Assembly (NCBI GenBank): GCA_947650365.1
Contig: OX393549.1
Coordinates: 26,244,709 to 26,308,708, forward strand
Direction: 5' to 3'
Length of the DNA stretch: 64,000 bases
Source: Chamaelirium japonicum
Taxonomy: Eukaryota; Streptophyta; Magnoliopsida; Liliales; Melanthiaceae
This document shows, in pieces, positions 1 through 64,000 of this stretch; positions within the stretch are counted from its first letter, which is position 1, and every line of letters starts with the position of its first letter. The position numbers and the translations under genes are program-made. Under the pieces are notes generated by a model that was not told the DNA's origin, did not search any database, and worked only from the letters and a program-made list of their open reading frames with translations.

Positions 1-113
1 GTTTTACCCTGGGTATATGAGTTTCACTGGCTGTCATTTTTGCCTCACGCTTCCAAAATTTTTCGAAGTCCAGACTTTTTGCTCCCGATTTCTGCTTTTG
101 CTCGATCGATCAG

Positions 114-2812
114 ATGGCGTCTTCTGGAAGTTCGAAGAAGTCAGGCGGTGTCCCTTCGAAGAGGAAAGGGAAGGAGATTGTTGAGGTTCCATCCCCTCCG
201 AAGGGTCGAGGTAAGGGCAAGGCCGTGCTTGCCGAACTTGGGCAGCTGGGAAAAAGGCATCAAGGGGTTGGGTTTGCTTCAGCGCCATCGAGGCCAGAGC
301 ATATCCCTAAAGTAAAGTTTGCTCTGGGCCCACTCATGTCTTTGTCAGAGGAAACTGAGTACGTGTACAATACTGGTGGCGAGTTCACAGATTCAAAAAG
401 GAAGAAGTGGCAGACATTGCTCTCTTTCTTCACCGAAGGGAGGGTGCAACCTTCGCTCCCCAGCATTCAGACTGCATTCGGCATCGACAAGAAGACCGTC
501 TTCACCAGCTTTGCTAGTAACGAAAAGGTTATGGGAACCATTGTGACTATCGGCCAACTCAACTGCGGCCTGCGTCTTCCGTTGCCACCCTTTGCGGCAA
601 GATTACTGAACACTTTTGGCCTCTGCCCGGGGCAGGTCACGGGGAACGCCTGGCGAATTATCTACGCATTCTGCCGCGTGGAGTCGGATTTCCAGGAAGA
701 CTTGAAGGCGTGCTACTCCAGCATCCCAGAAGGTGAAGATGCTCGGATCGAGCTTGGATATTTTTTCTTCCACTATCGATGGGCTTACAGAAGGGACAGC
801 CCGTTCTACAACTTGACCGGTGTATCTCCGCTGCGCCCATTAACTGATACAGTCCCTTCGGACAAATTATACACTGATTGGCCCATCTCTGTTACCGGCG
901 CATGGACACCCGTCTCAGTGCCTGATACCCCCCGAGGCGAAGTGCATGACGCAGTGAAGATGTACTGCGAGGGGGGCATCTTCGCCTGGACCTCTGAGAG
1001 GGCTGGAGCTATTGATAATTTATTTCTCGAGTTGACCTGCGGGACTAGGTCATGGAAACAGTTCTCCAACTGCCCCGTGAGATATGGCAAGGCCAATCTC
1101 CTCCATCGATCAAAAGATAGATACGAGGACAATGAAGTCCTATATTCTGACTATGAGGAGGACCCCCATTCGGGTAAGATTATCCGGAAGGTTCGGGCCG
1201 AGAAGAAAATCTATACCGCAAGGCGCCGATTGCCTACCGTGGATGAGAAGCTGGTGATCCAAAGAGGCCCAGCGAAGAAGAAGAGAAAAACCCTCATCAA
1301 GCAAAAGGAAGATGAAGACCAAGGGAAAAAAAATGAAGATGAAGAAGAAGAAAAGAAGGGGAGCGTCGAGGAAGACGAAGAAACAGAGAATGTCAGCCAT
1401 GACAACTGTGGTAATGACGAAGACGAGGATGGGAACGGCGAGAATGATCTGTCTTCCACCCCCTCTGGTGGAGATGGTGAGAACGGGGGTGGTGAGGAAG
1501 AAATTCCTCCCACCCCCACTGGTGGTGCAACAGGGGAAGACTCAATTCCTATTCCCATTGACGAGGTTAAAGCCCGTCAAATGGAGGAAATTCTCGACAT
1601 AGAAGGTGATGGCCCAAAGGCGGTTCCCACCTACAAGTTTGATGAATTGAAGAAGCCGCTGCGCTTCAAAATAAAATTGTCGAGGAGTGGTGGGGTTGGA
1701 AGCAACCCCACACCCCTCGATCAAATTCCACCTGAAGTACCCCGACTCGAAGGAGCGACGACGAGCGGGGGTATAGAGGTTGAGCAACCCCCACCCCCCT
1801 CTCGGTCTCTGGCTGAGGAGGTGGCTGCTATGGCGGCGGGACTCGTCCAGCCAGGCGGGCCACAGGAAGAAAGAGTCTCACCTCCCCGGGATGCTCCCTC
1901 CCCTATCCATTTGGAGAGGGAAAATCGCGTGGGCGATGGAGCTACTCAACCTCAGCCAACGCCGGCCCCTATTCAGGAGAAATCGACCCCTCAGGGTGGT
2001 TCCGATCGCCGAAAGGGTAAGGAGCCAAGGGTTGAAGCCTCAGGTAATTGTACTAACTTGCCTTGATTTTCTTGCCTCTGAAGATTGGAAATAATCCAAC
2101 ACTTTGATCTTTCGTGTTGATTGCAGGTGCGCCTGTTGGCTCGACCCCGAAGATGAAGAGTTTGGGTGATGTTGACATTAACCACCCCACATCCGTGATC
2201 CGGAAACTCTGCAATCTTCCAGGGGCTACTCTGAATGAAGCTTTCGACAGGCTCGAACTGGTGGTAAGTGCATCTTGCTCGACCGATTATCTGAATTGCA
2301 TCTTCAGAATAATTCTAACTCTTTTGTTCTTTTTGCAGAATTCAGCAGTTTTGAATGTCGCGACCAAGCTCTCCATGAAGGCGGGAGCCAAAGAAGCTTC
2401 AGCTGAAGTCTCCCGCTTATCTGCCGCACTGGAGGTCGTAAGCGAGGAGAGGGATAAGCTGAGGGAGGCTCTATCCTCAAAGAAGGAGGCATTGAAGGCC
2501 AAGACCGAGGCCCTTCGCAAGGAGAAGTTGGAGAGCAAGGGCTGGCAGAATGGATACGAGGCCCGGGGTCACGAGCTTGAAGATTTGAAGAAGCGATTCT
2601 TCAGGATCGAGAACTTGAGCTTCGATCGTGCTGCTCGAATAAAGGAGCTGGAGGCTCAACTTGCTTCTTCAGCAGAGACTCATAAGAAGGAGCTGGAGCA
2701 TATGCGGAGTGAGTGCAAGAGCTACAGGGAAACAGCTAAGAAGGCAGCAGAAGCGCTCAGGGTCCATGTAACCAGTGTCCGATCCTCTAAGGCATCAGTG
2801 GCCAAGCCTTGA
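114..2812 (+). CDS. Antisense gene of the Tat-type element (putative gypsy-type transposon domain protein)
   Basis: This long plus-strand coding region lies opposite to gag-pol, between integrase and the missing 3' LTR. The N-terminal 250 residues contain LPLPPFAARLLNTFGL followed by GNAWRIIYAF, the pattern of the plant 'putative gypsy type transposon' domain (Pfam PF04195). A long acidic, low-complexity middle with KKKRK-like basic clusters follows, and the C-terminal third is a strong coiled coil (LSAALEVVSEERDKLREAL onward). Two stretches look like GT-AG introns: 2044-2126 (starts GTAATTG, ends TTGATTGCAG) and 2264-2338 (starts GTAAGTG, ends TTTTTGCAG). I chose the ATG at 114 because the following MASSGSSKK reads straight into the domain. 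Extra antisense genes are known in Tat elements, but their function is unknown. Confidence 0.75.
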
Positions 2813-2989
2813 GACTTTTTCTTCCTTTTAGTTGTTGTGCTTGTAAACTCTTGATATGTAGTAGCTTGCTCCTGTACTTGTCACATTTTTTATAATAATA
2901 GAAATCTCTTTGGTGTTTAAAAATTGGATGTCTCTTGAGTTGAATGTCTTTGAATCTTATGTTCTGGATAGCATTAGCATAGATATAAT

Positions 2990-3390
2990 CTTTTGAATAT
3001 AAGGGATCGAGTCGCAACTTGATTACCCAAACTTGTTTAACTTGAAATTTGAATTTGAATCCATGCAACACTTGTATGTAAGGGGTTGAGTCGCAACTCA
3101 AGCACCCAAACTTATTGCAACTTGAAAATTGAAACTTGAATTCGTGTAACACTTGAATGTGAGGGGTTGAGTCGCAACTCAAGCACCCAAACTTGTTAGA
3201 CGATATAGAAATTGATTGAAATTGAACATTGAAACTTGAAGGTCAGTTTAACATTTGCTAGTAATGGGTTGAGTCGCAACTCTAACACCCAAACTTGTTA
3301 AAAGACTTGGTAACTTGAATATGGTCAGTTTTTAACATTTGCTAGTAAGGGGTTGAGTCACAACTCTAACACCCAAACTTGTTAAAAGAC
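2990..3390. repeat. Five-copy hairpin-bearing repeat between convergent genes
   Basis: The motif GGGTTGAGTCGCAACTC, followed by ACCCAAACTTGTT, recurs five times at about 80-100 bp spacing (near 3003, 3082, 3163, 3266 and 3348). In the second and third copies TTGAGT-CGCA-ACTCAA is a perfect 6-bp stem with a 4-nt loop (3086-3101 and 3167-3182). The block separates the 3' end of the antisense gene (2812) from the 3' end of pol (3494), so the two transcripts converge on it. A role in ending or processing transcripts is inference. The remaining bases of 2813-3490 are AT-rich with no gene. Confidence 0.7.
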
Positions 3391-3493
3391 CTGGTAACTT
3401 GAATTTGAAGCTGCTTTAGAACTTGAATTGAAAAGCTGAACACTTGCACATTTGAACATTTGAAAGAGAACTTTATTCATCACAGAATTTACA

Positions 3494-6400
3494 TCATGGG
3501 TAGAACATCTTGAGGTGTCTGGAATTCCAAGCTCGAGGCAATCTATCTCCTTCTGGTGTGACCAGTCTGTAAGAACCTTTGCCTCCTATTGATTCGACGA
3601 TATATGGACCTTCCCAGTTGGGAGCAAGCTTCCCACTGCTGTGTTCTTTGGTGTTGTAGAAAACTGCTCTGAGAACTAGGCTGCCCACTGGGAACTGTCT
3701 CTTGTAGATTTTCTTATCGTAGGCTCTTTTGATCTTCTGTTGGTACTTGGCCACACGAAGTGATGCTTGATCTCGTAATTCTTCGGAGAAGTCTAGATCA
3801 TTGATCCGAAGTTCTTCATTGTTTCCTTCTTCAACTGCTTTGGTCTTCAAAGTACTTGATATATTTTCTGTTGGGAGTACTGCTTCCGATCCATATGTTA
3901 GACGAAAGGGTGAGAACCCTGTTGATCTTCTCGGAGTTGTGCGATACCCCCAAAGAATTTCAGGTAGGACTTGCTCCCACAATCCTTTCTTGTCGTTGAG
4001 TTTCTTCTTGAGTATACCAAGTATGGCTCTATTTGAGGCTTCAGCTTGGCCATTGCATTGAGGATATCTTGGAGTTGAATAGAATAGCTTGATACCGTTG
4101 TTGAGACAGAACTCTCGAAACTTGTCGGAGTCAAACTGAGCTCCATTGTCAGCAACAAGAATTTGAGGTGTACCAAACCTTGAGAAGATGTTGCGCCGAA
4201 TGAATTTGATCACTTCGTCGTCAGTCTCTCGGAAGAGGGGCACAGCTTCAACCCATTTGGTGAAATAATCCGTGGCCAGCAGTAGATACTTCTTCTTGCT
4301 TGGAGTTGGAGGGAAATGACCCAAGAAATCTAACCCCCATTGATGGAATGGCCAGGGACTTGATAGTTGATGAAGCTCATCTGCAGGGAGATGGATAGCT
4401 CGAGCATGTCTTTGGCATGGCTCACATCTTTGAACAACATGTTGAGCATCCTTTGCCATTATTGGCCAGTAGTACCCTTGTAGCTTCGTCTTGGTTTCAA
4501 GAGATCTCCCTCCCGAATGATTTCCGCAAGTTCCAGAGTGGATATCAATCAGGATTGCCTGTGCTTGCTCAGGACCAAGGCATTTGAGTAACATCCCATT
4601 GTGAGATTTGAAATACAGATCTTCTCCTTGAATAGTGTAGCAGGGAAGCTTCCTTTGAAGTCTTCGGGCTTGATTTGGATCTTCGGGCATTTTGCCATGT
4701 TTGAAGAAATCAAAGATTGATCGTCTCCAGTCTTTAGGCTCATTTGTAATAGTAGTGAGGTTCAATGCGAGTTGATCTCCACCCCCAGATCTCTTTGTAG
4801 TAGCAAGGATCTGTTGATCGGGGATGGTCTTGGGCACTTCTTGATAATCGATTTGTATTTTCCTTCCTCCGAGTGAGTCTCCAAGAACTGAGGCGGCATT
4901 GGCTAAGGCATCTGCTTCTCGGTTCTCTGCTCTGGGGATTTGAATGAATTCAGCGCCAATAAAACGTTGTTGAAGACGTCGTACTAAGGCTAAGTAGAGT
5001 TGCATTCTTTCTTCGCGAGCTGTGTACTCTCCATTGATTTGCCTTATGATCAATTGGGAGTCGCTGTAGACGATAATTCGATCTACCCCCAGGGATTTTG
5101 CCATCTCGAGTCCAGAAATGAGTGCTTCGTATTCGGCTTCGTTGTTGGTGGCAGTGAATCCGAGGAGAGTGGCCTTCTGGAGATGATCAAGTTCGGGGGA
5201 TATCAACACTATCCCAGTTCCCGAACCGATCGAACTTGAAGCTCCATCAGTATATAGCTTCTATGGAGGAGTTGCAGCAATAGCTTCGAGACTTGGATCA
5301 ATTCTTGTTGCAAGATTGATTGGAGTATTGTCCTCATCTTCTAAGCGCATGTCGACATCTTCTTCCCAAATGATGGGGTCTTCAACTGGGAAGTCAGCTA
5401 GAAAATCAGCAATAGTTTGGCCTTTGATAGAAGTACGAGATTCAAACTGAATTCCCAAAGCACTCATTTCGATCACCCATTTGGTCATTCGACCAGCTCG
5501 ACCAGCTTTGTCAATAATATCTTTGAGCGAGTGCTCTGAAATGACTGTGATCTGGTGGGAGACGAAGTATGGTTGGAGACGACGCGATGCAGTGAGCAAG
5601 GCCAGGAAGACCTTCTCAGTTTTTGAGTAGCGAGTTTCAGCTGGAAGGAGAGTATGGCTGATGTAGTAGACTGGATGTTCGACGCCTTCACTTCTACTGA
5701 CTAAGACCGCGCTGATTGCTTGATCGGTCACGGCCAGGTAGAGCCACAAGTCTTCTTTTGGCAATGGAGCAATCAGGATAGGAGTTTGCACCAGATATTT
5801 CTTGATGCTTTGAAATGCTTCTTCACAAGTTGGACTCCACCCTGAAGTATCCGCCTTTCGTAGTTTGTCGAAGAGGGGTTTGCATTTGTCGAAAGATTTT
5901 GAGATGAACCGATTGAGGGCAGTAAGTCTTCCAGTAAGTCGCTGTACCTCCTTTCGATTGGTAGGTGATGGCATGTCGAGGATAGCTCGAATTTGATCGG
6001 GATTGGCTTCAATACCCCTCCTGGTCACAAGATGACCCAGGAATTTACCAGATTGAACACCGAAGGCGCACTTGGCTGGATTGAGCTTCATACGATATTT
6101 TCGAAGAACTTAAAAGGTTTCCGCCAGATCAGAAAGATGCTTGCTTCGCACGGAGCTCTTGGTAAGGAGATCATCGACGTAGACTTTGACGTTGCGACCG
6201 ATCTGGTCTTTGAACATCTTTGTGACTAACCTTTAATAGGTAGATCCAGCATTTTTGAGGCCGAACGGCATTACATTGTAGCAGTAGAGACCTCGGCTAG
6301 TCACGAAGCAAGTCTTCTCTTGATCGTCTGGATGAAGTGGAATTTGATTATATCCAGAATACCCATCCATGAAAGACAATAGCTCATGGCCAGCAGTAGC

Positions 6401-7648
6401 ATCGACGAGTCTATCGATTCTTGGCATGGGGAATGGGTCTTTGGGGCAAGCCTTGTTGAGGTTGGTGAAGTCGATGCAGACTCTGACTTTCCCATTTTTC
6501 TTTGGAATAGCAACTATGTTAGAGATCCAGGTAGGATACTCTACTTTACGGATGAAGCCTGCTGCGAGTAGCTTGGTGATTTCTTCTTGAACAGCAACTT
6601 GCAGCTCTGGTCGGATGGTGCGTTGTTTTTGCTTAACAGGTTTCACCTCTTCCTTGATCGCAAGTCGGTGACAAGCGTCATCCGGATTGATACCAGGCAT
6701 GTCTTCGAAACACCAGGCGAAGACGTCGATATTGGACTGGAGGAAAGATACCATGTCTTGCGCTTCTGCGTCGCTAAGACCGGTACCAATAAATGTTTGT
6801 CGAGGGAGATCTCCACTGCCAATATTGATAGGGATGATTTCTTCAATTGAAGGTGATGTTTCCTATTCGATTGGTGGAGGTTCGGACAGCGAAATCTCCT
6901 TTGATTGCTATTTGGAAGAGGGACCAGCTTCATCTCACGGCCGCTTTGGAGGAGCAATGTTGATCTTTCGATCTGTCTTAGCCACAGCAGCCTCACAAGA
7001 CCTTCCAGCTTGCTGATCACCTCGAATGCAGACAATGCCTTCCCCAGTTGCAAACTTGAGTAATTGATGATAAGAAGAAGAGATGGCATTGATCTGGTGG
7101 AGGAATGGTCGCCCGAGGATGGCGTTATAGCTGGATACTCCTTCGACAATTGCGAACCTCACTGAGACTCGAGTCTCTCGGCTGAGGTCCAGAGTGAATC
7201 TTGATTTGCCCACCGTGATGCTTTGTTCGCCGTTAAAGCCAGTGATCACGGTTGGGACGACGTCGAGGCTTTGATATTTATGTCCCAGACATTTGAAGCA
7301 GTCTGAGAACATAATATCGATAGAACTCCCGGTGTCGATGAGGATCCGATTGACGGTGCTTCCGTCGATGACGAGTTTCAAAACCAGGGGGTCTCGATGT
7401 GGAGTATGAACTCCTTGAAGATCAGTGTCGTTGAAGACGATGGATGGCCAAGCAAGACCTTCGATGGGCTTCTCGATCCAGGTATCTTCTTTATTTGTAG
7501 TAGATCGAACATGGAAGATGCGCCGAATTTGCCGATCGACTTCTTTCCCGGTCACTGCTTGGTTGTGCAATGATCCATGAATACCAAAGACATTGGCATT
7601 CACAGAGATAGGTTGCCGGTCAGAGGAGATTTGATGTATCCAACACAC
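3494..7648 (-). pseudogene. pol: G1 pol remains: protease, RT, RNase H, second RNase H, integrase
   Basis: Reading leftward from about 7650, domains appear in Tat order. An aspartic protease has LIDTGSS near 7330. The reverse transcriptase has VCIDFTNLNKACPKD and YNVMPFGLKNAG. A Ty3 RNase H follows, then a second, archaeal-type RNase H-like domain with EAEYEALISGLEMAK and YSDSQLIIRQINGEY. The integrase has the HHCC region (CEPCQRHA), the catalytic-core motifs WGLDFLG, VADNGAQFDS and PQCNGQAEASNRAI, and a C-terminal domain near 3500. The polyprotein would cut gag-pol, copy RNA into DNA and insert it. It is a fossil with roughly four breaks in its reading frame. It lies directly downstream of gag on the same strand. 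Confidence 0.92.
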
Positions 7649-7714
7649 TTCTTTCCCCTTTGCAGAGGTTCGACGTTGATCGTGCCCGTTGTTGACGAAT
7701 TCTTGAAGGTGGCC

Positions 7715-9376
7715 CTATCGCAGTAAGTCTTCAAGATGGAACTTCAACCGATAGCATCGATCAGTAGAGTGACCGTGACTTCGATGGAATTCGCAGTAGA
7801 CTGTTTTGTCTGGTGTGAATTTGGAGTTTGGCTGAAGAGGATTGGGCCTCCGAAGATACTCGTCGTGTTGAATGCGGTCGAGTATTTGTTCGACTGGTAA
7901 ATTCCACTCAGTAAAAGTGGTCTTTGTCGGAGATCGACGCCCATCATTCTTTGATCGCTTGTTGGCTGGAGGGGCTGCTGCCTCAGTATTGTGGGCCTTA
8001 GCAGCATACTTTGGAGCTTCTCTCTCAGCGGGTCTTCGTTTTGTTTCTCGCCCTTTTCGAGCGACTTGATCGTCTTCGACCTCGATCTCTCTCTGGATTC
8101 GATCGAACATAGCTCCCAGAGAAGGAGGGGGATTACGGATGAAGTCGTTGTAGATATGCAGATCGAAGCGGAGAGCGTTCTGGAAAGCCAACATGATGGC
8201 TTCATCGTCCAGATGTCTTCCAGAGAGGGCAGCATGCTCGTTGCGAAATCTCCTAGTGAAACTTCGGAGAGTCTCGTCAGCACCCATCCTTAGCCGATAG
8301 AGAGAGTCAAGTTTCTTCTCAGGCTTCAGATTGAGCTGATAATGCTGCACAAATAGTTTGGCCAAAACATCGAACTGGGTGATGGACCCAGCTCGGAGAT
8401 TATGATACCAGTCGAGCGACGGTTCATCTAGACTTCCTGCGAAGGTGCGGCAGAGCACATTGTTTTCTTCTTCATGCGGTGTTAAGGCTTGCTTGAAGGC
8501 AAGGATGTGGAGAGTAGGATCTCCTCTGATGCAGTTGAATTTGGGGAGGATTGGAGTTCTCCATCCCCTTGGAAATGTTGTCTCAAAGAGACTTCGATGT
8601 AGAGGTCCGGCAGAAGAATAGCCATCCCTGCGACCATGTCCTCGGATTAGAAGTGGGTCAAGAGGCAAGATCGCAAGGTCTTGCTCGCGCATTGTAATAT
8701 TTGCCGGTTGAAGTCGATGTCGGAGGTCCGATCCAAGCCCACGCTGAAGTGGAATGGAAGGGGAAACTCGACTCTTTGAAGGAGCGCCTTTCATTTGGTG
8801 CCTCCTTGGTATGTTGAGTTTTGAAGGTGTCCTCTTGTCGCAGTTGCGGCCAGAAGACGATTGGGAAGACTCGTCTTCGAGGCGATCCCAAACACTTTGC
8901 TTCCAGGGGGTAGCAAAGGGAGTTGGATCACGTCGAATCCTCTCGAGGGCAGTAGTACCCATTGACCTTCGTTGTTCGGAGTGGATGGAATGTCGAGGAA
9001 GATCGACTCTCTCGCTTGTGGAGGGGATTGGAAGAGCGATTCCAGCCTCGGAGGCTGCCTTCTTCAGAGCATCCCTCTCAGCAGTGAGGGTGGCATTTTG
9101 TTTTGCCAATTGAAGCAGCTGGAAGTCGACTGCAGAGATTTGGTAGGTCGATGGAGGGTCTTCAGCAGGAGCGGGTGTTGTTTGCCCAATCGACTGTCGC
9201 GCGGGGTGGGCGATAGGTCGATCGACAGATTTGCCACTCCCTGAACGAACCCCCATCTCGGGGATAGCAAGGGGCTGTCCGAAGTTGAGCCTTTGACTCA
9301 TTGAACGAGTCTCAGGACGAGGTTGTTGTTGAGTGTTACTTCCTTCTGGTTGACCTTGATGTTTTGTCCTCGCCAT
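7715..9376 (-). CDS. gag: G1 Gag, capsid/nucleocapsid polyprotein
   Basis: A 553-residue open frame starts at ATG 9376, about 130 bp past the primer-binding site. The first ~250 residues are polar and low in complexity. The capsid-like retrotrans_gag region follows, with FNCIRGDPTLHILAFKQAL, LDWYHNLRAGSI and LDSLYRLRMGADETLRSF. Near residue 525 sits a zinc-knuckle variant, C-x2-H-x4-H-x4-C (CEFHRSHGHSTDRC), typical of Tat-lineage Gag. Gag would package the element RNA into particles. The frame looks whole, unlike the pol downstream. The protease region begins about 70 bp further on. Confidence 0.88.
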   Translation of the reverse strand: MARTKHQGQPEGSNTQQQPRPETRSMSQRLNFGQPLAIPEMGVRSGSGKSVDRPIAHPARQSIGQTTPAPAEDPPSTYQISAVDFQLLQLAKQNATLTAERDALKKAASEAGIALPIPSTSERVDLPRHSIHSEQRRSMGTTALERIRRDPTPFATPWKQSVWDRLEDESSQSSSGRNCDKRTPSKLNIPRRHQMKGAPSKSRVSPSIPLQRGLGSDLRHRLQPANITMREQDLAILPLDPLLIRGHGRRDGYSSAGPLHRSLFETTFPRGWRTPILPKFNCIRGDPTLHILAFKQALTPHEEENNVLCRTFAGSLDEPSLDWYHNLRAGSITQFDVLAKLFVQHYQLNLKPEKKLDSLYRLRMGADETLRSFTRRFRNEHAALSGRHLDDEAIMLAFQNALRFDLHIYNDFIRNPPPSLGAMFDRIQREIEVEDDQVARKGRETKRRPAEREAPKYAAKAHNTEAAAPPANKRSKNDGRRSPTKTTFTEWNLPVEQILDRIQHDEYLRRPNPLQPNSKFTPDKTVYCEFHRSHGHSTDRCYRLKFHLEDLLR

Positions 9377-9510
9377 TCAGAGAGCGAAAGGTGCAACGAG
9401 AGTGCCGTTCAGTTGTATGATCAACCGAGAGGGCGAGGAAGTTTGACTATCAAGATCAGTTGTAGGTTCAACCGATCAAGTAGTAACGGAGAGTTGGACT
9501 TTTTGATCGG

Positions 9511-9528
9511 ATCCCACAGACGGCGCCA
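9511..9528 (-). other. G1 primer-binding site
   Basis: The minus strand reads TGGCGCCGTCTGTGGGAT three bases inside the LTR end. The TGGCGCCGT start is the usual plant Ty3 pattern complementary to the 3' end of tRNA-Asp. The match beyond nine bases is imperfect, so the tRNA assignment is tentative. Confidence 0.75.
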
Positions 9529-9931
9529 AACTGTGAGGGAAAATCTTCGTGCCGACCCGAAGACTCTCGCAGCACCAGTCAATTGGAGTTGAAGTTGACG
9601 TCGAAGATCGTTGGTCGATCTGTTGATTGAAGTTGAAGCCTTTTGATATGTCAATAGAAAGAGATATGCAATCAGAGAGTAGACACGAGAGGTGATCTCG
9701 GAGTTCAGCCGAAGCCTACGTCTCCGTGCTATAGGGAGCAACCCGAATTCACTAACACTTATGTCAAAGTGATCTCGACAGGCCGAGTATCACTAGAAAC
9801 ACTCTGATCTCTTCGAAGGAGAGAAGAAGATCAAAGAGAGATGGTAGATGGGAAGTCAGAAATCTCAGAGCTCTGGTTTTAGAACTGAGAGTTCGATCTC
9901 AGATTCGATCCTTTTACATTCGAAGGCTCTG

Positions 9932-9940
9932 CTATTTATA
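9932..9940 (-). promoter_or_regulatory. TATA box of the G1 LTR
   Basis: The minus strand reads TATAAATAG in a context (CCTATAAATAGCAGAGCC) shared with the solo LTR at 46593-46601. This is the likely core promoter for the element's RNA. Confidence 0.6.
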
Positions 9941-10067
9941 GGCTTCTCTGGGAGGAATTCCGGGGTAAATGGCGGTTTCTGCTGTTGTATTTGGGGATTC
10001 TTCAGGTAAAGCTGGCGGGCCCCGCTACCGTCTTCTGGGGGATTCCACAGACTCGTAGACCTATCGG

Positions 10068-10220
10068 ACAGGGCCGATGGGTCCCGCGGTGGTCCTCGTG
10101 GACCCACCAGGCAGGGCTGGTGGGTCCCGTGGTAGTCTTCGTGGTCCCACCAGGCAGGTCCGGTGGGTCCCGTGGTAGTCTTCGTGGTCCCACCAGGCAG
10201 GGCCGGTGGGTCCCGTGGTA
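10068..10220 (-). repeat. 43-bp GC-rich minisatellite in the G1 LTR, about 4 units
   Basis: The unit reads GGTGGGTCCCGTGGTAGTC on the plus strand, continuing TTCGTGGTCCCACCAGGCAG. Each unit holds GGTGGG...CCCACC inverted arms. It lies upstream of the TATA box in U3. The solo LTR of the same family has about 11 units. Confidence 0.85.
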
Positions 10221-10253
10221 GTTGGTAAACTTCTGCCAAAATTTGCACCCACA

Positions 10254-10759
10254 AGTGACATGCTGATGCAACGCCAGCCGGGTAACCCAGTACACCGTGG
10301 TTTTGGATCACTGTATCCGGATCTTCACACATTGGTGCGCCAAAGCACCACACAACTGGTTAGTCCACCATACATGGTTCCTCAGGGTTTAGGACTGTTT
10401 TACCCTAAGCAGAAACATGGTTTAGTGCACCGGTGTCTGCTCACCGATCTGTGCACCGTGTTAGTTTTGCCACAGACACTGTGCCTGGTAATGACCGTGG
10501 TGGAGACACCCACGCTCTGTCATCCCAACAGCTTATCCTGATAGGGCGACCAACCCTAATCAGAGCTGCGAACGTATTTAGGTTACATGGGACCAGTCCC
10601 TTGAGTCTCCCACTTAAGTGGATTACCATGTAGCCATGGCTCTCTGTTCTGTAATCAGAACACGTACTAAGGTACGTACCAATATGCAATCCTATACTAT
10701 CAACCATACATAGCTAAACTATAGGTTTTTACGAGCTGTAGACCTCATCAATTCTATCA
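10254..10759 (-). repeat. Left LTR remnant of copia 1
   Basis: These bases align with 17958-18468 of the right LTR from AGTGACATGCTGATGC to CATCAATTCTA. By eye about 5% of positions differ. The rest of this LTR is on the far side of the G1 insertion. Confidence 0.9.
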
Positions 10760-10773
10760 AACTCCCACTAGGT

Positions 10774-13700
10774 CTAATGAGGAATAACGGTGTTGAGCTC
10801 TGTAGCTTCTACATGCTGCCCAAAAGCCTTTGTAGGAATTTTCTAAAGGAATTGGCAACATTGTTTGTAGATTCCACCTCAGTACCGCTACTTGCATTTC
10901 CTCCTATAACTGTCAGATCAAGTGGAGTTTGTACTTGATGGGTTTTCCCTCACGGTGGTGCCTAGTCTCCTTGGACCTTGCTTACCACTCTTCTGTTTGC
11001 AATAACAGATAACTGAGCCTCTGATATCTGTCCCAAGTTCTCTAAGAACTTCCTAAGCCTTACCACCTGATATACTACCTCACACGCAACAACGTGCTAA
11101 GCCTCTGTGGTAGAGTCTATGATGCATTATTGCTTCACACTCTACCAACTATCGCTTCTAATCCCAAGATAAAAACAATCCCTGAAATCGATTCTCTGGA
11201 ACGCACATCTGACACCAAAATTAGACCATGTGTGTCCAATCGATATCAGGACCTGTGAAGTGCAAGCTAACTCACAATCCTTACTTAATAAGGATTTTTG
11301 AGTATACCCTTCACTTTAGTCTAGTGATTTGGACCCAGGTTTGACTGAAACCGACCCATGAATCCTGCTGCGCAATAGATATCTAGCCTCGTAAAACGAA
11401 TCTGGCTAGAATCTTATCTTTATACGTATCCTGTGACAGGAAGAGAACCTTGCTCTGGTTATCTCGAGTTACCTTGATTCCCAGAGCATAACTCGCCTCA
11501 CTAGGGTCTTTTACATTGAATTGTGATGACTACAAACCTTTACCGTAAATAATATTCCTACGTCATTTTCAATCAGTAGAATATCATTAACGTAAAGTAC
11601 TAAATATACTCTTGTAGCTATTTCACCTTTCCTGTACCAACTTGGTTTATCCTCATTCTGATCAAATCCGTATGAGCGGATTCCTTTGATCAAAATAGAT
11701 ATTACATCTTGGATGCTTACATCAGTCCATAAATGGACCATTGTAACTTGCTTTCCATATCTTCCTGACCTACTGACACAAACCCAGGGGCTACATCATC
11801 CATATGTCCTTTCTAAATTCCCGTTAGGGAATAATTGTCTTGACATCCATTAACCAGATCTCCCAACTATAATGGGCTGTGATGGATTTAAGAGAATCCG
11901 AAATAGACTTAGGCATAGCTACCAGTGAGATGGTTTTGACATTGTCAATCCCTTCTCTTTTTGGTAACTAATCTAGCTACTTAAGTCTTAACCGGGTGCT
12001 CTTCTTGTACACCTCCTATACCCCAAAGGGTGATAGTGCTATAAGTGTCAAGACTGTTCCAAGGGACATTGATACAAATTTCCTCCATGGTCTTTTGTCA
12101 GTTAGAGCTGTCGGAAGCTCCCACTACTTCTTCGTAGCTCTAGGGATCATCCTCCTGAAACTCTGGATTAACTATCAAAGTCTCTCTATAGTATCTTTCA
12201 GGAGCTCTGATGGTCCCACAACGACGAGGTGGTGGTGGTACAAAGGAAGCTCCCACTACTCCTTCGTAGCTCTAAGGATCATCCTCCTGAAACTCTGGAT
12301 TAACTATCAAAGTTTCTCTATAGCATCTTTCAGGAGCTCTGATGGTCCCACAGCGACGAAGTGGTGGTGGTACAAAAGTGAATTGTTTCTACAGTGTCTG
12401 GTATATTAGTTTCTTGTATCATCTACTCCCACTATGTTTTCAGATGCGCACTCTCTACCAGTACCCAGTAGTTCACCCAGAACTACCTTACCGGTAAACT
12501 TATTGTCTATGATATAATCCTGGTCTAGGTAGATGGTATTCGTAGAAACGATTACCTTCCAAACCTCAAGATCATAAAACAGTCCACCTTATGCCTCATA
12601 AGGGTAACCTACAAACATATATACCTGGAACTATATCTCTATCTTATCCCTCTTGTCCTTTTGCACAAGTGCAGGACAACCCTATATCTCGAGACACTAT
12701 AGTGTCAGCTTTCGCTTAGACCATAGCTCTCTATAGGTCTGAGGCACTGATCTAAATGAGAGATAGTTTTAGATATAAGCTACTGTTTTAAGGTACAACC
12801 CCACCAAAAGGTGGGTAGTACACTTGGCAATATTCATCATACTACGGACCATGTCAAACAGAGTCCGATTCCTTCTCTCGGAGACTTTATTCCGACGTTT
12901 CATCCTAGGAGCATTTAACTGGGAGATAATCCCATACTCCTTCAGGATCCTATGGAACCCATCCGATAGGTTCTCGTTCCCTTGATTAAATCGAAGAGAC
13001 TCCTATCGTCTGGACGCTCTTGGAACCATAGACATCAAAATTAACTAACTCTTATACCTTCATGGCCCTTTTAGTTATTTTGCCTTCCAGATTACACTCA
13101 TAGGTTAGAAGGATCTCCGATGATTCTGTGAACAGAAACTCAACCTTCTGTCACCTCTGAATTTATCTGAGGCAAAATATCTAAAGCAGAGGAATCACAA
13201 ATAGGATTTAGATGAATTTAAATTAGACACTGCAGCTGTCATGAAATCTATTTCCGAATTAAGATTAAATATAAAGAGATTATTCTGATCTATTCCTCTA
13301 GTAATGAAGTTATCTATTCAGTTTAAGATATACACCTACGGTGCTGTCTAAAACTAAAAACTTCATTTACCAAGGAGGAAATAGAACTACATCTCTAAAA
13401 ATCAAAATCTGTGTTTCGGAAAAACTAAGACAATTATATCTAACAGCTTCCGCAGCGGCTCATGGCATCAGTACCTATGTTAGGATTAATTCACTATAAA
13501 TTAGCCTTCTGCTTTCCTTGAATCTCTGTAGACCCAAAGTCTACATTCCAAGAAGCATAAGAACTGCTACTAGATAGCGACTCAACTCCTAACATCCTGA
13601 GGCCATACTCAATCTTCAAATACCCCATATTCTTACCACAGCGAAAACACTTCCGTCCTTGGCGTCACTAGACTTAGGAGTCCACACCAGTTTCTGCACT

Positions 13701-14300
13701 AGAATAGTTTTCGATCTCTTATAAGTTACTCCCTTAAGTTCTTCTATAGAAGACCTAGGTTAAGCACTAAAGGCTTTGCCTTTAATCTTGATCCCATCCT
13801 ATGTCTCTTGAAAATCTCCTTAGAAGTTCTGTGTTTATCATCTCTAACTTGTTAAAGCTAAAGTCTCTGATAACGCCTTCGAAGGTTCCAGACAAGAATG
13901 CAAGGCAGACGTCTTCCACCACCTCGTCATCTGGTACTATGTCTGTGGAATCTAGTTCGATCTGGAACTCAAGTATGTGTTCCCGAACAAGCATACCCTC
14001 AGATATCTCGGTACCGACAAGTATCTTAGTGGAAAAACGATGAGTCTACCGACTCCATCTTTCAAACATCTTATGCAAGTAAAACTTTATTAGAGAAGAC
14101 CCGGCATATCTTTGACTCGCTTCTAAAGAGTTGTCCGCAAGTCTGCTATAACACAGAACTTGCACATCTCCTCAGACTCTCGCTAGTCGTCATATGCTCT
14201 AGTTAGTGCCCTAGTGATATCTAGACCCGTTAGATCTAGTACAGGCATATTTAGATTGCTAGCCAATGTACGTTTACTACCCTAAGCATAAGCTAAAGAT
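10774..14300 (-). pseudogene. Decayed copia 1 gag-pol
   Basis: Recognisable patches match copia 2 in the same order. An RT patch at 11511-11741 has YGFDQNEDKPSWY and LYVNDILLIEND beside copia 2's VLYVDDILLIGND. A gag patch at 13782-13994 has LSGTFEGVIRDFSFNKLEM beside LSGAFEGFITNFNLNRLEM. The stretch between aligns only loosely with copia 2 RT, integrase and protease. It is a fossil with many breaks. Confidence 0.75.
12114..12376. repeat. ~131-bp direct tandem duplication in copia 1 pol
   Basis: GGAAGCTCCCACTACTTCTT... at 12114 recurs at 12246 as GGAAGCTCCCACTACTCCTT, and both run on to GGTGGTGGTACAAA. Copia 2 has one copy of the matching region near 24050. Confidence 0.85.
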
Positions 14301-16126
14301 AGTGCTTCCGCTTTACGTAGTTAGAGACCCGATAACTGGTTCTCTTATGGGATAGCGGATAGGGGAACTATATGGTTGAATGAAAATGAATACAGAAAAT
14401 AACTTATTTTATGGATTTTTAAAACAAGCTAATTATATCCAAATGTTAGCGCTACCCTCACAGCGAAGACACCTCTATGGATTAATTAACCATGTATGTA
14501 AGATCTCGGAATCGACTACACCTACCCTAGGGGGCATCATGCAGCGTCAATCCGCTTACACGGGCCTTTCCTTGACCCAGTCCAAATCTACCAACTAAGG
14601 GCTTTGATGGACCATGGTTATCTTTTGGCCAGTGCCACGTGATCCCCATTGTCTGAGCAACGAATGCCTCACGTCCACTTCAGATGCTTACCCACAAGCC
14701 TAGGTAGTTACGACACGGGAGTTCATGAGGCCCCCACTAGGGTGGGATGAAAAGCCCTTCTCTCCTCACCCCGTAACCACCATATCCCAAAGGAGACTGC
14801 TAAGTCATCTACCATGGAAAAAACATAACCCTCACCCTAGGGGGTGTCGAGCTACGCCCTTCCACCCAGACACATAGCACTTGGTTGTGGAGGCCAGAGG
14901 ATCTCTAAAAGTCCTCTCTTACATCCCTTATTAAAGTTGAGGGTTATTTAATGCAAGTATGAGTGTACACTAAGGTCACGACAACCTATACACTAGACCC
15001 TGGTCATACCGTGCTCCCACTAGCATTCAAGCCTTTCGCGAAGCATTAATCGATCTCGGAATATCATAGTCCCTGCCTTGAGTGGATTTTTCTACTCAAG
15101 GGTCACATTACATATCCCAAGAACATCGATGCTTTGCAAACCTAGCTATCACGCTAATGCTCTGAAGCCTAGCCTAAGGTCAGACTGACTGGAAAGGACT
15201 TCCACTACTATGGCGCCTTGCTTATAAATTTGACGAATGATGTCATAGTAGAATTCCAACTCATTCTAGGTTTCGATGCTGGCCAAATAGGCACACCCGA
15301 CTAATCGGGTGTTGACCTAATGGTGGCATAACCAAATGTGAGGAATTCATGCTATCATCAAGGGTCAACTAAATAATAGGCATCACTAGTGGAATCCTAT
15401 CCTAATAAGGTCGCTAGGACCCGAGGGGAAAGGGCATCCCTCTAACACAGATAATTAAATTATCGCATCGGGGTTCTCTACAGAAATATAAAAAACTACT
15501 GAAAGAAACAAGCACACAACTGAATCAAGTTTAGGGTCCGACCCCTGAACCTGACTGGCACAGTGCAGGCTCTCTATCTCCTTCGCAAGGCTCCTCGATC
15601 CGGTGCAAGCCTCTGTATACGATCTCCTGACGCTTTCGCCCTTTGCCGTCATCGTGTACGCTTCGTCGGATCGCCATCGTCCTCCAAGGTTCCGCTCGTC
15701 CTCCCGGTGGTGGATCTCTATGGTAGATCTTCCTCTTCAATCTGTAACCGAAAAAGCTCTAGTTCGCTTCGAGCAAGTGCTCGCTCGTACACAATTTCCT
15801 AGAACGAAAAGAAAAACAAACCTAGCAAAAAAGTCTGGGAATCAAGGGTGGTCAATCTTCACCTCTTGCCCGACTATGACTCTAAAATCTATCCACACAC
15901 AGAAGAAAAAACATCCAGACAATATTTGCTAACACGGGGTCCGACCCCCGGTAGCAAGCAATCATATATCTATAATAATTTTAGAAGCGGCGCCCTGCAA
16001 GAACAATTCATAGAACATACAATATATACTATGCATGATCTACTCGTAGAACCCCGATGGCGGCAAATACTATTCATCGCGCACATGACAGTTTCATGAA
16101 AAACATGAAACACACACCACTAGCGT
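14301..16126 (-). other. Copia 1 untranslated leader and gag upstream region
   Basis: No coding similarity is visible. The stretch resembles, in parts, the leader of copia 3 (39.6-40.7 kb, opposite strand) and of copia 2 (27.6-29.4 kb). It is probably the long leader of this copia group. Confidence 0.5.
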
Positions 16127-16138
16127 GCTCTGATACCA
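16127..16138 (-). other. Copia 1 primer-binding site
   Basis: The minus strand reads TGGTATCAGAGC, a perfect match to the common plant copia site complementary to the 3' end of initiator tRNA-Met, two bases inside the LTR. Confidence 0.92.
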
Positions 16139-16140
16139 AT

Positions 16141-18468
16141 TGTTGGAAATAAATCCATGGTAGAGGCCCGCAGCGGAAGCAAAGAGAAGGTCCGAGGACT
16201 GGGAGCGGTGTGCGTTACATATCAAAAATTTTCATCGAAACGATCTACATATGCGTGTATGAATCTAGCATGGCAACTACGCGAACCCCTAACAACGATC
16301 TAATGCAAAAGAACAATCTAGCATGTATGCATGTTTTAATTATGTTAGATCTACTTGTTAGAGATCATAACTGCGTGCGGATTCTTTCACCGCGACAAAT
16401 TTCTTCTTTGTCGATGGAGACAGGCTCGGATCTGCTTGATATAGCATTGGTGCGATGGCCATAACTTTCTGGTCCGAACTTCGATTGGGTTGAAATTTTG
16501 AATATAGGTATCCAACTTCGATACGCAACTTTTGTAATAAATTTCACGTCGTTTGGACTTCTGTAGCTCCCGAAATCACAGAAACAACGCTGATTTTCTG
16601 CGCAAATTATGGACAGCAAAAGGTTGCGGGAGACGCCTTCTAGTTCACCCGATCTCTCACAATGTACGGCACCTCGTCGATGGATCTCTAAGTGCCTCCA
16701 TACGACAAGCCTTCTTCTTCTACGAAACACCACGCGAGGAAGACGAGTCGCCATCCAATGGCGCAAGCGAGAGAGAGAAAGACGAGAGAGACGAGAAGAG
16801 AGAGGAGAGGGGGCAGCTAGGGTTTTCCCATAGCATGGACGGCCCCTTAGGGTTTGCCCATGCATTAGGCCGGCCCCCCTCTCCCCTATTTACTTATATA
16901 GGGCCGGCCCTAGGCTTATGGTTAAGCCTCGTGCGGATAGGATTGATTGATTCAAACCTGTCCCTATATATCTCTTCTTTTATCTTTATCTTTTCCTTAT
17001 TTTTGAAAACGGTCAAAACTAGCCCGTTTTCTGTGCCTCATGACCGGCCCTTTTATCGGAGACAACAACCTCCTGAAATCAATAGGACCGGCCTTGACCA
17101 GTCTCTCAACACTTAGGGCCGGCCCCCCTAGTGCATAGTGGCGCATGGTATGACCAAAACGCCCTTATGTCACTAGTTGGTCGTTCCTCGTGTACGAGAC
17201 TTTGCAAGGCACACATAAGTGAAGTGCACCAGTGATTTCACTATTCTCTGAGGTTCCCATAGGGTGCCCCTAGTGAAGTCAACTAGTCAACTCGCAATAT
17301 GTCCCGGTGCATCGCACCCATGTGGCAAAGTCCACTTATGACAAGGAATTGCTACATACGTCTGTACACTAACCTAGGGTTTCCCCTTAGTGCACACACG
17401 TAGCTACGCATCTACCGTGCACTAGTGCGAAGCACTCACGGAGCGTAGGCTTGGACTTCTCGCTTCCTCTAACTACGTTTTGTGTTTCGAGGAGATGGTA
17501 TAAGAACCGTACATAATGTCGATAAGGTGGAACCTTCAGGGACCAGGGTTCATGGCTTCCAACTCAGACTCGATCGATACACTACCCAAGTGTACCATCG
17601 ATCCTCTGAGTCCGAGTTAACCTGTGTAGCCACCCAGAGTGTGACGCAGGCTGCACTCCAATTCCCCCGGACTTACTATGTTCTCCCTCATACCCCTACT
17701 CTCCGCTTAGTATGGTAAACTCGTTGTCCCTCCACTGGTGCCATGATGTAACTCGAGCGGTGGAGAATACCGTCAGACTCGAGTGCTCATATGACTCGGT
17801 TCCTTCTAGGTTGACCACATACATCGTACCTCCAATCACTCTGATGAGCAACCGGATCCGTCACCAGTCCAACTGATGACCATCTGGCCAGGGTTTAATA
17901 CGACGTAGGTCAGACCAAGGAACGCACCTCTCGTTAGGGGTATGGATAGCCTGCAGGAGTGACATGCTGATGCAACGCCAGCCGGGTAACCCAGTATACC
18001 GTGGTTTTGGATCACTGCATCCAGATCCTCACACATTGGTGTGCCAAAGCACCACACAACTGGTTAGTCCACCATACATGGTTCCTCAGGGTTTAAAACC
18101 GTTTTATGCTAAGCAGAAACATGGTTTAGTGCACCGGTGTCTGCTCACCGATCTGTGCACCGTGTTGATTCCGTTCGGCCACAGACACTGTGCCTGGTAA
18201 TGACCGTAGTGGAGACACCCACGCTCTGTCATCCCAACAGCTTATCCTGATAGGGCGACCAACCCTAATCAGAGCTGCGAACGTATTTAGGTTACATGGG
18301 ACCAGTCCCTTGAGTCTCCCACTCAAGTGGATTACCATGTAGCCATGGCTCTCTGTTCTGTAATCAGAACATATTCTAAGGTACGTACCAATATGCAATC
18401 CTATACTATCAACCATATATAGCTAAACTATAGGTTTTTATGAGCTGTAGACCTCATCAATTCTAACA
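16141..18468 (-). repeat. Right (5') LTR of copia 1
   Basis: This 2,328-bp LTR reads TGTTGG...TAACA on the plus strand. Its right end begins the element on the minus strand with TGTTAGAATTGATGAGG. It shares the start and many later blocks with the copia 3 LTR at clearly reduced identity, so the two are related subfamilies. Confidence 0.92.
16893..16912 (-). promoter_or_regulatory. TATA box with adjoining GGCCGGCC palindrome (copia 1 LTR)
   Basis: On the minus strand TATATAAG (16893-16900) is preceded at once by the palindrome TAGGGCCGGCCCTA (16899-16912). Copia 2, a different LTR family, has the same arrangement. Confidence 0.5.
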
Positions 18469-18473
18469 CCACT

Positions 18474-19906
18474 TTCCCTACAGTGGAGCGGCAGGACCTT
18501 TGTGGGCGAGCACGCTTCTGACGCCGCTACGTGGGTCGGTATGATAGTACGGGAGGAGAAGAATGCCCCGATTATGGGGTTAAGGGGGTGGAAGAACATT
18601 GATGCATCCTATATGGCGAGGATGTATCAGGTGTTTTTGGTACGTTAGTTTCATTAAAGCATTTTAGAATAATATCGTACTTCTTTATAATTTGATTTGA
18701 TAAAATGACTTGTTTCTAAATTGATTTTACAGGAGAAATTTAAATGGTAGAACATGGAAACCAACACCCATCGGGAGGACTTGTGGAAGATGATGGGTGA
18801 GCCATACAGGGATTACTGTTACGAGCTCTACCAGCTCTACGGTTACTTGGTCGGCCAGCCGGCTGAGGAGTTACAGGCTGCGACCGTGACGAGAGACGCG
18901 CCACCGCTACACGTTCTACAGTTTTTGGTCGCTCACTGGGCCACCCCTCGCTTTCAGGTGTAATTATTATTTTGTTGATTCGTACTTGTTTTAATGTTAT
19001 ACTAAAATTTTGTATTGATATATGTTTCAAAATTTAATCGATTGACACAGGCGAGTTCTGCTAAAGGCAAGCAGAATAGAAATGCCTCGACGACACCTGC
19101 TCCAGTGAAGGGGAGGACCTCCATGCCCCACCTTGCCCAGCAGCTGGTAAATGATACAAACATTTTTATTATTTAAAGCTCGATACATGTTATATTAACT
19201 CATCTATTTATTTTATATGTCAAACAGACACAGTCCTTGGGCCACGAGCCTAATCGGATTGACCTTTTTGAGGCCTCTAGGAGGCGGCGTACCGATGGGG
19301 CATTTTTGGACGACAGGGTTACCTCGCAAGTGGTAAGTAATTAAATTACTGTTAATGTATTCGTATACGCATGCCATAAAATATCATTGAATATCATTGG
19401 TTATTTTCATATAGGAGAGAATGCGACTTCTGGTGACCTCGTCGGGCGAGGCCGGCTCCTCCTCCAGCTCAGTATCTGTCGACTCAGCGATGGATACAGT
19501 GCTCAGACCTGCCACGCACGGCCGTGTCCTCTGTACGGGCCTTGGAGTCACGCCTTCCTCCTACTTTGGACGAGAGGGTATGCGCTCGAGGGCACGGGAC
19601 ACCTAGACCGGTGCTATCACTCAGTTGCAGTCTGTTCTAGACGTGGAGCGCGAGCAGAGGCAGGCCCTCGAGCACATGGTTGAGGCGGAGCGAGAGCAGA
19701 GGCAGTCCCTCGAGCAGAGGCTTCAGGCGGAGAGGCAGGCCCTCGAGCAGAGGGTTGAGGCGGAGAGACAGGCCCTCGAGCAGAGTGTTGAGGCGGAGAG
19801 GCAGGCCCTCGAGCAGAGGGTTGAGGCGAAAAGAAAAGCTCGCCGGGAACTGGAGCAGAGGCTTAATGACTTCATAAGCCGATCTAGCGGTGGCTCATGC
19901 TCATGA
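18474..19906 (+). pseudogene. TNPA/Ptta-like CACTA protein gene, partial (exons 2-6)
   Basis: Exons inferred from GT-AG sites and from the inverted copy at 49.7-51.4 kb are 18474-18639, 18733-18957, 19051-19146, 19228-19332 and 19415-19906. The protein resembles plant Transposase_24/Ptta (PF03004): THREDLWKMMGE, HWATPRFQ, SLGHEPNRIDLFEASRR, then a C-terminal coiled coil. The coiled coil has an 11-residue repeat, EAERQALEQRV, encoded by near-identical 33-bp units at 19719-19820. Two in-frame TAG codons, at 18748-18750 and 19604-19606, break it; copy B reads GAG and CAG at these places. The family is thought to bind CACTA subterminal repeats. The first exon is lost to the copia 1 insertion. Confidence 0.8.
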
Positions 19907-19914
19907 TCAGGTAC

Positions 19915-20843
19915 TTACTAATCTTTATAATATTAGTAAAAAATATGAATCTTACAAATTTGAGTTTAGATCATATTATCACGCTAACATGTTAACTTAT
20001 TATTTTCAAATCCAAAACACATTATCGGATACCGATCCGATGACGATCCGATCGAATCGAAACATATTTCAAATCCGAAACACGCTAACTTATGATTTTC
20101 CAACACTTAGACTCTAAATCGGTCAATCGAATCGTAAATTGTTTAAATATCCAATTAGAACTCGATCGCAAGTCCGAAATACGGAATAATTCCAAGTATG
20201 AATTATCGAATGCCGATCCGATGACGATCCGATCGAATCCAAAACTATTTCAAATCCGAAACACGCTAACTTATGATTTTCCAACACTTAGACTCTAAAT
20301 CGGTCAATCAGATCATAAATTATTCAAATATCCAATTAGAACTTGATCGCAAGTCTGAAATACGGAATAATTCCAAGTATGAATTATCGGATGCCGATCC
20401 GATGACGATCCGATCGAAATCCAAACCAATTTCAAATCTGAAATACGCTAACTTATGATTTTCCAACGCTTAGACTCTAAATCGGTCAATCGGATCGTAA
20501 ATTGCTAAAATTTCCAATTATAACTCGCTCGCAAGTCCGAAATACGAAATAATTCCAAGTACGAATTATCGGATGCCGATCCGATGACGATCCGATCGAA
20601 TCCAAACCTATTTCAAATCCGAAACACGCTAACTTATGATTTTCCAATACTTAGACTCTAAATCGGTCAATCGGATCGTAAATTATTCAAATATCCAATT
20701 AGAACTCGATCGTAAGTCCGAAATATGGAATAATTCCAAGTACAAATTATCGGATGCCGATTCGATGATGATCCGATCGAATCCAAACCTATTTCAAATC
20801 CGAAATACGCTAACTTATGATTTTCCAACGCTTAGACTCTAAA
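19915..20843 (+). repeat. 181-bp tandem repeat, ~5 units (copy A)
   Basis: ATGATTTTCCAACACTTAGA recurs at 20092, 20273, 20455, 20636 and 20818. Units resemble those of copy B and sit in the same place, 3' of the TNPA-like gene. The first unit is partial. Confidence 0.93.
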
Positions 20844-20848
20844 GGGTA

Positions 20849-22469
20849 TGTTGGAATTGGATCCGCTAATCAGATTCGCAGTGGAAGCAAAAGAAAGATC
20901 CGAAGATCATACGGTGTATGTTCCATTATAATTTCGCTATAAAACAATATACATGCAAATCTACGATCTTAGCATATGTGTGGACACCACAAAGGAGGGG
21001 GCTAAAGGGGGGGTCAGATTTTCTGGAGGAGAGGGAGCACTAGGGCCGGCCCTCCCCCTCACTATTTCCTTTATTGGGCCGGTCTCCCATGGCTCCAAGG
21101 AGGCTAGGGCCGGCCCTAGTAGGATAAGGATAGAAATGGGGGCGGTTTTAGGGATATCCAAGTGTCTATCGTGAAACCTGGACGAAAACGCCCTTCACGA
21201 AAAGTGGAAAACTGAAAGAGAGACTGAGTGAGGTGCGCTACCCGGAATCGAGTTCCGTCAGCGTCTGTGAGCTGCTGGAATTATTCCGCTTAATCTAAGA
21301 TCCATATTCAATGTGTTATGAGCCATATTTCAGTATTTACCAAAATACTCCTATGGCCCGTAATACATGTGAATTAGGTTCTTAGGCTCCGGGCTTGCGC
21401 TCCATCGCACTACTTCGCATCCAACGTATCCAACTAGGTCGGGGAACAATTCCTATACGCAACAACAGGGTGGAACCTTCAGGGTTTGGGATCTCTAGCT
21501 CCAACCGGATCCCTGATTAACTGTTCCGGTGACACACCGAAAGTTCCGTTAATCAGCCCTAATCCGATTAACCCGCGTAGCCACCCAGAGTGCGACGCGA
21601 GTTGAACTCTAGTGATCCTAAACTTATGTTACTCCCTCGTAACCCTGTTCTCTACAATACTCCGATAATCCTTAGTCCCTCCTATTACTGGTGCCATGAT
21701 ACGACTCAGGCGGTGGGGAGCACCGTCAGATCCCGATTGATAATCTGACTAGGGTTTGATGACTTGTCATCTATAACACCACACACCTTCCGGTGCAATA
21801 CCTAGCATCCGGAACATCGTCAGTCATACTGACAACCACCAAGCCTGGGTTAACTGTGTGGACAGATTGACTCATCAAAACGCACCCATCCAATACTGGA
21901 CGTCGGATAACCTATAGGGATTACATGTCACTCAAGCGCTAGCCGGGTAACCCAACGTACCGTGGTATTGGACTATGGAAGGTCCACACACGTTGGCACA
22001 TCAAAGCACCACACAACATGTTGGCCCAGTGTACATGGTCCCTCAAGGTTAAGGACGGATTATCTATAGTAGTAAGACGGTTTCTGCACCAGTGTCTGAA
22101 TCACTGAATTATGCACCATCTTGGTTCCTGTTCAACACGATCTTCGTGCTTGGTCAGGAGAATAGGAATCCCACGTTCCTGTGGTGTAGGCTTCACCACA
22201 TCCTCAACCTGCCAACAGCTTGTTCTCGGTGAAGCGACCGGCATCACCTAAGTTGTGAACTAGTTCTAGGTCTACACGAAACTGGTCCACTGGGTCTCCC
22301 AAGCATGGATACTCCATGCGGCTCAGTGGCCTACTGTGTTCCCTAGGGTCCTTTTATTATATGAGTATTATCATATACCAGAGTAGTATTCTAATTAAAG
22401 CAATAACCAAAGTCATCTTTATTAATGTAAATACAGAAATTCCATGCTAAGGACACACGAGCTACAACA
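20849..22469 (-). repeat. Left (3') LTR of copia 2
   Basis: TGTTGGAATTGGATCC...GAGCTACAACA, 1,621 bp. It aligns with the right LTR and carries the perfect palindrome CTAGGGCCGGCCCTAG at 21104-21119. Confidence 0.93.
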
Positions 22470-24851
22470 ATCTCCCACTTGGCCTAGCGGGGAACAACAG
22501 TCTTAACTCCCATGGCATCCACGTGCTTCTCAAAAGCCTTGGTCGGTAACGCCTTTGTGAAAGAGTCCGCCATATTATCTACAGACGCCACCTGAGTCAC
22601 TACTACCTCCCCTCGCTTCTGCAAGTCCTGGATAATGTAGTATTTCCGCTCGATATGCTTGCTCTTCTAGTGATATCTTGGCTCCTTGGATTGTGCTACC
22701 GCTCCACTATTGTCACAGTAAAGGACAATAGGATCTTGAGCTCCCGGTACGCATCCTAAGTCTGTGAGGAACTTCTTGAGCCATACCGCCTCCTTAGCTG
22801 CTTCGCACGCCGCAACGTACTCAGCCTCTGTCGTCGAATCCGCGATGCATCCCTGCTTCACGCTCCTCCAACTGACAGCTCCTCCTTCTAATGAATACAC
22901 AAACCATGATGTCGATCTCCTGGATTCCGAATCTGACGCAAAGTCAGAATCCGTATATCCAATCGGCATCAGTTCCTGTGAAGAGTAAACTAACTCATAA
23001 TCTCTCGTTCTACGGAGATACTTCTGTATACTTTTCACAGCAGTCCAGTGCCCTGGACCCAGATTTGACTGATACCTGCACATCATGCCTACTGCATAGC
23101 ATATATCTGGTCTCATGCACTGCATGGCATACATCAGACTCCCTACAGCCGAAGCATAAGGTATCTTCTGCATCTCTGCCCTCTCCTCAGGAGTCTTAGG
23201 ACCCTGATTCTTGGACAATTTCATTCCATGTCTGAATGGAACCAGTCCCTTCTTGGAGTTGTGCATACTGAATCTGACCAAGATAGTATCTATGTAGGCT
23301 GATTGTGACAGCGAGAGAGTCTTGTTCTGGCGATCTCGAGTTACCTTGATCCCCAGAACATAACTCGCTTCACCCAGGTCTTTCAAGTCAAATTGAGAGG
23401 ATAACCACACCTTCATTGTAGACAACGTTCCAATATCGTTTCCAATGAGCAGGATATCGTCTACGTAAAGCACTTGAAAAACTACTGCAGTCTTATCGCT
23501 CCTTTTATAAACACATGGTTCATCCACATTCTGCTCAAATCCATAAGACTAGATAGCCTGATCAAAATGCATGTTCCAACTTCTGGATGCTTGCTTCAGT
23601 CCATAAATGGACCTTTGCAACTTGCACACCAGACCTTCCTGACCTTTTGCGACAAAGCCTGGAGGCTGAGACATGTAGATGTCTTCTTCCAAATCCCCAT
23701 TGAGGAATGCGGTCTTGATGTCCATTTGCCAGATCTCCCAATCATAATGGGCTGCAATGGATAAGATGATCCGGATAGACTTAAGCATAGCCACTGGCAA
23801 AAAGGTTTCGTTATAGTCGATCCCTTCTCGCTGGGTATAACCCTTATCGACTAGTCTAGCTTTGTAAGTCTCAACGGTACCATCCGGACCTCTTTTTCTT
23901 TTGTACACCCACTTACATCCAACAGGTTTAATATTGTGAGGTGGTGTTACAAGTATCCAGACCGAGTTTTGGGACATCGATGTCAGTTCTGCCTCCATGG
24001 CTTCCTGCCATTCTGTATGGTCAGAGGATACCATCGCTTCGTCATAGTTCAGGGGATCATCCTCCTGAAACTCTGGATCTACCATAAAGGCTTCTCCAAT
24101 GTATCTATCAGGAGCACTTGTGGTCCTCCCACTGCGATGAGCCTGCGGTGGTTCCATTGGAGTCGATTCTACAGTATCGTTAATCTTAGTGGTATCGGCT
24201 CCCACTACGTTTTCTGTCTGCGTACTCCCATCAGTACCAAGCAATTCTTTAATAACTACTTTATTGGTGGGCTTATGGTCTATTAAATAATCCTGCTCCA
24301 GGAATACGGCATTCGTCGATACGACAACCTTTCTATCCTCAGGATTATAAAATAAACCACCTTTTGTCCCTTTTGGATACCCAACGAACAGACATACCTT
24401 AGTTTTTAACTCCATCTTATCTCGCTTATCATTCCGCACATATGCTGGATAACCCCAAATCCTAAAGTGTTGTAGGCTTGGCCTTTGCTTCAACCACAGC
24501 TCCTAATGTGACGACCAAGATCCAATAGGCCAATAACCAAGAGCTAAGACTCCTAAGACGGGAATGCCAAGATGGATGAGGTGAGGTAAGGTGAGGTGAG
24601 TTGTACAAAGCCATGAGTTAGCCCCACATCGCCTGGAGAGAAGGAGATCCTGAGCTACTTATATAATTTCCCCTTCCAAACATAGAAGACGCGTTCTAGG
24701 TGGTTCGATGGTAACCATGCTAGTGCAAAACCTTGACGTTGAGGGTTCGAGTATCTAAGAGACCAATAGAGGACAATATCTTGTATTTGGGGGCTCACCA
24801 CCTTTCCTGCCAAGACGTGTTTTAAAACCGTGCGCTGCTACGGAATTCGTA

Positions 24852-24923
24852 AGAACTCCGTAGTTAAGCATGCTCGGGCGAGAGTAGTACCAGGATGGGT
24901 GACCACCCTGGGAAGTTCTCGTG
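24852..24923 (+). other. 5S rRNA-derived segment, Cassandra left LTR
   Basis: AGAACTCCGTAGTTAAGC, then GAGAGTAGTACCAGGATGGG through GTTCTCGTG, follows plant 5S rRNA from about base 40 to near its 3' end. It includes the A-box-like AGTTAAGC and the C-box GGATGGGTGACC of the pol III internal promoter. It is not a 5S gene: the 5' third is absent. Confidence 0.9.
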
Positions 24924-25399
24924 CGGGCACGGGCAAAGCGGACAAAATCTTATGTGTTTGGGGCGGATGTTACAAAATGGTATCAGAGCTGGTTCTCCTC
25001 GGGATGGGGGGGTCTAACCCTACACGAGGACGTGTAGCCCTAAGGGGGGTGGGTTGTGACGACCAAGATCCAATAGGCCAATAACCAAGAGCCAAGACTC
25101 CTGAGGCGGGAATGCCAAGATGGATGAGGTGAGGTAAGGTAAGGTGAGGTGTACAAAGCCATGAGTTAGCCCCACATCGCTTGGAGAGAAGGAGATCCTG
25201 AGCTACTTATATAATTTCCCCTCCCAAACATAGAAGACGCGTTCTAGGTGGTTCGATGGTAACCATGCTAGTGCAAAACCTTGAGGTTGAGGGTTCGAGT
25301 ATCCAAAAGACCAATAGAGGACAATATCTTGTGTTTGGGGGCTCACCACCTTTCCTGCCAAGATGCATTTTAAAATCGTGCGCTGCTATGGAATTCGTA

Positions 25400-25471
25400 A
25401 GAACTCCGTAGTTAAGCGTGCTCGGGCTAGAGTAGTACCAGGATGGGTGACCACCCTGGGAAGTTCTCGTG
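25400..25471 (+). other. 5S rRNA-derived segment, Cassandra right LTR
   Basis: This is the second copy of the same block, with AGTTAAGCGTGCTCGGGC and GGATGGGTGACCACC. It reads GTTAAGCGTGC, closer to canonical 5S than the left copy (GTTAAGCATGC). Confidence 0.9.
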
Positions 25472-27525
25472 CAGGCACGGGCAAAGCGAACAAAATCTTG
25501 TGTGTTTGGGGTGGATGTTACAAAACCACAGCTCCTAAGGAGTTAGGGGTACTGACTTTGATGGAACAAAGTTCAAAGTGTATGCTGCCATCCCTAGGGC
25601 ATATCCCCAAAAACTAGGTGGCAATATTGCATAACTCATCATAGTCTGAACCATGTCTAACAAAGTTCGGTTTCTCCTCTCAGATACACCGTTTTGTTGT
25701 GGTGTCCCTGGTGCAGTCAACTGGGATACGATCCCATGCTCACGTAGGTACCCAATAAATTCATCCGATAGGTATTCGCCTCCTTGATCCGATCGAAGAG
25801 ACTTGATACTTTTACCCGTCTGTTTTTCTGCTTCAGCTCTGAACTCCTTAAACTTATCAAAGGATTCAGACTTCTGCCGCATTAGGTATATGTATCCAAA
25901 CCTAGAGTGATCATCCGTGGAGGTGATGAAATACTCGAAACCTCCTATAGCACGGATACTTATGGGCCCACATACATCAGCGTGTACCAACTCTAATACC
26001 TCCTTAGATCTGCTACCTTTGGCTCGAAAGATCTTTTAGTCATCTTGCCTTCCAGGCAAGACTCACACATTGGTAGGCTTTCTGAAACATCTGGACTTAA
26101 AAGTCCTACCTTAACCAACCTGTGAATCCTGTCTGAGGCTATGTGTCCAAGCCTTAGATGCCAAAGAAGTGTTGGATTATCTGAGGGATTTTTCCTTTTA
26201 GATGAATTAATCACACAAGCTTCAGTTATGTTATTCTGCTTATGATTGGAGTTAATTACATAGAGTCCATTTTGTATCTTTCCCTTACAAACAAAGGAAC
26301 CATTCAATTTAATTGACACACCAGAAGCATCAAATAAAACTGAAAAACCTTCATTATTCAATAAGAAAACAAAAATTAAATTTTGTCTCAAGGACGGTAC
26401 ATAAAGTATGTCTCTAAGTAATAAACTTCTTCCATCAAGGAACTGCAAGACGACATCTCCAACTGCTTTAGCCTCTGCCACGGCCTCAGTTCCCATGCTT
26501 AGGATTATCTCCCCATCACCCAGTTTTCTTGTCTCCTTGAATCCCTGCAAATTATTACAAGCATGGTTAGTGGAACCAGAATCCACAATCCATAAAACTG
26601 GAGAATAACTGGATGCTACAAGGGATTCCACTATGTGGATTTGAGATATACCTGTCTCAGCCTTCTTGGAAGCCGCGCGACAGTCGCCCTTCCAGTGCCC
26701 CTTCTTGCCGCATCGGAAATATTTTCCTTTGGGCTTCGCCGAACCATTCTGCTTAAGAACCTGCAACTGCTTCTGGCCCATCTTCACGGGCTTCTTAGAC
26801 TTTCTTTTCTGAAACTTGCCCTTGGCTTTCAGAGAAGAATTCCGCTCTACGTTCAGGGATTGGGCTCCTGCCTTCATCCCATCCTCTGCCACTTGGAGCG
26901 CCGCTAGGAGCTCTGCGTTAGACATCTCCAACCGGTTAAGGTTGAAGTTGGTAATGAAGCCCTCAAACGCTCCTGACAGAGACATGAGAAAAATATCGGT
27001 CTGGATCTCTGCATCCAAGATGACATCGAAGGAACCAAGCTCATTCACATAGCCAAACAATTTCAGCATATGATCCCGAACTAAAGTCCCCTCTGCCATC
27101 TTCATGGACACCAATTTCTTGATGGTCAGGTAACGAGTTACCCGACTACGACCCTCGAACATTTCCTTTAGGTAGAGCATCATGTCTGAAGCAAAGGCCA
27201 TGTCTTCGACTTGCTTCTGAAGGACGGTCTGCAAAGATGCCACTATGTAGCACTTGCACATCTCATCAGCATCTAGCCAGTCTTTCCATTCTTTTAATTG
27301 GGCCTCAGTTGCACTTGGTCCCGGCATGGCCGGTTGAGGGATACTTAGGGCAATTGTGTGTTTGCCAACCCTTAGGACGAGCATCAGGTTACGCTTCCAG
27401 TCCTCGTAGTTTAGTCCCGTAAGTTTGTTATCATTAAGTATGGAGGCAAGGGGGTTGAGCTTGGTCATGATTTCTGTAAACAATGGTTTAAAGCAATAGT
27501 TACGGTCTACTACAATCGATTTCAT

Positions 27526-29408
27526 AGAATTTAGAAATAGATAATGTATACTCCAGCCGCTATGTCTTCACTACCTCAAGTGGAGACATCCAGGAATCTA
27601 AATTCCCTGGGCTCGAGCACTGAGACTATCGGTCTTGAATTGAAGACAACATCTCGGTGAGAGCATGCAACCGCTTCTGCCAATGGGGCTTTTACGGCCC
27701 AGTCTTCATCAGAATTACCCATGGTAAACTGAAAGACCTCCCAGTCTCCTTTTGGCCAGCTTTATGTGACCCGCGTGTGCAGCAACAGCGGCTTCACACA
27801 AGCTTTCGGATGCTTCCCATAAATCTAGGTGGTGTCGGCAGGGGGGTTCATAGGCTCCCGCGGTGCAGGAAAAAGCCGTCCCCCACTGCCACCAGCATCC
27901 TCCATGTCCCGAAGGAAACCACTAGGCGAACCAGCATGGAAGGAAACACAGCTCTCACCCGGTGGGAATATCGAACTGCGTACCTCCCACCCAGACCCTT
28001 AGCCGGTTGATTATGGAGGCCAGGGTCTCCCCTTTGGAGGGAATCTCTTACACATCCCTTCTTTATAAGGTTTTATGCATATCTAGAAAGGTTACGACCT
28101 CCTAGACTTAGACCCTGGTCTACCGTGCTCCCACTAGGATTAGAAACCCTCCCGCAAAGCATTAGTATCCTCGGAAAATATCATAGTCCCTACCTTGAAT
28201 ACTCAGCTTTCGCCTTTCTTGCAAGGATCACATTACATAGATTCCAAGGATCCCGATACTTCACTAGTTTGCCCATAATCCTAAGATCTAGAGCCTAGCC
28301 TAAGGTTAACGTGGAAAGGACTCCCACTACGATGATGTCTCGTTCATAATTTGATGCCTGATGTCATAGTAGACCTCATCTTATTACAGGTTTCGATGCT
28401 GGCCAAATAGGGACATCCGACAACCTCCGCCGGACCTCAACCTAATGGTGGCATAACCAAATCGTGATGAGTTCATACTACCATCAAACGTCATCTAGAA
28501 ACGGGTATCACACAGTGAAATCCTAACCTAACTTGGTCACTAGGACCACATGGGGAAAGGGCATCCCACTAGGGTTATCATACTTCTTATGGAGACATTA
28601 GTTAATTATCTCTAAACAAATCTAACACTGCGTCTATCCCGGTGCACAGTACTTGGCTACCTGAACTACCACGAGGGCGATTACCGCCTTTCCTTTTAGC
28701 TAGCCACCGGATTCGCACGTGTTAGAACCATTTATAGACACCAATGAATCCATAAGCTTAGTACTAACCCTAAGCCTGATCTAGAGACAAACTCACAAGC
28801 AAGATAATAAAATTATCATCGGGGTTCTCTAAACAATAAGTAAAGAGAATCAACAGAAAAACATCCAAACTGAATCAAGTCCAGGGTCCGACCCCTGAAC
28901 TTGAATATCACAGCCAAGATATCCTGCTCTTCCGTTCTGCACGATCTCTGACGACGATCCCCATCATCGCCAAGTACACACTTTCGCCGGGTCTTTGCAC
29001 GCCATGGTACCGCTTGCCCGAACCGTGGATGTAGCATCATCTTCTTCTTTCTATGACCGAAAAACTAACACGCTCTGAGCAAGTGCTCGTTCGTGTACAA
29101 TTTCGCTAGAAAGAAAAGAAAACAATCCTAGAAACATGGCCAGGAAACCGAGGATGGTCAACCCCCACCCTCGCCCATCTAGAGCCTTAAAATCCACAGA
29201 CAATAATAATTAATACAAAAAATAAATCCGGGGTCCGACCCCCGGATGCATGCAATCACAGATTACTATTCAGTGCGGCACTTGCAAAAAGACAATACAT
29301 AGCACAATCCATATGCATGATCTACACCGAACCCCGACGAAAACATATGTCATCATATATTCACATGATGTTTTCATAAATTCATGCATGAAACACACAC
29401 CAAAGCGT
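27526..29408 (-). other. Copia 2 untranslated leader
   Basis: This is 1.9 kb between the primer-binding site and gag with no coding similarity. It is related in patches to the leaders of copia 1 and copia 3. Confidence 0.6.
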
Positions 29409-29420
29409 GCTCTGATACCA
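29409..29420 (-). other. Copia 2 primer-binding site
   Basis: The minus strand reads TGGTATCAGAGC beside the right LTR, complementary to initiator tRNA-Met. Confidence 0.9.
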
Positions 29421-29422
29421 AT

Positions 29423-29821
29423 TGTTGGAATTAGATCGCTAATCAGAGTCGCAGAGGAAGCAAAAGAAAGATCCGAAGATCATACGGTGTATGTTTTATT
29501 ACAATTTCGCTATAAAACAATCTACATGTAAATCTACGATCTTAGCATATGTGCGGACACCCTAGAGGCATACTACGATCTACGGAAGACATGAATGCAT
29601 CTAGTTAGGTGTTTAGATTCATCATACCTTTTGGATCTATGATCCGGAGATGACAGAATGATGAAGAACCGCACTTGAATCGCAAGGGAAACTGTCGGAT
29701 AGCACCTTGTCCTTTATGAATTGAAGAATCCTCGAAATCTCGTCTCTGAGTGCAAGGATTTCGAGCCGACGGAGGAATCCGTTGCGGAGATGATGGCGAG
29801 CTGCGAGATCTCCTCCTCCTC

Positions 29822-29855
<34 letters not shown>

Positions 29856-31398
29856 TCCTTCTCCTTCCTTCCTCTTCCTTCTCCCTTCTTCTTTCTCTCT
29901 TTTCCTTGGCCGAAACCACAAAGGAGGGGGCTAAAGGGGGGGTCGGATTTTCTGGAGGAGAGAGAGCACTAGGGCCGGCCCTCCCCCTCCCTATTTCCTT
30001 TATAGGGCCGGTCTCCCATGGCTCCAAGGAGGCTAGGGCCGGCCCTAGTAGGATAAGGATAGAAGGGGGGGCGGTTTTAGGGATATCCAAGTGTCTATCG
30101 TGAAGCCTGGACAAAAACGCCCTTCACGAAAAGTGGAAAACTGAAAGAGAGACTGAGTGAGGTGCGCTTCTCGGAATCGAGTTCCGTCAGCGCCTGTGAG
30201 CTCCTGGAATTATTCCGCTCAATCTAAGATCCATATTCAATGTGTTCTGAGCCATATTTCAGTATTTACCAAAATACCCCTACGGCCCGTAATACATGTG
30301 AATTAGGTTCTTAGGCTCCGGGCTTGCGCTCCATCGTGCTAATTCGCATCCAACGTATCCAACTAGGTCGGGCAACAATTCCTATACACAACTATAGGAT
30401 GGAACCTTCAGGGTTCGGGATCTCTAGCTCCAACCGGATCCCTGATTAACTGTTCCGGTGACACACCGAAAGTTCCGTTAATCAGCCCTAATCCGATTAA
30501 CCCGCATAGCCACCCAGAGTGTGACACGAGTTGAACTCTAGTGATCCTAAACTTATGTTACTCCCTCGTAACCCTGTTCTCTACTATACTCCGATAATCC
30601 TTAGTCCCTCCTATTACTGGTGCCATGATACGACTCGGGCGGTGGGGAGCACCGTCAGATCCCGATCGATCATCTGACTAGGGTTTGATGACTTGTCATA
30701 TATAACACCACACACCTTCCGGTGCTATGCCTAGCATCCAGAACATCGTCAGTCATACTGACAACCACCAGGCCTGGGTTAACTGTGTGGACAGATTGAC
30801 TCATCAAAACGCACCCATCCAACACTGGACGTCGGATAACCTGTAAGGATTACATGTCACTCAAGCGCCAGCCGGGTAACCCAATGTACCGTTGTATTGG
30901 ATTATGGAAGGTCCGCTCACATTGGCACATCAAAGCACCACACAACTGGTTGGCCCAGTGTACCTGGTCCCTCAGGGTTAAGGACATATTAGCTATAGTA
31001 GTAAGACGGTTTCTACACCAGTATCTGAATCACTGAACTATGCACCATCTTGGTTCCTATTCAACACGATCATCGTGCTTGGTTAGGAGAATGGGAATCC
31101 CACGTTCCCGTGGTGGAGACTTCACCATATCCTCTACCTGCCAACAGTTTGTTCTCAGTGAAGCGACCGACATCACCTAAGCTGTGAACTAGTTCTAGGT
31201 CTACACAGAACTGGTCTACTGGGTCTCCCAAGCATGGATCCTCCATGCACCTCAGTGGCCTACTGTGTTCCCTATGGTCCTTTTATTATATGAGTATTAT
31301 TATATACCAGAGTAATATTCTAATTAAAGCAATAACCAAAGTCATCTTTATTAATATTAATACAGAAATTCCACGCTAAGGACACACGAGCTACAACA
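29423..31398 (-). repeat. Right (5') LTR of copia 2
   Basis: TGTTGGAATTAGATCG...GAGCTACAACA, 1,976 bp. It includes a CT-rich tract near 29815-29900 with CT microsatellite runs. The palindrome CTAGGGCCGGCCCTAG recurs at 30033-30048. Confidence 0.93.
29997..30048 (-). promoter_or_regulatory. TATA box with GGCCGGCCC elements (copia 2 LTR)
   Basis: On the minus strand TATAAAGG (29997-30004) is preceded at once by CCGGCCC, and about 30 bp further upstream by the 16-bp palindrome CTAGGGCCGGCCCTAG. This is the same layout as the copia 1 promoter. Confidence 0.5.
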
Positions 31399-31600
31399 GG
31401 GTGATGAATGGACGGCTTACAATAGAAGTAGTCACCAAAGTCCTCTATCGGTGGAAGTTGATAGGTGGTGTCAGCGGAGATCACCGGTAGAGGTGATCGG
31501 AGGTTGTTTATGTTGATTCTGGCCGGAGATCACATGTGGCGTGGGCGTAGTGGGTTGTCAAAGCAGCAAAGATGCTGCTTTGAGAGGTAGCGTCTCGGCC

Positions 31601-31603
<3 letters not shown>
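31399..31603. other. Unassigned flank of copia 2
   Basis: I recognise no gene or element. It holds a small hairpin, GATCACC-GGTAGA-GGTGATC, near 31478-31498. It is the sequence into which copia 2 and CACTA copy A abut. Confidence 0.4.

Positions 31604-31694
<91 letters not shown>
31604..31694. repeat. (TA)n microsatellite, 91 bp
   Basis: Uninterrupted AT dinucleotide run. It is the first of three TA tracts separated by two foldback elements. Confidence 0.97.
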
Positions 31695-31696
<2 letters not shown>

Positions 31697-31833
31697 AATG
31701 ATAAAATACGGCGTGCGGTGCGTGCGGTGTCGCGCTGCAGCTGTCTGATGCACCCGCTGCATGCGTGCGATACACGCAGTGGTACATCAGACGGCTGCGG
31801 TGCGACACTGCACGCCGCATCCTAATACGCCCC
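31695..31833. mobile_element. GC-rich foldback element in TA microsatellite
   Basis: The left arm (CGGCGTGCGGTG, CAGCTGTCTGATGCACC) pairs with the right arm (GTACATCAGACGGCTG, CACTGCACGCCGC), giving a near-complete 140-bp hairpin. TA tracts flank both ends. There is no coding capacity. Its family is unassigned. Confidence 0.65.
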
Positions 31834-31852
31834 TATATATATATATATATAT
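31834..31852. repeat. Short (TA)n tract between two foldback elements
   Basis: This 19-bp AT run separates the two foldback elements. Confidence 0.9.
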
Positions 31853-33600
<1,748 letters not shown>

Positions 33601-33905
33601 ACCCCCCTGATGCATAATCTCCATTAACCCCAAATCTTAGTTCAATTATTAAACCAATACAACAAGTTAAGCTTTGATCACACATTACAGATCGTGACCC
33701 CGCCGGCGACATGCTCCTCAATTTAAATAAATCTTACCACTACTCTACTCGAGATAAAGATAAGTCTACTATTATCTATCTTAAGAAAGTAAAAATTTAT
33801 AGATGTATGTATCTATGCTCCATCAATCAAATAGCATTAAGTCTCTTACCATTGTGCTCATATTGTTTGTCATACTAATTGCAAGCAAAGAAGATCAATG
33901 CAGAG
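33601..33905. other. AT-rich sequence without recognised features
   Basis: I see no gene. AGAAAGTAAAAATTTATAGA at 33784 nearly repeats the intron end at 35067, which suggests this belongs to the same host locus. Confidence 0.3.
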
Positions 33906-34133
<228 letters not shown>

Positions 34134-34445
34134 CCTGCCACAACTCTCATCACATTTCTACAACTTGAGATGGGGGGTGTATGGATCCTATCTCCCAGCT
34201 ACCTCTGAAAAAGATCCGATGCAATATGTTTTCAGATCAAGTGGGATTGGGCTTTGACGAAGCGGATTTGGTGGGATCTTGAACTGGTAAAGAGCACAAC
34301 ACTATCGGTTTTGGTGGTTCTTCTCGGACAGAGGGGGGAACCTTTCTCTCTCTCCCTGCTGGTCAGAGCTCCGGACGGCATGTCGTCGACCTCCAATCAC
34401 CTGACAAAAGTCGGATGGCTACCTTGACCCACCGAGCCTGGACCT

Positions 34446-35057
34446 CTACATTTCAGCGAAGTCCTCAACCTCGGACTCCTATAAGAGAGAGAGAAAGAGA
34501 GAAAGAGAGAGAGAGTCTGCAAACACTAAAACAAATAGATAAACAGAGAGGATGAAAAAAAGAACAAAGCAAAAAAGAAAAGGAAAAGATGAATATTATA
34601 TTACATACCTTCAACTGCATTTTGGGGAAGCCGCCAGACTCCACATCCTGCATTTTGGTGAAGCTCTTATCCACAAATCCTGAAACAATGAATGGGAAAA
34701 AAAAAACAGAGAAAGAGCGATTTAGTAAAACACATAGTAAGACAAAAAAAAATGAAGAAAAGATGGAAGATTAACTCACATACTTCAATTTGCAAAAAAA
34801 AAAACTGACATACCAAACAAAACCAAACAACCAATAAGCAAACTCTTTCATAATCATACTGACCCATAGTTTCAGTTGAACTTTCTTTAGAAGGACCACA
34901 ATTTCTGTTGCCGGTGGCCTTAAAAGAATTCTGGAGATGGTTAGATGGGGAAGGAGCACATGGCACACCCATGAAGTCATGATGTACTTCATGGAGATGT
35001 GAATTTGGTATGTACGTGGGTGGGCATTCTGTTGATGAAATCATTCCATTACCATGA
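34446..35057 (-). CDS. 3' end of an unrecognised host gene (three exons)
   Basis: Three minus-strand blocks splice with matching phase: 34864-35057, 34609-34679 and 34446-34478. Acceptors are TTCTTGCAATTAG, CATTGTTTCAG and a CT-rich tract ending CTTATAG. Donors are GTCAGTATG and GTATGTAA. The coding text runs ...STECPPTYIPNSHLHEV..., ...SSTETM, FVDKSFTKMQDVESGGFPKM, ESEVEDFAEM, then TAG at 34446-34448. The first junction leaves one base and the next exon supplies two; the second is phase 0. I do not recognise the family. The upstream part is missing where Ty3 sequence begins near 35.1 kb, so the gene is truncated or continues behind the insertions. Confidence 0.5.
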
Positions 35058-35086
35058 CTAATTGCAAGAAAGTGAAAATTTATAGA

Positions 35087-36731
35087 TGACCCGAATCTCT
35101 TTTGTCAAAGCAAGAGGAATGCTACCTCTTGCTTCGACAAAAGAGCTGGTCCCGCCGCTATCAAAGGCTAATGTCAACACTCTGCAGGAGATGACGTTGC
35201 AATACCCGGTCTGGTGCAAGCTTCGAGTCCGCCAGAACCTATTGGCTCCTTTGAATCCAGTCAACTCGTATTCAAGCTAAAAGAAAGTTAAGGGCAAAAC
35301 ACCGCCAAGCTGCTGTTCAAAGCCAGCTACAACGAGGACAGCACCGCACAAATGAGCACACTCCCGTCAGCTGTGACACCACATGGGATGACCTAGACTC
35401 AAGCCCGTTTCCTTCAAAGCGGCGAGCAGATTCTACCGAATCGACGAGGCATCAACTCCAGTCAAACCCCGATGGTCGTCAAGATCGCAGCAGAGATGGC
35501 ATTCACCTCTAACTACATTAAGGTAAAAATGGTAGATGAAGCAAGAGAGGAATCATCAGCCTCTGACGCACGCTCAACCTATGTCGTTCGTCCCAGTACC
35601 AAGTCCGCCAAAAGAAGACGGCATCGAGCTCAACGTTGGACCATACTCTAGAAGTAGAAGAAGAGCACTAAAAACCAGTCAAATTCAAAACTTGCATTGG
35701 TGTTCGAAAGACTTAGGCCTATCCAGCAAATAAAATTAAAGTCAGTATTTGACCGTTTGGGAAGGCCACTTGTCGAGTTGGGAAGTAATATTCCCACCCA
35801 CCCTCCCAAATTAACAAGATCGGTACACTTCCAAGATAACGTCTTCAATGATAACATACTGGTGTCTGTTAACCATGCCACCATCTCTGAAACTGCAAAC
35901 GGTGATACTTCTATTTCGGACGATGAGTTGCAAAATGCCTCGCCTGCCCTCGAAGCTAGAAGGGGGGCAATCTATCTTCGATGACTTGAAGGAAATCAAC
36001 TTGGGCACGTAGGAGAATCCTCGGCCTACATTTGTAAGCGCACTCTTGACTCCTGAAGAAGAAGCCGCATACATCAAGCTGCTCCAAGAAAACAGAGACA
36101 TCTTCGCATGGTCCTATAAAGAAATATCGGGTCTCTTCCCCAAAATTGCAGACACTAGCTCGCCGTCAAACATAGAGCAAGCACCGTCAAGCAAGGACAA
36201 AGATGCTACCGGCCAGAGCTGGTACCTCAGATAGAAGGCAAAATCAACAAGCTCATTGAAGCCGACTTTATCCAAGAAGTCAAGTACCCAACATGGATCT
36301 CCAGCGTGGTCCTAGTTAGGAAGAAGAACGGCCAAATCAGGGTATGCGTGGACTTCAGAAATTTGAACAATGCATATCCCAAGGATGACTTTCCGTTGCC
36401 AATCATGGAGTTAATGGTAGATGCGACAACGGACCATAAAGCACTAACCTTCATGGACGAATCCTCAGGCTACAACCAAATTCGAGTGGCGTCCAAAGAT
36501 AAGGAGCTTATGGCTTTCCACACTCCAAAAGGGATATACTGCTATAAAGTCATGCCCTTTGTCCTGAAGAATGCAGGAGCCACGTACCAATGAACCATGT
36601 AGAGGATCTTTGATGATATTCTTCATCAAAATATGGAATGCTACATCGACGACCTCATGGTAAGTCAAAGCAGAAGGTAACACATCTTTAAGACCTTAAG
36701 CTCATCTTCAAACGGCTTCGAAGGTATCAAC
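35087..36731 (+). mobile_element. Ty3/gypsy element G2, left part
   Basis: Plus-strand Ty3 pol similarity runs up to the copia 3 insertion and resumes at 63860. No 5' LTR or gag is recognised, so the left edge (somewhere between 35087 and 35530) is uncertain and the element is probably 5'-truncated. Confidence 0.75.
35536..36720 (+). pseudogene. G2 pol remains (linker and reverse transcriptase)
   Basis: A proline-rich linker with SVFDRLGRP is followed by TPEEEAAYIKLLQENRDIFAW and the RT core: VKYPTWISSVVLVRKKNGQI, VCVDFRNLNNAYPKDDFPLP, YKVMPF and YIDDLM (the YxDD catalytic motif near 36645). Lineage markers are too few to place it within Ty3. It is a fossil with several breaks, split by copia 3 just after the YxDD motif. 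Confidence 0.85.
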
Positions 36732-39093
36732 TGTTAGGTTTGATGTGGTCTACAGCTCGTAAAACCCTAGGTTTGGCTGTATATGGATTATAGTTTATTT
36801 AGGATTGTATAAAGGTATGTATTATTATACATGTTCTGTTTACAGAACTTTAAGAACCATGGCTATATAGTAGTCCATCTGAGTGGGAGACTCAGTGGAT
36901 CGGCCCTATGAGCCTAAATTGTTCGCAGCTCTGATTTGGGTTAGTCACCCTATCGGGATAAGCTGTTGGAATGACAGAGCATGAGTATCTCCATAATTGT
37001 CATTACCAGGCACAGTGTCTGTGACCGAACCGAACCAATACGGTGCACAGATCGGTGAGCAGACACCGGTGCACATAGCCATATTTCTGCTTAGTGTAAT
37101 CGGTCCTAAACCCTGAGGAACCGTGACCGATGGACTAACCAGTTGCGTGTAACTTTGGTTCACCAACGTGTGACGGATCTAACCATGACCCAATACCACG
37201 GTGTGCTGGGTTACCGGGCTGGCGTTGCATCGGCACGCCACTCTTGCAGGCCATCCATATCCTTATCGGGAGGTACGTTCCTTGGTATGACATACACCGC
37301 ACTAAACCCAGGCCTGTTGGTCAGTAGTTGAGCTATTGACCGGATCCGGTTGCTTGGCCAAAGCGATCAGAGGTGCGATGTGATAGTCAACCTGGAAGGA
37401 ACCTAGTCATATGGTCACTCGAGTCTGACGGTGCTCTCCACCGCTCGAGTTGACTCATGGCACCAAGTGGAGGGACATCGTATTACCAATACTAAGCGGA
37501 GAGCAGGGGTATGCGAAAGAGCTTAATAAGTCTGGAAGAATTGGAGTGCAGCCTGCGTCGCACTTTGGGTGGCCACGCAGGTTAACCGGGACCCAAAGGA
37601 TTAACAGGGACACTTGGGTAGTGTGTCGATCGGGTTCGGTTGGAAGCCATGAATCCTAGTCCCTGAAGGTTCCACCCTATCCACGATCGTTACGGATCAT
37701 TACTTTCTCCTTGTCTCACAGCATATTATGAGTTGAAGAAATAATGCCTAATCGTTCTGTGAGTGCATAGCACTGGAGCATGGTGGTTGCACAGGATTAA
37801 GTGTGTTCACTAGGGGGCAACCCCAGAGTAGTGTAGAGACATACGATGTTGCCATTATACCATGAGGAGTCCATTCCGTGTGTGCGTGTTGCACTAGATC
37901 GCAGAATGCGAGTTTAGTAATTTTTACTATGGGGCACCCCACCTTTTACTAATGGCACCCCAGTAAATAGTAAAAATACTATTCATCATTCCATGGTGTA
38001 TTGACTTGTTGATGATGCCGATGAGGTGCCCTAAGTGTTAGGGTGCATTATCGTGCACGTAGATTGGCCATACATAGTCCCGCATGAGGTGAACGATCAC
38101 TAGATGCATGGGGGTATTTTGGTCATTTCAAAATGTCCCGCATGCCCTAGTGGCCGCCAGCCTCATTAGGGCTAGCTTGCATGGCCATCAAACTTATAAG
38201 TAAGGGATTAATTCAGATTTGAAAGAATTTGAATCATCTCCTAAATTGCAACAATTTTAATATGGCAACTAGTAATAAAGAGGGGCATTGAATTTGAGAG
38301 TAATTAGATGGAGAGAGAGAGGAATGGTTTCAAATGGCAAGGGAGAGTGAGGGGCACGTATTTCAGATCTATAAATTGTGCATCCTTCTCATATTTCCTA
38401 TGAAGAACCAAAGCCCCTTCTCTTATGGTTCGGATTTTTGCCATCTCTCTCTCTCTCGGGTTCATCTCTCTCTTATTCCTTCATCTTCTTCTCCAAGTGT
38501 ACATATGAGATTGATGGAGATCGCTTGCACTCTAAGGAACTCAGAGATTAGAGTGCAAGGATCTGGGATGATATGTGAGATCGGGTGAATCCGATGAGAT
38601 TCATTTCTCTCTTGCGCGAGGATCCCGCTCGTGATTGCTGCCCAGATTTTACGGGCAGATCTGTACTGTTTTGATCACTGCAGGAGCTATAGAATTCGAT
38701 ATGACTTTAAACCGGTTGCAAATTCTTGGCGTTTAAGTCTTCTTTCCGGAAAATCAAGTTTCGCTCCGTTCCGATGTCGGGACAGAATGTTACGGCCTTT
38801 GCACTAAAGGGTGTTCGTGCAGATCCGAATTTGTCTTCATCAACATTGAAGCAATTCTTCGCGGTGTTAAATCCCGCACAAAGGTATAACTTACTAACCC
38901 CTAGATCTTTCATAATGCATACATATAAGATATGTTAATCATTTCGATAGATGACTATAGGGGTTCGATTCATATTTGTTTTATTATTTGCGCATATGAT
39001 TAATATGAATGAAAAATTTAAAATGCACCGCACACCGTAACGATCCTCGGGATTGACTCCACCTTCCGTTGCGCCTCTGATATCATTCCAACA
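36732..39093 (+). repeat. 5' LTR of copia 3
   Basis: 2,362 bp with TG...CA ends. It is nearly collinear with the 3' LTR. It shares blocks with the copia 1 LTR, including TTCGCAGCTCTGATT and GATCGGTGAGCAGACACCGG. Confidence 0.95.
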
Positions 39094-39095
39094 AA

Positions 39096-39107
39096 TGGTA
39101 CCAGAGC
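39096..39107 (+). other. Copia 3 primer-binding site
   Basis: TGGTACCAGAGC lies two bases inside the LTR, one base off the usual initiator tRNA-Met site TGGTATCAGAGC. Confidence 0.85.
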
Positions 39108-41120
39108 CATTTTGGTGTGCGATTCATGAGAAAATTTTTCATGGAACGAATCGTATGTGCATTTGATGAACGAATGCGTCACCGGGGTTTGCGTAGATCA
39201 TATATCCATATATGTCACATGTTATGCATAGTGTGTTTTGCAGGGCACCGCTATAGTGTGATTGTTTGCTTTCGGGGGTCGGACCCCGAAATATAATTGC
39301 ATGGTATATCGATTGTTTCTGTGATGGATGAATGTAAGGCCTAATGGGACAAGCGCATGGAGGTTGACCACGGCTTGGTTTTTTCCGGCCCTTATTTCTA
39401 TTTTTGTCTTTATTCTTCTACGAAAGCAAATGTGTACGAACGAGTAATTGCTCGGAGCGTACTAGAATTTTCATTTACAGGTTGAAGTCTTCGAGGACAA
39501 GGATAGATCGGAGATTCATCACTGGAGGACCGAGCGCTGTGGCCCAAAGTAAGGAATATCTGGAAGATGCCATTGAAGAAATGTCAGAGCATTGCTAGTC
39601 AGGTTCAGGGGTCGGACCCTGAACTTGATATCAATGGATGTTTGTTTTTCTTTAGTTGGATATTTCTTTAAACCCCGGTGAAAGAATATAATATGATGCA
39701 GCATGTGTTAGACTGTGGGACGCCCTTTCCCCACTATTTATGGGATGCCTTTTCCCCACTGGGTCCATGCGACCATTAGGTTAGATCTCCATTTATTGAC
39801 ACTCGTAGTCTAATTGGTGTTTGATGGTAGTTGGATCCTATAACACTCGGTTATGCCATCGTTAGGTAGAGGTCCGACGGAGGTTGTCGGATATCCCTAA
39901 TTGGTTTGACATCGAAACCAATAGTGATGTGGTGATCATCTACGACATCAGACATCAAGTTACATATGAGGAGTCATACTAATGGAAGACCTTTCCTTGT
40001 ATGTCTAGACCATAGGCTAGGCTCTAGAGCACAAAGGGTAATGATCATTTTATTTAGTATCGAAGGCTTGGAGAGTACGTAATGTGATTCTCGGGAGAAA
40101 GGTGACAACTGAGTATCCACGGGATAGGGACTATGGTCCTTTCCAAGTCTATCTATACTTTATAAGAGGTCTTAACTCTAGTGGGAGCGCGGTATGACCA
40201 GGGTCTAGGTCTAGGTTGTTGCAACCTAGGAACTAAAATACTTGCATTAAAATAACCCTCACTATAATTAAGGGATGTGTAAGAGGACTCAGTGTGAGTG
40301 CCCCTGGCCTCCACGGCCAATTACTGAATTTCTGGGTGATAGGGTATGACTCAACATCCCCCTCGGGTGAGAGTTATGTTCTGTCATGCCAAAGGCTTAG
40401 CAGTCTCCTTCGGGATATGGTGGTCACGATGCCAGGAGAGAAGGGCTTTTCCCGCCCTTACGGGGGCCGCATGAAGTCCCGTGTCGTGATTGCCTAGGCT
40501 CGTGGGTAAGCATCCGAAGTACCCGTGAGGCTACCCGTTACGTCGCATGGAGATCACGGGGGGCTGGCCAAAAGGTACCATGGTCCATCATAGTCCATTT
40601 GTGGCAGATTTGGATTGGGTCGGAAAGATCCGATGTGAACAAAGGACGATACACACTGCCCCCTCGGGCGGGTGTATCCGAATCCTAGATCTCGCATACA
40701 TGGTAAATTATTCCATGGAGATGTCTTCGCTTTGAGGGTAGCGTTGACATATGGATGTAATTAGCTTGTTTTTAAAAATATCCTTAAAATAAGTTTTAAT
40801 ACAATCTATATTCAACCATAGATCCCCTGTCCGCTATCCCATTAGACAACTAGATAACGGGTATCGACTTCGTAGACCGGTAGCGTCATCATGACCTTAT
40901 GTTTAGGGTTGGTAAACTACTATGGCTATAAATCTTAATGTCCCTAAACCAGACCCATCAGGTCTAGATGCCACTGTGGTACAGGCTAGGGCATATAACG
41001 ACTAACGAGAGTCTGTAGAGATGTGCAAGTGCTATGTCATAGCATACTTGGAGACAACTCTTTAGAAGTAAGTCAGACATATGTCGGGTCCTCTGATGTA
41101 ATGTTCTGTTACGGCATCAG
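39108..41120 (+). other. Copia 3 untranslated leader
   Basis: No coding similarity is visible. It matches in patches the leader of copia 1 on the opposite strand. Confidence 0.6.
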
Positions 41121-42290
41121 ATGTCTGAGGGGCGCAGTCAAATGACTCGCTATCTTACCATCAAGAAACTCGTCAGTACTAAGATGTTTGATGGAATACT
41201 AGTTTGGAAACACATTCTTGGGTTCCAGAGCGAACTGTTTTTCTTTGACATAGTGCTAGATGTCGAGGTGATGGAGAACATCTGTCTTGCATCCTTATAT
41301 GGAACCTTTGAAGGCTTTGTCAGAGACTTCAGCCTTTACAAGCTAGAGATGACAAATGCGGAACTTCTGGGAGCTATCCAGGTCACTAAGGATGGGATCA
41401 AGATTAAAGGTAATTCCTTTAGTGCGTAACTTAGGCTTTCTATAAAGTGCCTAAAAGTACAAACTGATCAGAAACTAAAAACAATGCCTGTATAGAATCA
41501 GGAACAGACTCTTAAGTCTGGTGAAGCCTAGTATGAAAGTGCTTCCGATGTGGCAACACAAGGGGTATTGGAAGATAAAGATATGGTCTCAGGGTGCCAG
41601 GACAGGTAAACATCAACTCTTGGCAGAGTTGAATTGCTATCTAGTAAAAGTTCTTCTGCTTCTTGAAATATAGACTTTATGTCTATAGAGATTCAAGGAA
41701 AGTAGAAGGTTACTTATTGGTAAGGTGGTCCTAGCATAGATACTGATACCATAACTACTGCGGAAGCTGTTAATATGTTATCTTAGATTTTCCGATAGAA
41801 GAATTTTGATCCTTAGAGATTTAGTTATGTTTCCTCCAAGCTAAATAAAGGTTTTCAGTTCTAATCGATGGCTTTAGTGCATCTCTTAAACTGAATAGGT
41901 ACCTTCATTGCTAAAGGAATAGCTCATAATAAAATCTTTGTATTAAAATCCAGTTCGAAAATAGATTACATAACAGCTGTAGTATCTAATTCATATTCAT
42001 TTTATTCCTTGGGAAAACTTAATCCAATTGTGGCTCCTATGACTTAGATATATTGTCTCAGACATAATTCAAAGGTCAGTGAAGGCCGAGTTTCTAGATA
42101 CATATTCCTCGAAGATCCTTCCGACCTGTGAGTCTTGTTTGGAAGGCAAAATGAGTAAAAAGGCCACTAAGGTATTGGAGTTAATCCATTCTGACGTATG
42201 TGGTTCCAAGAGCATCCAGATGGATAATATCCATTGGATGAGTTCCATAGGTACCTGATGGGGCATGGGATGATATCCTAGTTAATTGCG
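41121..42290 (+). pseudogene. Copia 3 gag to integrase remains, upstream of the CACTA insertion
   Basis: A gag patch at 41121-41429 has MTRYLTIKKLVSTKM and YKLEMTNAELLGAIQV, matching copia 2 Gag (VTRYLTIKKLVSMKM, RLEMSNAELLAALQV). Near 42130-42210 CESCLEGKMSKKA and LIHSDVCG mark the pre-integrase to integrase boundary. A fossil with many breaks. Confidence 0.8.
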
Positions 42291-42780
42291 CACTACAAAA
42301 AAAATAGTTATTACCGACGGAAACTATCCGTCGGTAATATTAACATTCCGTCGGTAATAGTTTATAGCTACGGAAGATATTTCCGTCGCTGGCTGTCGAG
42401 AAAGAAGGTGTCGGAAAAAATAATACGACGGACCAAATATTACCGTCGGTAATAATAATTAATACCGACGGTAATATTAAAGCCGTCGGTCATATTTAAT
42501 CAATTAAAAATTAAAATAATATATTATTGCCGACGAACCTTAATAATCCGTCGGTAATATATAAGCATTTTACCGACGTTTATGGTATATACTGTCGGTA
42601 ATATATATAGGTAATACTATATATATTACCGACACATATATATGTACCGTCGGTAATAATATATATATTACCGACGGATGTTATATACCGTCGGCAAATT
42701 ATTTATAATTTACAAAAAATGAAAAGATTATTACCGACGGAATATTTAATTTCCATCGGTAATAAGTATGTTTTTTTTTT
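42291..42780. repeat. Left terminal and subterminal repeats of the CACTA element
   Basis: After the CACTACAAAAAAA terminus, about 17 forms of TACCGACGG or CCGTCGGTA occur in both orientations, often as short hairpins around 8-20 bp of AT-rich spacer. In En/Spm such repeats bind TNPA and bring the ends together. Confidence 0.9.
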
Positions 42781-43199
42781 AATAAATTTACCTAAATAAT
42801 GTTATTTAATTCCTGTGATTTACAACAATACCACAATATATTACCACAATTTATCAAATATTACCACAATTTATAAAATATTACCGTAAATTTTAAAATA
42901 TTACCTAAATTGATAAAAAATTACAGCAAATTATCAAATATTACCACAGTACCCGACAATTATAGACAAGAACAAAAAATAACCACATATTACAAAATAA
43001 TATTTACACAATCCAAAACTGAAAGATGATACATGCCCTATCTCAACCACCCCCGCCCGCCACCAACGCTGGTGCTCTCATCGATGCCCTGACGCCGCCC
43101 TATCTCAACCACCCCCGCCCGCCACCAACGCTGGTGCTCTCATCGATCCCCTAACGCCGCCCTGCTCCTGCAATTAACATGTATTTGTTAAAAAAATTG
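42781..43199 (-). other. AT-rich repeats and 3'-terminal exon candidate of the TNPA-like gene
   Basis: 42830-42960 holds degenerate repeats of TATTACCACAATTTATCAAA. From 43035 a 62-bp GC-rich block (CCCTATCTCAACCACCCCCG...) occurs twice in tandem. On the minus strand this block follows TTAATTGCAG at about 43170, a good acceptor, so it could be a last exon or 3' UTR of the TNPA-like transcript, with the whole 181-bp array in the intervening intron. This is inference. Confidence 0.4.
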
Positions 43200-45989
43200 T
43201 TTATATCTATAACTGAGTCTAAGCGTTAAAAAATGATAAGTTAGCGTGTTTCGGTTTTGAAATAGGTTTGGATTCGATCGGATCGGCATCCGATAATTCG
43301 AAGTTGGAATTATTCTGTATTTCGGACTTGCGAGCGGGTTCTAATTGGATATTTGACCAATTTACGCTCGGATTCACCGATTTAGAGTCTAAGTGTTGGA
43401 AAATCATAAGTTAGCGTGTTTCGGATATGAAATAGGTTTGGATTCGATCCGATCATCATCGGATCGGCATCCGATAATTTGAACTTGGAATTATTCCGTA
43501 TTTCGGACTTGCGAGCGAGTTCTAATTGGATATTTGACCAATTTACGCTCCGATTCACCGATTTAGAGTCTAAGTGTTGGAAAATCATAAGTTAGCGTGT
43601 TTCGGATATGAAATAGGTTTGGATTCGATCGGATCGTCATCGGATCGGCATCTGATAATTCGAACTTAGAATTATTCTGTATTTCGGACTTGCGAGCGGG
43701 TTCTAATTGGATATTTGACCAATTTACGATCCGATTCACCAATTTAGAGTCTAAGTGTTGGAAAATCATAACTTAGCGTGTTTCGGATATGAAATATGTT
43801 TGGATTCAATCGGATCGTCATCGGATAGGCATCCGATAATTCGAACTTGGAATTATTCCGTATTTCGGACTTGCGAGCGAGTTCTAATTGGATATTTGAC
43901 CAATTTACGCTCCGATTCATCGATTTAGAGTCTAAGTGTTGAAAAATCATAACTTAGCGTGTTTCGGATATGAAATAGGTTTGGATTCGATCGGATCGTC
44001 ATCGGATCGGCATCCGATAATTCAAATTCGGAATTATTCCGTATTTCGAACTTGCGAGCGGGTTCTAATTGGATATTTGACCAATTTACGATCCGATTCA
44101 CCGATTTAGAGTCTAAGTGTTGGAAAATCATAAGTTAGCGTGTTTCGGATATGAAATAGGTTTGGATTCGATCGGATCGTCATAGGATCGGCATCCGATA
44201 ATTCGAAGTTGGAATTATTCCGTATTTCGGACTTGCGAGCGAGTTCTAATTGGATATTTGACCAATTTACGCTCCGATTCACCGATTTAGAGTCTAAGTG
44301 TTGGAAAATCATAAGTTAGCGTGTTTCGGATATGAAACAGGTTTGGATTCAATTGTATCGTCATCGGATCGGCATCCGATAATTTGAAGTTGGAATTATT
44401 CCGTATTTCGGACTTGCGAGCGGGTTCTAATTGGATATTTGACCAATTTACGCTCCGATTCACCGATTTAGAGTCTAAGTGTTGGAAAATCATAAGTTAG
44501 CGTGTTTCGGATATGAAATAGGTTTGGATTCGATCGGATCATCATCGGATCGGCATCCGATAATTCGAAGTTGGAATTATTCCATATTTCAGACTTGCGA
44601 GCGGGTTCTTATTGGATATTTGACCAATTTACGATCCGATTCACCGATTTAGAGTCTAAGTGTTGGAAAATCATAACTTAGGGTGTTTCGAATATGAAAT
44701 AGGTTTGGATTCAATCGGATCATCATCGGATCGGCATCCGATAATTCGAAGTTAGAATTATTTCGTATTTCAGACTTGCGAGCGAGTTATAATTGAATAT
44801 TTGACCAATTTACGCTCCGATTCACCGATTTAGAGTCTAAGTGTTGGAAAATCATAAGTTAGCGTGTTTCGGATATGAAATAGGTTTGGATTCGATCCGA
44901 TCGTCATCGGATCGGCATCCGATAATTCAAACTTGGAATTATTCCATATTTCGGACTTGTGAGCGGGTTCTAATTGGATATTTGACCAATTTACGCTCCG
45001 ATTCACCGATTTAGAGTCTAAATGTTGGAAAATCATAAGTTAGCGTGTTTCAAATATGAAATAGGTTTGGATTTGATCGGATCGGCATCCGATAATTGAA
45101 ATTTGAATTATTCCGTATTTCGGACTTGCAAGCGGGTTCTAATTGGATATTTGACCAATTTACGATCCGATTCACCGATTTAGAGTCTAAGTGTTGGAAA
45201 ATCATAACTTAGCGTGTTTTGGATATGAAATAGGTTTGGATTCGATCGGATCGTCATCGGATCGGCATCCGATAATTCGAACTTGGAATTATTCCGTATT
45301 TCGGACTTGCGAGCAAGTTCTAATTGGATATTTGACCAATTTACGCTCGATTCACCAATTTAGAGTCTAAGTGTTGGAAAATCATAAGTTAGCGTGTTTC
45401 GTATATGAAATTGGTTTGGATTCGATCGGATCGTCATCGGATCGGCATCCGATAATTTGAAGTCGGAATTATTCCGTATTTCGGACTTGCGAGCGGGTTC
45501 TAATTGGATATTTGACCAATTTACGCTCCGATTCACCGATTTAGAGTCTAAGTGTTGGAAAATCATAAGTTAGCGTGTTTCGGATATGAAATAGGTTTGG
45601 ATTCGATCGGATCGTCATCGGATCGGTATCCAATAATTCGAAGTTGGAATTATTCTGTATTTCAGACTTGCGAGTGAGTTATAATTGGATATTTGACCAA
45701 TTTACGCTCCGATTCAATGATTTAGAGTCTAAGTATTGGAAAATCATAACTTAGCGTGTTTCGGATATGAAATAGGTTTGGATTCGATCGGATCGTCATC
45801 GGATCGGCATCCGATAATTCGAACTTGGAATTATTCCGTATTTCGGATTTGCGAGCGAGTTCTAATTGGATATTTGACCAATTTATGCTCCGATTCACCG
45901 ATTTAGAGTCTAAGTGTTGGAAAATCATAAGTTAGCGTGTTTCGGATATGAAATAGGTTTAGATTTGATCGGATCGTCATCGGATCGGC
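43200..45989 (-). repeat. 181-bp tandem array, part L1, ~15 units
   Basis: The period is 181 bp throughout (TTAGAGTCTAAGTGTTGGAA at 43381, 43562, 43743, 43924 and so on). The core contains GGATCGTCATCGGATCGGCA, rich in CpG and CGGATC/GATCCG inverted motifs. Units differ at a few positions (AAGTTAG or AACTTAG; GCTCCG or GATCCG). The array is cut by the solo LTR at 45990. Confidence 0.96.
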
Positions 45990-46015
45990 TGTGGGTGCAA
46001 ATTTTAGCAGAAGAT

Positions 46016-46490
46016 TAACGACTACCGCGGGAGCCACCGGCCCTACCTGGTGGGCCCACGAGGACTACCGCGGAACCCACCAGCCCTGCCTGGTAGGCCC
46101 GCGAGGACTACCGCGAGACCCACCGGCCCTGCCTGGTGGGCCCACGAGGACTACCGCGGGACCCACCGGCCCTGCCTGGTGGGCCCACGAGGACCACCAC
46201 GGGACCCACCGGCACTGCCTGGTGGGCCCACGAGGACTACCGCGGGACCCTCCGGCCCTGCCTGGTGGGCCCGCGAGGACTACCGCGGGACCCACCGGCC
46301 CTGCCTGGTGGGCCCACGAGGACTATCGCGGAACCCACCGGCCCTGCCTGATGGGCCCACGAGGACCACCGCGGGACCCATCGGCCCTGCCAGGTGGGCC
46401 CACGAGGACTACCGCGGGACCCACCGGCCCTACCTGGTGGGCCCATGAGGGCAATCGCGGGACCCACCAGCCCTGCCTGGTGGGACCAAG
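46016..46490 (+). repeat. 43-bp minisatellite in the solo LTR, ~11 units
   Basis: The unit is CACGAGGACTACCGCGGGAC followed by CCACCGGCCCTGCCTGGTGG and GCC. The period of 43 is not a multiple of 3, which opens long frames in several registers by chance. The G1 LTR has about four units. Confidence 0.93.
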
Positions 46491-46592
46491 AACCTGTGGA
46501 ATCCCCTAGAAGACGGTAGCGAGGCCCGCCAGTTTTACCTGGAGGATCCCCAGATGCTGCAGCAGAAACCGCCTTTTACCACCAGAAAATTC

Positions 46593-46601
46593 TATAAATA
46601 G
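46593..46601 (+). promoter_or_regulatory. TATA box of the solo LTR
   Basis: TATAAATAG in TTCTATAAATAGCAGAGCC, the counterpart of the G1 LTR box. Transcription would run toward 47020 and into array part L2. Confidence 0.55.
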
Positions 46602-47020
46602 CAGAGCCTTCGAATGTAAAAGGATCGAATCTAAAATCCGAAATCCATTCTCCACTCTGAGATCTGATTTTCAGAACCAGATCTCTGGAATTTCTATCTT
46701 CTCACCCTTCACCTCTACTTGATCATCTTTTTGTCTGTGAAGAGATCAAGAAGGCTTCAGTAGCACTCGGCCTGTCGAGGTTACTTTGAGAAAAGTGTTA
46801 GTGAATTTGGGTTGCACCCTATAGCACGGAGACGTAGGCTTCGGCTGAACTCCGAGATCACTTCTCGTGTCAAACTCTCTCTCTGATTGCATCTCTCTGT
46901 TTACATATCAAAAACTTCAACTTCGATCAACAGATCGACCAACGATCTTCGACGTCAACTTCAATTCCAATTGACTGGTGAGGCGAGGTCTTCGGGTCGG
47001 CACGAAGATTTTCCCCCACA

Positions 47021-49634
47021 TCGGCATCCGATAATTCAAAGTTGGAATTATTCCATATTTCAGACTTGCGAGCAGGTTCTAATTGGATATTTGACCAATT
47101 TACGCTCCGATTCACCGATTTAGAGTCTAAGTGTTGGAAAATCATAAGTTAGCGTGTTTCGGATATGAAATAGGTTTGGATTCGATCCGATCGTCATCGG
47201 ATCGGCATCCGATAATTCGAACTTGGAATTATTCCGTATTTCGGACTTGCGAGCGAGTTCTAATTGGATATTTGACCAATTTGCGCTCCGATTCACCGAT
47301 TTAGAGTCTAAGTGTTGGAAAATCATAAGTTAGCGTGTTCCGGATATGAAATAGGTTTGGATTCGATCGGATCATCATCGGATCGGCATCCGATAATTCG
47401 AAGTTGGAATTATTCCGTATTTCGGACTTGCGAGCGGGTTCTAATTGGATATTTGACCAATTTACGATCCGATTCACCGATTTACAGTCTAAGTATTGGA
47501 AAATCATAACTTAGCATTTTTCGGATATGAAATAGGTTTGGATTCGATCGGATCGTCATCGAATCGGCATCCAATAATTCGAACTTGGAATTATTCCGTA
47601 TTTCGGACTTGCGAGTGAGTTCTAATTGGATATTTGACCAATTTACGCTATGATTCATCGATTTAGAGTCTAACTGTTGGAAAATCATAACTTAGCGTGT
47701 TTCGGATATAAAATAGGTTTGGATTCGATTGGATCATCATCGGATCGGCATCCGATAATTCGAAGTTGGAATTATTCCGTATTTCGGACTTACGAGCGGG
47801 TTCTAATTGGATATTTGACCAATTTACGCTCCGATTCACCGATTTAGAGTCTAAGTGTTGGAAAATCATAAGTTAGCGTGTTTCGGATATGAAATAGGTT
47901 TGGATTCGATCCGATCGTTATCGGATCGGCATCCGATAGTTCGAAGTTGGAATTATTCCGTATTTCGGACTTGCGAGCGGGTTCTAATTGGATATTTGAC
48001 CAATTTACGATCCGATTCACCGATTTAGAGTCTAAGTGTTGGAAAATCATAACTTAGCGTGTTTCGGATATGAAATAGGTTTGGATTCGATCGGATCGTC
48101 ATCGGATCGGCATCCGATAATTCGAAGTTGGAATTATTCCGTATTTCGGACTTGCAAGCGGGTTCTAATTGGATATTTGACCAATTTACGCTCCGATTCA
48201 CCGATTTAGAGTCTAAGTGTTGGAAAATCATAAGTTAGCGTGTTTCGGATATGAAATAGGTTTGGATTCGATCGGATCGTCATCGGATCGGCATCCGATA
48301 ATTCGAAGTTGGAATTATTCCGTATTTCGGACTTGCGAGCGAGTTATAATTGGATATTTGACCAATTTACGCTCCGATTCACCGATTTAGAGTGTAAGTA
48401 TTGGAAAATCATAACTTAGCGTGTTTCGGATATGAAATAGGTTTGGATTCGATCGGATCGTCATCGGATCGGCATCCGATAATTTGAACTTGGAATTATT
48501 CCATATTTCGGACTTTCGAGCGAGTTCTAATTGGATATTTGACCAATTTACGCTCCGATTCACCGATTTAGAGTCTAAGTGTTGGAAAATCATAAGTTAG
48601 CGTGTTTCGGATATGAAATAGGTTTGGATTCGATCGGATCGTCATCGGATCGGCATCCGATAATTTGAAGTTGGAATTATTCCGTATTTCGGACTTGCGA
48701 ACGAGTTATAATTGGATATTTGACCAATTTACGCTCCGATTCACCGATTTAGAGTCTAAGTGTTGGAAAATCATAAGTTAGCGTGTTTCGGATATGAAAT
48801 AGGTTTGGATTCGATCCGATCATCATCGGATCAGCATCCGATAATTCGAAGTTGGAATTATTCCATATTTCGGACTTGCGAGCGGGTTCTAATTGGATAT
48901 TTGACCAATTTACGCTCCGATTCACCGATTTAGAGTCTAAGTGTTGGAAAATCATAAGTTAGCGTGTTTCGGATATGAAATAGGTTTGGATTCGATCCGA
49001 TCGTCTTCGGATCGGCATCCGATAATTCGAAGTTAGAATTATTCCTTATTTCGGACTTGCGAGCGAGTTATAATTGGATATTTGACCAATTTACGCTCCG
49101 ATTCACCGATTTAGAGTCTAAGTGTTGGAAAATCATAAGTTAGCTTGTTTCGGATATGAAATAGGTTTGGATTCGATCGGATCGTCATCGGATCGGCATC
49201 CGATAATTCGAAGTTGGAATTTTTCCGTATTTTGGACTTGCGAGCGGGTTCTAATTGGATATTTGACCAATTTATGCTCCGATTCACCGATTTAGAGTCT
49301 AAGTGTTGGAAAATCATAAGTTAGCGTGTTTCGGATATGAAATAGGTTTGGATTTGATCCGATCGTCATCGGATCGACATCCGATAATTCAAAATTTGAA
49401 TTATTCCGTATTTTGGACTTGCGAGCGGGTTCTAATTGGATATTTGACCAATTTACGATTTGATTCACCGATTTAGAGTCTAAGTATTGGAAAATCATAA
49501 CTTAGCGTGTTTCAGATATGAAATAGGTTTGGATTCGATCGGATCGTCATCGGATCGGCATCCGATAATTCGAAGTTGAAATTATTCCGTATTTCGGACT
49601 TGCGAGCGGGTTCTGAGTGTTGGAAAATCATAAG
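47021..49634 (-). repeat. 181-bp tandem array, part L2, ~14 units
   Basis: This continues the L1 array after the solo LTR, starting in mid-unit at TCGGCATCCG. It ends with a partial unit at about 49634, just 3' of the TNPA-like gene. The junction sequence toward the gene (AATATGATCTAAACTCAAAT) is also found at the array start in copy A. Confidence 0.96.
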
Positions 49635-49711
49635 TGTGATAATATGATCTAAACTCAAATTAGTAAGATTCATATTTTTTACTAATATTATAAACTTTAG
49701 TAAGTACCTGA

Positions 49712-51406
49712 TCATGAGCCACCGCTAGACCAGCTTATGAAGTCATTAAGCCGACGCTCCAGTTCCTTGCGAGTTTCTCTTTCCTCATCGAGGGCCTTCT
49801 TCTCCGCCTCAACACTCTGCTCGAGGGCCTGCCTCTGCTCTCGCTCTGCCTCAATCCTCTACTCGAGGGCCTGCCTCTGCTCTCGCTCCGCGTCTAGCGC
49901 AGACTGCAGCTGAGTGATAGCACCGGTCTGGGTGTCCCGTGCCCTCGAGCGCATACCCTCTCGTCCAAAGTAGGAGGAGGGCGTGACTCCAAGGCCCGTA
50001 CAGAGGACACGGCCGTGCGTGGCAGGTCTCAGCACAGTATCCATCGCTGAGTCGATAGATACTGAGCTGGAGAAGGAGCCGGCCTCGCCCGACGGGGTCA
50101 CCAGAAGTCGCATCCTCTCCTATATAAAAATAACCAATGATATTCAATGATATTTTATGGCATATGTATAAGAATATATTAACAATAATTTAATTACTTA
50201 CCACTTGCGAGGCAACTCTGTCGTCCAGAAATGCCCCATCGATATGCCGCCTCCTAGAGGCCTCAAAAAGGTCAATCCTATTAGGCTCGTGGCCCAAGGA
50301 CTGTGTCTGTTGGATATATAAAATAAATAGATGAGTTAATATAACATGTATAGAGCTTTAAATAATAACAATATTTGTATCATTTACCAGCTGCTGGGCA
50401 AGCTGGGGCATGGAGGTCCTCCCCTTCACTGGAGCAGGTGTCGTCGAGGCACTTCTATTCTGCTTGCCTATAGCATATTTCCTCTGTGTCAATCGATTAA
50501 ATTTTGAAACATCAATATAAATTTTTAGAAAAACATTAAAACAAGTACGAATCAACAAAATTATAATTATACCTGAAAGCTAGGGGTGGCCCAGTGAGCG
50601 ACCAAAAACTGTAGAATGTGTAGCGGTGACGCGTCTCTCATCCCGGCCGCAGCCTGTACCTCCTCAGCCGGCTGGCCGACCAAGTAACCGTAGAGCTGGT
50701 AGAGCTCGTGACGGTAATCCCTGTACCGCTCACCCATCATCTTCCACAAGTCCTCCCGATGGGTGTCGGTTTTCATGTTCTCCTATTTAAATTTCTCCTG
50801 TAAAATCAATTTGGAAACAAGTCATTTTATCAAATCAAATTATAAAGAAGTACGATATTATTCTAAAATGTTTTAATGAAACTAACGTACCAAAAACTAC
50901 TGATACATCCTCTCCTTATAGGATGCATCAATGTTCTTCCACCCCCTTAACCCCACAATCGGGGCATTCCTCTCCTCCCGTACTATAATGCCGACCCACG
51001 TGGCGGCGTCAAAAGCGTGCTCGCCCACAAAGGTCATGCCGCTCCATTGTAGGGAAAGCGACTCGCGTAAGGCCGACAAGCGCCGGGCCGTCGTCACGCC
51101 CCGGTTGCCTACGTGCCTGGTGATCCTCGACCCTGCAAATAAAATATACATCAGTACTGAAGAAGTATTTACAACATGTATAAAACTTTAGATCTAAACA
51201 TTACCAGTGGGCGTAGACGCTGTAGCCGAGTGCTGAGCACTGCTCGAAGCTCCGGAGGTTGCGACAACATCAGGAGCTGGTGTGGAGAGAGGAATAACAC
51301 TACCAGATCCGGACGGCTCAGCCTCGGACCCTGGGGTGGCAGCCGGAGCGCTCCGAGCTACCCCACCCCTGCCTCTGCCTCTACGAATATATGACCGTGA
51401 TGCCAT
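49712..51406 (-). pseudogene. TNPA/Ptta-like CACTA protein gene
   Basis: Six exons by GT-AG sites, phase and comparison with copy A: 51205-51406, 50891-51132, 50573-50797, 50388-50483, 50202-50306 and 49712-50119. The N-terminus is Arg/Gly- and Ser/Thr-rich (MASRSYIRRGRGRGG). Then come GNRGVTTARRLSALRESLSL, GWKNIDASYKERMYQ, THREDLWKMMGERYRDYR, HWATPSFQ and LGHEPNRIDLFEASR, the Transposase_24/Ptta pattern (PF03004), and a C-terminal coiled coil. Three in-frame TAG codons break it, at 50897-50899, 50783-50785 and 49859-49861. At the second, copy A reads TGG. Expected role: binding subterminal repeats during transposition. The protein is otherwise complete. Confidence 0.85.
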
Positions 51407-51606
51407 CTGAAATAATTTAATTTACATATGAAACACTAAGATTTACATATGAAACAATATGAAACAGTTTGATTTATATATGAAACAGTAAGATTTACAT
51501 ATGAAACAATATGAAACAGTTTGATTTACATATGAAACAGTATGATTTATGAAACAATATAAAACAGTTTGATTTACATATGAAACAATATGATTTACAT
51601 ATGAAA
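51407..51606. repeat. AT-rich ~21-bp repeats upstream of the TNPA-like gene
   Basis: TTTACATATGAAACA and variants recur about every 20-30 bp, with occasional doubled AATATGAAACAG. The same motif borders the other side of array R. Confidence 0.85.
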
Positions 51607-53410
51607 CAGTTATAATTGGTCAAATATCCAATTATAACTCGCTCGCAAGTCCGAAATACGGAATATAATTCCAAGTTCGAATTATCGCATGCCGATTCGA
51701 TGACGATCGGATCGAATCCAAACCTATTTCATATCCAAAACACGCTAACTTATGATTTTCCAACACTTAGACTCTAAATCGGTTAATCGGATCATAAATT
51801 GGTCAAATATCCAATTAGAACCCGCTCGCAAGTCCGAAATACGGAATATAATTCCAAGTTCGAATTATTGGATGCCGATCCGATGATGATCGGATCGAAT
51901 CCAAACCTATTTCATATCCGAAACACGCTAACTTATGATTTTCCAACACTTAGACTCTAAATTGGTGAATCGGATCGTAAATTGGTCAAATATCCAATTA
52001 GAACCCGCTTGCAAGTCCGAAATACGGAATAATTTCAACTTCGAATTATCGGATGCCGATCCAATGACGATTCGATCAAATCCAAACATATTTCATATCC
52101 GAAACACGCTAACTTATGATTTTCCAACACTTAGACTCTAAATCGGTGAATCGGATCGTAAATTGGTCAAATATCCAATTAGAACCCGCTCGCAAGTCCG
52201 AAATACGGAATAATTCCAAGTTCGAATTATCGGATGCCGATCCGATGACGATCCGATCGAATCCAAACCTATTTCATATCCGAAACACGCTAACTTATGA
52301 TTTTCCAACACTTAGACTCTAAATCGGTGAATCGGAGCGTAAATTGGTCAAATATCCAATTAGAACCCGCTCGCAAGTCCGAAATACAAAATAATTCCAA
52401 GTTCGAATTATCGGATGCCGATCCGATGACGATCCGATCAAATCCAAACCTATTTCATATCTGAAACACGCTAAGTTATGATTTTCCAACACTTAGACTC
52501 TAAATCGGTGAATCGGAGCGTAAATTGGTCAAATATCCAATTATAACTCGCTCGCAAGTCCGAAATACAGAATAATTCCAAGTTCGAATTATCGGATGCC
52601 GATCCAATGACGATCCGATCGAATTCAAACCTATTTCATATCCGAAACACGCTAACTTATGATTTTCCAACACTTAGACTCTAAATTGGTGAATCGGATC
52701 GTAAATTGGTCAAATATCCAATTAGAACCCGCTCGCAAGTCCGAAATACGGAATAATTCAACTTCGAATTATCGGATGCCGATCCGTTGATGATCCGATC
52801 GAATCCAAACCTATTTCATATCTGAAACACGCTAACTTATGATTTTCCAACACTTAGATTCTAAATCGGTGAATCGGAGCGTAAATTGGTCAAATATCCA
52901 ATTAGAACTCGCTCGCAAGTCCGAAATACGGAATAATTCCAAGTTCGAATTATCGGATGCCGATCCGATGACGATCCGATCGAATCCAAACCTATTTCAT
53001 ATCCGAAACACGCTAAGTTATGATTTTCCAACACTTAGACTCTAAATCGGTGAATCGGATCGTAAATTGGTCAATTATCCAATTAGAACCCGCTTGCAAG
53101 TCCGAAATACGGAATAATTCCAATTTCGAATTATCGGATGCCGATCCGATGACGATCCGATCGAATCCAAACCTATTTCATATCCGAAACACGCTAACTT
53201 ATGATTTTCCAACAGTTAGACTCTAAATCGGTGAATCGGAGCGTAAATTGGTCAAATATCCAATTAGAACCCGCTCGCAAGTCCGAAATACGGAATAATT
53301 CCAAGTTCAAATTATCGGATGCCGATCCGATGACGATCGGATCGAATCCAAACCTATTTCATATCCGAAACATGCTAACTTATGATTTTCCAACACTTAG
53401 ACTCTAAATC
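51607..53410 (+). repeat. 181-bp tandem array R, ~10 units, inverted relative to L1/L2
   Basis: Same unit as L1/L2 but on the opposite strand (ATGATTTTCCAACACTTAGA at 51935, 52116, 52839, 53020 and 53201, among others). It lies between the TNPA-like and TNP2-like genes, so the TNPA-like gene is enclosed by opposed arrays. Confidence 0.95.
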
Positions 53411-53595
53411 GGTGAATCGATCGGATCTTAAATCGGTGAAACGATATGATTTACATATGAAACGGTATGATTTACATATGAATCGGTGAAATGGTATGAT
53501 TTACATATGAAACAATATGATATACATATGAAACAATATGATTTATATATGAAACAATTTGATTTAAATATGAAACAATTTGATTTACATACGGT
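53411..53595. repeat. AT-rich ~21-bp repeats downstream of TNP2
   Basis: ATGATTTACATATGAAACAA and variants, as at 51407-51606. GAATCGGTGAAA fragments of the 181-bp unit are mixed in, so array R appears to have grown inside this simple repeat. Confidence 0.8.
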
Positions 53596-56500
53596 CTAGT
53601 CATTTTCTGTCTCATCTCTGTCACTCTCATCGCTTCCCTCTTCTATTATTTGATATGCATTCGCTGTCCAGTTTATATTGTTGACATCTTCATTTTCGTC
53701 GTGCACTGCGTCGACAATGATTATCTCATCATTCTGGTATGCATCCAAATCATCATCGACGACCCCTGCATCCTTATCTCCCATGTCATAAAAATCTCTG
53801 GGTGGTGACCTGACTACAATTTGCTAACCTGGAGAGGTATTATCCGGTGCATAAAATATCTGTTGCGCTTGAGAGGCAAGAATGAATGGATCTTCATATT
53901 GGGTATTCAATCTCTTGCCAGTGTTGATGCTGATAAAACCGTATTTGTCGATATTATAACCAGTCTCGCGATTATTAACATCATACCAATCGCATTTGAA
54001 TAATACGATCCGATTTTGGCCAAGGAATTTAATCTCGAGAATCTCGTTGAGGACGCCGTAGAAGTCGATATTTTCTAATTCTTCTTGCTCACCGTTGACG
54101 ACAACCCCACTATTTTGGATTCTTCGTGATTTTTCACTATCTTTCGTCCGATATCTATAACCGTTCATGATATAACCATCGTACGATATTCCGTCTTGCA
54201 AAGGACTACAAGATAAGCGTCAGAGATCCTCATTCATCAGCGGATCGTGGTTGTCGTGCAGCTCCTGTGCCTATAATAACCATATGACATTCATGATATG
54301 AACACATAATTATTGTTCGGTAATGGATGTCAATGAAATTCAGTAATGATATGAATACTTACGTGTTTCTCGAACCACGATGGGAATTCACGATCATGAA
54401 TTTGGGGAGCATTTCGAGTACCCCGATTATTAATGATGGCTTTATGCTTCCTGTTTTACCGGTTATGAATTAGATTATAATTAGCACATATACTTAATGA
54501 ATGGACTGAAAGAATGAGTAAATGATCATAAAATGCTTACTCAATGAATGGCCACACTTCATCACATTGGCACAACACATACATATGTGCCTGTTGAATC
54601 TCATCTACAGACAATCGACGGGTTTTGCCTCCTCCTATCGGTCTACCCATTTCGGCAAATATAGACAGACCCCCATCGAAGTCTATTGGACCACCGTAAT
54701 AGTTCTGCTCAAGTTGATTGAATCGCGTGTCTATACCATGTAGGTATCTTGAGCAGAATGTTAGACATTCTTCTGCTAGGTATCCTTCAGCAATTGATCC
54801 CTCCGGATGACTTTTATTACGAACATATGATTTCAATATTCGCAAGTACCTAATTTGAGAAAAAAATATTTGGATGAATATCAAGAACGATCAAATACAT
54901 TGTGCGAATGAGACGAGTTGATTACCTCTCGATAAAATACATCCACCGGTAATAAACTGGGCCGTCGAGTTTGGCCTCATTTGCCAAGTGAACGGTCAAA
55001 TGCACCATGACATCAAAGAAGGAAGGTGGAAATATCATCTCTAACTTGCACAATGTGAGCGCAATATCCCTCTCCATCTGTTCAAGTTGGTCCACTCTAA
55101 GTACCTTCGAGCATAACTGTCTGAAAAAAGTGCTGAGCTCAATTAACGGACCGGACACCTGTTCGGTTAAATTCCCACGTATAGCAAGAGATAACAATCG
55201 CTGCATAAGAACATGACAATCGTGGCTCTTTAATCCAGACAACTTCCGGCCGTTCTCTTGCACGCATCGTGCAATATTCGAAGAATAACCGTCTGGCGTT
55301 TTCACAGACCGTAGGAATGCACATAAGACTGCCTTTTGCTGTGAGCTCATGGTGTAGCATGCAACTGGCAACACATACTTATCCCCAATCTCTTGGGGAT
55401 GAAGTAATTTTTGGATGCCCAACTCCTTAAGATCGAGACGAGATTTAAGATTATCCTTCGTCTTACCGTCGAGATTCAGCAGTGTTTCTATAATGTTATC
55501 ACACACATTTTTCTCGATATGCATGACATCCAAGTTATGCCGCAAGAGTAGGCTGCTCCAGTACGGTAGTTTAAAAAAAATACTCTTCTTCTTCCAGTTA
55601 TGCTCACGCGTAGAATCTTCATGCATTCTCTTCTTTTTACCTTTTCCATGTGCCACGGCATCAAGCTGATCCAATTCGCACAAGACTTCTACCCCCGAAA
55701 GCTGCTCCGAGGCCTTTGCAAGTTCCTTCTTGCCGTTGAAAGCTCTTTTGTTTTGCCTCCACTTATGGCCGTCAACAAGGAATCTTCGATGGCCCATATA
55801 ACAGAACTTGCCTCCGTTCTTCAACCGTAATGAATCTGTCTTCTTTTTGCATATAGGGCACGCCAATTTTCCTTTAGTACTCCACCCGGATAAGTTGGCA
55901 TATGCAGGAAAATAGTTGATGGTCCATAGAAGTGCCGCATGCATTCGAAAATTCTGGCGCAACGAGGCATCATACGTATCGGCCCCAACTTCTCATAACT
56001 CGTTCAACTCCTCAATCAACGGCTGCAAGTAAACGTCAATATCATTACCAGGCGACTTGGGTCCGGGAATAAGCAAGGAGAGCATTGTGTATGGCTTTTT
56101 TAAGCACATCCAGGGAGGCAAATTGTATGGAACTAGGACAACTGGCCAAATGTTGTACGACATACTCATATTCCCAAAGGGATTGAAGCCATCGCTAGCA
56201 AGCCCTAACCTGACGTTGCGAACTTCACATGTGAATTCAGGATAGGTATGATCAAAATCTTTCCACGTCAGAGAGTCGGTCGGATGTCTCATAATCCCGT
56301 CATATGTACGTTCTCGTGCATGCCACCTCATGTGCTCAGCAGTCTTCGATGACATAAACAACCTCTGAAGCCTGTCCCTGAGCGGGAAGTATAGGAGAAC
56401 CTTTGCAGATACATTTTTCTTCCTTCGACTGGTACTAGACTCGGCATCCGTCTCTTTATATCTCGTTGCTCCGCATATGTGGCATGACCGCACATGTTCG

Positions 56501-57195
56501 TACTCTTTCCGGTACAACATACAATCGTTCACGCATGCATCAATTTTCTCATAACCCAGACCGAGATCTTTAATTGTCTTCTTCACCTCGTAGAATGATT
56601 TCGGTATTGTCTCACCCATAGGAAAAGCCTCTTTCAGCAACTCTACCAACATATTAAATGACTTATTACTCCAACCATTGAGGCACTTCAAATGAAGAAG
56701 CTTTATAGTGAAAGAGAGTTTTGAAAACTTCTCACACCCCGGGTATAGAGGTTGTTCGGCATCTTTAAGCAATCTGTAGAACTTGTCCGCTTCGATATTG
56801 GGCTGATCACCTGACGGTGTTTCCGTGCCTATTCCACCTTGCAAATCATGTATCATACCCTGCATGTCATCATCATCGTCTGTATTAATATTATCATCAG
56901 CGATCACTGTGTTTGAAGTTTCACCGTGAGCTGCCATGGGGACTGCATCTAGCTCCTTACCGTGCGAGAACCAACGGGTATAGCTAATGTCAATACCACG
57001 CATTACCAGATCAACCTCACATTCCTCTCGAACCTTCCTAGTCACCCTTCCGCAGTCTATACAGGGACACACAATTTTTCCATCAAGCGGTGCAAGACGC
57101 TCAAATGCAAAATCCAGAAATTTCCTGACTCCTTCTCTGTACTCTTGGCTTATGCGATTCGAATTACGCATCCAACTCTTATTGATCGAAGACAT
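53596..57195 (-). pseudogene. TNP2-like CACTA transposase gene
   Basis: Four exons with GT-AG introns and consistent phase: 54926-57195, 54541-54849, 54363-54450 and 53596-54264, about 1,110 codons, the usual TNP2 size. The N-terminus is the transposase-associated domain (PF13963: MSSINKSWMRNSNRISQEY, VCPCIDCGRV). The core is Transposase_21 (PF02992) with ASDGFNPFGNMS, LACPICKKKT and HNLDVMHIEKNVCDNI. A DUF4218-like and a DUF4216-like region follow (FKCDWYDVNN), and the tail is acidic. Three in-frame stops break it: TGA 55993-55995 (ELNEL*EVG, family Trp), TGA 54220-54222 and TAG 53824-53826 (SPG*QIV, probably Trp). All fit single C-to-T or G-to-A changes. It would cut and rejoin CACTA ends. 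Confidence 0.92.
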
Positions 57196-57733
57196 CTTCG
57201 TCTATCTGGCTATACAACACCTGACATATAATTTCAAACAATGTTATAAGACTCCGCACAATTTCGGTTTCGGTTCCCGGGTATGGAACACCGAACCAAA
57301 ACTTCTACAGGCCATCCACATCCCTAATGGATGAGTGTATTATGATGAGTAGACTAGTCACATAGTAAACCTAGGGTTGCTGGCCAGCATTTGAACTGCT
57401 GATACTTCGAATGCTAGGCATAGCACCAAAGTTATGCGACAGTAAGTCAACAAGTCAGGGAGCCTCATCAAGTAAACACTTGGGGTCTGACGGTTCTCTC
57501 TGTCGCTCGAGTAGATTTATGGCTTTAGCATACCTCATATCACACCGAACCGACAAAAACCGACCATTTCGGTTTCGGTTTCGGTTTCGGTTTTGATTTT
57601 TCGTAAACCAAAAAAAATATAACCGACAAAACCCACACCGAAACCGACCGACAAAACCGACGCTCACCCTAGTCTAAAAACTACATTTTGCCCCCCATTC
57701 CCCCATTCAATTCAGTTTTGATAGGATAAAAAT
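57196..57733. other. TNP2 upstream region: possible 5' UTR intron with old LTR-like and (TTTCGG)n sequence
   Basis: On the minus strand TTATATGTCAG at about 57226 is a possible acceptor just 5' of the ATG. 57300-57535 resembles a piece of the copia 3 LTR (AGGCCATCCA, GGGTCTGACGGTTCTCTCTG), much diverged. 57565-57595 is a TTTCGG run. No gene is seen. Confidence 0.35.
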
Positions 57734-57948
57734 CAATGTTTTAAAACACGAAAACTCGACTCGACTCGAAACCTTAATGAGTCGAGTAGACACGACAACT
57801 CGGCTAAAACCCGACAAAACTCGAGTCGGATCGAAACTCAGCCGAGTCGGATCGAAACTCGAGTTTTGGACCGAGTCGGATCGAAACTCAGCCGAGTCGA
57901 GTCGACTCGGCCGAGTTTCGAGTCGACTCGGCGAGTTTTAAAACAGTG
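57734..57948. mobile_element. hAT-like foldback MITE, 215 bp
   Basis: Ends are CAATGTTTTAAAAC and, inverted, CACTGTTTTAAAAC. A 7-bp duplication, TAAAAAT, flanks them (57727-57733 and 57949-57955). The inside is made of CGAGTCGGATCGAAACTC repeats that pair with each other. The CAnTG end and 7-8 bp duplication fit the hAT superfamily. Confidence 0.75.
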
Positions 57949-57955
57949 TAAAAAT

Positions 57956-58736
57956 TACCAAATGAGGGAATTAACCAGTTTTGATAAGATAAAAATTACT
58001 CATATGAATGAATTGGAATAACTCATATGAATCGTATGATAATAACTCATATGAATGAATCATATGAATGGATACATTCCCATTCAATTCCCCCCATTCA
58101 ATTCAGTTTTGATAAGATAAAAATTATCAAATAAGTATGCAATTTTCATAAGGGAATTCAGTACGTAGATGACAAAATTAGTATGCAATTTTGATAAGAT
58201 AACATTTCAAACTTTAGTATACAATTTGGAACAAATTAACCTAAGGAGGAAAGGGAGGAGGAGGAGGAGCTCACCAGCGATGGTCGGCAGGCTTCGAGAA
58301 GGAGGAGGAGCACTGGTGTCGCAGTCGGTGGCGCAAGAAAGGGGAGGGGTGGCCGGAGGTGCAAGGGAGGGGATGGGTGGCCGGCCGGAGGGGGGGTTTA
58401 GATCGAGAGAGAGAGAGAGGTGAGGGGAGGAAGTAGAGAGAGAGAGAGAGAGAGAGGGAAGGCTAGGGAGGCCGGGGAGGGGGGGAGGAGGCCGGGGAGA
58501 GAGAGAGAGAGGCCCGGGAGGCCGGGGAGGGGCAAAGGTCGAGAGGGGGATGGGTGGCCGGGAGGGGAATGGGTGGCCGGAGGGGATCGTGCGGCTGCCG
58601 GAGGGGGACGGGGTCGCCGGACGGGTCGGGTCGATCGGTGAGAGAGAGAGAGAGAGAGATTCAGAGAGGGGCGCCATATTCGGTCGAAACAGAAAAAGAA
58701 ACGGGGTGGCGCACTGTTAGGTATATTAGACGGGTT
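57956..58736 (-). promoter_or_regulatory. CACTA promoter / 5' leader candidate for TNP2
   Basis: 58000-58080 has AACTCATATGAATGA repeats. 58245-58680 on the minus strand is C/T-rich, with CT runs, and ends in CGCTGGTGAGCTCC (about 58279), a good 5' splice donor. This would suit a first non-coding exon of TNP2 spliced to the acceptor near 57226. The long open frame here is low-complexity Ser/Pro/Leu text and is not taken as a gene. Confidence 0.35.
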
Positions 58737-59420
58737 TTTACCGACGGAACTTATAAGTTCCGTCGGTATAATTACTTTATACCGACGGTAGTATAATTTC
58801 CGTCGGTAAAATTCGTCGAGACAATTTTACCGACGGATATTTATTTACCGTCGGTATCGTACCGACGGACATATAATTTCTGTCGGTATAATTAGTTATA
58901 CCGACGGAAATATAACGTCCGTCGGTAAAAATCACCGACGAAACTCAGGGTTCCATTTTTTCCAGAGGCTCGGTTTTTACCCTGAGTTTCGTCGGGACAA
59001 TTTTACCGACGGATATTTAATTACCGTCGGTATCGTGCCGACGGCCATAAAATTTTTGTCGGTATAATTAGTTATACCGACGGACATATAAAGTCCGTCG
59101 GTAAAACTCACTGACGAAACTCAGGGTCACATTTTTTTCCAGAGGCTCGGTTTTTACCCTGTGTTTCGTCATGACATTTTACCGACGGTATTTATGTGGC
59201 CGTCGGTATAAAGTATATTACCGACGGGACATATATGTACCGTCGGTATAAATCGTTTTACCGACGAAATCTATTTGACCATCGGTAATAAATGTGCAAA
59301 AAAAATTTAAAAAATTGAAGTTATAATACCGACGGATATTATAGTCACCGTCGGTAAAAAGTGTATTATTACCGACGGTGATAAAAATGTCCGTCGGTAA
59401 AGACCTACTTTCTTATAGTG
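58737..59420. repeat. Right terminal and subterminal repeats of the CACTA element
   Basis: More than 20 copies of TACCGACGG/CCGTCGGTA occur in both orientations up to the CACTATAAGAAAGTAGG end. They are partly arranged in two tandem ~176-bp units starting at 58820 and 58996. The unit holds CGAAACTCAGGGT...ACCCTGAGTTTCG, a 12-13 bp stem around a loop of about 28 bases. Confidence 0.9.
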
Positions 59421-61489
59421 GCTCCAGGGACACCATGCCAGAATGGAATATCCAAGAGAAGGAAACAGACCCTGTTGGACATGGTTTAAAGAATGATGAG
59501 TTTTGCCAAGTTTACTACCCAACGTCTATGGGTTACACCTTGAGACACAGTAGAGTATATCTTGAATAATATCTCATCTAATCAGTGCCTCATACCCGAA
59601 AAGCTGTGGTCTGAGCGAAAGCCTATACTACGGCATTTTAGTATATGGGGATGTCCTGCATATGTGCAGAAGGACAAGAGGGATAAGATGGAGACTAAGT
59701 TCAAGGTTTTATAGGTTATCCTAGAAAAATATAAGGTGGACTATCCATGATCCTGAGGAATAAAAGGTGATCGTTTCTATGAATACCATCTACCTAGAGC
59801 GGGATTCTATTATAGACCATATGTCCACTAGTAAGGTAATTCTGGGTGAATTACTGGATACTAGAGGAGAGCGCATGATCGGAAACGTAGTGGTAATAGA
59901 TGATGCAGACACTAGTATACCAGAAACTGTAGAAATAATTTGCTCTGTACCATAACCATTTTGTCACAGTGGGAGCACCATTAGAGCTCTTGAAAGATTT
60001 TGTGGACAAACTTTGTGAATTAGTCCATAAATTCAAGAGGATGGCCCCTTGAGCTACGACAAAGTAGTGAAATTTTTTTGACAGAACTGTCTGAGAGAAA
60101 GTCATGGATACAAAGCTTGAATCAGTGTCCAGTGATACTCTTTTGTACCAGGGTTCATCAAAGCTTTATTAAAGCATATTTGGATTGGGTCAAAGTTAAA
60201 GACCTGTGTAAGCGGATCACTGTGCGCACCCTCCCTCGAGTGGGCGTATACTGAATCTAAGACTTGCGCACCTGGCAACTTAGCCCATTGGGTAGAAGTT
60301 GGCAGAAGAGAGGATATATGATGTAGTTTCCAGGCTTATGAGTTAGCAGGTCAGGAATACCTAGCTTACAGAATTGCAAAGGTTCATTTTTGGACTGAAG
60401 CAAGTATCGAGGAGAAGCAATATCTATCTTGATCAAGTATGATCTATTCATACAGATTTCATCAAAATAAGCCAAGTGTGTACAAGAGGAGCGATGGAAC
60501 TATATGGGTGTACCTAGTACTTTACATAGACGATGTTCTACTGATTGAAAATGAAGTAGGAACATTGCCTAAGTTAAATGTCTGGTTATTATCTTAATTC
60601 GACAGAAAGACCTTCATGAGGTGAGTTATGTTTTGGAGATCATGGTAACTTGAGATCGTCAGAACAGGATTCTCACACTATCACAGGCTATGCATAGAGA
60701 TATGGTTCTAGCCAGTATCAATATACAAGACTCCAGAAGGGGTTTCTTGCTAAAGCTTGAAACTGTCAAATGATATAAATTATATGACACCTAAGGAGAT
60801 GACAGAAATACAGAAGGTGCCCTATGTTTATGCAAAGGGTAGTCTTATGTATGCCATGATTGTATAAGATGCTAGTTATCTATTGCACAGCAGGATTGGA
60901 GGGTCGGTTTTAGTCGAATCCGGGTCCAGTTAGCTGGATTGATGTGAAGAGTATACTCGATATCCTCGTCAAACAAGGACTACGAGTTAGTTTACACTTC
61001 ACAAGACTTGATACCGATTGGATGCACAAGATCTGATTTAGCATCGGATGTGTAATCTAGAGAATCGACTTCAGGTATAGTTTTTACCTTGGGATGAGAA
61101 GCGGTTAGTTAGCAGAGTGTGAAGCTATAATGCATCACGTGCTCTACTACAGAAGCCTAAGCACATTGTAGCGTGCGTGACAGGAAAATAGGTGGTATGG
61201 CTCGGTAAGTTCATAGTAAACTTGGAAAGCATACCAGAGGCTCAGTTTTTTTTGTAACAACAAAAAAGCGATAGCAAGAGCCTAGGCACCACCATAAATG
61301 GGAAACATATCAAATACAAATTCTACTTGATCTGGTAGTTTTAGAAGGAAAGGCAAGTGGCGGTAACTGAGGTAGCATCTGCAGATAATGTTGCTGATTC
61401 CTTTAGGGAATTCCTGCAAAGGCTTTTGAGCAGTATGTAGAAGCTATAGAGTTCATGACTATTTTTCCTCGCTAGACCAAGTGGTAGAT
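59421..61489 (+). pseudogene. Copia 3 integrase to RNase H remains, downstream of the CACTA insertion
   Basis: The text resumes at APGTP (copia 2: APGTPQQNG), then WGCPAYVQKDKRDKME, RT traces with LYIDDVLLIENEVG near 60520, and RNase H traces near 60980-61250. A fossil with many breaks. It ends at the 3' LTR. Confidence 0.8.
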
Positions 61490-63854
61490 TGTTAGGTTTG
61501 ATGTGGTTTACAGCTCGTAAAACCCTAGGTTTGGCTGTATATGGTTGATAGTTTATTTAGGATTATATAAAGGTACGTATTATTATACGTATTCTGTTTA
61601 CAGAACTTTAAGAACCATGGCTATATAGTAGTCCATCTGAGTCGGAGACTCAGTGGATCGGCCCTATGAGCCTAAATTGTTCGCAGCTCTGATTTCGGTT
61701 GGTCACCCTATTAGGATAAGCTGTTGGAATGACAGAGCATGAGTATCTCCATAATGGTCATTACCAAGCACAGTGTCTGTGGCCGAATGGCACCAACACG
61801 GTGCACAGATCGGTGAGCAGACATCGATGCACATAGCCGTGTTTTTGCTTAGGGTAATCGGTCCTAAACCCTGAGGAACCATGACCGATGGACTAACCAG
61901 TTACGTGTAACGTTGGTTCACCAACGTGTGAGGGATCTAACCATGACCCAATACCACGGTGCACTGGGTTACCGGGCTGGCGTTGCATCGGCAATCCACT
62001 CTTGCAAGCCATCCACATCCTTATCGGGAGGTGCGTTCCTTGGTATGACATACACCGCACTAAACCCAGGCCTGATGGTCAATAGTTGAGCTATTGACCG
62101 GATCCGGTTGCTTGGCCAAAGCGATCGGAGGTGCGATGTGATAGTCAACTTGGAAGGAACCTAGTCATATGGTCACTCGAGTCTGACGGTGCTCTCCACC
62201 GCTCAAGTTGACTCATGGCACCAAGTGGAGGGACATCGTATTACCAATACTAAGCGGAGAGCAAGGGTATGCGAGAGAGCTTAATAAGTCTGGAAGAATT
62301 GGAGTGCAGCCTGCGTCGCACTCTGGGTGGCCACGCAGGTTAACCGGGACCCAGAGGATTGACAGGGACACTTGGGTAGTGTGTCGATCGGGTTCAGTTG
62401 GAAGCCATGAATCCTAGTTCCTGAAGGTTCCACCCTATCCACGATCGTTACGGATCATTACTTTCTCCTTGTATCACAGCATATTATGAGTTGAAGAAAT
62501 AATGCCTAATCGTTCTGTGAGTGCATAGTACTGGAGCATGGTGGTTGCACAGGACTATGTGTGTTCACTAGGGGGCAACCCCAGAGTAGTGTAGAGACAT
62601 ACGATGTTGCCATTATACCATGAGGAGTCCATTCCGTGTGTGCGTGTTGCACTAGATCGCAGAATGCGAGTTTAGTAATTTTTACTATGGGGCACCACAC
62701 CTTTTACTAAGGGTACCCCAGTAAATAGTAAAAATCTTATTCATCATCCCATGGTGTATTGACTTGTTGCTGATGCCGATGAGGTGCCCTAAGTGTTAAG
62801 GTGCATTATCGTGCACGTAGATGGGCGATACATAGTCCCGCATGAGGTGAACGATCACTAGATGCATGGGGGCATTTTGGTCATTTCAAAATATCCCGCA
62901 TGCTCTAGTGGCCACCATCCTTATTAGGGCTAGCTTGCATGGCCATCAAACTTATAATTAAGGGATTAATTCAGATTTGAAAGAATTTGAATCATCTCCT
63001 TAATTGCAACAATTTTAATATGGCAACTAGTAATAAAGAGGGGCATTGAATTTGAGAGTAATGAGATGGAGAGAGAGAGAGAGGAACGGTTTCAAATGGC
63101 AAGGGAGAGTGAGGGGCACGTAATTCAGATCTGAAAATGGTGCATCCTTCTCATATTTCCTATGAAGAACCAAAGCCCCTTCTCTTATGGTTCGGATTTT
63201 TGCCATCTCTCTCTCTCGGGTTCATCTCTCTCTTATTCCTTCATCTTCTTCTCCAAGTGTACATATGATATTGATGGAGATCGCTTGCACTCTAAAGCAC
63301 TCAGAGATTAAAGTGCAAGGATCCGGGATGATATGTGAGATCAGGTGAATCCGATGAGATTCATTTCTCTCTTGCGCGAGGATCCCGCTCGTGATTGCTG
63401 CCCAGATTTTACAGACAGATCTACACTGTTTTGATCACTGCAGGAGCTATGGAAGTCCAAATGACTTCAAACCGGTTGCAAATTCTTGGCGTTGAAGCTT
63501 CTTTCTGGCAAATCAAGTTTGGCTCCGTTCCGATGTCGGGATAGAAAGTTACGGCCTGTGCATTAAAGGGTGTTCGTGCAGATCCGAATTTGTCTTCATC
63601 AACATTGAAGCAATTCTTCGCGGTGTTAAATCCCGCACAAAGGTATAACCTACTAACCCCTAGATCTATCATAATGCATATATATAAGATATGTTAATCA
63701 TTTCGATAGATGACTATAGGGGTTCGATTCGTATTTGTTTTATCATTTGCGCATATAATTAATATGAATGAAAATTTTAAAATGCACCGCACACCGTAAC
63801 GATCTTCGGGATCGACTCCACCTTCCGTTGCGCCTCCGATATCATTCCAACATC
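61490..63854 (+). repeat. 3' LTR of copia 3
   Basis: 2,365 bp, the partner of 36732-39093, with CATTCCAACA at the end followed by the TCAAC duplication. Confidence 0.95.
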
Positions 63855-64000
63855 AACTCCATATGAACCCACTCAAATGTGCGTTTGGAGTCTCCTCGGA
63901 TAAGTTCCTCGGCTTTGTCGTATGACATCGAGGCATTGAGATAGATCAATCCAAAATTGACGCTATTCTCAATATGCCTATTCCAAAGATGGTGCGAGAT
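63855..64000 (+). pseudogene. G2 reverse transcriptase, right part (continues past the window)
   Basis: After the TCAAC duplication, plus-strand text NPLKCAFGVSSDKFLGFVV, then HRGIEIDQSKIDAILNMPIP, is the Ty3 RT segment that normally follows the YxDD region seen at 36.6 kb. It shows that copia 3 is inserted in G2. Confidence 0.9.

Follow-up and report, generated by a model that had tools for sequence, protein, structure and literature searches.

The window analysed here, a stretch of 64,000 nucleotides from Chamaelirium japonicum, holds a CACTA transposon in which two arrays of a 181-bp satellite unit lie in opposite orientations on either side of a TNPA-like gene. This element very probably belongs to a high-copy CACTA family whose ancestor already had the 181-bp arrays on both sides of TNPA, opposed to one another, and which spread by ordinary transposition. 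The arrangement within the element had been described in a first-pass annotation, and was confirmed by TRF and by a unit profile. Features are given with their coordinates in the window and their strand.

18472..20848, plus strand: copy A, a fragment with the 3' part of TNPA and 4.5 units of array L (87.7% identical to 51058-48748, with the same array edges)
36732..61993, plus strand: copia element hosting copy B (repeats at 36732-37242 and at 61490-61993; both flanks matched by a paralogous copia)
42291..59419, minus strand (both genes on the minus strand): CACTA (En/Spm) transposon, copy B (terminal motifs and 3-bp flanks)
42291..42800, unstranded: 3' end with subterminal ACCGACGG/CCGTCGGT repeats (motif matches)
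43215-49635, plus strand: array L, whole (5,391 bp, 29.8 units)
43215..45989, plus strand: outer part of array L, 15 full 181-bp units and an edge piece, phase 104 (TRF, unit profile)
45990..47019, plus strand: nested gypsy solo LTR, within L (the LTR at 9532-10253 matches at 81%; 5-bp target duplication TCGGC)
47020..49635, plus strand: inner part of array L, 14 full units and edge pieces (TRF, unit profile)
49712..51406, minus strand: TNPA-like gene, six exons in the present reading (PF03004 Transposase_24, E 1.8e-14, spliced reading)
51408..51611, unstranded: 21-bp minisatellite flanking R on the TNPA side (TRF)
51614..53441, minus strand (opposite to L): array R, nine full units and two edge pieces (1,828 bp, 10.1 units; TRF, unit profile)
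53437..53591, unstranded: 21-bp minisatellite flanking R on the TNPD side (TRF)
54925..57201, minus strand: TNPD-type transposase exons (PF02992 Transposase_21, E 1.3e-51 and 3.8e-37; PF13963, PF13960)
58735..59419, unstranded: 5' end with subterminal ACCGACGG/CCGTCGGT repeats (motif matches)

Structure of the element and its arrays

Copy B, 17,129 bp in length, is a member of the CACTA (En/Spm) superfamily, as it combines the ends, the subterminal repeats and both the TNPD and TNPA genes, with matching 3-bp TSDs in other copies of the family (L017 and L027, below). Its inverted CACTA ends are formed by CACTACAAAAA at 42291 (CACTAC...) and TTATAGTG at 59419 (...TATAGTG), and within the 64-kb window the ACCGACGG/CCGTCGGT motifs, in both orientations, are confined to 42313-42740 and 58740-59398. 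The 3-bp flanks read GCG/GCT, with one base mismatched, and the paralogous copia points to GCT as the sequence present at this site before insertion. Both genes are interrupted in copy B, TNPD by one in-frame stop (55993-55995) within the transposase domain and the TNPA-like gene by three.

All 48 unit matches in the window fell inside three arrays, namely L, R and that of copy A (TRF and unit profile), while 20 Markov-simulated windows gave three matches in total at the same loose threshold (E 0.1). The monomers of copy B are arranged in tandem in long arrays, with 93-94% matches within arrays, and thus have the organisation of a satellite. Together L and R make up 42% of the element and are separated by a spacer of 1,978 bp. 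Array L sits 3' of TNPA, its inner edge about 75 bp beyond the stop codon, and is followed by about 0.9 kb of the 3' end of copy B; R sits 5' of TNPA, between TNPA and TNPD, with TNPD and the 5' end outside it. The arrays are therefore internal to copy B, and not termini as the opposed arrays of a foldback transposon would be. The unit numbers proposed initially, about 30 on one strand and about 10 on the other, were correct, although L is broken by the solo LTR at 45990-47019. Likewise, the "giant inverted repeat around the gene" that had been proposed does enclose TNPA, but leaves the TNPD exons (57201-54925, minus strand) outside.

Several possible origins of the arrays were tried and rejected. 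A search for R as an inverted duplicate of a block of L gave best nine-unit registers of 95.6% in reversed and 95.5% in forward order, the mean being 94.8%. TRF gave R a length of 10.0 units, as if it were an insert of whole units, but its edges overlap by about 11 bases, so that nothing was drawn from the unit count. An origin of the unit inside the element was also rejected, the alignment of the consensus to non-array parts being no better than that of shuffled sequences (31 of 100 reached its score).

Recurrence of the arrays in other copies and across the genome

Copy A carries an array of four full units and a piece (20037-20854). The same 3' spacer adjoins the array in copies A and B, the outer phase is shared (100 and 104, respectively), and C113 is found in the outermost pieces of both. 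Divergence between the two copies is alike in the unit consensus (5.0%) and in TNPA (6.5%). Copy A had been presented as an independent insertion with the same array at the same place; the array edges and the position 3' of TNPA are indeed shared, but copy A, being a fragment, has no CACTA ends and is bordered by retroelements on both sides, and therefore tests array L alone and not R. TRF alone listed a 363-bp period in copy A.

Twenty further copies were compared, these being the best-scoring of 3,822 candidates obtained with a query spanning the outer edge of L, which thereby excluded copies without L. The inner edge of L was found within the 10 kb read in 15 of the 20 (11 in full, four in a shorter form), and the 3' end carried CACTACAAAAA in 15 and CACTATAAAAA in one, no such end being printed in the remaining four. 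Array R was carried by 11 of the 13 copies that had a complete TNPA in the usual order and sequence beyond it, and in arrays that were read as far as TNPA, L comprised 16 to 54 units. Individual copies departed from this plan: L015 has L and lacks R, L021 showed no R within the 1.9 kb read, and L017 and L027 lack both TNPA and R and are flanked by 3-bp duplications (AAT/AAT and GGG/GGG, respectively). L026 is a palindrome with two 3' ends, in the order 3' end, plus-strand array, reversed TNPA, minus-strand array and reversed 3' end, a structure expected from recombination between L and R. Its flanks, ACT/GCT, are unmatched; a relation of its right flank to that of copy B (GCTCCAG) was rejected, as there was no homology beyond those letters.

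The genome of the window itself (1.52 Gb) was then searched with edge patterns allowing up to three mismatches. The outer edge of L was found 1,424 times, the inner edge 1,099 times and the TNPD-side edge of R 560 times, and reversed-pattern controls gave none. An exact 20-mer of the unit occurred 33,041 times (control 0), which suggests about 64,000 units, or 0.8% of the genome. On contig 1, the five unit clusters that come first in coordinate order (by our own grouping of the 100 places listed), which were not chosen for CACTA, had nine of nine edges read in CACTA parts; no free-standing array outside a transposon was seen among these five clusters, all of which lay in CACTA sequence. The earlier proposal of an array belonging to the element family thus has strong support from more than 1,000 edges, from the position of L beside TNPA at other sites and from the five contig 1 clusters. 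The suggestion that the arrays are a source of satellite DNA holds only for a satellite that is dispersed and element-borne; none of the few array edges read lay outside CACTA sequence.

Relationships among units

Units from the same element resemble one another on average scarcely more than units from different elements do, the mean identities being 0.9547 within and 0.9530 between elements. Within copy B, L and R units were compared by permutation (p 0.18). Adjacent units were no closer than distant ones (lag 1, 0.9553; lag 3-9, 0.9550), higher-order repeats were rejected as identity was flat across the lags tested, and unit order was hardly conserved between elements. The nearest neighbour of 127 of the 529 L units was nevertheless in the same element, where about 5% would be expected from numbers alone by our estimate, and some copying of units within elements must therefore have happened. 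The poorly kept order speaks against simple inheritance and the lack of local likeness against local exchange, and with the same-element neighbours these observations leave the internal history of the arrays unexplained.

It could be envisaged that the arrays cause dispersed copies to recombine, as one pool exchanging units, with opposed pairs giving rise to palindromic elements with two 3' ends and to deletion derivatives. We regard this as unlikely, the more so given the excess of nearest neighbours in the same element. If true, satellites would be homogenised and the genome rearranged by a route specific to CACTA elements.

Possible functions of the arrays

A special structural or silencing role had been suggested for the arrays, and was unsupported by the pattern of sequence decay. 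Transitions at CG, CHG, CHH and AT sites amounted to 4.0, 2.3, 1.35 and 0.16% in the array and to 3.8, 3.6, 1.7 and 0.22% in TNPA, so that CG and CHG decay was no stronger in the arrays than in the gene. The same figures bear on a possible self-silencing hairpin, in which a TNPD-R-TNPA-L transcript would fold, be diced to small RNAs and silence the family. R lies between the two genes, both of which are read on the minus strand, L starts about 75 bp past the TNPA stop, 1,356 of the 1,807 24-mers of R are complemented exactly in L (the longest exact inverted match spans 151 bases), and methylation-type decay is seen in the arrays at CG and CHG. As this decay does not exceed that of TNPA, however, and as L015 has L without R, such a hairpin appears unlikely.

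By analogy with the VANC targets of VANDAL transposons, the arrays might instead be a binding platform, offering sites to a putative TNPA-like protein for anti-silencing. They lie on both sides of TNPA, the unit has 16 CpG per 181 bp (observed/expected 2.1), and the hexamer TCGGAT/ATCCGA reaches about 20 occurrences per kb in the arrays, where seven other stretches have 0 to 1.4 per kb. CHG sites change less inside the hexamer (5 of 149 cells) than outside it (25 of 228), and VANC and maize TnpA are precedents in the portion of the source used (PMC10398659). However, the subterminal ACCGACGG is not in the unit, even at two mismatches, the repetition of the hexamer was matched by 117 of 1000 dinucleotide shuffles, and CG sites changed at an equal rate inside (24/303) and outside it (70/912). 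With these motif tests mostly negative, a reading of the unit as a TNPA motif was rejected, and a binding platform is improbable. Most likely the arrays are passengers with a recombinational side effect.

Origin of the arrays

Capture of a general genomic satellite by CACTA copies, or its recombination into them, more than once, would agree with the near equality of unit likeness between and within elements, as from a shared genomic pool, and a similar array in Chenopodium was interpreted as captured in the part of that report consulted (PMC8978399). Such a history is highly improbable, given the same edges in copies at different sites, the more than 1,000 outer and inner edges genome-wide, the nine of nine CACTA edges in the contig 1 clusters and the similar divergence of unit consensus and TNPA between copies A and B; recombination of a general satellite into both copies, named at the outset as one of two grounds for refutation, is disfavoured likewise. 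An assembly artefact, with inverted arrays or unit order made by the assembler, hardly deserves credit: unit order does vary between copies and the assembly technology is unspecified, but no nine-unit register of R and L exceeds 95.6%, so that R is no duplicated contig piece, and the same R edge was found 560 times.

The preferred history is thus that of an ancestral element which would have acquired a tandem array on either side of TNPA, in opposite orientations, before the family spread. Ordinary transposition would have carried the arrays inside the element, producing a dispersed satellite of element-borne arrays. The arrays were probably nearly homogeneous just before the family expanded, unit number may have shifted by unequal exchange or replication slippage, and the opposed arrays may have served as recombination substrates, yielding rearranged derivatives such as the palindromic L026.

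Comparison with known systems

The comparisons below draw on portions of the cited papers. A close precedent is the CACTA element of Chenopodium quinoa (Jozin study), 16.5 kb in length, with 32.5 units (5,550 bp) of a 171-bp satDNA near its 3' end, an array reported in four elements (PMC8978399). Like copy B, it has an array of nucleosome-sized repeats close to the 3' end; in contrast, there is one array per element, read as captured, whereas the present family has a pair of opposed arrays that flank TNPA and recur at the same places in many copies. By alignment the two monomers show no relation, the score of 9 being reached by 298 of 300 shuffles (169 letters were compared, while the paper states 171). 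The Chenopodium satellite CficCl-61-40, which derives from tnp2 in a CACTA-like element (PMC7320549), also ties a CACTA transposon to satellite DNA, but was seeded by a 40-bp piece of that gene, whereas no source of the present unit was detectable within its element. Tetris, a foldback transposon associated with the TIR-220 satellite in Drosophila virilis (PMC4079207), is likewise a DNA transposon whose internal tandem repeats are opposed; these repeats, however, lie in the terminal inverted repeats and also build up longer satellite-like arrays, and the element is apparently non-autonomous. Arabidopsis VANDAL elements contain non-coding tandem repeats, the VANC targets (PMC10398659), but these are short-motif repeats bound by an anti-silencing protein. 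Among the literature matches listed we recognised no description of opposed arrays around TNPA, strings of the unit sequence were not found in the literature searched, and one 25-base pattern each gave no match in viral and prokaryote collections.

Judged by copy counts alone, the 181-bp unit would pass for a satellite family; as far as the copies were read, it is built into a transposon family as a fixed internal component. The case is relevant to the origin of satellites and to their spread in the absence of long arrays, and the family offers many natural replicates in which to follow how arrays change in the order and number of their units and to ask if opposed arrays lead to rearrangement.

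Anatomy and insertion site of the CACTA element

The window (64 kb, without any N) consists of plant transposable elements nested in one another, among them two related CACTA copies whose features are as follows.

Features of the CACTA copies and their 181-bp arrays (window positions)
42291-59419, genes on minus strand: copy B, CACTA transposon, start CACTACAAAAA, end TTATAGTG
57201-54925, minus strand: Transposase_21 exons (TNPD) of copy B
51406-49712, minus strand: TNPA-like gene, six exons (spliced reading against Pfam Transposase_24, 1.8e-14)
Array L, 3' of TNPA: 15 full units, solo LTR, 14 full units, plus edge pieces
45990-47019: solo LTR inside array L, 5-bp duplication TCGGC on both sides
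Array R, opposite strand to L: 9 full units and two edge pieces, embedded in a 21-bp minisatellite in the TNPA-TNPD interval
18472-20848: copy A, 3' part of TNPA and 4.5 units

A scan of the whole window placed the motif ACCGACGG and its complement near both ends of copy B only. Neither gene of copy B is intact: TNPA has three in-frame stops, and the transposase domain is interrupted by one. The site holding copy B is a copia element; at another place in the window, a copia paralogous to it has the same site without the insert, which implies that GCT was duplicated; the left copy now reads GCG. Next to the host copia lies a second LTR-plus-internal stretch (36732-39093 against 61490-63852, 95% identical), and the two look like a tandem copia pair with one LTR in common.

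Around copy A, a copia without evident target duplications (10254-18472) lies between the end of a gypsy LTR (10253) and the TNPA fragment, and an LTR element with the near duplication GGGTA/GGGTG (20849-31398) is inserted at the outer edge of the array. The gypsy LTR carries a G+C-rich 43-bp tandem repeat, in 3.6 copies at 10069-10222 and 10.9 in the solo LTR (46020-46488). Elsewhere, long pure AT runs and imperfect palindromes occur at 31604-32256 and 34027-34095, and an open frame of 681 codons (21-2063) scored 26.1 bits for Transposase_28, just below the Pfam cut-off of 26.2.

Opposed arrays around TNPA

A profile search found 48 matches to the 181-bp unit in the window, all held by three arrays; since 20 simulated windows gave only three weak matches in total, a chance origin was excluded. 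Array L starts about 75 bp downstream of the TNPA stop codon. The array of about 30 units described in the first-pass annotation is present, but the solo LTR that splits it into L1 and L2 had been overlooked.

Within copy B, mean unit identity was 0.940 (L1-L1), 0.948 (L2-L2), 0.944 (L1-L2), 0.947-0.949 (L-R) and 0.954 (R-R), while copy A and copy B units shared 0.905-0.912. Permutation gave no distinction between L and R units of copy B (p 0.18), and polymorphisms at unit positions 22, 56, 60, 86, 129 and 169 were common to both.

Distribution of the arrays in the genome

The genome of the window comprises 1.52 Gb in 3,253 contigs. With the 701 bases of DNA at the outer L edge as query, scoring 40 of 3,822 first-look candidates gave 62 matches. 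Forty of these places (the window's included) matched over 700 or all 701 bases with an identity of 96% or higher, and the other 22 matches were shorter, at 92-95%. One 20-mer taken from the unit had 33,041 exact occurrences (reversed control, 0). Calibration on 20 copies, in which 324 exact 20-mers stood for 628.6 unit equivalents, extrapolates to about 64,000 units (11.6 Mb, 0.76% of the genome), a figure derived from copies picked for their likeness to copy B. Patterns for the array edges, allowing up to three mismatches, were found 1,424 (outer L), 1,099 (inner L) and 560 times (R, TNPD side), controls giving none. On contig C1, among the matches listed (100 outer, 74 inner), at least 32 pairs of exact outer and inner edges lay within 20 kb, the median distance being 5.8 kb and the extremes 2.6 and 19.0 kb; nested inserts may be part of the longest. 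The earlier proposal that the array belongs to the element family was right. As to the unit outside CACTA copies, we took the first five clusters on C1 in coordinate order of the exact-20-mer list, by our own grouping; in this small sample from one chromosome end (eight stretches, the fifth cluster by its left edge only) all nine edges were CACTA sequence, one being a diverged 3' end (70-77%).

Twenty other copies and their derivatives

Ten kilobases were read from each of the copies ranked 2 to 21 for the outer-edge query, all of which have the outer edge because they were selected by it. The inner L edge lay within the stretch in 15 of the 20 (11 full, 4 in a shorter form), and arrays read as far as TNPA held 16 to 54 units, the longest being L025 read together with stretch L038. 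Stretch L024 holds five units and 1,137 N, and L028 runs off its end at 49.6 units; TNPA was seen in neither. The TNPA match ends early in L014 and runs off the stretch in L016. In 13 copies (L009-L013, L015, L018-L023, L025) TNPA was complete, stood in the usual order and was followed by further sequence; R was present in 11 of these, running off the stretch end in L011 and L018. In L015, TNPA and the TNPD side are linked at 9446-9750 by the 21-bp minisatellite without R, which represents an empty site or a loss; L021 has neither minisatellite nor R within the 1.9 kb read.

Two copies, L017 and L027, are short deletion derivatives in which L directly adjoins the TNPD gene; their 3-bp target duplications are exact (AAT and GGG, respectively). 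In L026 the order is 3' end, plus-strand array (22 matches), reversed minisatellite and TNPA, minus-strand array (25 matches) and reversed 3' end. Together with L037 (C8:55452817-55470816) it forms a CACTA derivative that is palindromic, with a 3' end at each terminus and opposed arrays, its terminal arms 95.4% identical across 972 bases and its flanks mismatched (ACT/GCT). This is the product expected of L-R recombination between two copies, seen once in twenty.

Unit decay and history of the arrays

In copy B, 203 of 217 unit changes from consensus fell at C or G, and transitions affected 6.4% of CG, 6.9% of CHG, 1.8% of CHH and about 0.2% of A/T sites, a spectrum that is the pattern of DNA-methylation decay. 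Transversions made up 77 of the 203 C/G changes, 57 of them at CHH, home of several shared polymorphic sites. A<>T changes per A/T site were 0.30-0.42% in copy B units, 0.80% between the copia repeats and 0.56% in TNPA between elements. Computed on 648 units (21 loci) without the six shared polymorphic sites, transition rates were 4.0 (CG), 2.3 (CHG), 1.35 (CHH) and 0.16% (A/T), against 3.8, 3.6, 1.7 and 0.22% in the TNPA regions of 15 elements. Since these rates are similar, the arrays decay much as TNPA does, not faster, and this comparison, the sole indirect test, lends no support to the special silencing role suggested earlier.

With copy A and L026 left out, mean unit identity was barely higher within the same element than between elements (0.9547 against 0.9530; for L-R pairs, 0.9561 against 0.9556). 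Of 529 L units, 127 nevertheless had their nearest neighbour in their own element, as did 7 of 63 R units; since by our estimate numbers alone would give about 5% for L, some within-element copying happened. Haplotype likeness was 0.7195 within elements against 0.6835 between, and adjacent units were no more alike than distant units in an array. Position was conserved only near the outer edge, over roughly four units; past these, 10 of 190 element pairs were at the lowest attainable p (1/61) against about 3 expected, and scoring by 11 polymorphic sites gave 6 of the 190 pairs, with 4.6 expected. Unit order beyond the outer units is hardly conserved.

The simplest account is an array that, immediately before the expansion of the family, was nearly homogeneous with a few variants, and that later changed mostly through private mutation, to a large extent driven by methylation. 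This account leaves the lost unit order unexplained, for which exchange between elements, order differences among the source copies and assembly error are candidates.

Comparison with known systems

Close to the 3' end of a 16.5 kb CACTA element of Chenopodium quinoa stands a 171-bp satellite in 32.5 copies; the satellite also occurs in three further elements, and capture is discussed by the authors (PMC8978399). Array L is of the same kind as described there, with an unrelated monomer. Among the literature matches listed, we found no earlier description of a second, opposed array upstream of TNPA, nor of both array places being constant across a CACTA family. Among those matches, the DNA transposon that comes closest in carrying opposed tandem arrays is Tetris (PMC4079207); in functional terms, the closest precedent for tandem repeats within such a transposon is VANDAL/VANC (PMC10398659). 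The opposed-array CACTA structure is real and well supported.
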